A stretch of DNA of 64,000 nucleotides from Eucommia ulmoides (Eukaryota; Streptophyta; Magnoliopsida; Garryales; Eucommiaceae): NCBI GenBank assembly GCA_016647705.1, contig CM028328.1:50019647-50083646 (forward strand). The letters run 5' to 3'. How positions within the stretch are numbered: position 1 is the stretch's first letter; every line of letters begins with the position of its first letter. Positions 1-64,000 of this stretch are shown here, one piece after another. A program made the translations under genes and the position numbers. The notes beneath the pieces are model-generated. The model was given only the letters and a program-made list of their open reading frames with translations. It did not search any database and had not been told where the DNA came from.

Positions 1-732
1 AATTTTTCCTATTATTTATGTTGGATGTGTATTGCCCATAAATAAGTCTACTAACCGTATTGTACTGATCGATTTGTGTTGCGTTTAGATATGTATTACC
101 CCTAAATAAGTCGACTATCAACCTTGTACAGTGTTGCACTGTGTTGTTCATGACATCAGTATATTATGATCCTTCGTAACGCCTGGTACTGAGCCCAGTT
201 TTTTCCTATCTTCCATAAACCACTACCCTTTTTTTTTTTTTTTTTTTTTTTTTCCCAACAGCAATTTCAAACATTGTTTATTCTTCTTGTGAAAAGTTAG
301 AACTTGGAACCCTTTTTGTTCTCTGTTCGTTGCTTCAAAATGATGTAAAAATTTGTTTGATTCTTACAATGGCATTATGTGAAAACCTCAAAATCCTTCT
401 TGACACGAGTTCATATTTCATCCATACTGATCATTATTTCATGTTACCGTTTTGTTCTTGTGAATGAAACATCATCTTTTGCATATTAATTATGAAAGAA
501 TAGTGATTTCCTATCCAGGAAATTTTTTCTTCCATGATTCACTCGAAACTGTTCTTTGTTAGCTGGTTATTGTGGCAAAATTTCTTCTTGTGTTTTATTA
601 GCTTCATTCAAGTCAAAGGGTGGTCTATTCTCATTACTACTTTTCTTTTCAATAGTTAGTGTGAACATGGAGAGGCAACTATTGGTTGTACTTGGTGTTG
701 ATTATAATTCTGTACGTAATGGTTTTTTATAG
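1..732 (+). other. Intron (upstream part) of NRPC2
   Basis: No exon is visible before position 733. This stretch ends in an acceptor AG at 731-732 and contains a long T run (230-253). It is closely repeated at 33247-33937, so it belongs to the duplicated block described there. The RPC2 residues expected just before the first visible exon are absent, so this is the 3' part of an intron whose donor lies outside the window. Confidence 0.7.
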
Positions 733-3700
733 GATTATGTTGGGAACAAGCGGTTGGAGCTATCTGGCCAATTATTATCCCTACTTTTTGAGGTAACTCT
801 TTTTTTAATATATTCGGACGCAAAAGCCTACTTTTGATTTATTTTTTTGTGGATGTATCTTAGACTTGTAAGTTTTTGTAGGATTTGTTCAAGACAATGA
901 ATGACGAGGCCAGGAAGACCGCTGATCTGAAATTAGCAAAGCCAAGTAGGTCTTTCAGGTTTGACATTTCTCAAGTAAGTTCTCGACACATAACTATCTT
1001 GCTTGAATAAGTCTACTATGAAATCCATTACGAAGTGCATGCATATTGCTACATCACACTGAAGTTCTCAGAGAAAAAACCTCCATCATCATATCTCCTT
1101 GATTTGTCCTTGCCTTTTGTCTCCCTCCCCTTTTCACATCTGGAAGCTTACATGTATATTTTGGGTTTCATTCTGTATTTTAACTTTACTTGTAAGCTTC
1201 ATATTTCCAGTTAATAGGGAAAGATATCATAACTAAAGGCTTAGAAAGATCACTTTCTACTGGCAACTGGGATGTGAAACGTTTCAGAATGCACCGTAAG
1301 GGCATGACACAGGTATATTCTGCTTTACAACTTCGTTTTCGTTGACATAGAATAGATGCCCCCCACCCATGTAAGAAATAACACGGTATAACTTACAGAA
1401 ATTTCGTCTTGTAGGCTGTAGCGAGACTATCATATATCGCAACCTTGGGCTACATGACAAGGATCTTACCACAATTTGAGAAATCAAGGAAAGTTAGTGG
1501 ACCAAGAGCGTTGCAGCCTAGCCAGGTGAGGGATAATAAAGCTAAGTAGTTTATAGCTTGTTTTAATTTGATTCCTTCAGGTTTTTAATATTGCAACCCT
1601 TCTCTATGTTTTGATTTTGTACTTGTGCACTTGCTGCTCAACTTCTATTGCAGTGGGGCATGCTTTGCCCCTGCGACACTCCAGAAGGTGAAGCTTGTGG
1701 ACTGGTGAAAAATTTGGCCCTTATGACTCACGTTACAACTGATGAAGAGGAGGGCCGTATTATTTCTCTGGTATTATTTTTTTCTTTTTCCAATTAAATC
1801 ATTTTTTTGCTCATTATGTACTAGGGGTGTGTCTTTTAAGATGGAAGACCCAGTGGGTAGTAAACCATCTCGTGAAACTAGTAGATGCTTCTAAATGTAC
1901 GCCCTGTTTTGCTATGTTTCAGTATGATATATATATCGAGCGGTTTGGTAGGACTAGATGTGCTATTTGTCTGGACAGAAGTGGAGTTGGAGTTTCCACG
2001 TGTTGAGCTGCGGCTGATGAAGAGCTTTGTGGTAGAACCAGCTTTCAGTGCAAAGAAATTACAAAGCTTTGTTCTATTTATTGCTAGTAGAAACTAGTGT
2101 GTGATCTAAGATGTGGGTTTTGCTTTGGTTAAATCTATATGGATTCTAGTACTTCTATGAACTTTATTTAGTTGCATTTTCTGTAGAAGTAAGGCTTAGT
2201 ACATCCCCTTTGTCCTATATTAATTTTGATTTGTTATTGATTGAGCTCTCCTTGTGCCACTGGGGTTCCTCTGTCGGGTTTCCCCTTTAAAGAAACTGTT
2301 AAAGTTCATCCATCTCCCAATCCTGAACATTTCTCCGCAGTATTGGATACTGGATGGTAAATATTTGCGATTTTCGCATACTTTGTTGAACTTGTAATGC
2401 GATAGCCCGTGATCTTGTTGGTATCATACTATGGGTTTCTTTTTTCTGTTCAACTTAGATCATTTTAAAGGATTGGTCATTTCGTATATGACATAATGTT
2501 AATCTAAAGAGACCGCTCAAAGTTGTGTTTTTTCCTTCTCATTCTTTCTTGTTTCTAATGCTGGTTGCACAAAATATGACTGCGACGATTATAATTTATC
2601 ATGTTTATCTAAGTGAATTGTATGGACATTGGATTGCTTCTTTGATTAATATGGATATGGATTTAGCATATTCATTATCAAAGTTTAATTGCTTGGGAAG
2701 ACTTACATTATTGGCGTAATGATTCCATCTTAAGTATTTTACGTTACTGTCTTCTGCGTAGTGGAACAACTTGACCAAAAAAACTGCATTTCATTTGAAT
2801 ATCTAGAGTTCATTCGTCATTGTGCGTTCATTTAATTTTTTGGGTTCCTTTTCCTGTTTATATTTTTTGTGATTGTATTCATTGATTTGTCATTAGTGCT
2901 ACACTTTGGGGGTTGAAGACTTCGAAATACTATCTGGGGAAGAGCTTCATACACCAAATTCGTTTCTGATTATCTTAAATGGGCTTATTCTTGGCAAGCA
3001 TAGGAGGCTGCAGGTAGAGTTTAAAAATGAAGAAACTTTACAAGAATGTCGAATGTTTTCCTTAAATGCAATATGTATATGCTCATTGTACAATTTGATT
3101 TGTGTAGCATTTTGCTACTGTGATGAGAAAGCTGCGGAGGGCTGGCAAAATTGGCGAATTCATAAGCATCTTTGTGAATGAGAAGCAAGTAAGCACTTAT
3201 AGCTGATGAATGATGATGCTTGACATTTTCTCATTTAGGCTGTGCTTATATCTACATAACTATCCATGCCTATTTTAAAAAATAAAAATAAAAATAAAAA
3301 TGAAACTATCCATAAGGATTCTTTACATGTAAAAGAACTTTCTTCAGCTGTATGAGGTGGCACACAATCTGTTTTTTAACCTGTGACTTTTATGCTAGTG
3401 TTGTTTTGATTTGTTCAATTTGGTTTAATTTATTTATGTCCCATGGTGTTAATGTACTTCTCAGAAATGGCTTTGCACCTACTATCATGTCCACTGACCT
3501 GAGTAACCTAAATGGAATGAAATACTTGTCCTTTTGTATCATGAATTGTTCAATAGATCTTGTTGAATGAAGGAAGGAGCCCGTTCAACACCCCATCCAA
3601 ACGCTTCAAAACTGAATCATTAACTAATTCAATTAAGTGTGTTTGATAAAAAATGAAGTGCCCACTTAAAAGAATCATCACTTAAAAATTGTTTAAGATT

Positions 3701-5052
3701 TTTTAGTGATGTGCCTCTTCATTATCACCTATTATTTACAACAACAATAACAAAGTCTTTGTACCACCGTATTAGGATTGGCTATATGAATCCTTTTGCG
3801 CCATATAGATCGTTTAAGGGCCATTCACTCCGATAACTTCAAACCTATCAAGTGGTTCCTAATTGCGTAATCTCACGTTTTCTTGGGTCTATTCCCCTCC
3901 CCGGAGCACCTGCCGTTTGAATTAAATCACATTTTCGCACCAGTTCGTCTTCAGGTTTTTTATACACATGTCCAAACCACTGGAAACAATTTTTTTCCTA
4001 CTTATCTTCAATAGATGCTATTCCTAATCTCTCGCTAATAATCTCATTCCTAAGTCTATGTTTGCTTACTATTCATCCACCTCAACATCTTCATATTTGC
4101 TACCCCTACTTTCTGCACCTGCCTTTATTTACGACCCAACATTCTAAACCATAGAGGATTGCCGTTCTTATTGCAGTTTTGTAGAACTTTTGTTTCAATT
4201 TCAGTGGTATTTTATGATCTGAAATCATCTCAACTGCATTCTCCACTACATCATGCCTCGACTTTGTGTGTAATGTTCTCCTCAATTTCTACATTCCCCT
4301 GAAGTGTAGAACCTAAGTATTTAAAATTAACCCTAGGCAACCCTAAGTACTTAAAATTAACCCATCTTGAGTGTGTTTCGTCACTTCATTCATCACTAAC
4401 CCCAAGAGGTTGTTGACCCACAAGAATGAGAGGTAATCTTAAGGTTATATGATGCTTGAATAATTGGATAATTGAATGAATGTCAATTAATTCATAGACT
4501 TGTAGGAAAAGAAAACCATAAACCTCTAAGAAAAAAAAAAAACTAGTCCTAATATTTGTAGGAAACGAAAACATAAAAATAGAAAACAAACTAGTTCTAA
4601 TACTTGTAGGAAAAGAAAAATAAAAATAGGAAAAAACGAAAATCCTAGTTGAACATGGAAACAATAAATAAAATCTTGTTTACCTAGATTATAATAATGC
4701 CTCAGGGGTACAAAACTTCTAATGATTTGTTAAATATTGATATGATATGGCATGATGTGATTGGTTTTAAAGTTAGCTCAACCTGCCAGTGATGGCCTAT
4801 TATCCACTTCGTGACCAATCAAAACTATATCGAGTTTATCAGTACTTGCAAGTTGGGTTGTTCGTGGGCCTGGAGGCATGTAAGTTGGGTTGTTCGTGGG
4901 CCTGGAGGCATGTATAGCCCGCCCAACACACAATTTTAGGGATTACGGAGAATTTAAGCCCAAGGGCTGGGTTGGGACTTCAATAGGGCCGGGATAAGGC
5001 CTAAGTTTTTATCTTTAGGTCTGGCTCGACCAAGTGATTTATCATTATTTAA

Positions 5053-5092
<40 letters not shown>

Positions 5093-8000
5093 ACATATGT
5101 AACTTAATAATGGATGTATAATTTTTGGTTAAATGAGCTTTCGCGCATTGTTTTTGTTTATTAAATTTTGGTTGGATGAATTTTGATTAATAGGATGTTG
5201 ACTAGGCTTGGGTTTTTTTATTTATAATAAAATATATTTTGTTATGAAAATGATTTTTCAATTTATATGAAAAAAATTATAGGGCTGGGCTTGAGCTTAC
5301 TTCTTTTAGTAGTGGGAGGGCTTGGGCTGGGATGTAGGGCCTGAAGACTGGGCTTGGGTGACCTCGGACCTTGAATGAAGTACTGACAATAATTTCAATG
5401 AAACTAGTATCTTCTATGCACTTAACGTTGCTAAATGCTTGTCATTTTACTTTTCCTTTGATGGTAGAAGATCCTGTGATCAATTTTCTTTTATTTGCTG
5501 TAACTGCCAGATTGTATTATTGGTTATACCTATATTAATGATCATATGTAGATAAGTCATCCTGTAAAATGCTTTGCAGCGTTGTGTTTACATTGCTTCG
5601 GATGGTGGTCGTGTTTGTCGTCCACTTGTAATAGCTGACAAAGGTGTATCCAGGATTAAAGAACACCATATGAAGGAGTTGAAGGTGGGTATTTTCATAG
5701 CTCTTGTTGTTTGCAATGTTGTGCATTCATCTTATTGGACATTCTTCCTTTGAAGGATGGAGTTCGAAATTTTGACTGTTTCCTAAGAGACGGTTTGATG
5801 GAGTATCTTGACGTTAATGAGCAGAATAACGCAATGGTTTGTTCCACTTCATGTTTTGCAGTTAAACAGTGCAATTTAATGTACTATTTATGTGGACAAA
5901 TAATTTTGCTGCATAATTTTTTTAATAGATTGCTTTGTATGAAGGAGAGGCTACACCAGAAACGACGCACATTGAAATTGAACCTTTCACTATCCTAGGT
6001 GTTTGTGCTGGGTTGATTCCTTTTCCTCATCATAACCAGTCACCCAGAAATACTTATCAGGTTTATTGACAAGTCTATTTGGATATCTTGAATATTTCAT
6101 TGATCTTGAGATATATACCTGTCTTATATATGTGTGATATTGTTTTTCCCTTCAATAATATCATGTTGATATTTATTCACTTTATATAGTGTGCAATGGG
6201 GAAGCAAGCTATGGGAAATATTGCTTATAACCAGGCAAGTGGCAATACATATATATAGAAATATCCTTTTTTATTTTTCTTATTCGAATTGCCTGGATTG
6301 CAGTAACTTTTTCTTGGTGTGTCAAAAGTTACGTTTCATGTTTATATCATCTGTCGTGCTATTGTATTGCATTTATATTTTAATTTTAGTTTATAAACGA
6401 TTTCAATTTCCTAGTAGTGTATATGATGGAATGCATGATTAGTGTTCCTGTTTCTTTAGTAGCTTTGCCTACCAAAGATTAAAATTGGGGTCTTAAATGT
6501 TTTTTTGGGTAAAATTTGAGGACGTCGAACCAAGTGTGCGCCAAAACAACTTGTGTGTGCTTCGTCAGCTCATGAACAGACTAGGTTACATAGTGGCTTC
6601 CTTTGCTTCCTATTATCAATTAACGAGGACGTAAGGCAGACTTGGGCACCTATCTGTTCGTTCATTTTGTTGTGGGCCTTATGGATCCTAACTATTTTTA
6701 TCCTCTATTTCTATTGTTACTCTCATCTCGTAAGCCCCGATATACAACTTCATTGATTAGAACTGTTTCGAATACGTCTTAAGTATGGTTAAGCAGTTTA
6801 ATTATTATTGATGCCAAGTATCTAGGTTTAGTTTCTTGCATCCTTGCTTATCCAGAAAAAGAACATATATATATACACACATATACATATATATATACAC
6901 ATATACATATATATATATATATGTTGGGTCACTTTTGCAAGGTTGTGAATCCTGTATCCTCCATTACGTTCTTCTTTAGCTCTTTTCCAATATATTTTGG
7001 TTTCTCTGTTTTACGTCTGCGATCAAATTGCCGTACATTCTGACAACAATTAATCCATTACTTTGTAGTTATGCCGGATGGACAGTTTAATATACCTTTT
7101 GGTGTATCCTCAACGGCCGTTATTGACGACACGGACAATTGAGCTGGTTGGTAGACTCAATTTTCAAGGCATGTTTAATACTATAATTATGGTTTGGGTT
7201 AATGATTTTATTTGCAGATTAACTACGACAAACTCGGAGCGGGCCAGAATGCAACTGTTGCTGTTATGAGTTATAGTGGATATGATATTGAAGATGCAAT
7301 AGTTATGAATAAATCATCGCTGGATCGTGGCTTTGGGCGTTGCATTGCAGTGAAAAAGTAACTAGCGGCTCACCTTAATTGATTTGATTATACTTTGAAT
7401 AATTTCAGGAGGTTTAGTAATTTGCTAGATAAATTTACCCCATCTTTTGAAAATTTTCTTAAAAGGTTTTTTTCAATGCTTTTCATGGAACAGATTAAGT
7501 GCTATGAAGCTGAAGTATGAAAACAATGCGTCCGACAGAATAATCAGGCCGCAAAGAGAGGGTTACGATGCAGACAAGATGCAGGTTACGACTCATTATT
7601 GTTGCATTATTTACATTATTAATGCAGATTAACGGAAACTTCAATAAATATCTCCTTTAGGGGAGCTTCTGGAGGTTTGTGAATAGTGTCGGCATGTTCT
7701 GTGTCAGCATATCGGTTTCTTGAGTTTAATCACTAGTTAATTGATTAGTCACTAGTCAAAAGGTTTTGGATCAACTGGAACATAAAAACAGGCGAATTGG
7801 GCAATTTAGCCACCCACATCTATGATCTTACCCTGTTTTCATTTACACATGCATGCACTTTCTCACCAATAAGTAGAAAAATTGTGGGGATGGGGACTAG
7901 ACCAGAACCTTGTACAATATAAAACAACCAAGTTGAATAGCTTACTGAAACAAGCAGCGAAGATGGAAGAACATACAATGCTCTTATATGTTATTTCTTT

Positions 8001-11000
8001 TGTATGATTAATTTCAATGTGGAAAATTAATTCAGGAAAATATTTATATTGGACAATATATAATATTCGGTAGAAATATTTTGGTTGTCCCTTATCCTTT
8101 AGTGTACTTATTCTATATCTTTATACTGTTCCTTCTATTATTATTTTTTTCACTTGTAAATCCTTATGAAGAGTTGGGGACTGTACTTATAGAGGGAGCA
8201 GCTGCTGTTTTTGTTGGGAAGGCAAAGCCTTATAGTCTATAAACATACCATAATTCTGGAAATGAAAATTGGAGAAGGTCATTGGCTGAATGTTTTGGGT
8301 TATAGCCAACTCTTCAGAGTATTTTCCAACGCCTATTACTAGCCAACTCTTCAGAGTATTTTCCAACGCCTATTAATCAGCTAAATAATGAATCACCTGC
8401 ACTTTTTTTCCCATCTCGGGCCATTGTCGACTTGGACCCTTTCAAATAGCCTTTTTAGACATTCATTTTCCTTATTTTGATGATGTATGTTGATTTTTCA
8501 ACTCAGAAATGCTTAATGGGCAATCATCATGTTCTTTGTGTAGATTTTGGATGATGATGGAATTGCAGCTCCTGGAGAAATAATTAGATCACGTGACATT
8601 TATATTAATAAGCAAAGTCCAATTGTTACGAGGGGGGCAATGGTTCCACCCACGGGATTGCCTGATAGGTAAGCTTTTCCTTTATGAAGTGTATTTTTTT
8701 TCTTTTTTCTTTTTTGTCTTAATTTGTTTGCAGCAATAATGCTTAATATATTTATTACACCCAGTGCATATAAGTCCAACGTACAAAGGTACTCAGGGTC
8801 TGAAGGGGTGACATCTGTTGTGGATAGAGTAGCACTTTGCTCTGACAAGGATAACAATTTATGTATTAAATTCATGATTCGGCAGACTCGTAGACCAGAG
8901 GTAAGTAGTTCAAATTCAATTTGGTAATGGTGAGTAGTAACTACACGTTTATTCTCATTTGCGTGTGTTTGTGCTCATCTCTTCTCCTCTCATGTGCACA
9001 CAAAAAAAATTATTGTGTGTTTATTTTACTCAGCTTGGCGACAAATTTAGTAGTAGACATGGACAGAAAGGAGTTTGTGGCACCATTATTCAACAGGAAG
9101 ACTTCCCATTCACTGAACGTGGCATTTGCCCAGATTTAATTATGAATCCTCATGGATTTCCCAGGTATTGTGATTTTTGGCCCAAGGCTCTGTATCTGTT
9201 ATGTTTGATGTAAAGATTGATGAAAACAAACGAAAATTAGAAATCTGATACACACTACTATTATTAGTAGCTGGGGAATGAAATGAGGGTAGTCACAATT
9301 TTGAAAGACAGTGTTGCATTGAATGGATACGCTGTGTCATAGTGCATGTGTGCTTTACCACTGAACAACTTCTATCCTATTCCTGGCTAATTATGCATTG
9401 TTATTGTGTTTTCAAAGCACGTAATTGGAAAAAGAATTTAATGGGTACATGCAGCGATACCAAGTTGAATGCTGTGGTTAATTTGCTATGGATACCAGGT
9501 AAAATTACAGCAGCGGGGCCAGGATTTTATCTCTGCAGGGGCGAAAATACTAAGATTTATCTTATTTATTTTGGTTCTTTAAAATTTTTTAGGACAATTT
9601 TTCAAGCAGCAATACTCGCATTATTGGTCAGTAATTGTGTATAAGATCCAATGTTCTCTCTTTTTTTTTCCCCTTTGAAGTATGCATCAGTTGTAGAAGA
9701 TTTTTCCTTATTAAAATTAAATAAAAATTATCTTAATTCTATTAGAACTAATAATTCAAATATAAGTGGCATAAAAAATTGTATAATTAACTTTTAAAAA
9801 TGGTGATATGCAATACTGAAAATTCAGATGTTTATAGTCACAGCAAAAAAAAAATAAATAAATAAAAATAAAAATATCGATATTGAAAAATGTTCAAATA
9901 AATATTCTTAACTCCTTACAGTTAAGCAGAGAAACATATTCTAAATTTAAATGATCTTTAAAGTTAAAATTCCAAAACTTTTCATACCAAATAGGGGGCT
10001 TTTGTTGTATGAAAACATTCTTGGATTTGATTTGTATTGTGAATTTTGGTAAAGATACATTTTGGTGATATTTATGCTCAGTAATAATGAACTTTAGTAA
10101 TGATAGATCATTAAACATGATTGAGAAAGGGGCACTTCTTAAATGTATAAAACTTACAAGTTGCTAAACATATGAAGAACATGTCACTTGAAACTGAGGG
10201 GGGGGCCGTGGTCCCTGTAAGTAATGCCACTTTCCGCCTTTGAATAACAGGATTAAGGTTAAAGGAGGAGATGAAGAATAGAAATGGAAAAGAGTGCACC
10301 CATTCAAAATTTGATTCCACTACCGCCTACCAAATAAGATATAAAATGTTTCTCGTAATTGCCTAGACATTTGTTTAGCTAATCTATTAGTGTCTCATTC
10401 GCTAAATATGATTATTGAGCATGTAGATTCTGCATTAGAGAATATTTAGCAAGTCATGTGAAGGAGTGTCAAATAATTGTTTGGTACATGTTCACCATGG
10501 TGGCTTCTATTTTGAAATGTCCTTGTTTCCTAGCTTATTTTGATGGCAAAGTGACATCCTCGCAACCTCTTAACACGTATCTAAACAAATTGTCTCTACC
10601 ATGTTAATCTTCAGCCGGATGACTGTTGGAAAGATGATAGAGCTTCTTGGCAGTAAAGCTGGAGTGTCAAGCGGTAAGTTTCATTATGGCAGTGCATTCG
10701 GCGAACCTAGTGGTCATGCTGACAGAGTTGAAGCTATAAGGTGCACTATTTCTCATTGGTAGAACCTCTAATTTTGCGGTTCTGCTTTCTGATCATTATT
10801 TCATGCTTTTGCAGTGAAACCCTTGTGAAACATGGTTTTAGTTATAGTGGCAAGGACCTTATTTATTCAGGTTTGTCTTATATATTCCCATCATCTATCA
10901 AAACTTCATTTACTGTACTGTTTGATTTAAATCTATAAAAGATTAGGGTAAAGGAAAAACGTTGTTTAAATACACGTCAACCGGCTTACCTTTAAGGCAT

Positions 11001-14000
11001 CTTTTAAACGTGAACCTTGTTGGAAAAGCTAGGAAGCACCAACACTCCGGTGTCTGACACGCGTCCGACCCATGTTGGCATTTTTTTATTTTAGATTTCG
11101 ACACAGCACCGACACACGAAATGAACGTGTCAGACACTTCAAAAGCCCGTGTTGTGAATTTTTTGAGGGATCAATTTTGTAATTACATTATTATTTAAGG
11201 GGTGTATCATATAATTTGATATTAAATAACCCTATTAAATGTGTTTTTCACAATTGGAGAAATGAGAAAGACAGAAAGCCAACCGTCTTATCCACTGATG
11301 AAGGGTGTGAAGATGATAATCAATCAATCGACCTCGAGTGATTTTTTTTTTTTTTTTTTCTTGCTTTTATTTATGTGAATTTTTTAAATGTGAATATTGC
11401 TTTCAACTTTGAAGATCTATGAATTTTTTTTTTTTTTTATTGAATGAATCTAGTTAATGGCACATGTTTTTCGTTAATTCGGCTAACATATTTAAAAATA
11501 TATATATGTATTTATTGACGTGTTCTTGTCGTGTCTGTGTCTGGATTTTTGAGATATTGTGGTATCGCCGTGTCTGTGTCGTGTCGTGTGTCCGTGTTTG
11601 TGCTTCATAATGGAAAAGTTAACGATCCTGCTAGTCTTAAGTTGGAGTCAAGTGTGGACAGAAGCAACCGAAAATCGAATTTCCCAACCTTTGGTCAAGA
11701 CTTAATCTCATCCAGTTGAGATTGTTGGGCTGCGGAAGTTCTTCTCCAAATGAAGTGCAGCTTGTCTCTAATGAGGTGCTTTATAATATTTCATGTGTTT
11801 ATATTAGTTTGTCTATGCTTGGATTGTTGGCATAGGTAACTTTAGGTGGCTAACGAATTTGAAAGAAACTAAAGACCTTACAATAAGTAAAATTAAGATT
11901 TGAGCCTCATCTTCTTAGAGCGTTATAGTGATTTATTGAATTTAATAAAATAATGATGCATGTTTGAAATATAGTGATATGTTATATACAACTCTTGCAA
12001 TTTCGAAAACTTTTCCTTTTAATTGAATATTTTTCTTGAGAATTGCCAGGGTCTCTTGACTTGGTTGGTTATAGAGGGTGAGGGAGAAGACTTGACATTG
12101 TTAAAAGGGTATTTCTGTCTTTACTGTATTATTTAGGATTTCCTGTACGCAGGGTTTGCTGTATTGTTTCTTCGTTTTTCAATATAAATAGAGGGAGAGG
12201 CTACCACAATGAAACAAGCCATCTCATTCTTTTCATGTCACATTTTTTACTTTAACATAATATCTAGAGCAGGTTATGAGAGATTGATTCCATAGATCTG
12301 TTCAAACCATTTTTTTTCCTCCTCCCTACTGTTCATACGAAAAAAACCAAAAAGGGAAAAGAAAAAAAAAACGAAACTGAAACCCTAGCATTCCACAAGC
12401 CCTCGCCGCCGCTGCCTCCTATCAAACACTCAGGTCCGCTGTCGTCCAGGCCATTTTGAGCCTTGCCGCTGTCATCTACGCTAGTCCGAGCCTCCACCAC
12501 CTATCATTGTCCCCAAAATCGAGCCGTACCATCATCGCGAACCAAATCCCATACTCGCCGTCCACCATCGATGTCGTCCACGTTGCCGCCGTCTCCTCTG
12601 ACGTCGCCGACCATCACCGGCGCCTCGCCGGCTGTTGATTGCCCGAAATCGAAACTCACGGCCTTCGCTGGGTCTTGTTTGTGAGTATGGTTCAGATTGT
12701 CCCGATTAGAGAGTAATTTGGACCAGATCTGAGCAAGTATTGTTCGTAAGTACTATTTGTTCGATTGTCCAGATTTGAGACAGTATTCTGGATTAGATCT
12801 AATGGCCCGGATGTTCATGAGTATTGTTTTGCTTATGATGTTTTTCATTTAAGCCCTACAATTGTTTGTGGTGTTGGTTTGTTTCCCTTGTGCAAGTTGT
12901 TTGTTAGTTGTTGTATTGACATGTATTAATGTCAATAGCTACACCTCAACCGTTAACAACCCATAAGTTGAACGGAACCAATTATTTAAATTGGTTTAAA
13001 GTTGTGAAAATAGCCCTCACCGGATAAGGGAAATATCGTCATCTCACGGAATCCATCCCGACAAAAGATGATAAAAAGTATGACGAATGGATTCAAGCTG
13101 ATGTGCAGATTGTAGTATCATTGTGGAATTCGATGTAGTCTCAAGTTGTTGATCTCTGTACTCATCTAGATAAGTGCAAAACCATATGGGAGTATCTTCG
13201 TGTGTTATATTCCAGTAGAGTACTTCTAACTTCAGCAAGACACGCAATCCGTTACAAATTATTTTGTCACATTCAACAGCCTCTATGAGGAGTTGAATAC
13301 TATCCTACCGTTGACTATCAATCTAAACAAAATGCAAAAGCAACGTGAGCAGATGGTTGTCATGAAGTTCTTGGTTGGATTAGGCCTAGAATTTGAACCA
13401 GTCCGATCTCAGATCCTTTCCAGTGCTACTCTTCCCACTATCACTGAAATGTATTCTCACGTCTCGCGTAGCACTACTAAGGACAATGTTTATGGCTTGA
13501 GGTCGTTTGCGTCGTCTGAGCATTCGGTGCTTATTACTCAGATCTCTACACGAGATTGTGGTGTTCCACTCAGTGGTGGTCGTGGTGGTGCCCTCGGGGG
13601 TGGACGTAGTGGTTGTGGCTCATATCGACAATGTTCTTTTTGTGGAAAGGAGAATCATACTCAAGAAACATATTGGGATTTAGTTGGCCGTCCACCCAAA
13701 TTCGCCAATGCAGTGACATCTGATCCAAATACTTCTACTATTCCAGAATCTCAAGCAGCCAAGGACATTTCTGATGATGAATATGCTCAATTCCTTCAGT
13801 ATAAGGCATCCCAGCAGGCATCTCTTCCCATTGCTTCTTTAGCTCAATGAGGTACTTTGACTACTTGTCTTTCTTCCCCTCCCACACCCTGGGTCATAAA
13901 TTTTGCTGCCACTGATCACATGTCAGGTACCTCTTCCCTCTTTACACATATTCAGTCATTTTCTTCGTTTTCTCTAGTTACAGTTGCTGATGGTTCCACT

Positions 14001-17000
14001 GTCCCTATCCATGGCATTGGCACATTGGAACCCTCACCCTCCTTATCTCTATCCTCTGTCTTGTATATTCCTTCGTTCTCTTTTAATTTGATATTCGTCA
14101 GTAAGCTTTACTAAACACCTTGATTGTTTTGTCTCATTTTTTTCCTGATTCTGTCATTCTCCAGGATTTGAGGACGCGGAAGACGATTAACATCGGGCAT
14201 GAGGAAAATGGCCTATATTACTTTGATGACTATGATGAGAGTCCTGCTATCCTACCTACTACCTGCCCTGCTGTTGCCTTCGCTTACAAGATTCATTGTC
14301 GTCTTGGTTATCCCTGCCTTGGCAACCTCAAGTTCCTTGTTTCTAATTTGAGTCATTTGTCTTCGTTAGAGTGTGAGTCTTGTCAATTGGGTAAGTATCA
14401 TCGTATTTCATTTGTTTCCCCAGCTCATGTTCGAGCATCGAATCCGTTAAGTTTAGTTCATTAAGATGTTTGGAATCCTTCTTGTGTTACTTCTACATTA
14501 GGTTTTCATTATTTTGTGACATTTGTGGATTATTTTTCCTGAGTTACTTGGCTTTATTTAATGAAAGATCGTTCATAATTATTCTCTATTTTTCGTGCGT
14601 TTTGTGTTGAAATTAAAAACTTAATTTAATGTACCAGTGAGTATTCTTCGAAGTGATAATGCTCGAGAATACTTTTCTCAGCCATTTACTTTCTTTATGT
14701 CACATTTTAGTATCTTGTATCAGTCTTCTTGTCCTCACACACCGCAGCAAAATGGAGTTGCTGAGCGTAAAAATCGACATCTCTTAGAAATGGCTCGTAC
14801 TTTTCTTTTTGAGATGAACGTTCCCAAACATTTCTGGGGCGATGCGGTTCTTACAGTCTGCTTCTTAATCAACAGGATCCCATCCTTTACACTCGATGGC
14901 AAGGTTCCCCATTCCATTCTTTTTTTTCGTTCTCCCTTATTTAGTTTGCCTCCTCAAATATTTGGGTGTGTTTGTTTTGTTCGTCAATTGACTCCTGGCA
15001 GGGACAAGTTAGATACCCGTGCTTTGAAATGTGTCTTTCTCTGCTATTCTCGCACACAAAAGAGTTATAGTTGTTATAGTCCATCATTACGTCGCTCGTT
15101 TGTGTGTGCGGATGTTACATTCTTTGCGTCTACCCCTTCCTCTTGGGACGATTTGGATGTTATGCTTCCCGTGCCAAGTGTACCAACCCCTACACTATCT
15201 TTCTCTATTCCAAATCCTATCCCGCCTAGTCGTTCTTCAGCTCCTTTGCAGGTATACTCTCGCCGCCAGAAGGCCCCTTCGCTGTCGCGTCCATCAACTT
15301 TGTCTTCTCAGATTCTTCTCCAGTCGACTCATCCATCTCTGACCTGGACATGCCCATTGCCATCCGGAAAGGTAAGCGCACATGTACTATCCATCCTATT
15401 TCTAACTTTGTTTTGTATGCACACCTATCTCCTTCGTATTGTTCTTTTGTTACTTCTCTGTCATCTGTTTCTATTTTTAAGTCTGTTTCAGAGGCCTTCA
15501 CTCACCCTGGTTGGGCAAAAGCAATGGAAAAAGAAATGCTTGCCTTACATCAGAATGACACTTGGGATATCGTCTCGCTTCTGCCTGACAAAATAATAGT
15601 TGGATGTAAATAGGTGTACATTGTCAAAGTTCATCCGGATGGCACCATTGATCGATTCAAGGCTCGCTTAGTTGCTAAAGGTTATACTCAGGTATACGAC
15701 CTTGATTACTCCGAGACCTTCTCTCCTGTTGCCAAGGTCGCTTCTGTTCGCTTGTTTATATCTTTGGTTGCCATTTTTTGTTGGCATTTACATCAGCTCG
15801 ATATCAAGAATACTTTCTTAAATGACAATCTGACTGGGGAAGTATTTATGGAGCAACCTTCTGGGTTTGTTGCTCAGGGGGAGTCTGGTTTGGTATGTCA
15901 CTTGAAGAAATCTATTTATGACCTCAAGTAGTCTCCTCGAGTATGGTTTGGATGATTTAGTGAAGTGGTTACTGAGTTTAGTCTTCGACGATGTGGAGTC
16001 GATCATTCTGTTTTCTACAGGCATAGTAAAGTGGGGAGAATATGGTTGATTGTGTATGTGGATGACATCGTGATTACCGGGGATGACCACGGTGGTATGC
16101 AGGAACTCAAAAAGTTTTTGAATAGTAAGTTTCAAATGAAAGATTTTGGTCACTTAAAGTACTTATTGACAATTGAAGTTGCTCAATCAAGTCAAGGCAT
16201 TTACCTATTTCAGAGAAAATATGTCCTTGACCTATTGAGCGAAATAGGAATGCTAGGAGCTAAATCGATTGACTTGCTTATGGATCCAAACACCAAACTG
16301 TTGGCAGATCAAGGTGTACCACTGACAGATTCAGCACAATATAGACGGTTAATTGGGAAGTTGAACTACTTGACAGTTACCAGACCAGATATTTCCTTTG
16401 CTGTTAGTGTTTTCGGTCAGTTTTTAGATCGTCCAATGACTTGTCACTAGGATGCAGTTATCCGTATTTTCCAATATTTGAAAGGTGTTTCTGGTTGTGG
16501 TTTTCTATATCAAAACTTAGGTTATACTTAAATAAAGGGCTACACGGATGCAGATTGGGCCACATTGCCCTCGAATAGGAAGTCTATTATTGGATACTGT
16601 GTGTTCGTTGGTGGTAACTTTATCTCTTGGAAGAGTAAAAAATAGACTATGGTGGCACGGTCAAGTGCAGGATCGGAATACAGGACAATGACCCATACCA
16701 TTTGTGAGTTAACTTGGTACAGTGCTTCCAACCCAATCTTCCATGAGAGAACAAAACATATTGAAGTTGATTACCACTTCATTTGAAAAAAATTATTGCA
16801 GAAGCAGATTGAGACTAAATATGTAAATTCAGTTTATCAGTTAGCTGATATATTTATTAAATCGTTGGGGGCTCAAAGATAAAGTACATTTGTAACAAGT
16901 TAGGAGAATACAATATATATGCTCCAGCTTGAGGGGGAGTGTTAAAAGCGTATTTCTTTCTTTTCTGTATTGTTTAGGGTTTGCTGTATTGTTTCTTCGT

Positions 17001-20000
17001 TTTTCAATGTAAATAGGGGGAAAGGCTACCACAATGGAACAAGCCTTTTCATATCACTTTTTTTACTTTAACCGACGTATTTATCTTTTTGTTATTATTC
17101 CATGATCATTGAGAGTTCTAAGTGTTTTGAAAATGTATTAAGACTTCGCACGTAGTATTTGTGTTTTTAGGTGTGGAGAAGGATAATTGTCAAAAATCAT
17201 ATATGCATTTTTACACTGCATGCATTGAAAACTCATCCCGAATTCTTCATTTGTTTCCAGGTATCACTGGTGTGCCATTACAGTCATATATCTTCATGGG
17301 GCCGATTTATTACCAGAAGTTGAAACACATGGTGAGAGAGAAATTTTCTTTAGCTGATTCCTTAATTTATTGAATTCTTGCATGATAAAAAATAAATGGC
17401 TTCCTGTGATGCACCTTTTTCAATCAATTATACATCGTAAAGCTGATGCACATTGCACTGTAAATTAACACAATTTTTGAAAATATAAAGAATAGGAAAC
17501 ATGGGTTTTACTTTAGGTTTATTATCAATTTGGTACTAATACATTAGGACATCTCCTTGAATATAGTGTGCCATAAATCCAAGTTAACTCGAGATTGAAG
17601 CACTTTTGTCTAATCTGTTCACATATGTTATATGTTAAAGATGGCAGTCTTCATAGATAGAGGAATATTTGTAGGGAAAAAAAACATTTAAAGGAGGATG
17701 CACTATTAGTTGGACAAAGGTCTGCGAATAGTTATCAATATTTTGTAAATCCCACGAGCCCCTGCAGAATGATGCCCCTATGTTGAATGAACGAATCCAC
17801 ATGCTCTAGGAAAAGAAAGAAATCTTTAGGGGTATCTAAGACTTCTGCAACCTTTAAAAAAGCCAAGCCCTCTCGTGCGTTTGTCTGACTCTCTCCCAAG
17901 AAATGTTTTTAGTAAATATCCCTTTGAAATCAGACATCCAAATAGAAAAAACCGGCACCGAGCTTGGCTTGTCATGATAACCTGAAATCGTCCCTTAATA
18001 TCCAGAGGAAAAAATATCAGGTAATTTGCAAAATGCAGTCCTCCCCTTTCCAACCTATTCCTACTCACTTTAATTTTGCATAGCTTGTCAATCTTGAAGC
18101 TTCCTCTAAAGATATTTGCATTATTTTATTCTGTACACAGGTTCTAGATAAAATGCATGCTCGTGGAAGTGGGCCTCGTGTCATAATGACCAGACAACCT
18201 ACGGAAGGGAGAAGTCGAAATGGAGGTTTCTAAAGAACTCGTTCATTGCCATATTGTTAACTCACTTTCATTTCAAAAAATTCTATGTTCTAATTGTGGA
18301 ATTTGCAGGATTACGTGTGGGAGAAATGGAACGCGATTGTTTGATTGCTTATGGAGCTAGTATGTTGATTTTTGAACGCTTAATGATTTCTAGTGATCCT
18401 TTTGAGGTTCAGGTATGTCGTAGTTACATCTCTTGGACTAATCTGTCTTCTTTGCTTTTAGAACTAGTATCATTCTTCCTGCTTACTGTGAATTTTTTGA
18501 GGTGGGCAAGGAAGAAGTGTGTCGACTGTCGAGGAATCAGTTAAGATCAAACCTGAGCATTGTCTAAGCAAGGCCCAATTATTTTTCCCCAATACAAAAG
18601 AGAATTGCAATTAATGCAAAGGCGATTAAAAAGTGGCAATGTATATGTATATCCAAAATGTCCAGTAAAAAAAATTATACAAGGAATATGCCCTATGAAA
18701 AAAGGGTGTTTATAAATGTTGGCAATCCGGCAACAATTGAAAATATAAAACTGAAGATTTCTGAAAATTGGGCAAGCCCGCGGGTGTTTATAAATGTAGG
18801 CCATCTGGAAACCACCACGAACTTGGACCCTCAAACTTCGAGTTTTTGAATTTTGAGTCTTAAAAGCTACTTTCTGTAAATGCTCTCAAACTGTTCATGT
18901 TTTTGCAATACAGTTTTTCCCAGAGTATTTTTAGGGACAAGGGATTTCCTTCCGCCATTCCCCAAATAACCAACTCCTTACCCTCTAGCAATCCAACAAG
19001 AAATACTGAACTGATTTACGAGAAAGTTAAACAAAATTCTCTTATGTCTCAAGTTATGAATATATGCTCTCTGTATCTATATTTTTAAATATATGCTCCT
19101 CTTTAAATTATAAGGTGGCACGGATTTCATGCCTTTCTTTAAATGATAAATAAATGTTAGCTTGATTGGGGAATTTTGCTTTTCTTCAATAGTAGATGAT
19201 TTTTTGAAACTAAATCAAAACTTCTATCACAAACCAATAATTATTCTTTTCGCTATCAAATTCTAAGGAGGTTTCCATGCAGGAATCAATTTGGGTCTTA
19301 CTTTTACATTTACTAACCATATAATTTCACGTTCTTGGAGTACAAAGAAATTGTAGCATATATTATTTCTAGTCGTATAACCTGAATTCCTTTTCTATTT
19401 CACAGGTCTGCAAAAAATGTGGTTTGCTTGGATATTACAACCATGTGTTGAAAACTGGCATGTGTTCCACATGTAAAAACGGGGAAAACATTTCGTCTAT
19501 GAAATTACCGTATGCTTGCAAGTTGCTGTTCCAGGTAATTTTGAGTTTATCTTTCCAGGTAATTTTGAGTTTATCTTTCTAGTCTGTTTTTTTCGGTTCT
19601 TTCTGTTGGTAAGATGTTGAAGCTTCCTTCTCACTTCCTATGCAAACTATTTCCCAGTTTAAACAAGTTTTTCGGCCATTTAAATCTTAAAACCTATATT
19701 TATAATATATATTTATTGGTTAATTTCAACACACGAATTAAATCATATTAACTTCTTAATTTAACCAATAATTTGTGTATTACTTAGGCCCGTTTGATAA
19801 CGCAATTAAGCACTTAAAACTGAATGCGTTAAGTACTTATTTGTAACAAAATTAAACAATTACTTCAAAATGTAAACATCACTTAAAAATTGCTCAAAAT
19901 TTTAAGTGACATGTGATTCACCTATTTTTTTAGCACTTATCACTTGATACCATAGAATATCTAAGTAAAATTATATACAAAAAATTATATATGAAGAAAA

Positions 20001-20525
20001 TATTAAATTGAGAATTAATAAAGGGAGAGACTTATAGAGAGAATATTTTAGAAAAATAAAGTTGTAAATATTATTTCAGGACCAAATATTTGTATGAAAA
20101 TAATTCTTTTGAAGTTAAAAATATTAGAAAATTGAATGCTTAATAAATTTAGCACTTGAAATATAAGCGTTATTAAATATGCCCTCAGTCAGAGGAAATC
20201 ATAAGATTGTGTATTTAACCATTTAAGGATTTAGTATTAATCAATTTATATTGACAATTTTTCACATGCATTCATTTCTACTTGAAATTCTACGGCTCAA
20301 TATTTTTCCTGATTGTTTGCTTTAGATATTTCATTGTGCCCAGTCATGCGTTTAGAGTGATTTAACTGGTCGTCATTGTTGTCATTAGTTATTAAAACTT
20401 TTGGTAAAACTGTAAAGTCTCTCTCTCTCTCTCTCTCTCTCTCCTGATTGATACTATTCTGTTCTTTTTTTCAGGAACTCCAGTCGATGAATATTGCACC
20501 TCGCTTGCAACTAACCGAACTTTGA
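733..20525 (+). CDS. NRPC2: RNA polymerase III second-largest subunit, 3' 24 exons (5' end outside window)
   Basis: RPC2/NRPC2 pairs with the largest subunit to form the active centre of nuclear RNA polymerase III, which makes tRNA, 5S rRNA and other small RNAs. Exons: 733-792, 882-974, 1211-1312, 1415-1525, 1654-1770, 2897-3013, 3108-3188, 5580-5684, 5756-5836, 5929-6060, 6190-6234, 7069-7146, 7218-7357, 7494-7584, 8544-8668, 8765-8900, 9034-9164, 10615-10740, 10815-10870, 17261-17331, 18141-18225, 18309-18412, 19406-19534, 20475-20525 (TGA 20523-20525). They sum to 2367 nt, all in phase, giving 788 residues. Visible family motifs: [13 protein letters not shown] (first exon), [20 protein letters not shown] (fork region), [40 protein letters not shown] (hybrid-binding core), [36 protein letters not shown], and a C-terminal clamp zinc site C-x2-C-x14-C-x2-C (exon 19406-19534). 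The Pol III type is inferred from similarity to remembered plant and human RPC2. About 360 N-terminal residues are missing upstream. No frame break is seen. All introns are GT-AG except one GC donor at 6235. Confidence 0.95.
1771..2896 (+). other. NRPC2 intron (1126 bp)
   Basis: Intron between the exon ending in GRIISL and the exon starting CYTLGVED. Its first ~380 bases are shared with the pseudogene block near 34970-35337. The similarity stops near 2152, marking one edge of the ancient duplication. I see no coding sequence in it. Confidence 0.8.
3625..3725. mobile_element. MITE fragment in NRPC2 intron
   Basis: A short stretch rich in CACTTAAAAATTG-type words resembles the longer MITE-like insertion at 19788-20186. 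It carries the same CACTTAAAAATTG core followed by an inverted AAGTG word. Only a fragment is present and no termini can be defined. Confidence 0.4.
3735..4380 (-). mobile_element. RTE-type LINE relic, 3' end of reverse transcriptase ORF
   Basis: On the minus strand this intronic stretch reads as the C-terminal end of a plant RTE LINE polyprotein. [17 protein letters not shown] is followed, after a frameshift, by [12 protein letters not shown] and a weakly preserved [10 protein letters not shown]-like segment. The element's 3' end, at the low-coordinate side, has the CAACAACAATAACAAAG-like (TTGTTG)n tail and the TTAGGATTGGCTATATGAATC block that I associate with these LINEs. It is 5'-truncated, frameshifted and inactive. 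A duplicated TAAAATTAACC word lies near 4320-4365. Confidence 0.7.
4850..4913. repeat. 32-bp tandem duplication
   Basis: Two identical 32-bp copies (4850-4881 and 4882-4913), beginning AAGTTGGGTTGTTCGTGGGC, inside the NRPC2 intron 3189-5579. Confidence 0.9.
5057..5099. repeat. (AT)n microsatellite
   Basis: About 21 AT dinucleotides in the NRPC2 intron 3189-5579. Confidence 0.95.
6235..6240 (+). promoter_or_regulatory. GC splice donor (GCAAGT) of an NRPC2 intron
   Basis: The exon coding [15 protein letters not shown] ends at 6234 and is followed by GCAAGT, not GTAAGT. The rest of the donor (CAG before, AAGT after) matches the consensus strongly, as expected of the minority GC-AG class. The paired acceptor is the AG at 7067-7068. 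No alternative GT nearby keeps the frame into the next exon. Confidence 0.8.
6865..6922. repeat. Compound (AT)n/(AC)n microsatellite
   Basis: Interleaved AT and ACAC runs in the intron following the GC donor. Confidence 0.9.
8304..8375. repeat. 37-bp tandem duplication
   Basis: Two near-identical copies starting at 8304 and 8341 (AGCCAACTCTTCAGAGTATT...), inside the NRPC2 intron 7585-8543. Confidence 0.9.
9165..10614 (+). other. NRPC2 intron (1450 bp)
   Basis: Intron between the exon ending MNPHGFP and the exon starting [12 protein letters not shown]. It contains an A-rich run (9845-9880) and no coding sequence or element that I recognise. Confidence 0.75.
11029..11610. mobile_element. Non-autonomous TIR DNA transposon with 8-bp target duplication
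   Basis: A 582-bp insertion in the 6.4-kb NRPC2 intron. It is flanked on both sides by TGGAAAAG (11021-11028 and 11611-11618). Its ends are imperfect inverted repeats: the left end reads CTAGGAAGCACCAACAC and the reverse complement of the right end reads TTATGAAGCACAAACAC. The subterminal zones are built from GTGTC/GACAC words in inverted orientation. There is no transposase ORF inside. An 8-bp duplication suggests a hAT-like element; a 9-bp Mutator-like one with a mismatch remains possible. Confidence 0.7.
12099..12257 (+). repeat. Copia 5' LTR (159 bp)
   Basis: Begins TGTTAAAAG and ends CTTTAACA, giving TGTTAAA/TTTAACA inverted ends. It contains a TATAAATAGAGGG stretch, a plausible TATA box. 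The LTR is short for a copia element. Confidence 0.85.
12929..16882 (+). pseudogene. Copia gag-pol polyprotein, multiply disrupted
   Basis: Order of recognisable domains: gag of UBN2 type from ATG 12929 ([11 protein letters not shown]), with stops at 13025-13027 and 13136-13138; zinc knuckle near 13630 reading [14 protein letters not shown], where the last Cys is Tyr; aspartic protease near 13890 reading [10 protein letters not shown], so the usual D-[ST]-G catalytic triplet is gone; GAG-pre-integrase [13 protein letters not shown] (shown here as CRLGY) near 14300-14390; integrase [12 protein letters not shown] and [14 protein letters not shown] near 14640-14770; reverse transcriptase from about 15520, with [11 protein letters not shown] near 16053; and RNase H ending [13 protein letters not shown] then stop at 16880-16882. 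There are many in-frame stops and frameshifts. It cannot make a functional polyprotein. Confidence 0.9.
16940..17073 (+). repeat. Copia 3' LTR (134 bp)
   Basis: Starts TGTTAAAAGCG just after the purine tract and ends CTTTAACC. It is shorter than the 5' LTR because of internal deletions, including loss of the GATTTCCTGTACGCAGGG segment. The divergence indicates an old insertion. Confidence 0.85.
17332..18140 (+). other. NRPC2 intron (809 bp)
   Basis: Intron between the exons ending YYQKLKHM and starting [10 protein letters not shown] see no element or coding sequence. Confidence 0.75.
18413..19405 (+). other. NRPC2 intron (993 bp)
   Basis: Intron before the zinc-site exon. A GTGTTTATAAATGT word occurs twice (near 18706 and 18783) in a loosely repeated ~77-bp unit. 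Nothing else is recognised. Confidence 0.7.
19529..19564 (+). repeat. 24-bp tandem duplication spanning a splice donor
   Basis: The end of the penultimate exon plus donor (TTCCAG/GTAATT) is repeated exactly 24 bp downstream: the first GT is at 19535 and the second at 19559. The extra 24 nt read in frame as eight codons without a stop (VILSLSFQ). Either donor could therefore be used without breaking the frame. Confidence 0.9.
19788..20186. mobile_element. hAT-like MITE in the last NRPC2 intron
   Basis: About 400 bp, AT-rich. The left end is GGCCCGTTTGATAACGC and the reverse complement of the right end is GGGCATATTTAATAACGC, an imperfect terminal inverted repeat. AGCACTT words occur inside both ends. 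There is no coding capacity. I could not find a clear target duplication, so the exact ends are uncertain. Confidence 0.6.
20418..20443. repeat. (CT)n microsatellite near the last acceptor
   Basis: A run of about 13 CT dinucleotides, 30 bases upstream of the final NRPC2 acceptor (AG at 20473-20474). It may serve as part of the pyrimidine-rich tract. Confidence 0.9.
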
Positions 20526-20796
20526 TTTGCGCTGGCTAATAGTTGCTAAAATTATTGTTGTAAATCATATGAGCGATTTTCTCAAGCTTTCTAATATAAA
20601 TTTTGACTATTTTAATGTGTATAATGTAACGTGTTCTTGCTTAATAAGAGTTGAAAATATGCATTTGCAGTTTCGGGGGAAAAACGTTCTGATATCAATG
20701 TTCTTTTCCATACTAAATACATTATTAATGACCATACAAAAATTTATAATACTCCATACAATATGATTATGATTGTAGGCTACTATTAATCATGAA
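20526..20796 (+). other. Presumed NRPC2 3' untranslated region
   Basis: AT-rich sequence directly after the NRPC2 stop. There is no canonical AATAAA; AT-rich near-variants are common. The gag-repeat array starts near 20797, so transcript end formation must occur within about 270 bp or inside the array. Confidence 0.5.
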
Positions 20797-22710
20797 CAAG
20801 AGTTTGATCAAGTTGAGGTTCTGAAATACAGCAGGAACGTGGAAAGGCTTATGAGTGGAATAAGAAATGGCTCGGCAGCCATAAAAAAGCTTAGCCTCGG
20901 TATTTTCCTTCTCTCCAGAGTTTATCTAGATTGAGGATGTCTACCTTGAGTAGAGGATGAAGAAGATTACAAGGGAGTAAGGTTGACAAACAAAACTTCA
21001 AAAGGAATGGTTGGATGAATCCTGACCAAAGAAGAAGAAGAATGACCGAGATCGGGGAAGGTCTTATAAGCATCGTGGGAGGCCGAGGTCCCTTGACATA
21101 TTTAATCAAATGTCATACTTTCCCAGTAACTTTGGTCAACACTGTTAGAAAATGATAGTACAAGATGTTGAATTGGGGGGCTTTGAATTTTTGAATCATT
21201 AAGCACTGCGTTTGTTAATTGGTTTGTCAATAATAAGCATTGAGCAAATAATTCGTCCCATCTACTCTTTGTTTGTCGAAGAAGAGACAAAGGCCTTGGT
21301 GCATACTTGGAGAGGTTTAGGCAAGAGTCTAACCAAGTTGAGGATTTTAATGACGACATGACCATGGAAACGCTTATGAATGGAATAAGAAAAGGTCCAT
21401 ATCTCTACCAAATAGCTCGGGAGCCATTGAAAAGCTTAGCCTTGGTATTTTCTCTATCTACGGAGTTTATCTAAGTCGGGGATGGGAAAACAAAGGTTGA
21501 CAAGCAAAACTACGAAAGGAATGGACGGACGAATCTTGTCCTAAAAAGAAGAATGACCGAGATTAGGTCTTATAAGTATCCTGGGAGGTTAAGGTCCCCT
21601 GACATATTTAATTAAATCTTAGGCTTTCCAAGTAACTCTGGTAAGGACTTCCAGAAAACGGTAGTACAAGATGTTAAATTTGGTTGTTTTGATTTCTTTG
21701 AATCATTGAACACTTCGTTTGTGCATCGGTTTGTCAATAATAAGCATCGAGCATAGAATCCGTACCATCAACTATTTGTTTGTCAAAGAAGAGATGAAGG
21801 CCCTGGTGCATACTTGGAGAGGTTCACGCAAGAGTCTGAGCAAGTTGAGGATTTGAACGACGACATGACTGTGGAAATGCTTATGAGTGGAATAAGAAAA
21901 GATCCCTTTCTATACCAAATAGCTTAGGAGCCATCGAAGACCTTAGCCTCAGTATTTTCCCTTTTTATAGAGTTTCTCTAGGTCAAGGATGTCTACTGGG
22001 CCTGAGTAGAGGATGAGGAAGATTACAAGGAAAAACGTAAGGTCGACAAGCAAAACTACAAAGGGAAGGGTTGGATGAATCCCGACCAAAGAAGAAGAAG
22101 AATGATCAAGATCAGGGAAGGTCTTATAAGTATCCTGGGAGGCCAAGGTTCCCTGACATATTTAATTAAAAAGCAGGCTTTCCAAGTAACTCTGGTCGGG
22201 ATTGCCAAGAAATGGTATCACAAGATATTAATTTTGGGGGCTTTGATTTCTTTGAATCATTGAGCACTACATTTGTTCATCGATTTTTCAATAATAAGAA
22301 TTGAGCAAAGAATTCATCCCATCTACTCTTTGTTTGTCAAAGAAGAGACAAAGGCTTTGGTGCATACTTGGAGAGGCTCAGGCAAGAATCTTACCAAGTT
22401 GAGGATTTGAATGACAACATGTCCGTGTCAACACTTATGAGTAGAACAGGAAAAATGTGTTTTTCTCCACCAAATAGATCGGGACCATCGAAATGCTTAG
22501 CCTCAATATTTTTCCTATATACAAAGTTTATCTAGGTCGAGGATGTCTACCAGGATTGAGTAGAGGATGAAGAAGATTACAAGGGAAAACGTAAGGTTGA
22601 CAAGCAAAACGACGAAAAGAATGGTCAGATGAATCCCAGCCAGAGAAGAAGAAGAATGACCAAGATCGGGTAAGATCTTATAAGTATCTTGCGGGGCCGA
22701 GGTCCCCTTT
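20797..22710 (+). repeat. Tandem array of four ~0.5-kb gag-derived units
   Basis: The same landmark (AGCCT before TATTTTC) recurs at 20893, 21438, 21945 and 22499, giving steps of 545, 507 and 554 bp. A second landmark (TTTGAATCATT) recurs near 21189, 21696 and 22251. Each unit translates in pieces as a Ty3/gypsy gag core: GAYLERFRQESNQVEDF, DDMTMETLMNGIRKGPY, then a basic tail (KKNDRDRGRSYKHRGRPR). All copies are interrupted by stops and shifts. No LTR, protease or RT is attached. The array follows the NRPC2 3' end. Confidence 0.8.
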
Positions 22711-22719
22711 TCAATCATA

Positions 22720-22750
22720 ATTTGTTTCCTTCATATAGAAGGAAACAAAT
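22720..22750. repeat. Perfect 12-bp inverted repeat
   Basis: ATTTGTTTCCTT (22720-22731) and its exact complement AAGGAAACAAAT (22739-22750), separated by 7 bases, just past the gag array. Confidence 0.9.
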
Positions 22751-22755
22751 CTGAT

Positions 22756-22757
<2 letters not shown>

Positions 22758-22797
<40 letters not shown>

Positions 22798-22819
22798 TTC
22801 ATGTGTAAAGGTTATAAAT

Positions 22820-22852
<33 letters not shown>

Positions 22853-22856
22853 TCTA

Positions 22857-22909
<53 letters not shown>
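22758..22909. repeat. (TA)n-(ATA)n-(TA)n microsatellite cluster
   Basis: (TA)n at 22758-22794, (ATA)n at 22820-22851 and (TA)n at 22861-22908. Prone to slippage and assembly error. Confidence 0.95.
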
Positions 22910-22912
<3 letters not shown>

Positions 22913-23099
22913 AATCAATTGATTAGTAGCCTTATACACATATATCATATGTTTGGCTTAGTTGGGGGCTTTTGGCGAGAAAAAGAAAGAAAAGAAAGGA
23001 AAGAAAAAAAAAAAAAAAAAAAAATTCATACCGCGGTAATTTTGGCTTCAAATTTCAAGTAGAATTTCTAATTCTTCTAATATATTTATTTATTTATTT

Positions 23100-24036
23100 A
23101 TTTATTTAATCTCTCTATTTTGCGATTTTTGTTATTATTAGTGTTGAATTTTAACTGTTAAATTCAATGAAATAATTGTGATTATATGAAAATTATGTGG
23201 AAATCATGCTTATGTGTTTTATTTGTTGTATTAATTAAATATACGTATTAGTGGGGTTGAAATTCTACTGAGTGTTGGCTCACAACCCCACAATTTTGAT
23301 TGTAGGGCCGGGGAGGACGAAACGGCGACAAGAATTTTATTTAAATTTCTAGTTGAAAAAAAACAATTGTAATTATTATTTACCGTTGAAATTGGTAAAA
23401 TCGATAATTATAATTATCGTCGTTACATTGTAAAATTTGTAATATATGGAGTGATAAATCATTATAATTTTACGAATATGATAATTAATTATGTAACTAG
23501 TAATTATAATATATTTGAGAATATTATAAAAATTAGTTTAATATAATATTGATCAATAATTGTATCGATCAAAATAGAGTAGTTCTCAAAGATGATCAAT
23601 AATATACCATTAATATATTATTCTATAATTAATTATGTAATCATAATTTTGTATGATTAACAACATCCCTGTTAATCTTTCAGGAGAATTCTACAAGTAA
23701 TTTTATATGATATGCGAAATATTAATTTAGCATGAAATGAAATTATTTAATCCCATGTAAATGAAGTTATTTACAAATGAAATTATAATTACAAATCTAT
23801 CTTTGGCAAATCAACGTCCTTCGCCTTGTAAAACTTGTAATACTTAGATTTATGAAATACATGGGGAAATTAAAGGTAGATAATTCGATAATTATAATTA
23901 TCGCCGTATGATTGTAAAATTTGTTGAATTTATATAAAATGGAATATTGGCTATTCGGTTTTAGTTGTGAATTCTCTAAAGGGTGAAATCGCATGGTGGC
24001 CCTGGGAAACAGGGTCGTTATAGGTGGTATCAGAGC
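23100..24036 (+). mobile_element. Ty3/gypsy LTR 3' portion with primer-binding site
   Basis: The PBS TGGTATCAGAGC (24025-24036), complementary to initiator tRNA-Met, follows an LTR-like end AACAGGGTCGTTATA. A related end AACTGGGTTGTTACA lies about 115 bp further on (near 24125-24140), suggesting a second nested or duplicated LTR end. The LTR 5' end cannot be found and 23100 is only approximate. No gag or pol follows, so this is a truncated element. Confidence 0.55.
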
Positions 24037-24139
24037 GGAATTATCAAAAATTCTAGGTTGTTTATAAATGGTGAAATATTTGGGTTAAAATTCTCTATAG
24101 GAGAAACCGAGTGGCGGCCTTGAAAAACTGGGTTGTTAC

Positions 24140-24569
24140 AATGTCAATATTTAATTTTAATTTAAGTAATAAATGGTATATTTGACAAACAAAGAAGGTT
24201 CATAGAAGAATCTTGGCAGAACAAGGGAAGATTTATAGAACCAACATTTTAAAATCAACATTCTGTTTTCAATGTTTAATTTTTCAGCTTTATCAACACA
24301 CCTATGTTCTTGGATGATTTGGAACTTTATGCAGATGGACAATCTTTAACTTATGGCATGATACTTAACATGAAAGGAAGGGAAGAGAATAGGCACTGGA
24401 AGAGATTTGGGAGTGATTCCATATTGGTTCCAGAATTAAAATTAGGAGTGTACATTCTTCTACTAAAGATCGATGGTTATTTTGGGAAACTGAGCTTTCG
24501 GTTCCCTTGGTATTTTAGTAGATAAACTTAAACATTGAGATTAAAGGAAGTGAATTGGCTTTAGGATAT
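24140..24569. other. Unassigned spacer
   Basis: A short open stretch (24304-24525, +) translates to 73 residues with no motif I recognise. There is no other evidence for a gene here. Confidence 0.5.
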
Positions 24570-27199
24570 TGTTGGCCCAGAGATTGACCCAAGAAGGGGG
24601 GAGTGAATTGGGTATTTAAAAACTTTTCTTTTCAACTACAGAATCTGTCTACTAAAATCTCAATTGAAATTTGATAGTTCTTATGATTGTGTGTACAACG
24701 GAATAATCAATCAAACCAAAATAACCATTGTAAAGAGTAAGGGATAGAGATAAACAAATCAAAAGACACGAGATTTATAGTAGATCGGAAAAATACTTTG
24801 CCTAGTCTACTCCTTCGCGCTCCCAACGGAGAGTTCTAATAAACTAATCCTTAATCTTGTTACAGGTGAAAATTAAACCATTTACAGTCTTCTTACGGAT
24901 GAAGATTAAACCTTTTACAATATTCTTACGGGTAAAGATCAAACTGTTTACAATCTTCTTTCTAGCGAGATCGATCCATCACAACCAAAGACGTCTTATT
25001 TGGTCTTCTTCAACTTCTTCACAAGTTGATCTTTGATGTGGTGTTCCTTGAGGATCTTTTTGCTTGGATGTTTCTATAAAGTACAATCTCTCAATGCAAC
25101 ATTCAGAATGGTTTTGTAATCTAATTTACAAAAATCGACCTTGGAGTTCTAAACACTCTCTACAAAGATTACAATATTTTGACTCACTAGTGTTTAGTGC
25201 TTTTCAGAAATATCACTCAATAAAAGATCTTTGAATATAATCCTTTGTAATTACTTGTGTGTGATCTTACTTATCCCAACTGTTTGACCTTCATTTATAT
25301 AGCCAAATATGGTATAATATCAACCAAGAATGAAGCTGAATGTCCTCATAACTGTTGCGTCTTGTCCCTTAGATCATTATGGCAAAGAGGCTCCTTAGAA
25401 CTAGGTCTTCTTAGTAAATTTCTAAATCTGCTGCAACTTTTTTCCTTAGAAAATTGATCATATCTTCCAAATATTTTAAGTAGGACCCATATTCCTTTAT
25501 GGTTTTAAATTCCTTTGACTAAGCTTTCCAACTATATATGGTGCATCTGATTTCAACAAGATTTGAGAGAGATATGTTATTTTGAATAGACAAAGGTTCA
25601 ACTCAGATTTTTTACTGGTAGCTACTGGTTGTTTGAATTAATGAGAATTTTGACCAGATATTTCAATCTCAAAATGTGCATATCAAGAACATATATAAAG
25701 AGTATTTAATTATCATTCAAATGGCTCAAGAATCAACTCATTTAGACATAAAATGAGTGAGATATGCTCATTTAAGTAAACAAAGGTACATACAAGATTT
25801 TTAACAAAAATCAACTGTTGTTTTCTCAGAAAACGTTCAGATTTGAAAACCCAAAAATATTTTACCGATATGAAATTAATATAGTGTGAAATATATTTGA
25901 ATTAGCTTTCCAACCATATAAGATTCATTAATTTTGGACAAGTATTGAGAGAGTTATACCATTTTAAATACACAAGAGTTAAGATCCACATTTTCTGGTG
26001 GTAATTTGAATAAAGAGTATAAAACCATTATAATGATCATAAATACAACCTAAGATTTGTCTAAAGTCTAGACAACAAGTAGGTGGAGTAATAAATATCA
26101 TATATTGGAAATATTTAGCTCCATGTCATTAATGAGAATTATTATAAAAGTCAAATAAGGTTGCTAAAGCAAGATTTGTTTATACTCTCATGGAATCTTG
26201 TATATATGTATAATGTATATACAAATTTCGTGTATGTAATTTAAATACCATGTATATAAAGTATATTATACATATATATCATCACATATATCATTTTCAT
26301 GAGATATAATAGAATTAAATATATGGTGTAGTAGATTTCATGCAAAAACATGATTTTTCATACAATATAGTAAAAATGTCAATTAATCATCCATCTAATG
26401 TTATCAACTTGATTACATATATCATGAATATATCTTAATCAAGCATATAATAATATATTATGAGCAATGACAATAAGATTAGTCATGTAAAACCAAATTT
26501 TTTCATTTTAAGAATATTGATAAAAATATTAAAATTTCATATATGCATGTATTGATCAAACCAATCATATATATCATGATATAAACTCATATTGAACATG
26601 TTGAACATATTATATCATGATATAAACATATATAGAGCTTTTTTTTAGCATGCTTGATCAAGTAGAGCATGCAATGTATCTTATGATCACACGTTTTCTT
26701 AATTTAAGCGTATTGTGACCAATATGTGATTTTTCCAAATAATCAGGTGTTGAACAATCCAATCACATGTATCATGATATAATAAAATAATAAATATATT
26801 CAAATCATAATATCATGAATGTATGCACTCTCGCAGTGTGTATGTGCATTCTAACGAGTCAAAGTATATAATTTCTTCAAGAGTAACATCCTATAAACTT
26901 AATTTTACATAAGTCTTATGCTCTTAATATCAAGATTATACCTATATTTCACACTTCAAATTTCGTAGTGGTTAGCATACATAAAGAATAATTGAATCTT
27001 AATACTTGCACTTAAGATATCACTTTGATTAGTACACTCAAGGTATGATTCAATAAAATACATTGGAACATATAATTTGTATCTAATAATATCAATGTGA
27101 CATTCTCATCATATCACTAATATTGACGTCATCAAAACATATATTATGACATCATCAAAACACATAATTTGACATCATTAAAACACACATATATCAACA
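24570..27199 (-). mobile_element. Solo LTR of a SIRE-like copia element (2.63 kb, inverted)
   Basis: Read on the minus strand it begins TGTTGATATATGTGTGTTTT and ends GGGCCAACA, with the CCCAATTCACTCCCCCCTT stretch typical of this LTR type just before the end. Flanks are GATAT (24565-24569) and AATAT (27200-27204), a 5-bp duplication with one difference. No PBS, purine tract or coding sequence adjoins either side. A 33-bp motif is repeated three times at 24860-24958 (TTACRGRTGAAGATTAAACC type). Confidence 0.7.
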
Positions 27200-27204
27200 A
27201 ATAT

Positions 27205-29637
27205 GGTGATACTACTAGAGTAAAAAAAGACCCAATTGTAGGTTGCAGAAGTGGACCGCACTATAGGAAAAGCATAACATCATTTTAAAGTTGTTGTTCA
27301 GGTAAATATTGGTCCAATTCATTGCATATATATATAGTAGAATAGAGAGTACAATAGTGAATGCAACCGAATCACTAGGTTTGATAAAGAGGTTTTCGAG
27401 ATCCTTTCGATGACTTATGCTGTGTTGAAGGGATATCTATTCTATATAATAGAATCTGATCGATTGTGTAACTTCGTGGCGGAAAAATTAGATTATTCGA
27501 GGGAGCTAGAGTGGGTAAAACTCTTAATAGAAATTACATTTATTAGAAACTCAAGTTGTATTATTGTAACGTGGGTAATAGGTGAGCCTTTGAATCAATC
27601 CTCCCAGCTTGGTTGAAGGTTCCATGCAAGAATTAAACCGAACAATAAAAAATTACAAGGTTTTAGACAATTTTGTTCTCTTTATACGATTGCAAAGTAT
27701 ATGAACTTAAGAGAAAGAGAAATACGGGTTTGATCTGATAGCGCAATTGAGACAAGGATAGGTTCTCTGCCTCTACGGGGATGGGCCGACAAAAGTTTTT
27801 AGAATTCAAACGAAGGTTACGACGAGATTAGTCATTTATCATTACGATAGGTGTCAAGTAGAAGTGAATTGATGTATGCATCTGAGGCATCCTATCAGAC
27901 CGTTAGACTTAAACCTTATTCCTATATGACTTGATCCATCTCTGGTATGAAATGAGCTACTTCAAATTGCTGTAACTTCTAGTTTGATCAGGGAAACCAC
28001 AAAAAATGAATCTGCTAATGACACCTGATAGAATATTGTTACCAAAAAGTTGAGATCCAGAAAGAGGTTCATGAATACCATCATTATCTTTTCATTGAAA
28101 TTGTTCGTTTGGAAATTTTCTGAAAAGCTAATCATAGGTTCTTCTCTCCATCAGAATAATAGGTCCGTTACGCTTATTACTAAACTTGTTGAAGAGCCTA
28201 AGTATGAGCGTCTCGTATTGGGTTGTACTATTAAACCTAAATTTTGATTATCTGCAAACTACGGTGGAGCGATTATTTTCGCTAGCTACTGATAAGAAAC
28301 GTTCCATTCCTTGTCTGACACATGAGTTTTTTTTTTCGAGTGGTCGCCAGGGGTTTGGAACCGATGCTAGTAAAAAATGTCATTCCACTTGGTTAGTGGG
28401 GACAGACGAGCAAGATCTCATCTTTATATTCAACCTTACATAGCTGGAGTTGAGCCCGACAGAGGATGATTGAAAAAGCTACCAAAGCCACAGAATGAAG
28501 CAGACTACCGTAGAAATTGAAAAACCGATCAACACCTTGCTTTCCGTGGCATTCTTGTAGGTATTTAGGTAGATGGAGATCTACTTCCCATCTTGTCGAG
28601 CATAATTTCCATTCATAAGAATATCAATTCTTAATAGAAATTAGAGTCTACTAGAAAGTCTATTTGTATTTCATGATGATGATGAAATCATATTCTTTTC
28701 GTTTCAATTTTGATTTTTTTATACTGAGATTGACCGATACGTCTAATTACTAACTGACCAAGTTGATCTAGAGAGAGAATAGACATGTGAGAATGAAATG
28801 CTGCATTGAAAACTTCGTTCCAGGCGCCTCTCAATGACAGTTGTTGTATTGGGAAGTAAAGAGACCAAACTCTCCCTTCTTGTATGAGGGAAGATAAGTG
28901 GTTTGTGGTGGTGAAGGATGCGTTCTCTATCTCTGATTGCTTTCCATGTAAAAAATTGCTAGATGACTTAAATTTAACAACACGATCATCTGAAGGGTTA
29001 CCTAGTTTGTTGCATCACTCATATATTCTCATCCTATGGCATGTGGAGACTGGGCTTTGATATGTTGTGGTTAAAAAACTTCATTTCCAAGAGTAGGATC
29101 AATTTCTAGAGGAAGAGGAGAGTTGTTAGCAGAAGCAAAGATTCAGGACAAAAGCAGAGGAGAAATGTTGCAAGGAGAAGTAGCAATGTTATCGCAGCAG
29201 CCTTGAAGTCTTCCTTGCGATGGAAGCACAAAATGCTAGTCCTCTTGTGTAAGGCTAGCAGAAATGTATAAGATATTGAGTGTTTATGGCGTAGAGCTGA
29301 GAATTGGAAAATTCAAAGATGCGTGATGAAGGAGACCAATTAAAAAAATAAAATGAAAACTACTACTACTACTACTACTACTAATAATAATAATAATAAA
29401 ATAATATTGCTCAAATAATTCAATAATCAATTATCAAATATGTCTTTCTATTACAATAAAACCTCATTATATAGGTAAAAAATAATGGTTACTTGACAAA
29501 ATAAGAATAATGGCTACTTAACGGTTACTTTATTGGCTATACATATAATTAGCTACTGTAGGAAAAAAGAATAATGATTTTTCTGCTTTTGCCATACATA
29601 AGTTTGAAGCAGTGGCCTCGATCGATCCCCATCAATG
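27205..29637. other. Unassigned 2.4-kb block between two solo LTRs
   Basis: Composition is less AT-rich than its neighbours, and the text (for example 27400-28650) reads more like organellar or old coding DNA. Two weak open stretches, 27410-27616 and 28050-28247 (+), give proteins without recognised motifs. A TTCTTAATAGAAATTA word recurs near 27509 and 28630. I cannot assign a function; an organelle-derived insertion is a guess. Confidence 0.35.
29358..29402. repeat. (CTA)n(ATA)n microsatellite
   Basis: A run of ACT triplets passing into AAT triplets. Confidence 0.9.
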
Positions 29638-29642
29638 GGTAT

Positions 29643-31812
29643 TGTTGGCCTAGTAGAATACCCAAGAGGGGGGGGGGGGGAATTGGGTAATTAAAAATAT
29701 TATCAGAATATACTTGAATAAATTAAATAATTAATTTTATACCTAAATTAATTATTATCTTTATATCACAGCGGAATTAAAATAAATTTAAGTGCATACC
29801 CAAACAACAAAAAAAAAAAAAAATTTAAAAAAACAGCACACCAGAGATTTATACTGGTTCACCAAGTTACTCTTGGCTAATCCAGTCTCCCGAGCTCTAC
29901 AGAGATCGTACCCACTAAAACCAAGATTCTTTTAAAGATAGGAACCAAACCCGCACACCGATTCTTTTACAGGCTTAGAATCAATCTTTACAATTTTCTT
30001 TTCTTAAGTTAAGGAATAACCTCTACTTTTTACAAATTAAAGAATAACCTAATTCTTTTTAACATAAGACTCAAGAATCACAACCTCACCAAAACACTCC
30101 AAATATCCTTTTACCCGGTAAGGATTGAACCGTTACAAAATCACTCAAAACAAAAACGCAATTCTTATCCAGGAAAAATCACTACTTTAATCTCTTTACA
30201 GAAAGAGACTAAAACCCTGCTACCCTTGATTAAATATCCCTAATGATATTTAATCCGTCACAACTTACCAATACAAAAATTGATAAGTAAATCTTACTCG
30301 AAACTTCTACCACCCCAGATAAATAAAAACTCAATCAATATCCCAACTAGTGATAGAAATATGTGAGATGTAGAAATATGATTTTAATAAGATATGGGTA
30401 GTAAATTGGAGCACATAATCAGATTCAAAAAATTATTTGAAAAAATATTTTCTTCAAAAATCAAAAGCAATTTCTAAGATCAATTTTCAAATATAAAATA
30501 ATAAATAAGCAATAATCAAAATGGAAATATCTCACTCGGAATCCATAGTATTAATGATTAGAATAATGTAACTTCAATTCTGGTATCAACAAAAATTGAT
30601 CGCAGTTGATTATTAGAATCACTCTTAGAACAACTCTCAATGATATAGAATGATAATTCTTATAAAAGTTCTCTCAAAATGATATAAAGTGATTATCTCT
30701 CTTAGAATGATTAGCTTTACTTAGAAAATTCGCAGGTCTATCTAGAAACATATGTAATCAGTCTTCTAACGGCTAGTTTACAAGTGTCATGACAATGAAA
30801 TACTCTTATAGACCCCTTATAATATAAGGAATTCATTTAGGTTCAATTTCACTTAATAATAACTTTTAAAACTCTCAATTAAATCTTCAAAATATTTCTC
30901 AATCAAAATAAATAAGTGTAGAATCTATTTTAATTACCAAATTGAGAAACATTAATATTTAATGAATCATATTGAAAGGATTTAATTAGTATATAAACCA
31001 TATCTTAAATATAGAGAATATCCCTTAAATCTCTCTCAAATCCTAATAAAAAATGACTATTTTTGGATTTAAAATCGGATCAAATAATATCCTGAACCAG
31101 CACATTCAGTTGACTGCCTAGTCGACTGCCCAACGCTGCTTGCAGCCAAACCATCGCCGCAGCAAGCGTAGGTCGATCGCTCGATCGACTCGCATATTCA
31201 GAGAGTTTGTCATACTTCCACCGGTCGACCGCTCGGTCGACTCGCAGATTCAGAGAGTTCAGATATTTTTATAGGTCGACCGATCGGTCGACTCTTCAAT
31301 TTAGGATGTTTCATCTTCCTTCTCCGGTCGACTCCTCAGTCGACTGCCTCCTTCTGAATCACTTTCTCTGATCTCGTTTTTAACCTACTTTCTTTTTTGA
31401 TTTCGCCCCTCTATTCATTTTTATATTTAAATAAGCTCCACTAATATTCTTATATTCCCTTTTAGTCATTCAATTTTTATTTTTTTTTAATTCACATAGG
31501 AGCAAATAAATATACTTAACAAAAACACACATAAAAGATAAGATTCATTTTGTGCTATGTATGTGTTCTTAAATGAGATATTAAGATTTAATATTTACCT
31601 GGGTTGTTTTCCCTAATTTATTCAAACTCTTAATACTTCTTTATCATCTTGATATATTCATTAAGCATCCATTCCGTTTGACATCTTCATTTAGCATCCA
31701 TTCCGTTTGATATCTTCATTACAGGAACTTTAAATCACTGAAACACTTGATCAAATATTAGTTCCACCAAAACATCAACACTTAATTGTTCATTAAAATC
31801 TTGAGATTAACA
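29643..31812 (-). mobile_element. Solo LTR of the SIRE-like copia family at 46806 (2.17 kb, inverted)
   Basis: The minus strand begins TGTTAATCTCAAGATTTTAA and ends GGGGG...GGCCAACA. It matches the LTR at 46806-48962 in order and length (2157 bp there). A perfect 5-bp target duplication GGTAT lies at 29638-29642 and 31813-31817, and neither side has a PBS or internal region. This is the classic product of LTR-LTR recombination. A 12-base G run (29671-29682) and clustered GGTCGAC palindromes (31150-31350) lie inside. Confidence 0.85.
31150..31350. repeat. Cluster of TCGAC/GGTCGACC palindromic words in the LTR
   Basis: At least eight TCGAC-containing words, including GGTCGACCGCTCGGTCGACT and GGTCGACCGATCGGTCGACT, are separated by a repeated CAGATTCAGAGAGTT spacer. 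The homologous part of the LTR at 47260-47470 has a diverged version of the same cluster. Confidence 0.8.
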
Positions 31813-31817
31813 GGTAT

Positions 31818-33246
31818 GCACTCAAAAATTGATACAAGAGTTGCCTTGCTAAATTTTTAACAGTTAAGGGGCTGAATGGATAAAATTGAACTTGAATAGC
31901 TTATTTGGAACAAGTGACAAAATATAGTAGTGTCTGTTGTAGTTTGGTTATAATTCATTTTTGTATTTATACCGCCTATAAATAAGTTCACTCTCAATCT
32001 TGTACAAAAGTCTATATATGAATTGAATTGTATTATTCTTGACATCAATGGAACTCTTTATCCTACCTAAGTCGTGTTATTATGATCAGTTTTCGCTACT
32101 TCTACCCCTTCTGTCTTCTCTACTTTACTCCTATCATCCATCATGGAAGTAACAAATTAGAAAGGGGGCTTCTGTGTTATTATTTAGGGCGCTTACCAAG
32201 CAATCCAAAAAAGATATCAAAACTACCAATTAAATCCGTAACTTTTTCTGTAAACCGAGCATTCCTTATAATATTTTCGTGACTAAAATGCCCCTATTTA
32301 ATGCACCACTTCATAACATCATGTAATCAACTCCCCCTGATGCAGAACTAATTTAGGTAACATGGGATCATAAAAGGTGGAACAAAAATGCTTGTTTTAA
32401 TTTGAATCTGAACGTAAAACACCAAATTTTTTACACATCAATTATGTGCGAATAATTCTCTTTAAAATGAGATATCAATCAAATTTTTTGGAACTGTTTA
32501 TCATAATAAGTATGAATGTTACATGTAACATTTATTTATTATTTAGACCATGTAACATGTACTTACGGTTGTCTCTATTTAAAATGTAGCATGTTGAATG
32601 TAACATTTGAACAAATAGTTGAATCATATTTAATGTAAATGTTACATGTAACATCTTATAGTTCTTGTGATACCAATGTTGAATGTAACATTCGGCATTT
32701 GATATTAATTTTTTTTTTTTGGAGTTATAAATTGGCATACATGTGGATATTATATATAACATTAACTGTGATGTTATTCTGTAGATCACGTAATTGTTGA
32801 ATATAATTTCCAATATAATAGAAAAATAAAAAAATCTGGAAGTACCATGTTGAATGTAACATGAATATGAAAATTGAAACTAATGAAAAAAAATAGTGAA
32901 TTTGATATTGTTTTGAAGATTTTATTTAGATTAATCTGAATATATAATTAGATTGTGAAAAAAATATGTACAGAAATAATTATTTTAGTTTTAATAAAAT
33001 GATTGTTAAATATGAAAACTCTCGATCCCTATTATCTTACAAGAAAAACAAATAAAATGATTCTATTGAATATGAAAACTCTCAATTCCCATAGATCTAG
33101 TAAGGGCAAATATGTCAATGAAAAATATGTGGATTTAAATTTGGAAAATCCACCGTGCATGTAAAATGTGTTATAGGAGCTCTTGATTTATTATTAAATC
33201 AATGGAATTAGTCAGTAATTTGGTGTTTAATTTAGGTATTCCTAGT
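31818..33246. repeat. Spacer with palindromic ATGTTACATGTAACAT motifs
   Basis: The perfect 16-bp palindrome ATGTTACATGTAACAT occurs at 32516-32531 and 32639-32654. Imperfect forms (ATGTTGAATGTAACAT) lie near 32591, 32677 and 32849. An LTR-like stretch (GCCTATAAATAAGTTCACTC, near 31975) resembles the words near 1-130 and 33250-33390. No gene is seen. Confidence 0.6.
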
Positions 33247-35337
33247 AATTTTTCCTATTATTTATGTTGGTTGTGTATTGCCCATAAATAAGTCTACTAT
33301 CCTGAATCGATTTGTCTTGCGTTTAGATATGTATTACCCATTAATAAGTCGACTATCAACCTCGTAAAGTGTTGCACCGTGTTGTTCATGACATTAGTGG
33401 ATTATTATCCTTCGTAACTCCTGGTACTGAGCCCAGTTTTTCCCTATAATCCATAATCCACTACCTTTTTTTTTTTTTCACAGCAATGCCAAACATTGTT
33501 TATTCTTCTTGTGAAAAGTTAGAACTTGGAACCCTTCTTGTTCTCCGTTCGTTGCTTCAAAATTATGTAAAAATTTGTTTGACTCTTACAATGGCATTCT
33601 GTGAAAACCTCAAAATCCTTCTCAAAACGAGTTCATATTTCATCCATACCGATCATTATTTCATGTTACCGTTTTGTTCTTGTGAATGAAACATCATTGT
33701 TTGCATATTAATTATGAAAGAATGGTGATTTCCTATCCGGGAAAATTTTTCCTCCATGATTCACTCGAAACTGTTCTTTGTTAGCTGGTTATTGTGGCAA
33801 AATTTCTTCCTGTGTTTTATTAGCTTCATTCAAGTCAAAGGGTGATCTATTCTCGTTGCTACTTTTCTTTTCAATAGTAAGTGTGAACAAGGAGAGGCAA
33901 CTATTGGTTGTACTCGGTGTTGATTATAATTTTATAGGATTATGTTGGGAACAAGCGGTTGGAGCTATCTGGCCAATTATTATTCCTACTTTTTGAGGTA
34001 ACTATTTTTTTAATATATTCGGACCCAAAAGCCTACTTTTGATTTATTTCTTTGTGGATGTATCTTAGACTGGTAAGTTTTTGTAGGATTTGTTGAAGAA
34101 CGAATGACGAGGCCAAGAAGACGGCTGATCTGAAATTAGCAAAGCCAAGTAGGTCTTTCAGGTTTGACATTTCTCAAGTAAGTTCTCGACACATAACTAT
34201 CTTGCTTGAATAAGACTACTATGAAATCCATTACGAAGTGCATGCATTTCTACATCACACTGAAGTTCTCAGAGAAAAAACCTCCATCATCATATCTCCT
34301 TGATTTGTCCTTGCCTTTTGTCTCTCTCCCCTTTTCACATCTGGAAGCTTACATGTATATTTTGGGTTTCATTCTGTATTTTAACTTTACTTGTAAGCTT
34401 CATATTTCCAGTCAATAGGGAAAGATATCATAACTAAAGGCTTAGGAAGATCACTTTCTACTGGCAACTGGGATGTGAAACGTTTCAGAATGCACCGTAA
34501 GGGCATGAGACAGGTATATTCTGCTTTACAACTTCGTTTTCGTTGACATAGAATAGATGCCCCCCACCCATGTAAGAAATAACACAGTATAACTTACAGA
34601 AATTTCGTCTTGTAGGCTGTAGAGAGACTATCATATATCGCAACCTTGGGCTACATGAAAAGGACCTTACCACATTTTGAGAAATGAAGGAAAGTTAGTG
34701 AACCAAGAGCGTTGCAGCCTAGCCAGGTGAGGGATAATAAAGCTAAGTAGTTTATAGCTTGTTTGAATTTGATTCCTTCAGGTTTTGAATGTGCAACTTC
34801 TCTCTATGTTTTGATTTTGTACGTGTGCACTTGCTGCTCAACTTCTATTGCAGTGGGGCATGCTTTGTTCCTGCGACACTCCAGAAGGTGAAGCTTGTGG
34901 ACTGGTGAAAAATTTGGCCCTTATGACTCACGTTACAACTGATGAAGAGGAGGGCCGTATTTTTTTTTCTTTTTCCTATTAAATCATTTTTATGATCATT
35001 ATGTACTAGGGGCGTGTCTTTTAAGATGGAAGAACCAGTGGGTAGTAAACCATCTCGTGAAACTAGGAGAGTCCTCTAAATGTACGCCTTGTTTTGCGAT
35101 GTTTCAGTATAACATATATATCGAGTGGTTTGGTAGGACTAGATGTGCTATTTGTCTGGACAGAGTGGAGTTGGAGTTACCACGTGTTAAGCTGTGGCTG
35201 ACGAAGAGCTTTGTGGTAGAACCACCTTTCAGTGCAAAGAAATTACAAAGTTTTGTTCTATTTATTGCTAGTAGAAACTATTGTATGATCTAAGATATGG
35301 GTTTTGCTTCAGTTAAATCTATAATAATTCTTGTACT
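33247..35337 (+). pseudogene. NRPC2 segmental duplicate (five exons with introns), disabled
   Basis: Collinear with 1-2152 at high identity, introns included, so it is a DNA-level duplication and not a retrocopy. Exon equivalents: 33938-33997, 34087 onward, 34412-34513, about 34619-34726 and 34855 onward. Lesions: a 2-bp loss in the second exon creates a shift and an immediate TGA (the parent reads LFKTMNDE there); TGA at 34685-34687 replaces a Ser codon in the FEKSRK segment; and about 15 bp are lost across the end of the fifth exon, removing its splice donor. No further NRPC2 exons follow. The copy passes straight into the 35338 tandem array. Confidence 0.93.
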
Positions 35338-35784
35338 TCAAAATGACTACCGATATAAATCGGGTGAGCAAATTAGGTTCGAGAGAATTTATTGGGCCGA
35401 GCTGAAGTATTTTTTGTGGTGTAAACATGTTTGCTTAACAAACAAACACCCTAAAAACTAAAAAGTAAAAGGCAAAACAATTTAAGAAATATATAAATCG
35501 CATTAACAAATAATAACAATAATAACATCCAGCTGCTCAAGCAATTCCCCCATTCGTCGACCTCCCCTTTTCAGAAATACCTCTTGTTCGTAAACTTACA
35601 GAGGGAGCCAGGGTGAAGCGCTGTTGTGGAGAGAGAGCACCGAGCAAAGAGACTTATCGGAGCAGTGAGAGGGAGCAAAGAGGTAGGAGCACCGACTCAG
35701 TTTCTTCTTCCATATATAAATGGCTGTTGTTGAGATTGAACCGACACGAGAGAAGCGGCAAAGTAAAATAAATAGCTGTTTATC

Positions 35785-35993
35785 ATGGTGGTTAAAACAA
35801 ACTCAACCATGCCTGAAAATAAACAATATGGGTAGGCGCATCTTCTTTCAGACTATAGTGTTTTTTTTTATGTGTATTTGTACATTTATCTATTGTTTTT
35901 AGGACTTTTAAGTTAGAATTTGACAAGTAATTCGTCGTTGCTCCGGTGATATTTGCCGTCGACAAATTTCAACTTATTCCTGAATTCTTAAAC
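35785..35993 (+). pseudogene. NRPC2 exons 1-2, array copy 1
   Basis: Exon 1 is 35785-35831 (donor GTAGGC) and exon 2 is 35903-35993 (donor GTAAAT). The phases agree (2 nt carried over). In exon 2 the CAG of DKQF is TAA, a premature stop. Confidence 0.7.
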
Positions 35994-37047
35994 GTAAATA
36001 TATGTTTTTATTTGTATAAGTACAATGTAAACCAATGTATAAAGGAATTGATTTTGTTATTTTTAGTTCCGTACCTTCTTTTGTCTCAGTTGCTGTAGAA
36101 AGTAAAAGGAACGAAGCTACCAAATTTTCTTGAGTTGAGTCACGAACTAGGTAGCCTTCTTTAAGACGTTTCACGATTCTGCCTAAAATTGTGTAAGTAG
36201 TATAACAGCCCCGTCGTCCCCAGAATATAGCAGCCGAAAATTATCCTCTGTCTAAGACCTCCTCTGCACGGAAGAATACCTAAAAACCAAACACCCTAAC
36301 ACATTGCTTGAAAAGCTAAACAATGTTTTTAAAAGTAAACTAGAGAAAGAGATCATTTTTTTTTGGTATGTTGAAAAGTTGAGGTAAACCTCGGTATTTA
36401 GGCCAAATTAGAAATCGGCTAGAAAGTGTCGAGTAGGATTCATGGAGAGATACGTGGGAAACTAGTGAGAAAATCGAGGGATACAGGTGAGAGAATCATG
36501 GTGAAAAATCAAAAAATCGGGTTACAATCAAAACATAATTATTTAATAAAAAAATATTTTTTTATTAAATAAATTTCATCCAAAAAAAATAAGCGTCACC
36601 TCACCTCACCTCACCTCTAAATGACTACAAATATAAATCGGGCAAGTAGATTAGGTTTGAGAGAATTTATTGGGCCGAGCTAAAGTATTTTTTGTGGTGT
36701 AAACATGTCTGCTTAACAAACAAACACCTTAAAAACTAAAAAGTAAAAGGCAAAACAATTTAAGAAAATGTAAATTGAATTAATAATAACCAGGCGCTCA
36801 GGTAATTCCTCCATTTGCCGACCTCCGATTTTTTGGAAATATCTCTTGTTTGTAAAATTATAGAGGGAGCCAGGGAGAAGCGTTGCTATGGAGAGAGAGC
36901 ACTGTGTAGAGAGACATACCGGAGCAGCGAGAGGGAGCAGAGAGGCAGGAGCACCGACTCAGTTTCTTCTTCCATTTTTAAATGGCTGTTGTTGAGATTG
37001 AACTGATACTAAGTGAAGCGATAAAGTAAAATAAATAGTCATTTATC

Positions 37048-37122
37048 ATGGTGGTTAAAGCAGACTCAACCATGCCTGAAAATAAACAATATGGGTAGGC
37101 GTTTCTTCTTTCAAACTATAGT

Positions 37123-37166
<44 letters not shown>

Positions 37167-37290
37167 GTGTATTTGTACATTTATGTTTTTTTTTTTAAGG
37201 ACTTTTAGGTTAGAACTTGACAAGTAGTTCGTTGCTGCTCCGGTGAAATCCGTCGTTGACAAATTTCAGCTTATTCCTGAATTCTAAAAG
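37048..37290 (+). pseudogene. NRPC2 exons 1-2, array copy 2
   Basis: Exon 1 is 37048-37094 and exon 2 is 37200-37290. CAG is replaced by TAG after FDK-like residues, and a second stop (TAA) lies near the exon end. The intron has an expanded T run (about 37129-37163). Confidence 0.7.
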
Positions 37291-38359
37291 GTAAATATAT
37301 GTTTTTATTTGTATAAGTACAACATAAACCAATTTATAAAGGAATTGATTTTGTTATTTTTAGCTTCGTACGATTTGTTGTCTCTATTGCTACAGAAAGT
37401 AAAAGCAACGAAGTTACCAAATTTTCTTGGGTTGAGTCACAGACTAAGCTGCTCTCTTTAAGTCGTTTTGCGACTCAACCCAAGATTGTGCAAGCAGTAT
37501 AACAGTCCTGTCCTCCCCAGGATAAAACAATCCAGAATTCTCCTCTATTTAAGACCTCCTCTACACGGAAGAAGACCTGAAAACGAAACACCCTAACATA
37601 CTGCTCGGAAAACCAATTTTATTTTTTATTTTTTTAAGTAAACGAGAGAGAGAGCTTAAATTTTTTTGGTATATTTAAAAGTTGAGGCAAACCTCGGTAT
37701 TTAGGCCAAATAAGAAATTAGCTAGAAAGTACCGAGTGGGATTCATGGATAGATGCGTGGGAAACTAGTGAGAAAATCATGGGATACAGGTGATAGATTC
37801 GTGGAGAAAAATGAAAAAATCGGGTTATAGTCCAAAAATATTTATTTAATAAAAAGGCAATATTTTATTAAATAAATTTTATCCAACAAAATAAGCGTCA
37901 CCTCACCTCACCTCTTAATAACTACTGATATAAATTGGGTGAGCAGATTAGGTTCAAAAGAATTTATTGGGCTGAGATGAAGTATTTTTTGTGGTGTAAA
38001 CATGTTTGCTTAACAAACAAACACTCTAAAACTAAAAAGGAAAAGGCAAAACAATTTAAGAAATATGTAAATTGCGTTAACAAATAATAACAATAATAAT
38101 AACCAACTGCTCAGGCAATTCCTCCATTCGTCGAACTCCCCTTTTTGGAAATACCTTTTGCTAGTAAACTTACAGAGGGGGTAAGGGTGAAGCGCTGCTG
38201 TGGAGAGAAAGCACTAGGCAGAGAGATGTGACGTAGCAGTGAGAGGGAGCAGAGATGTAGGAGCATCGACTTAGTTTCTTCTTCTAGCAGTAAATGATTG
38301 TTGTTGAGATTGAATAGACATCGAGTGAAGCGGTAAAGTAAAATAAACAATTGTTTATC

Positions 38360-38553
38360 ATAGTGATTGAAGCAGAATCAACTATGCCTGAAAATAAACA
38401 ATATTCGGACTATAGTGTTTTTTTTACGTGTATTTGTACATTTATTTGTTTTGTTTTTTTTTGGACTTTTAGGTTAGAATTTGACAAGCAGTTCGTCGCT
38501 GCTCTAAGGAAATCCGTCGTCGACAAATTTCAGTTTCTTCCCAATTCTTAGAG
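38360..38553 (+). pseudogene. NRPC2 exons 1-2, array copy 3
   Basis: The start codon is ATA, not ATG, at the aligned position. The exon 1 donor is deleted together with the following ~20 bases. The acceptor AG is changed to a GG context. Exon 2 (38464-38553) keeps the DKQFVAALRKSVVDKF reading but is shifted near its end. Confidence 0.7.
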
Positions 38554-39585
38554 GTAAATATATGTTTTTATTTTTTTTGTATAAGTACAATGTAAACCAG
38601 GGTATAAAGGAATTGATTTTGTTATTTTAGTTCCGTACCTTCCGTTTTCTTTGTTGCTACAAAAAGTAAAAGGAATGAAGTTACCAAATTTCTTGGGTTG
38701 AATCGCGAACTTAGTCGCTCTCTTTAAGACGTTTCGCGGCTTTGTCCAAAATTGTACAAGCTGTATAATAACCCTGTCGTCCCCAAAATAAAGCAACCTA
38801 GAACTCTCCTCTGTCTAGAACCTTCTCTATACGGAAGAAGACCTGAAAACCAAACACCCTAACACACTGCTTGGAAAGCAATTTTTTTAAAGTAAACCAG
38901 AGAGAGCTCAATTTTTTTTTTGTATGTTGAAAAGTTGAGGCAAGCCTCAGTATTTAGGCCAAATTGGAAATCGGCTTGAAAGTACTGGGTAGGATTCATG
39001 GAGAGATAAGTGAGAAACTGGTGAGAAAATCGTGGAGAAAAATTAGGAAATTGGGTTACAGTCAAAACACATTTATTTAATAAAAAATAATATTATATTA
39101 AATAAATTTTATCCAAAAAAATAAGTGCCACCTCACCTCTAAATAACTACCAATATAAATCAGGAAAGCAGATTAGGTTTGAGATAATTTATTGGGCCGA
39201 GCTGAAGTATTTTTTGTGGTGTAAACATGTTTTCTTGACAAACAAACACCATAAAAAGTAAAAAGTAAAAGGCAAAACAATTTAAGAAATATGTAAATTG
39301 GTTTAACCAATAATAACATTAATAATAACCAGCCGCTCAGGTAATTCCTCCATTTACCGACCTCCCCTTTCCGGAAATACCTCTTGTTAGTAAACTTATT
39401 GAGGGAGCCAGGGAGACGTGCTGCTGTGGAGAGAGAGCACTGAGCAGAGAGACGTACCAGAGCAACGAGAGAGAACAGAGAGGCAGGAGCACCGACTCAA
39501 TTTCTTCTTCCATCTGTAAACAACTGTTGTTGAGATTCAACCGACATCGAGTGAAGCAATAAAGTTAAATAAACAGTCGTTTATC

Positions 39586-39794
39586 ATGGTGGTTAAAGCA
39601 GACTCAACCATGCCTAAAAATAAACAATATGAGTAGGCGCTTAGTCTTTCAGACTATAGTATTTTTTTTTATGTGTATTTGTACATTTATTTGTTTTTTT
39701 GAGGACTTTCAGGTTAGAACTTGACAAGCAGTTTGTCGCTTCTCTGGTGAAATCTGCCGTCAACAAATTTTAGTTTCTTCCTGACTTCTGAAAG
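39586..39794 (+). pseudogene. NRPC2 exons 1-2, array copy 4
   Basis: Exon 1 is 39586-39632 and exon 2 is 39704-39794. Exon 2 starts correctly but has TAG after the NKF residues and TGA near its end. Confidence 0.7.
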
Positions 39795-40899
39795 GTAAAT
39801 ATATGTTTTTATTTGTATAAGTACAATGTAAACCAATGTATAAAGTAATTGATTTTGTTATTTTTAGTTCCCTATCTTTTGTTGTCTCTGTTGCTGCAGA
39901 AAGTAAAAGGAATGAAATTACCAAATTTCCTTGGGTTGAATCGCAGACTGGGTCGCTCTCTTTAAGACGTTTCGTGGCTCTACTCAAGATTGTGCAAGTA
40001 GTATAATAGTCCTATCGTCCCTAGGATAAAGCATTCCCGAATTCTTATCTGTCTAGGACTTCCTGCGCACGGAAGATGACCTGAAAACCAAACACCCAAA
40101 CACACCGCTCGGAAAGTCACTTTTTTTTTTTTTAAGTAAACCAGAAAGGGAGCTCAAATTTTGTTGGTATGTTGAAAAGTTGTGGCAAGCCTCAGTAATT
40201 TAGGCCAAATCAGAAATCGGCTAGAAAGTGTCGAGTAGGATTCATGGTGAGATACGTGGGAAAGCCTCAGTAATTTAGGCCAAATCAGAAATCGGCTAGA
40301 AAGTGCCGAGTAGGATTCATGGTGAGATACGCGGGAAACTGGTGAGAAAATCATGGGTTACACGTGAGAGAATTATGGAGAAAAATCGGGTGAGCAAATT
40401 AGGCTCGAGAGAATTTATTGGGCTAAGCTGAAGTATTTTTTGTGGTGTACACATGTTTTCTTAACAAACAAAACACCCTAAAAACTAAAAAGTAAAAGGC
40501 AAAACAATTTAAGAAATATATAGATTGCATTAACAAATAATAACAATAATAATAACATAAAAAAATGTATTTTGGAAATTTATAAATTGCATTAACAAAT
40601 TATAAGAATAATAATAACATAAAAAAATGTCCAAATTTCAATGTTCATAATAAAATTTAAACAACAACAATAATGGCAGAAGCCAAATGTTCAATGTCCA
40701 TGATAAATAAACATAATAAAAATTAAGAAGTAAGAACAAAAATGATATAGAGTCCACAATGCAAACTAGCAAAAAGTAAATTATTTCAAACTTAATTGCA
40801 AAGCACAATCTAATGATCAATAATCATAGATGTTTGATTCAAGATAATTGTCATCCGCAAGCCCTACAACATAAATTGAAGATTATTAATAAAAAGTAG

Positions 40900-41700
40900 A
40901 TCAAGATATAGAATTAAAGACTATTAATAGTAAAATATAATTTATAAATACCGAAGTAAAATTCTTTGATTCTTCAACACCATCCATTGCATTTCTAAGA
41001 CTAATTGGCTTTGTTGAAAAATGAAACCAATCTTGCGTAGAAATGAGAGCCTCCACAACATTTGGTGGCAATGAACTCAAAAAAGGATCAAGTATATGAC
41101 CCCATGTGCTAAATGGTGATTCTGAAGCGATGGTAGACATTGAAATTGCAAGAGCATACCGTGCAATAATAGAAAGAACAAGATATCTAGGGGCATTAAT
41201 CTTCCACCAAGCTAAATACATCAAACCTCTTTGCATCTTCTTCAACACTCACAACTAGATACTGTCTTACCTCACTTTTTTTCTTCAAATGTACCTACCT
41301 TCTCCAAGTACCTTTTAAATTGAGACATCCACAAAGCCATTCGATCTCTAGGGCCACCACTACATCCCTTTTTCACCAATGGTTCTCTCTCACCTTCAAA
41401 TTATGAGAAGAATCCCTATTTTCAAGTGCCGCATAGGAATCATACAAGCAAGAAACAACTTAATTCACCTTTTCAACCAACTCACAGCTTTCACATCATC
41501 ATACAATGTCCCAAAACAATATTCAACGAATTGCAACTTTAAGCGAGGATCAAGAATCAACCCAACAAATAACAATGGATTCATATTAGTGAAGTTCCCC
41601 AATACCTATCAAATTTTATTTTGATATTTTGTGCCATTGATTTCAATTTAAAAGTCCCTCCATTACATTTCTCGTCAGTTGTATCTCATGTCATTACTAG
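40900..41700 (-). pseudogene. hAT transposase C-terminal remnant
   Basis: The minus-strand open stretch 40901-41248 carries the hAT C-terminal dimerisation signature: WWKINAPRYLVLSIIARYAL, then STIASESPFSTWG, LDPFLSSLPPNVVEALISTQDW. Upstream on the same strand (41250-41640) are older parts of the domain (IKFDRYWG, PLLFVGLILDPRLKL) broken by frameshifts and stops. The N-terminal BED finger and catalytic part are absent. It resembles RICESLEEPER-like domesticated or active hAT proteins, but the decay indicates a transposon relic. Confidence 0.85.
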
Positions 41701-42033
41701 TTCCATAAAAAAAGAATAGCAAGTTGTATAGACTACAAAAAATGCACAGTTATATCATATAAGAGTTTAAGAAATTTAATAAACAACCTAACCTTCTCCC
41801 AATTTTCATTTTCTGGAGGTCCCAAAATTTCCCTTCTCACTCTCCTAGTTCCATCGTCATCTCTTTCATCGCCCTCTTTTTCTCTCACATTCGCCGATTA
41901 TTTATTTGAAGCTCCCTTGACAACATCATTCCAGTTAATAATCAATATATCCTATAATTAGTCATCTTAGGAAAATTTATTTTTATCAAAGTCGTCTTAA
42001 AAAATATATTTTTATCAATTAATGTTTATCAAC

Positions 42034-42844
42034 TGATGAGAATCAACGAGCACCATCAGAGGATCAGTTACATGTTCCAGTTAGGCCTATTACTAGGGAA
42101 AGATCCAAGAAAAGTCAAAATAGTACTTAATGGGCTAATTCAAGAGACTTGGCCCATGTCTACAATATTTAAGCCCAAATTAGGCCCATCGGGCAGTCAA
42201 GGCCAAATTCATCTCATCAAAGCAAGCGAATGGGCTTAGACATGAACTCAAATGGGCCAAGTCATGTGGACCACGAAATTCTTATCATATTTATTTTATT
42301 ATTTAAGTCTTTTAATTAGTTTTAGGCTGATTTGTAAGCTTGATTACCGAGTAAATCATTTCCTTTTCCAACTAAGAATGTAAGCCAAATTAGGAAGTTT
42401 CCTTATTCTTTATTTAACAATTAGATTTTAGAGTTTCCTTTTTCCTCCATGAAGACCCACGAATTTCAAAGTGTATTAGGGTTTCTTTCTTATTCTCTTG
42501 GTCGCCTATTTAAGGGGCTTTGTAGACCTACGAATTTCACATTACTTTGATTAATAAAAATTGTAAGAGTTTTCTCTTTAGTTCTTCAGAGAACTTTTCC
42601 TAAACTTATCAAGAGTTTCTTGTGGCGTTCAAACTTATATCTTTGATTCATGATTCATTATAATCATTGGGTCAAGATCATTATACCATTGGTTCGCGTT
42701 TCATTCATAAACGTTGGGTCAAGGTAATCTATCTTTCAACTTTTGTATTTTTTAGCTCGTTCAAAATCTGATTTAGTTTCGATCTTCGCGAAGAAATCCT
42801 AAGTTGGTTTCGGGTCTCACTAATCCTTGGTGAGGTTCGCATCA
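42034..42844 (+). repeat. Gypsy 5' LTR (811 bp)
   Basis: Starts TGATGAGAATC and ends TTCGCATCA. TATTTAAGGGGC, near 42506, is a plausible TATA region. Confidence 0.9.
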
Positions 42845-43526
42845 TTTGGTATCAGAGCAAGGTCTAAATCAGGTTTCATCTATCATTTTTCTTTTTCGTT
42901 CTTTCATATCTATTCCTTTATAATTTTTTTTTCTTGACCAAATTATATCATCAGATCTATTGCATTTTTTTTTCTTTTCATTCTAATTCAAATCTAGTCC
43001 AATCTTGAAAAAAAAAAAAGCAGTGCATCTTTGTTCTGATCATATTTTTCGTTTAAATATTGTGCTTCTTCAAATCTCAATTTAAAGTTGCTGGTTTTAA
43101 AAAAAAAAAAAAAAAAAACAGAAAAAAAAAAAAAACAGAAGCAGAAACAAAAAAAAAAAATAAAAAAAATTGAGAAAATTTAGCAGCCCTCCCAACAAAA
43201 ATTGAGAATAATTTCTTCTTGTTCTACTTTATAAACTTTTATTTGTGCTATTTTTGTTCCCTTTGTTTCGTTCCTAAAATCTCATTCTTAGTTAATCAAA
43301 TTGTTGAGTTTGGATTGCTACAAGGAAATTTCTGATTGAGATTGGTTAAGTTCAATAAAGAACTAAAAGAGGGAACTAAAGAGTGGAAAAAGGCAAGAGA
43401 GTGTGAGCTTATAAGAGGATAAAAGCCGAATTTGAGTGATACACGAGTGGAGTGACATAGTTTGAGTGCAAACACGTGAGGGAGTATTTGTGAGGTTTGC
43501 TAACCTTGTTTTGCAGGTTACTAAAC

Positions 43527-44843
43527 ATGTTTCGAGAAACAAACAAAGGCTCCTCCGATGAAGCATATGAAAGGATGGACATAATGGACGCAAAAGTTTT
43601 CTACAAGGCCTTGGAGCAAAAGTTTCAACAGTTGAACTTGCGGTTTGATGAAGTGCATGAGTGGCTTGACAAAGTTGAGTCTAGCGCACAAAAGGGGCAG
43701 CTACTAAGAGCTCCTAATGTGCAACGAAGAGAGAGGAATCAACCTCGGTTCGTGTATGAAGATGATTATGAGGATGACCTAGATGAAGACGAACGGGCCT
43801 CTAATGCAAGCTTGGGCAGAATTGGGAGTGGACATGGGAATAGATAAGATAGATATAGGGAGCAAATCGATAATAACTTTGGAAGTATCAAGATGAAGAT
43901 TCCATCGTTCCAATGGAAAAACAACCCTGAAGCGTACTTGGAGTGGGAGAAGAAGATAGAATTAAACTTTGAGTGTTGCAACTACTCTGAGCATAAAAAG
44001 GTAAAACTCGTTGTAATTGCATTTGTTGATTATGCTATAATATGGTGGGATCAACTTGTGATGAACAAAAGGCAAAACCATGAGAGGCCTATTGAGATGT
44101 GGGTTGAAACAAAGGCCATAATGAGAAGAAGATTTGTCCCTAGTCACTACTATAGGGATTTGTACAAGAAGTTACAAAGTCTTACTCAAGGCTATCGGAG
44201 CGTGAATGATTACTGCAAGGAGATGGAGATCGCTATGATCCAGGCTAATGTCAAGGAAGATAGAGAAGCAACAATGGCAAGGTTCTTGAATGTGCTGAAT
44301 CGGGAGATTGCCAACGTGGTGAAGTTGCAACATTATGTGGAGTTGGAGGACATGGTGCACATGACAATAAAGGTGGAACGACAACTTAAAAGGAAAGGAA
44401 CTCGGTTATTTCAAAACCTAGGCTCTTCTACTTCATGGAGGCCAAATAGGAGAATAGATGAAAGGGTTGTTTCAAAGTCCAAAATCGAACCACGAAAAAG
44501 GAGAGACGATTTGCCCAATGTTAACAAAGCATATGTTGAGGGAGAGATGGAAACCGACAGCGAGAGTGATAATGATCAGATGCTACCGCATAGGGATGCT
44601 TGTGACGGTGATGTGGAGTACTTGGTGGAGGGTGAGTTACTTGTTGATTGGCATGCTCTTAGTGTGCAAGTCGCGGAGGATGACATGGAACAACAAAGGG
44701 GAAATGAAGATCAAATGAAATTTAAAAGAGAGAATGAGTTGAAAAAAACTTGTGAGACCGAAAGTTCAAAAAAAGATGAGAAAGATGAGAGTGAAAAAGA
44801 AAAAGAGAGTGAAAAAAAGAGAGAAAAATGGAAAAACAAGTGA
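43527..44843 (+). CDS. Ty3/gypsy gag with one internal stop
   Basis: Reading from ATG 43527 (MFRETNKG), one TAA at 43845-43847 interrupts an otherwise continuous frame that resumes with DRYREQIDN and runs to 44843. The segment from about 43890 is the Retrotrans_gag core: NPEAYLEWEKKIE, WWDQLV, RFVPSHYYRDLYKKLQSL, NDYCKEME. A charged, Lys/Glu-rich tail follows (EKEKESEKKREKWK). The gag builds the particle in which the element's RNA is packaged. No CCHC zinc knuckle or protease was found. If the stop is real, the part from 43893 (316 residues) may still be translated. Confidence 0.85.
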
Positions 44844-45283
44844 GTTTTTATGCTAAGGCGAGTGATGTCAATATGGATTTTTATACAAATCAACCTATAT
44901 TTGTACTCTTGTACAAAGAGGCTTGTTTTACCACTAACCAAATTGACAAATCTTTACCTAGTGTTGTAGTTTATATGTTGCAGGAATATAAGGACATGTT
45001 TTCTAATGATGTGCATAGCGATTTTCTACCTTATAGAGGGATTGAGAATCAAATCGATTTTGTGCCCCGCGCAATGATTCCTGGCCAACCAGTAGCTTAT
45101 AGGCATAATTTGGATGAGACAAAGGAACTTCAAAGGCAAGTTGAGGAGTTGATGGCCAAAGGACACGTACGAGAAGGCAGGAGTCCGTGCGCGGTACCAG
45201 TGCTACTTGTGCTTAGGAAGGATGAGACTTGGCTAATGTTTGATAATTTTCGAACTATTAACAACACTCTGGTGAAGATTTGA
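44828..45283 (+). pseudogene. Truncated pol fragment: start of reverse transcriptase only
   Basis: Opens 16 nt before the gag stop in another frame. It holds the region just before and at the start of RT: LQEYKDMF, the RGIENQIDFVP motif, ETKELQRQVEELMAKGHVRE, SPCAVPVLLV. It ends at INNTLVKI, where catalytic RT motifs should follow; the purine tract begins about 20 nt later. The junction looks like an internal deletion joining early RT to the 3' end of the element. Confidence 0.85.
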
Positions 45284-45311
45284 GGACGAATCATTTTGAA
45301 GAGAGGGGGAA

Positions 45312-46122
45312 TGATGAGAATCAATGAGCACCATCAGAGGATCAGTTACGTGTTCCAGTTAGGCCTATTACTAGGGAAAGATCCAAGAAAAATCAAAGTA
45401 GTACTTAATGGGCTAATTCAAGAGACTTGGCCCATATCTACAATAGTTAAGCCCAAATTAGGCCCATCGGGCAGTCAAGGCCAAATTCATCTCATCAAAG
45501 CAAGCGAATGGACTTAGACATGAATTCAAATGGGCCAAGTCATGTGGACCACGAAATTCTTATCATATTTATTTTATTATTTAAGTCTTTTAATTATTTT
45601 TAGGCTGATTTGTAAGCTTGATTGCCAAGTAAATCATTTCTTTTTTCAACTAGGAATGTAAGCCAAATTAGGAAGCTTCCTTATTCTTTATTTAGCAATT
45701 AGATTTTAGAGTTTCCTTTTTCCTCCATGAAGACCCACGAATTTCAAAGTGTATTAGGGTTTCTTTCTTATTCTCTTGGCCGCCTATTTAAGGGGCTTTG
45801 TAGACCTACGAATTTCATATTACTTTGATTAATAAAAATTGTGAGAGTTTTCTCTTTAGTTCTTCAGAGAACTTTTCCTGAACTTATCAAGAGTTTCTTG
45901 TGGCGTTCAAACTTATATCTTTGATTCGTGATTCATTATAATCATTGGGTCAAGATCATTATACCATTGGTTCGCGTTTCGTTCATAAACGTTGGATCAA
46001 GGTAATCTATCTTTCAATTTTTGTATTTTTTAGCTCGTTAAAAATCTGATTTAGTTTCAATCTTCGCGAAGAAATCCTAAATTGGTTTCGGGTCTCACTA
46101 ATCCTTAGTGAGGTTCGCATCA
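45312..46122 (+). repeat. Gypsy 3' LTR (811 bp)
   Basis: Begins TGATGAGAATC after the purine tract and is collinear with the 5' LTR without indels. Confidence 0.9.
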
Positions 46123-46127
46123 TTAAC

Positions 46128-46805
46128 AATGATGTTGAACAAATTGTGCTTCAAATCCAAGAAATATAGTAATCATCTTAGGCCAAAAAACATTCGTAAT
46201 GGTACACATAGCAAATAAATTAAAACTCTAATAATAATAAAAGGCTAAAAACAGAAATTAAAACCCTTAATTAAAAACTTAAAAAACTAATCAGCAAAAA
46301 CAAATAGATCAAAGAAAAATTAAAATCAAATTAGCAAAATTAAAGTCATAAATTAAAACAATAAAAACAAAAAAGTTAAAATCCTAAAAAACTAAAATAA
46401 AAATTAAATCCATAAATTAAAATCCTAAACCGAACACATCTGCATAAATAAAAAATAACTAAATAAAAAAAAATCAGCATAAACAAATAAATGAAAGAAA
46501 AACTAAAAACAAATATAATCTAATACTTATAGTTAAAATGGAAAGAGATAAAATGTTTAATGAGTTTGAAGAATGACTCTTTCAAGTATTTTGAGAGTTA
46601 TTATATTTCTTTTTAGTTTTTTTTATATATCAAATAATGAGTGTCCTACTCAATTTATTACTCATTTTTTTTAGTTATATTTTATTTTTTTAATTAATGC
46701 ACAAATATATGATTAATTTTCTTGGTGCACATTTTAAATTGCTTTAAAAAATTATGATTGCAAAAACATTTCCAACCAAAAATAACAATAAATTAGATGC
46801 GATAT
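46128..46805. other. A-rich spacer
   Basis: Very A-rich sequence with many AAATTAAA words and no gene. It may be the older sequence into which both flanking LTR elements inserted. Confidence 0.6.
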
Positions 46806-48962
46806 TGTTGATCCTAAGATTTTGATAAACAATTAAAGGTTGATATTTTTTGTAGAACTAATGGTTTGATTAAGTGTTTCAGTTTATTAGTTCCAATGAT
46901 GAAGATATGATAACAAGTAACGAATGCATGCTAAAGAGATTGACAAAGACGATGGACATTAAGAGACCGAAGATTTTGAAGAATCTAAGGGAAAACAACC
47001 TAGGTTAATTTTTACTCTTAATGTATCCCGATTAGGATCACACATGACACAAAAAGTTTTTAAATATATGTGTATTTTGATAGGATCCTAATTAGTGAAA
47101 TTATTTACTCCTATGTGTAATTGAAAAAAATAAAATAAAGGTAATGGATTAAAATTGAATTTAAGAATTTAGAGGAGTTAACCGAGAAAAGAAATCGAAT
47201 AAAGGGGTGAAAATGTCAAAGAAAATGAATTAAAATTGAATTAGGAGAAGTGTTCCAATATCAGTCAGTCGATTGATAAGTCGACATGCGCTTAAATAGT
47301 GAACTCTCTGAATTGATCAGTCGATAGGAAGGTCGACCTGTGACCAGAAATGAAATTCTCTGAATCTCTAGATTGACAGATAGGTCGACTGATGGGCCAA
47401 TGAATTTTGGCTTGGCTAGTATCCTAAATCGAGCGGTCGACTTATGGATGTTTGTCGGTCGACTGATGGTTTGTTTAAGGTTTAGAGTATTTCGAGGATT
47501 TTGATAAAACAATAGTTGTTATTAGCCGTTTATGGTTGAGATATGAGAATATTTTTAGGCATATGATAGTATTAAAGATATATCATTGATATTTTGTTAT
47601 CCCTATAGATATGGTTCATATATTTTAGTTATTTCTCAAATTGGTTCATATAATTCTTTCTATCCTATTAATTTGAGTTTGAGAAATATTTGAGGGACTA
47701 ATTTGAATGTTTTGAAAGTTATAATTAAGTCAAATATACCTAAAATGAAAGATAATGATATATGCGGTCTATAGGTGCTTTTTAGATACTTATCATTTAA
47801 AAATTAGTTGTTGCACGACTTGTTTCAATTCCTTATATATAAAGCTGTGGATTTCACATGACATACACAATATCAAGAACTATTCAGTTCCTAAAATTTT
47901 CTAAGAGTTATCATTCTGATATTATACTGAAACATATTGTGAGATTATTATGGAGTTAAAGTTATTGATTTAAAGAGTTAATTTATTTGGCGTCACTAAT
48001 CTGAGCTGTTTAGCGATCTGTTTTGCAATTCATTGGTATTTTCCTGGTGAGATTATTATTACTTACTTAGTGAATTGATCTTTTTGAGAAATCGTTTATG
48101 AACTTTAAAAGTATAAAAATATTTTAAAACGATTTGTATGTTAATCTGATTACGTGCTTTATTGTGCTACCCGCATTTTTTATTATAATCAGATTTTGTT
48201 TTCTCACTTTATTTCTATCACTAGTATCGGGACATTAATTGAGTATTAATTAATTTGAGATGGTAGAAGCTCCGAGTGAGAAGAAATTATCAATTTTTAT
48301 AATTGGTGAGTTATGTGCGGATTAGATACTATTAGAAGTGTCTAATCAGGGGTAGCTTGGTTTCAATCTCTTCCGATAAAGAGATTGAGGTGTTAATTCT
48401 TCCCTTACAGAATTAATTGTGAGTTATTTTGTAAAGGTTCCATCCTTATCTGAGAAAATGATAGTTGGAGTGTTTTTATGAGGTTTTGATTCTTGAGCCT
48501 TAGGTAAAAAAAAAATTAGGTTGTGATTCTCCTTGTAATAGAATTAAGTTATTCTTGAGCCTATAAAAAGTAGAGGTTATTCTTGAACCTGAAAAAAAGA
48601 ATTTGTAAAGGTTGATTCTGAGCCTGTGAAAAGAATCATTGTGAGGGTTTGGTTCCTACCTGTAAAGAAATCTTGAGTTTAGTGGGTGCGAATCTCCGTG
48701 GGGCTCGGAGGACTAATTAGTCAAGAGTAACTTGGTGAATTAAGATATATCGGTGTGTACTACATTGTTTATTTTTTTTTATTTTTTTTATCTTGTATTG
48801 TTTGGGTGTGCACCTAGAGCTTTTTACACTTATCCGCTGTTATAAAGATAATAATTAATTTTAGGATAAAATTAATTGTTTGATATTTGAAGTGTTATTA
48901 TTTAGATTAATTTTTTAGTACTACCCAATTTACCCCCTCTCGGGTAGCTCACTGGGCCAACA
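46806..48962 (+). repeat. SIRE-like 5' LTR (2157 bp)
   Basis: Starts TGTTGATCCTAAG and ends GGGCCAACA. It is the same family as the inverted solo LTR at 29643-31812, including the TCGAC-rich zone (47260-47470) and the series of short repeats around GATTCTTGAGCCT (48490-48640). Confidence 0.85.
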
Positions 48963-49020
48963 ATTGGTATCAGAGCTGGTTTTAGCTCATTAGGCTTAAC
49001 ATCCTAACTAAACCGATCAC

Positions 49021-50190
49021 GTGCACACACCATGGATAATATTTTTTTATGTATTTTCTCTTGATGGTGATAGATTCTTATATGACAATGTGGTTTATGA
49101 TTCTTGTAATTCGTGTGGTAGTAATGGAGATGGTGATAGTGAAAATGTCCATATTGTTATGGAAAAATTACTATCTTTTACACTACTTTTTGCTAAAGAG
49201 AGTTTGAGTTTAAAAAGAAAAATTGATTCTTTTGAAAATGGTGGAGAAAGTGTTCGAAAATCTAAAGTGAATTTGGATTATTATTGTGGTACAAAAGAGT
49301 TTTTGGACGTTATTTTTGAAATTAATAATTTGCTATCTAAAGTGAATTCTCTTGAAAATGAAAATAGATTTTTAAAAAATAATTTTGACATGATTTCCTG
49401 GCAAATGTTAGATCTTGTTTCGAAAATCGATTTACTTAAGAAAAATTTTGAAAAATCAAAATCCGACCTTAAGTCTATTTCGAGAGATTCTAAAAATAAT
49501 TATTCTAAGCAAAGTGGATATACTTCATTGTCTCATTCTTCATCACAAGCCAGTGATAATTATGTGGCTATTGTTAGAAATAATTCTTGTTTTACATCTT
49601 GTGTTTTCTATGATAAATTAGATTTAAGATGTTATTATTGTAATAGGGTTGGGCATTTTAAAGTATCATGTCCGTTTCGGAACTCTAAGTTTATGTTTAA
49701 TAAGGACAGATCCAAAATGAAATGGATACCGAAGAAAACTATTGAAATGTCTTGTGTAGAAGTACATAATGTTGGAAGTGGACCTGAAGAAACAAACAAA
49801 GAAGTTATATCAAAACTGAAACAGGAAGTCATTAAAGATCCACAAGCGACTCATACAAAGCGAAAAGGTGAACCAAAGACAAAATGTGATGTTGCAAAGA
49901 AACCACAAGAGAAATGTGCAAAGAGAAAAACTGTACAAAATCCAAGATGGGATATCACAAGGAAGCCACAAGGTATACGTGCAAAGGAAATCATTAATAA
50001 ATCAATTGGCAAAAATCAAAGGTTGAGAGGATACAGACAAGCAAATAAGAATTGCGCACCTAAATCAATCATCGGTATAAATAAGGTAAAGAGCAAAGTT
50101 GTCCCAAAAGATAGAAAAGGTACTCCTAACCCTCCGTATTTTAAATTCATTAAATTTGTTAAAGAGAGAGGTGCCCAAGTTGCCAAATAG
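49021..50190 (+). CDS. Gag-like protein: coiled coil, zinc knuckle, lysine-rich tail
   Basis: An open frame of 389 codons, opened by GTG at 49021. The first ATG in frame with good context is at 49159, so the true start is unclear; an ATG at 49031 is in another frame and soon stops. Around residues 85-140 there is a coiled-coil-like region (INNLLSKVNSLENENRFLK). A CCHC zinc knuckle CYYCNRVGHFKVSC follows near 49630, then KWIPKK, then a basic tail with loosely repeated ~21-residue units (KRKGEPKTKCDVAKKPQE / KRKTVQNPRWDITRKPQG). The usual N-terminal UBN2 core of copia gag is missing. It probably binds element RNA. Long and uninterrupted, unlike most relics here. Confidence 0.8.
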   Translation: MHTPWIIFFYVFSLDGDRFLYDNVVYDSCNSCGSNGDGDSENVHIVMEKLLSFTLLFAKESLSLKRKIDSFENGGESVRKSKVNLDYYCGTKEFLDVIFEINNLLSKVNSLENENRFLKNNFDMISWQMLDLVSKIDLLKKNFEKSKSDLKSISRDSKNNYSKQSGYTSLSHSSSQASDNYVAIVRNNSCFTSCVFYDKLDLRCYYCNRVGHFKVSCPFRNSKFMFNKDRSKMKWIPKKTIEMSCVEVHNVGSGPEETNKEVISKLKQEVIKDPQATHTKRKGEPKTKCDVAKKPQEKCAKRKTVQNPRWDITRKPQGIRAKEIINKSIGKNQRLRGYRQANKNCAPKSIIGINKVKSKVVPKDRKGTPNPPYFKFIKFVKERGAQVAK

Positions 50191-51155
50191 GTAACTTGGT
50201 GATTGTTTCTAAGACCTATTTTTAATGATGTGTTCACTTATTATCTTAGAAACATTGTATGGTGATTTTGAGAATCATATTTAGTTATGGAGTATTAACA
50301 TGTCTTTATATGCTTATATCAAGTAGTGATCATGTGTTAATTTTGAAACATGTTACGTGATTTTGAAAATGAATTAAGTGAATTAAGCTGATATTTTATG
50401 CATATTAAAATGATATATTGATTTATTAATGCATAATATCATGATATATTAAAGGTTTTCAAATGATTATTGTTGAAAAAGGGAGCTGAAATTTTTATGA
50501 GATAAATATGCATTTATCAATGTTTAAAGTATGTATTATATTGATAGCTTCATAAATTATCATTGAAAAATGTTTCATGTTCTAGTGCGTTAAAGATTAT
50601 ATATTTTTTAATTCTATCTACATGAAAGATATTAATCGGTATCATGAATAAAACATGTTGAATAATTAAGATTATATAATTTCATGCTATATTATTAAAA
50701 TATTTTGATTGCCTCAGGATTATTCTCCTATACATGAATTTGCTCATTTACAATTATATATGGGGAGAAATGTTTATAAGAGGGGTAATATTATGTCATG
50801 CCTATATTGAAAAATGAGTTTTTAATATGCTTGTGAAAAATTAATATCATGTTAAATTACTAAGATGTTTTGATTGCCTTAGGGGGTGATTACATTTCTA
50901 AGTGATGTTTTTGGTTCCCCTTCCCCAATTATTTTTTGAGATGACAAAACGGGAGAATTAGTTGATGTTTTGTTGAATATCTTAGGGGGGAGTTTTTTTT
51001 ATATTGAAATTTATTCTTTGATTGAAAATCTTTTAATTATCTTCATTACTTTGCTTTAATGAGTTAAAGAACCCGTCCTCGGATTTATAGGGAGTGTGGT
51101 TACATTATTGTTTTGAAAAAATTATCAAAGTTAATTGTCATCATTAAAAAGAAGG
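50191..51155 (+). other. Non-coding 3' internal region of the SIRE-like element
   Basis: AT-rich with no ORF. It has two purine-rich tracts (TTAGGGGGTGATT near 50879, TTAGGGGGGAG near 50983) before the final one at 51141-51153, as if purine-tract-like ends had been repeated. Confidence 0.6.
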
Positions 51156-51339
51156 AAATTGTTGATCCTAAGATTTTAATGAACAATTAAAGGTTGATAT
51201 TTTTTGTGGAACTAACGGTTTGATTAAGTATTTCAGTTTATTAGTTCCAATGATGAAGATATGATGACAAGTAATGAATGCATGGCAAAAAGACTAACAA
51301 AGACGATAGACATTAAGAGACCGAAGATTTTGAAGTAAT

Positions 51340-52430
51340 AAATTAATTTGGTTGGAGGATACCTATTTTAATTAAATTAGGATTTATTAGAGTTGCAAAA
51401 ATTGATAAAATTAATTCAAATTTATGGTTATTTGTTTTGTTACTTTATAATATTTTAGTAAAAGTTAATTTTTAGAAATTTTATTTCACTTTTACGATTA
51501 TTTATATAGTTTTTAATAGTTTTTTTTTTCGGTACTTATAAAACATCATTACTCAATAAAATTTATACATCCGCTCCTGGATATTGTTACCAAAGTAACC
51601 AAATAATACTTATGTATTTCATGTTTCAATATTAAAAAATTATTATAATTTTTTTAAGATAGCGCAATGCACAGGTCTAAAGTAGTAAAAATATTAAAGA
51701 GGGATAAATTGAGAAAAATCAAGGGATATGATGTTTTTTTTTTTTTTGTTTTTTTTTTGTTTTTTTTTTTTATCATTTAATGAATTTGGAAATGGAGAAT
51801 CAATAAGAGGACAAAAATTACATTTGGTGAGCTCTCATTCATTCTAATGCAAAGTCTTCCAAAATTCAAAACTAAGAAACTTCTTGTAACATTTTTTTAA
51901 AGTGTTTAAAAAAAAAAAAAAAAAAACAATTAAAAATACATTTATTTTATATTTAAAAAATAAAAAATTTAAAACATGATCTTTCAAAAAAAAAAATAAT
52001 AATTACTTTTTATTTTTTCGATTTTAATATCATAAGAGATTGATAGATTAGGATCTCTTCACCGATATTTTTCTAATCATCTATGATTTTTTTGGGTAAA
52101 GAGACTACTTAAAGTGATACTACTAAAATATAGTTATGTTTTTCTTCTTCTTCTTCCATTTTTTTTTTTTTATTTTTTTTAAATTTTTTTTATTATTTTT
52201 TTATTTTTACATTTAAGTAAAAAATATTTTTATATCAAATTAATTTTTTCACTTTTAAAAAATACTAAAGTCGCCTAATTAAATTCGACACTAGCACGGA
52301 AATAATTTTATAAAAAAATTTATTTAATAGAATTTAAAAAATAAAAAATTAATGTTCGTCGACTATCTCTCCAATAAACAACCTATTTTTTTAAAAAAAA
52401 TAATTATATAAAAATTTACACACACACAAA
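51340..52430. other. AT-rich spacer
   Basis: Long homopolymer A and T runs (for example 51735-51770, 51908-51926, 52159-52210), with no gene or element recognised. Confidence 0.7.
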
Positions 52431-52439
52431 AAAATATTC

Positions 52440-52441
<2 letters not shown>

Positions 52442-52494
<53 letters not shown>

Positions 52495-52500
52495 CCACAC
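52442..52500. repeat. (TA)n(CA)n microsatellite
   Basis: About 18 TA units followed by a CA run. Confidence 0.95.
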
Positions 52501-53019
52501 ACAAAACATAAATAAACCTTAAATTTCAATCTTTCTTTATACCTTTCATAAACAACGGTTCAAATTAATCCACTAATTAATCCTGCTCGAACCGACCTCG
52601 AGTCGGGCAGTTACATGATACAAAAAAATTGATTATACCTGAACTCGGCCTTCCCGCACATACTACTAGCCCGGATCGGATACCCAACATGCCATAATCG
52701 AATTTCCAAACCCGACCGAATTCTAACCCTTAGGTGCTTATATTACTTTATTCCACCGCTAACAATTGTTTATTACAAAAAAATCCCCCACTAACAATTG
52801 TTTATTACAAAAAATAAAAAAAATAAAAAAATCACTTTCATATGGTCAAAATGTGAAACCCTGTATACCAAAAAAAACATAGAAAAGTGAGAAACCCTAG
52901 TCTATTCTCATTTATATATTCGGCTGCCTCCTTTCCTCATAAAGAGTTGTTTACTGACTGCAAACTTTTTTAAAACAAATTTTCTGAAAATGGGTTGATT
53001 TTGACTTATTTACACAACC

Positions 53020-53145
53020 CGAGCAAGTCGGGGTTGTAAACCCCGAGTATTAGAACCCGGGGCTCAACCCCGGGTACAACCGTATACCCGGGGTTGTGTA
53101 CCTCGGGTTCTATATAGAACCCAAGTTACTCAACCCCGAGTTTAG
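53020..53145. repeat. GC-rich cluster of CCCGGG/CCCCGAG words with a perfect hairpin
   Basis: CAACCCCGGGTA (53065-53076) and its exact complement TACCCGGGGTTG (53085-53096) flank 8 bases. Around it lie further AACCCCGAG, GAACCCGGGGCTC, CTCGGGTTC and GAACCC words, some mutually inverted (GGGTTCTATATAGAACCC at about 53104-53121 is itself a perfect palindrome). The cluster stands out in a very AT-rich setting. Confidence 0.85.
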
Positions 53146-53880
53146 CCCTTCAATAAAAAAAAAAAAAAAAAGATAGAAAAAACGATTAATCATACAATGA
53201 CCAATTTTTAATGTTTTCGGCAATTTTAAGTTAATTAACGGTGATTTATTAGTATTTTAAATAAATCAATATTTTTTTGCGCATAAATCCAATGCTTTTT
53301 ACAACACTAAAAACGGACAAGTGAATGGATTTTAAAAAATCGCCAAAGTTGGTGAGATGAGATGTTTCAATGATGGCGGAATTTTTTCAATAATTTAGAG
53401 TTAACAAAAGATGGTCTATCTGTAACAGAAATGAATCCATTTTTTTTGGTATACAAATTATGTCCATAACACTATATAATAAAACTTAAAACACTGAAAA
53501 TGGATTGGTGAATAATTTGTAAAGTATAATATTGAAGAAATAAATAGTCAACAAAAATTTTATATGTGCATTGGCAACAAATGGAAAATGGTGAAAAGAA
53601 AGATGCCTATCATGTGTTAGACTCAGGGTTCGAACCCAAGACCAACAACCAAAAATGAAAACCACTTTCGCATCATTGATGCCCAAAATCTTTTAAATAA
53701 TCAGTTTGCCAGTCAATACTAATTTAAAAGTTGGGTCGAAGCCATCACTATGACATTCAAAGATTTCAGTTTTATCAACGGGACAAAACGCACGCTCGCG
53801 ATGAAGATTACAAATTTAGACACCTAACACTTCAAATCCAAAATTGAAGGTGAAAACGGACGTTATTTGAAAAAATACTC
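53146..53880. other. Unassigned spacer
   Basis: No gene found. A GGGTTCGAACCC word (near 53627) resembles a tRNA/SINE B box, but no A box or tail can be paired with it. Confidence 0.5.
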
Positions 53881-55490
53881 GACCAAACCATCTACGGCCA
53901 TTTCCCAAATCTTTTTGGCACACGACAGCTCTTACTGCTGCTTGTGTCATTAATCGCACACCGAGCTGTGTCCTTACAGGCAAAACCTCCTTCGTATATT
54001 GCAACCCAATATCACCAATTTCCCTATCTTACCCCGTGTCTTTGGTTGTACGTGTTTTGTCTAGAATCGGAGCCCTACTCGCACTAAGTTAGATGATAAA
54101 TCTATCTGGTGTGTTTTCCTCGACTATTCTTCCATGTCGAAAGGATATAGGTGCTATGATCCAGTTATCCACCGTACTTACAACTCTCTCAATATTACGT
54201 TCTTTGAGATTGTACCCTACTTTTTCGGTACCATACCTTCTTCACCTATTGAGGCAACCACTACTGAGGATCCTCTCTCTCTTCTGCGTCTTATCTTTGT
54301 CTTAGATATATCTTCCCCACCTACGTCACACCCACCACTTGCCCCCTTACGAGTCTACTCCCGTCGTCCACGTGTCTTACATCCCCTACCAACATCTTCT
54401 CCGGACTCAGGTATATCTCTATCTCCCATTATCTCTGACCCTGTTCCCCGCCATTACCCAACTCGGGAATGTCACCCACCATCCCGCAATCTTCTTTTAT
54501 GTTCTACTAATCATCCGATTTTCAAGTATTTATCTTTTTAGGATCTCTCGGCTCAATATAAATCCTTCATTGGACAACTTGATTCAGATGTCATTCGTCG
54601 CTCCGTTTATGAGGCCTTCCAAAATCCAAAGTGGGTTGCCACTATGCATGCAGAGATGGATGCCCTACAGCAGAATAAGACATGGGACTTGGTTAACTTG
54701 CCAACTGGTGAACGGCAGGTTGGTTGTAAGTAGGTCTTCAATGTCAAATATGTGGCTGATGGATCGATTGATCGATACAAAATACGACTTGTTGCTAAGG
54801 GCTACACACAAATCTCGGGCAAAGACTTTGGTACCACCTTTGCCCCAGTTGCTAAGTTGACTGTTGTTTGGCTCCTTCTTTCGTTAGCTGCATCCCATTC
54901 TTGGCCTCTGCACCAGTTGAATGTCAAGAATGCCTTCCTTAATGGTGACCTGACTGAGACTATCTATGTGGAGCCTCCACCAGGATTTCAGACTCAGGGG
55001 GAGTATTCGGGCAAAGTCTGTCGACTCCAAAAATCCCTTTATGGACTTAAGCAGTCTCCCCGTGCATGGTTCAACCGATTCAGCAAAGCCATCCTTACTA
55101 TGGGGTTTACCCAGTGTCACTTGGATCATACTTGCTTCATTCGTCGCCAACAACAGGGATAGTACAGTGCATCATTATCTTAGTCTATATGGATGACATT
55201 ATTATCATAAGAGACGACACACCTGGTCTTCAGCAGGTAAAAAAGGATCTCGGACAAATTTTTGATATCAAGGATTTGGGTCCTCTCCGCTACTTTCTCG
55301 GTACTGAGGTTTTTTGATCTCGGAAGGGTATATTTCTATCCCAGCGAAAATACGCCCTTTATATTCTTCAGGACACTGGGATGCTTGGATGTAGACCTGC
55401 TTTTACTCCCATTGATCCGAACCTTAAGTTAACAGCAGACTCAGGAGAATTATTATTAGATTCGTCAATATATTAGTGACTCATGGGTTG

Positions 55491-56674
55491 CCTCATATAT
55501 TTGACTAATATAATGCTAGATCTTACGTATGCTGTTAGAATTGTGAGGCAGTTTATGCACTCACCACGTACATCACACCTAAATGTTGTCTACCATATCC
55601 TTCGATACCTCAAAACATACCCTGGTCTTGGGTTCTTTTATATGACAGAGGCATAGGAGGGACTCTCCTACTTTACAGATGCTAACTATGCAGTATCAAA
55701 AGATGATAGACATTCGACATCTGGCCTATGTACCTTCAATGGAAGACACCTAATCTCATGGAAGAGTAAGAAACAATCCGTCATCTCCCGATATTCTATT
55801 GAAGCTGAGTATGGTGCTATAGCTCAAGGAATATGTAAACTCCTTTGGCTTCGTTCTCTTTTGACCGAGTTGGGTCTTCCTGTGAGAAATGCATCTAAGT
55901 TATTTTGTGACAACAAGTTTGCCATAATGTTATCCTCAGATTCAGTCCTTCATAAAAGGACGAAATACATCGAGGTGGATATCCACTTCATCCGTGAGAA
56001 AGTTCGATTGGGAATCATCACACTAGCCTTCGTCCCATCTTCAGAACAGGCTGCTGATATGTTCACCAAGTCTACATGACCACCTCATATATTTGACTAA
56101 TATAATGCTAGATCTTATGTATGCTATTAGCATTGTGAGCCAGTTTATGCACTCACCACGTACATCACACCTAGATGTTGTCTACCATATTCTTCGGTAC
56201 CTCAAAACATACCCTGGTCTTGGGTTCTTTTATTTGACAGAGGCATAGGAGGGACTCTCCTACTTTACAGATGCTAACTATGCAGTATCAAAGGATGAAA
56301 GACATTCGACATCTGGCCTGTGTACCTTTAATGGAAGACACCTAATCTCGTGGAAGAGTAAGAAACAATCCGTCGTCTCCCGATATTCTATTGAAGCTGA
56401 GTATGGTGCTATGGCTCAAGGAATGTGTAAACTCCTTTGGCTTCGTTCTCTTTTGACCGAGTTGGGTCTTCCTGTGAGAAATGCATCTAAGTTATTTTGT
56501 GATAACAAGTTTGCCATAATATTATCCTCAGATTCAGTCCTTCATAAAAGGACGAAATACATCGAGGTGGATATCCACTTCATTCGTGAGAAAGTTCGAT
56601 TGGGAATCATCACATCAGCCTTCGTCCCATCTTCAGAACATGCTGCAGATATGTTCACCAAGTCTACATGACCA
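55491..56674 (+). repeat. 592-bp tandem duplication of the RNase H region
   Basis: CCTCATATATTTGACTAATA starts at 55491 and again at 56083. Each copy runs through SKKQSV, SIEAEYGA, CDNKFAI, HKRTKYIEVDIHFIREKV and ends QAADMFTKST (or HAADMFTKST) plus TGA and ACCA. The two copies differ at scattered single bases only. Confidence 0.9.
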
Positions 56675-56856
56675 TTTTTTCTTTAGTCAGCTATTAACAA
56701 GTTAGGGCTTATCAACATTTTCACCTCATCTTAAGGGAGAGTGTTGATATATTATATCTACGCGTTCATTTCTATTTTTGGTATCTTTATTGTAGGGATT
56801 TATAAGCTCATAGTATTTGTCTTAATTTAACTTGCTCCTGCGGCTATATAATACGC

Positions 56857-56878
56857 GGGGGGGGGGGGGGGGGGGGGG
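56857..56878. repeat. Run of 22 G
   Basis: A homopolymer G tract inside the presumed copia 3' LTR. Its exact length should be treated as uncertain in any assembly. Confidence 0.8.
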
Positions 56879-56990
56879 CATAAGGCTCATTATGAATGTA
56901 CAAAATAATTAATATATTTTCTTTCTCTTCTCCCTATATCCTTTATTCTTGTTTGCTCTTTTCTTCTTTTCTCTCTTCTTTGTAAAAAAC

Positions 56991-58715
56991 ACCACTCTTA
57001 CTGTAGAGTAGTTCCTTAGATGTTGAACTTTTAGTGAAATGAATTTAAAATCACATCAATTCGATCCAAATTTTATTTCTCTATAATAGCCACTCTGAAA
57101 ATTCTATCCAGATTCGCTATTTGAGGAACCAACATTGGATTTAGAAAAGTTAATGCAATTAACATGGCAGAAAACTATCAAAGTCTCCTTAAGATGTAAA
57201 GGATGTCTCATTAGTATGTTTATGGGACCTAATAGACAAGTCAAGTTAGCACTTGTGGGGAAAGACCTACTGTGTTACATGTGGTATTTGAGTTGACCTG
57301 GATTTGCAAAACCAAGGCGACCATTGGTTTGTGATCTTTGCAATCGCAAGGTCATGAAACTGTAATGAGGGAAATTAAAGTGAACCACATCCGACATTAA
57401 TAATCTAACAAGGATGTCTAGGGCATATATGTAGTTTGGAAGAGAACCAATTGATGACTCATGCTAGCACTTTTTGTTCTGGGATCCATGGTGACAAATA
57501 GTAATCCTGGGAAACTGTATCCTAAGCGATTGAATTAAGCTGCTTACAACAAATATTCTCCAAAAAAGACACTTCTCCTCCTGGTGTAGTATGCAACCTC
57601 TGAGTGGAAATGAATATTTTATATTTAAATTTGAAGAGAAAGAGGTACTTTTTCATGTAACCTTTATGTTTCCTTCGCTGACTAGAATCCTGTTCACATG
57701 GGAAACTGTTTTTTAATTTAGTCCTGTTGCAGTAAATTGTTTTACCTCACTGAAGTTTTATGAGCTATGCTGGGAAAGAAGGGTCTATTCAAACAACTCT
57801 TCTACAAATTCTGTCAAATTTTCTGCCACCATGTTTATCCATAAAAAACAATTAAAGTTTATAAATAGATTTGTTGATTATGACATATTACATATCATGA
57901 TGCTCTAGTTAGGAAGTGCTTCTGCTTTTTCCCGTTGTTTGAGATTTTGTGGGATAAATTTTCCTACATTTTATGGACGCATCGAACCTTTTAAAGCAGT
58001 GTTGTCATGTAATTTTGGCTAATATGTTTCTTATACGAGTGTCTAAAAACTTGTGTCTAGTTAAGATATTGACCTTTTTCTGTTAACTCGGTAGATCCTT
58101 TTTTTTTTTTTTTTTTTTTTTTTCAGATTATCTTAAAACTATTAATAATTTTTCTTCTTCTTTAGATTATTCGAAGATCTTTTTCTCTTTATTTCTTTAG
58201 ATTATCTGAAAACTATTAATATATTTTTTTTCTTCTTTTGATTATTAAAAAATTATTAAGAAGTATAATTAATGGACAGTGAGTCCTAATTAAAGAAAAC
58301 GCCAACTCAAACACATGAAATTGGCTACTGTTATGATCTTCTATAATACGTGTTCCCTAGTGGCAGGAGGGACAAGTTTCCATACATTTATGGACACATT
58401 AATGCTTTAAATATTGCTTTGCCATATAAATGTTGGTTGTCTGAAACTCATTGTAGTTTGGCCTCGTGAGGGTTTTTGTTAACCTAAAAGCACAATTTTC
58501 TTTTCTTCATATCATCGAAAAAGGGCAAATTGATATGATTCATGAACATGGGAACTCTTGTGAAGCCCTATTACAAGGAAACGCTAACTTAAACGCATGT
58601 AACTGGCTGTAATTGTGATCTTATGTAAGTTATGTTCCCTAGTTGCACGATAGTGTCAATAACAATTTCTTGTTGCTTACCAAAAAAAAAAAAAAAAAAC
58701 CAATTACTTATTTAT
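56991..58715. repeat. Unassigned spacer with degenerate direct repeats
   Basis: No gene seen. TTTTATGGACGCATC (near 57971) and TTTATGGACACATT (near 58386) head similar stretches. GAAAACGCCAACTCAAACACATG (near 58297, shown in part) and GGAAACGCTAACTTAAACGC (near 58577) are another related pair. T-rich runs lie at 58099-58124 and there are TTTAGATTATCTGAAAACTA-type repeats at 58125-58260. Confidence 0.5.
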
Positions 58716-59280
58716 TGTTGGGAAATATGACAAGATAATTTTGTCGGTCCCAGGACTTTTTTCCCAAACCAAAATAGAACAGAAATAACACAACGGATTT
58801 TAACGTGGAAAACCCACCTCAATTGAATGTAAAAAAAAACCACAGGACCCGTAGGCTGCTTAAATCTTCCACTATAACAAATAATGGGATTACAAACCTC
58901 ACACTTGGTGGATCATTCAAACAATACAAATAAATATTGTATTCAATTTGTGGGTAAAAACTTCACAAATTAACACTCACAATGTCTTCCCAAAATTGGG
59001 GTTTCTCTCTCTAACCCTCTGCGTATTTTCTTTGCAGAAGTTGTGTTTTTCTCTTTGGCTTACCTCCTCTATTTATAGAGGAGGATTTGATCAATTTGGC
59101 CATCTGAACACAGGAGAAAAATTCAGCAAAGTGGGCACCGCCTCTTCTTTTCTTTGGTGAGTTGTCTTCCTCATTTTTCTTACTTTCTTTAACTTTTTGT
59201 TTTCTTGTGATTTCTTCAACCTGCATGGGCCATCCTTTTGTTGAAAAAATCACCCCTAATTGGGAGTGATTTACCCAACA
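58716..59280 (-). mobile_element. Solo LTR (565 bp, inverted) with perfect 5-bp target duplication
   Basis: The minus strand starts TGTTGGGTAAATCAC and ends CATATTTCCCAACA, with inverted ends TGTTGGG/CCCAACA. TTTAT lies on both sides (58711-58715 and 59281-59285). A TCTATTTATAGAGG stretch (near 59068) is a TATA-like palindromic region, and AACGTGGAAAACCC (near 58802) is a block I associate with copia LTRs. No internal sequence remains. Confidence 0.85.
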
Positions 59281-59285
59281 TTTAT

Positions 59286-60693
59286 CATGAATTTGGAACC
59301 TCGTAGAGTACTTGGACTGAGAGAGAAGATAAAAAGAGGAAGATTGAGATAATAAAGAGGATAAGAGGAGAATGATGGAGACTTGTCTGAGATGTGGATA
59401 GAATAAAGACAGTTATTGGAGTCACAATAGGCTATGTGACTATTGATTTTTGAAGGCGAGATCTTACTAATAATGTATATTATCGGTTTGAACATCTACA
59501 TCCTTCGTGGATGTGCTTGAGCTGAAGAGGTTGGGGGGAAGCTCCTATTGAACAATACATGGAAAACCCACAATACAAGGGACCAAAAGTAATGTATATT
59601 ATCTCAATGCATATTTTTTTACCGAAATTCATCGCTTACGTGTCTAAATTCTAAAAAAAAAGCACCAATTGCAGGGAATATGTGATGTATATGATGTTTC
59701 CGTATGCTGAGAACAAACCCGTTGCAAAGAAACTAAAAGCCAAAGAGGTGAAAAATATTCGTAAAATAGTCATTCGCTATCTGTTGAAATTTTGAAAACA
59801 CTTTACATTTGTCAAAAGTAGTTTGGATTCTCTTTCAAATATCCATATCAATTCCCTTTGTTTTGTTGAGTGTGTTTCATTCTCTTTTGTTTGTTACTAG
59901 GTTCAATACTTGGAATTAAACACTTGGAACGACCTAGTGTGCCTATGGTGTTAAAACATTGATACCATGACAACACTTGGAAAAAATCGTTGAACAATTC
60001 GAATGGTTGTGTGGAACCTGTTTTTACGAAGATGAAACTTATAATTTGTATGAATGTTCATAGATTTCGGAAAAACTGAACATTTCATATGAACCACTGC
60101 TTGAAATTGTGTGAATCTTCAGGGTTAGAAAAAAAAAATCAGTGTTTCATTTTGTAAAAGAAAATGAAGTTATTATTTAGATGAATGTTTATTAAATCCC
60201 AAAAACTGAACATTCATGGTGAAAACTGAGCATTCCATATTAATTCTTAAAACTGCTTAATGTGCTGTGTGTGTTACTATTTATGCCTTGTGATTAATTC
60301 TTAGATATGCATGTGGTAAAAATGAACAATCAAGATTAGAAAAAAAGTCAGTGGATATGTTTTTTTTTTTGTTTTTTTTTTTAAATGAACTTATCCATTC
60401 GTCCATGAATATTCATAGAATCCAAAAAATTGAACATTCATCATAAAAATTGTTTGAACTATGTGAGGTTTCAAAGTTATATAAAAGTCAGTGGAATCAT
60501 TTTCGTATAAAACATAACACATAACACGTATTGAAAATTCATGTAAATATCTAAACATAACGGTTTTGAGGAATCAAAACCCAAAACAGTAGCATATTAT
60601 GAAACATACAAAAAAGAAAAAACAAATACATTGTATCTGGCCAAAATAAAATTAACATAAACACCAAACTAGATTGATAAAAACCAAAACGAA
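59286..60693. repeat. Spacer with degenerate direct repeats
   Basis: No gene seen. A block of the form GAATGTTCATAGAT...AAAACTGAACATTCAT recurs near 60052, 60183 and 60405 in diverged copies, with a partial one near 60205-60240. Confidence 0.5.
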
Positions 60694-60994
60694 TTAAACA
60701 CACGAGATACAACGCTCCATGTCGATAGACGATTCGCTGGGGGCAAGTGCAGGGTAACTAGGACCGAGCTGGTTCCTCAACATCTCAATCTCTTCTCGAA
60801 GGCTTGCTGCTAGCACATAGAGGCTCAATCTCCAGCCTTATCTGCTCATTGTCCTTCATTATCAAATCGTACCTCCAATGCGCACCACCCATTCTCCACT
60901 GCAGGCCTCGTGCAATGTCCATCAATTGTTTTGATTCCTCATCTCATTTGCCTATGCTTTGATAAAATGCGTTATTGTTGTTGTTGTTAGCCAT
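60694..60994 (-). pseudogene. Frameshifted minus-strand ORF downstream of the Mutator-like transposase
   Basis: On the minus strand from ATG (60992-60994) it reads MANNNNNNAFYQSIGK, a stop, then DEESKQLMDIARGLQWRMGG... and, after a +1 shift, LREEIEMLRNQLGPSYP, ending at TAA 60694-60696. The codon pattern looks coding. I do not recognise the family. It lies about 1.5 kb downstream of the transposase on the same strand, so it may be an accessory ORF of that element. Confidence 0.45.
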
Positions 60995-60997
60995 CCT

Positions 60998-62520
60998 ATT
61001 AACATGAAAACCATTCAATATATTGATTCTTTTATTCTCTTTATACTCTGAATGATAAAACCCAACCATGCACAATAAAAAGCATGGTGAAAAACATAGA
61101 TGTATGTAAGACTAACTATCCATTGACTTCCAACAGTACCTCAACGTGGAAATGACAAACAATTAGGGATAAAACATTAAAAAAAAAAACTACTACTAAA
61201 AAATGTAAAAAACAACTATAGGATTAACGTTCTAACGATATGTGTACAATAAAGGTGTTCGCAATCCCCATACCCACACATGTAAACCTCAAATAACCCT
61301 ATTTTGTCCTAACTTTCTTTAATTAACCATTTGAAAAGTCCAATCTTTTGTAATCGAAATTAGATAGATGAAATGCAGTAGGGCAGGAATCACCGCCTGC
61401 AAGTATATATACAAACCGGGAATGGGGGATGAATGATTACCAAAGAAATACTCACGATTTTATGTGACAGGTCGAGATCGATATTACGCAAAGACGATCG
61501 ACCAACAACCAGCAGCACGAACAAAACCATAATCGCTGGGATCACGAACCACAAACTCTTGAACTAGTGTTCTGTATGTTAGAATGGTAGAGGTATATAA
61601 TGGAGGTCGGAATGGAATGGTTACAATCTGTGACAATAAAGATCATTATTGTCCCCACCCCTTCTGAACGAGTCATTTCATTTCCCAACGTAGAAGAACG
61701 ACAACGTGGTTTACGATCAATATGTGTATGAATGTTTATTCTGACGATTCAGTGGCTAGACATCAATCTCACATTGTTTTTCAATTTTGTCATTGCGTGT
61801 GTGAAACTTCATCCCCAAACTCCAGTTCAAATGTCACCGAAATCTGTGAGTTGGTTCGTTGTGGTGGAACTATCTTGGTTAATTAGACCGTAACCCATAT
61901 CAACCAGTCTCTCACATATCATTTTTCTGCAAACCATAAAATACAAGTTCCATTGAGTTTAATGGACATTTGTGAATTGCACTAATCGTTGTAGATAAAC
62001 ATTAACCTTTTTTTATTGCGAAAATTGGGTCTGTCACTTACACAATGATGGTTACTAGTGGAAATTTGATGACATCATGCAGATATGAATCCATTGTGTG
62101 CTTTGCAGTTTGGAATCTTTTTTTAGAATTCTTGAATATTCACAATGCATTGCCTTGTCTTGTCAAAACCTCCAGTTACCCCCCAAAAACATTCAAACCA
62201 CATCATTTGGGATGATTCAACTAGCACAATTAGGGCTAAATGTGACCAAACCATGATCCCCCAATAAAACAAATCCACTGGATTAGATTCAGATGGACAT
62301 GACACACAACCGGGGTAAATTTAATAAAAATTTACCATGACTGGCTAGTACATTAATATATTTATCAAAGTCAAAATTTTGATCGTAGATAATTCGAAAA
62401 CACTATAACAATAATATATATAACGCAAACGGATGATTTAATGAACTTGAATAAAAATCAAACAAAACTCCATGTATGCAAAATTTGGGAAAAAAAAATC
62501 AAATCGCTGTTGTACAAGAC
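60998..62520. other. Unassigned spacer
   Basis: No gene recognised. It may be the internal non-coding part of the Mutator-like element whose transposase lies to the right. Confidence 0.5.
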
Positions 62521-62529
62521 TTTCGGTTA

Positions 62530-63960
62530 TGACGCTCGATTTTTTTGCATCCGTCACATCGAATCTCGGCCACCTCGCGCTTTGATTGGATACACTTATT
62601 CATTTGGACGTCCAAGTTGTTTCTTGGTAATCCGAGGAATGAACACAACTTCACCTTCTTTCCACACTAGCCGCTCAAGTGTCGAGACACCGTAAATTCC
62701 TTCTGAGTATGTTCGTCTATAGTAATCCACCCAAAAATACACCTCATTGCAAGTGTGCATGTTTTGGCCACTCCTCAATATAGCAGAACATGCATGTATG
62801 CATGAGAATCCATTTACTTGACAGTTGAAACATGAACACAATCTCTTGTCCAAATCAACCAACACAGAAAGATAGGATAATACTTCGTAAATGTTCTTCC
62901 CACACTCGAAGGTCGTCCATGTTCATCCATCACTAATCATCTGTGCAATTATTTCATTGCGAGTAGGGCATACAATTCCTGTCATCATCAATGACTTCAT
63001 GCGTCTAATAGGCATTTGTGCCATTAGCTTACATCTGATTTTGTCTACCATCATAATGATTTCCAGGTGTCGTATGTCACCTATCCATGCATTGAAAGAC
63101 TGCGCAAGGTTCGATGACATTTTGCCATACCTCTTGCCTCTAAAGACCAAATTGCAGAATCTGTCCAGCAGGACATCCTGTAGAAAATTTTTCAACCCGA
63201 ACTTTATCTTCTATTTTCAATTCATCAAGTAATTGATTGTATTTATCTATTGTCATATCATACACAATTTTTGTTTGTAAACCAATGCCTCTTTGAATCC
63301 CTATTTCATTCTGGTCAATTTATCCTTCAAGTTATTATTCAAGTGATTGAGGCAATATGCATGAAAGTAGTTTGGGAACATTATTTTAACTCCATCAATG
63401 ATTCCACTATGCCTGTTTGATATGAATGTTAACACGCGTTCATGTGATACAATTAGTGACAAATTGCCCGAGAACCAACGTCAATTGTTGTTATTCTTTG
63501 TGGCCACAACAACAAATGCAATTGGGAAAATTCTTGGAAAAAACAAAACATATGCGTAGGAGTTTAGTAATCAAAATATTTGCATCACAATAGTCATATG
63601 GTATCAGTAGCTTACCGTTAGTCCCATCTTTCGCATTTGCCGCCAGCAAGCACTCCTTGTATTGACCACTTAGAAAAGTGTCGTCCAAGAAAATCATGGG
63701 TCGATAGTAATTAAAACCTCTTACACTAGCATTAAATGCAATAAAGATTCTCTTAAAATTTCTCGTATCTTTGTCGTACTCCAGAACGAAATGACTCCTT
63801 GGGTTGTTTTGCATACAAGCATCCATGTACCATCGAAGTTGGTTGTACGAAGATTTATAATCACCATATAACTTGTCCTGTACTTTCTCTACCCATTCCA
63901 CACAATATGATATGAGATCTCAATCCCATAATCATTCTTAAATGTGTGGACAACATCGAT
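62530..63960 (-). pseudogene. Mutator-like (MULE) transposase, decayed, continuing past the right edge
   Basis: Minus strand, from the right: DVVHTFKNDYGIEISY (63900-63950), a stop, then 63491-63901 with EKVQDKLYGDYKSSYNQL, FVLEYDKDT, RPMIFLDDTFLSGQYK and LLAANAKDG, the MULE domain with its first catalytic Asp. After a stop and shift comes ISNRHSGIIDGV (63400-63440) and FHAYCLNHLNNNLKDKL. Then 62923-63195 (SSNLAQSFNAWIGDIR), and 62596-62865 with a SWIM zinc finger CSCFNCQVNGFSCIHACSAI. After KKQLGRPNE a stop interrupts the tail. Mutator transposases cut and paste DNA using a DDE triad. Here SNRH stands where I expect SDRH, so a catalytic Asp may be lost. Several stops confirm decay. Confidence 0.85.
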
Positions 63961-64000
63961 AGGGCAAACGTTTGGTGTGTTTCTTACCTAGTCAACCAAG

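Follow-up and report, generated by a model that had tools for sequence, protein, structure and literature searches.

The window considered here, a stretch of 64,000 nucleotides from Eucommia ulmoides (assembly GCA_016647705.1, contig CM028328.1, positions 50,019,647 to 50,083,646), contains part of NRPC2, the gene for the RPC2 subunit of RNA polymerase III, followed by a pseudogenic second copy of the middle of that gene and, directly abutting this copy, a short tandem array (Table 1). Repeat families with four or five copies, at spacings of 1225–1312 nt, lie between 35,335 and 40,556. Units 2–4 are 82–84% identical to unit 1, and because BLAST E is 0 for each of them, a chance likeness is excluded. 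The first-pass annotation had described such an array, and it is confirmed as four diverged units plus a partial fifth, except that the fifth does not carry a leader and exons: it is a hAT piece only, which continues into the remnant of a hAT transposase. Over 33000–41500 there was no Rfam match at the gathering score, and ARAGORN (bacterial code) returned no genes over the window, so a structured RNA or tRNA in the array was rejected. In the literature, mainly freely accessible papers, we found no description of the array.

Table 1. Features of the NRPC2-derived array and its surroundings (window positions unless C4 is given)
Feature	Position	Strand	Description
Parent NRPC2, part within window	578..9210	+	578-2155 aligned to middle copy; Rpb2 domain 6 at 8941-9210
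Second copy of NRPC2 middle	24141..35339	+	Blocks 24141-24572, 27201-28453, 32178-35339; corresponds to window -2786..2155
Tandem array	35,340-40,382		Four head-to-tail units, ~1.25 kb each, plus partial fifth
Unit 1 hAT piece	35340..35526	-	Non-coding end of hAT-type element; TATAAAT 35354, TGGGCC 35393
Unit 1 NRPC2 5′ end	35527..36088	+	~246 nt leader/upstream, exon 1, intron 1, exon 2, start of intron 2
Unit 1 LTR piece	36089..36617	-	Probable copia-type LTR fragment, antisense to NRPC2, joined inside intron 2
Unit 2	36618..37913	+	hAT 36618-36787, NRPC2 5′ end 36788-37385, LTR 37386-37913
Unit 3	37914..39139	+	hAT 37914-38100, NRPC2 5′ end 38101-38652, LTR 38653-39139
Unit 4	39140..40382	+	hAT 39140-39326, NRPC2 5′ end 39327-39889, LTR 39890-40382
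Fifth piece and hAT element remnant	40383..42038	-	Collinear with C4:49680265-49681963, 81% over 1754 nt

Each unit is made up of a hAT piece (170–187 nt), an NRPC2 5′ end (552–598 nt) and an LTR piece (487–529 nt), such that about half of it is transposon sequence, and each of the three parts has separate matches elsewhere in the genome. The parent gene's own 5′ end had been predicted to lie upstream of the window, and an intact NRPC2 5′ end is found there, 27.6 kb away (C4:49,992,066-49,992,616); its exons join in phase, and exons 2–4 match RPC2 of Pol III. Aligning these true exons 1 and 2 with the units, the check that had been proposed, bears out the derivation of the units from NRPC2: over the GA-rich leader, exon 1 and exon 2 they are 81–87% identical to the parent counting gaps and 87–89% ungapped (unit 1, 87% to C4:49992071-49992612). 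The homology begins ~246 nt upstream of the start codon, and the parental DNA beyond that point is missing from the units. Besides the parent and the four units, C4 carries at least one rearranged copy of the 5′ end and C9 a match of 55 nt, a lower bound given that 40 of 78 candidates were scored; the remaining scored matches fall in a dispersed repeat in intron 2 only, and among the same 40 a stretch of the parent's exon 3 was matched at the parent only.

The LTR piece has relatives in at least 36 further dispersed places at 70–83% identity (40 of 1475 candidates scored), among them five same-strand pairs that lie 4.7–8.3 kb apart. Between three of the five pairs (L017, L018 and L019) lie copia-type domains, in opposite orientation to the unit's match, and from such pairs flanking copia-type ORFs we infer that the antisense piece is a copia-type LTR. 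Its junction with the NRPC2 5′ end is shared, within a base or two, with a copy at C4:49667763-49668348, ~387 kb upstream of the array, and the NRPC2 5′ piece has therefore been copied at least twice.

The hAT piece of unit 1 matches C4:49681783-49681970 (91%) and C5:32680698-32680878 (94%), and also the flank of the transposase remnant at 40383-41248, where an ORF (40907-41248) encodes the hAT transposase dimerisation domain PF05699 (E 1.4e-15). Terminal inverted repeats of the hAT element, sought by eye in two of its relatives, were not found. It is inside this piece, and outside the NRPC2 sequence, that the TATAAAT and TGGGCC motifs lie which had been taken as promoter-like; unit 3 has TGGGCT in place of TGGGCC, and the leader of unit 1 contains one further TATAAAT. 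In the parent, neither motif occurs within the 1 kb upstream of the start of homology, which contains a single TATAAA, so they do not represent an NRPC2 promoter.

The exons, described earlier as joined in correct phase, are so joined in the parent, but in all four units the pair is disabled: unit 1 has one in-frame stop, units 2 and 4 have two each, and unit 3 has lost its first ATG, has a deleted intron-1 donor and contains a frameshift. Intron 1 and part of intron 2 can be aligned to the parent in every unit, and exon changes at codon positions 1, 2 and 3 sum to 18, 12 and 17. Retained introns, disabling lesions and codon positions without constraint are what is expected of a duplicated pseudogene, while a processed (retrotransposed) pseudogene is rejected by the presence of introns. 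One observation counts against a reading of neutral decay, namely that the exons of unit 2 are less changed (7/138) than its introns (22/169). Distances among the units (K2P 0.146–0.194) and a star-like tree, with unit branches of 0.082–0.10 against 0.034 for the parent, set these four units apart from the long homogenised arrays of satellite DNA; a pairing of units 2 and 4 (support 91/92) did not reach the star threshold of the software and was disregarded.

The substitutions themselves carry a further signal. C>T changes in the units occur at 15 of 143 CG, 34 of 235 CHG and 41 of 957 CHH sites, an excess in CG and CHG together (OR 3.33, p 8e-8) that corresponds to the mutational footprint of an RdDM-silenced repeat, and the mirrored-context control gives an OR of 1.05. 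The excess is found in the NRPC2 part alone (OR 3.46, p 1.7e-4), is marginal in the LTR part alone (p 0.057), and a stricter column filter gave an agreeing result. On the parent branch the counts are 1/51 for CG and CHG versus 2/112 for CHH, too few sites for a strong unmethylated control, and in a comparison with the middle copy CG transitions are also high in both directions (OR 2.53, p 0.002, with the copy as ancestor). The pattern is as expected of transposon-type methylation and suggests that the array has long been silenced. As to the small-RNA silencing that the first-pass annotation had put forward as a possible role, the CG/CHG footprint would be in keeping with an array that is silenced.

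Taken together, the array is very probably a silenced repeat of duplicated-pseudogene and transposon sequence that arose by illegitimate recombination or replication slippage and was left to decay, rather than a set of NRPC2 promoters; it looks like ordinary pseudogene debris. As read from the junctions, the 5′ end of NRPC2 would have been copied at the DNA level with its introns, a copia-type LTR would have come to lie antisense within intron 2 of that copy (the junction common to the distant copy), and the other LTR end would have been truncated and joined to non-coding hAT DNA across a 4-nt overlap, CCTC. The ~1.25-kb segment would then have been multiplied within a short period by one of the two mechanisms named, and its units would have diverged near-neutrally under presumably heavy CG/CHG cytosine methylation. 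This order of steps is the one that we consider plausible, and no gene product or promoter role would be expected from the array.

Other origins can be envisioned. A single event, either a tandem duplication of NRPC2 or a rearranged re-insertion, may have placed the middle of the gene before its 5′ end, with later deletions and transposons obscuring the arrangement. This is possible, though we doubt it: the middle copy, which is broken by insertions and contains a frameshift and a nonsense mutation, ends exactly where unit 1 begins (35339/35340), and its divergence from the parent outside exons (~7–13% by block) is comparable to that of the unit introns (9–13%), but its largest block, at 7.3%, is less diverged than the array and the middle copy may therefore be younger; in addition, the junction is occupied by a hAT piece, and the related copy ~387 kb away shows repeated copying of the 5′ piece. 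A Pack-TYPE capture, in which a hAT element took up the NRPC2-LTR segment at a site between transposase gene and element end and the segment was then multiplied there, would account for hAT sequence at both array ends and for the continuation of the right end into a transposase remnant. It is nevertheless unlikely. On the left, unit 1 directly adjoins the middle copy and no hAT end was recognised there; in the C4 and C5 relatives the same hAT piece is followed by degenerate repeats, which this border lacks; and inspection by eye identified neither a terminal inverted repeat nor a target-site duplication. Finally, short tandem arrays in general can be mis-assembled, and yet the chance of an assembly artefact here is practically nil: nothing in this array was found to support it, the units differ by 13–17% in the NRPC2 part, which assembly errors do not create, and they have private indels and stops, including a 75-nt duplication within the LTR piece of unit 4.

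Two functional readings were also weighed against a silenced, decaying repeat. According to one, which takes up roles that the first-pass annotation had offered as inference, the units would be working additional promoters or 5′ ends of NRPC2 and would titrate transcription factors or produce sense transcripts. The leader and exon 1 are indeed recognisable and the first start codon is kept in three of the four units, but the units share no more than ~246 nt ahead of the ATG with the parent, the leader is more diverged from the parent than the introns in all four units, and the methylation-like footprint argues for silence. With the parent's further-upstream DNA absent and the motifs hAT-derived, transcription-factor binding and sense transcripts lose their basis, and we reject this most improbable reading. 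In the other, the array would be a methylated, siRNA-yielding NRPC2 homologue acting in trans on the NRPC2 5′ end. Stretches of 24 nt identical to the parent cover 318 of 553 parental bases, and given this remaining identity siRNAs against the transposon parts could spread to the gene part and tune NRPC2, an outcome that we regard as highly improbable.

Among known systems, the array resembles duplicated (non-processed) pseudogene fragments in keeping its introns and leader with disabled exons and a parent nearby on the same chromosome, but it differs from them in that four units are arranged in tandem, each containing transposon pieces. Pack-MULE, Pack-TYPE and Helitron captures join a host gene fragment with its introns to transposon DNA. 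The array likewise combines the two, but no terminal structure or target-site duplication was found around it, by eye only. In maize, CRM1TR and CRM4TR are described as tandem repeats derived entirely from centromeric Ty3/gypsy retrotransposons, with LTR sequence in the unit, which were shaped by gene conversion and for whose start intrastrand deletions are proposed and illegitimate recombination is named (PMC3648361). The array unit also contains an LTR (487–529 nt, copia-type), but mixes it with hAT and gene sequence, NRPC2 and hAT making up more than half of the unit, and its four copies form a star-like tree without homogenisation. The maize P1-wr cluster comprises eleven nearly perfect 12-kb repeats that are part of a functional allele; non-homologous end joining, recombination and transposition have shaped the region, and chimeric genes lie at the borders (PMC2686159). 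Both are plant tandem arrays, but the one here has four diverged, disabled units of ~1.25 kb.

The array illustrates how a gene fragment and unrelated transposons can be fused into one small tandem repeat, and it gives reason for caution in that "promoter" motifs within a repeat may stem from a transposon adjoining the gene fragment. Were trans-silencing of NRPC2 to prove true, it would be relevant to Pol III regulation. Independently decaying units of this kind make it possible to test in a simple way, from the context of substitutions, for past silencing, the gene-derived part included.

The array within 35,335-40,556 is made up of four head-to-tail units and a fifth piece, for which a repeat search returned spacings of 1225-1312 nt in four- or five-copy families, and identity to unit 1 is 82% for units 2 and 3 and 84% for unit 4. 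Tandem Repeats Finder was run with periods up to 500; its output does not include the ~1.25-kb unit itself, and it reports small secondary duplications within the array (e.g., 75 nt at 40,187-40,338). The window spans C4:50,019,647-50,083,646 of a 946.67-Mb genome, and when unit 1 was compared with that genome, at least 59 matches were obtained (40 of 1456 candidates scored), and these split the unit into three parts, at query positions 1-188, 190-749 and 752-1263, which correspond to a piece of a hAT transposon, the 5′ end of the Pol III gene NRPC2 and a piece of a long terminal repeat (LTR). The best interpretation is that the array is a chimeric tandem repeat, part pseudogene and part transposon, that has been silenced. 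The first-pass annotation had described a tandem array of NRPC2 5′ ends, and this is mostly real: the four units stand, while the fifth piece is hAT sequence running into a hAT remnant.

Features of the array and related loci
Feature	Position	Basis or content
Unit 1	35,340-36,617	Alignment and part boundaries
Unit 2	36,618-37,913	Alignment and part boundaries
Unit 3	37,914-39,139	Alignment and part boundaries
Unit 4	39,140-40,382	Alignment and part boundaries
Rearranged copy of NRPC2 5′ end	C4:49,667,755-49,668,075	Genome search with parent 5′ end
55-nt match to NRPC2 5′ end	C9	Genome search with parent 5′ end
Between paired LTR-piece matches	L017	rve, gag_pre-integrs
Between paired LTR-piece matches	L018	Pol_BBD, gag_pre-integrs, zf-CCHC, SH3_retrovirus
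Between paired LTR-piece matches	L019	RVT_2, E 5.8e-23

The gene-derived part matches C4:49,992,066-49,992,616 at 81-87% identity, so the parent's 5′ end does lie upstream of the window, 27.6 kb away, as had been proposed. The two exons there translate without a stop to MVVKADSTMPENKQYG-TFRLELDKQFVAAPVKSAVDKFQLLPEFLK, and exons 2-4 match the RPC2 chains of structures 5fj8 (E 4.5e-24) and 7a6h (E 4.7e-24), which we take to be yeast and human Pol III, respectively, bearing out the identification of the gene. All units break off inside intron 2, and exon 3 is absent from them. Among the candidates scored in a genome search with the first 1.1 kb of the parent (40 of 78), the four units and the C4 and C9 pieces of the table are the sole other places with the 5′ end. 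The C4 piece belongs to a second NRPC2-5′/LTR chimera (L013:7703-8349; C4:49667702-49668348), located upstream of the array at a distance of about 387 kb. This chimera extends about 60 nt farther upstream than the units, and in it a 63-nt inverted piece adjoins a leader segment that is repeated, an arrangement reminiscent of template-switch repair. Beside a GAGCAG repeat, 18 nt of leader present in all four units are absent from the parent (about 6190-6200 of L009, its locus), which suggests that the parent lost them after duplication.

The transposon parts have relatives elsewhere. Unit 1 positions 1-188 match C4:49,681,783-49,681,970 (91%) and positions 1-181 match C5:32,680,698-32,680,878 (94%). 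The fifth piece, from 40,383, continues into a remnant with a hAT dimerisation domain (PF05699, E 1.4e-15), the two together being collinear with C4:49,680,265-49,681,963 (81% over 1754 nt); coding parts of the family recur at scattered genomic sites (40 of 180 candidates scored). An LTR retrotransposon lies inside the remnant at 42034-46124; its 813-nt repeats are 96.6% identical and enclose a gag domain (PF03732), and the remnant appears to continue past it at 46122-46514.

Positions 752-1263 are likewise a dispersed repeat, with at least 54 matches, and at least 36 further places after removal of the array, the second chimera and short secondary pieces (40 of 1475 candidates scored in both cases). 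Matches on the same strand form five pairs with spacings of 4.7-8.3 kb, C15 holding three of the pairs and C8 and C12 one apiece; the remaining neighbouring matches are closer together or farther apart. Several pairs have an individual flank at one copy and a flank common to different elements at the other, and the common edge is (T)GTTGCTGCAG in unit orientation, as expected if the paired matches are LTRs. Open stretches between the pairs gave a match in four of five submitted, with copia-type domains at three loci (L017-L019), in all three on the strand opposite to the unit's match, so that the LTR fragment is antisense to NRPC2. The point where the LTR edge meets intron 2 is shared, within 1-2 bases, by the four units and the C4:49,668,07x copy. 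At the LTR/hAT junction, CCTC is present on either side, a pattern expected if the pieces were joined at microhomology. Other repeats in the window are a 592-nt tandem duplication (96%) at 55491-56674 in a copia-type element, duplicating an ORF 3′ of an RVT_2 domain; an imperfect tandem repeat at 20797-22708, with a period near 0.5 kb and an identity of about 75-82% between copies; and a 52-nt repeat rich in GTCGAC palindromes at 31170-31294, within another dispersed repeat.

The array had been taken for a set of extra NRPC2 promoters, and motifs of that kind do recur: TATAAAT at 35,354, 36,632, 37,929 and 39,154, and TGGGCC at 35,393, 36,671 and 39,193 (TGGGCT in unit 3), with two further TATAAAT in unit 1, at 35,492 (hAT) and 35,715 (leader). 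The promoter reading nevertheless fails, because the recurring motifs sit in the hAT piece and neither TATAAAT nor TGGGCC occurs in the 1-kb stretch preceding the start of homology in the parent, where TATAAA is found once, about 490 nt before that start. No account of the array was found in the literature on NRPC2 and plant Pol III, NRPC2 pseudogenes, tandem repeats of chimeric or transposon origin, and methylation; the nearest known kinds are the systems described in PMC2686159 and PMC3648361.

As to the exons, units 2 and 4 have two stops each and unit 1 has one, in exon 2, and unit 3 has a frameshift and has lost its first ATG and intron-1 donor. The units differ from the parent by 12.5-15.8% in the leader, 5.1-11.2% in exons and 9.1-13.0% in introns, and the exon changes, 18, 12 and 17 at codon positions 1, 2 and 3 summed over the four units, show no protein-constraint pattern, although in unit 2 the exons have changed less (7/138) than the introns (22/169). 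K2P in the NRPC2 part is 0.146-0.194 between units and 0.118-0.143 from unit to parent. The tree is star-like (branches of 0.082-0.10 for units and 0.034 for the parent, no inner branch fully supported by the tool), so copying and multiplication look near each other in time and the parent slower-evolving. Assuming neutral change at 6.5e-9 per site per year, the array would be some 11-15 million years old, and less if methylation sped up mutation.

Directly to the left, another copy of the NRPC2 middle occupies 24,141-35,339 (counterpart of window -2786 to 2155). Insertions break it up, and it has a 2-nt deletion as well as a stop codon at a point where the parent stays open. In its largest block, divergence from the parent is 3.5% in exons (marked by eye) and 7.3% elsewhere, the other three blocks giving K2P of 0.10, 0.10 and 0.15. 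It ends at 35,339, where the hAT piece of unit 1 starts.

Taking the majority letter across units as ancestral and pooling C-to-T with G-to-A, we counted changes in 15/143 CG, 34/235 CHG and 41/957 CHH cells, beside 39/2779 for A/T transitions. CG and CHG together exceed CHH (OR 3.33, p 8e-8, cells taken as independent), with a mirrored-context control at OR 1.05 (p 0.81); by part, the values are OR 7.35 for hAT (p 0.006), 3.46 for NRPC2 (p 0.00017) and 2.12 for the LTR (p 0.057). Numbers on the parent branch (CG and CHG 1/51, CHH 2/112) are too small for comparison. For the middle copy, OR is 1.36 (p 0.31) if the parent is set as ancestral and 2.53 (p 0.002) if the middle copy itself is; thus, raised CG transitions are not special to the array, and the CHG excess is clearest there. 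Since CHG methylation is typical of silenced plant transposons, we infer from this excess that the array has probably long been silenced. Exact 24-mers common to the parent and at least one unit cover 318 of 553 parental bases, with a longest exact match of 54 nt, which in principle would allow putative array-derived siRNAs to match the parental NRPC2.
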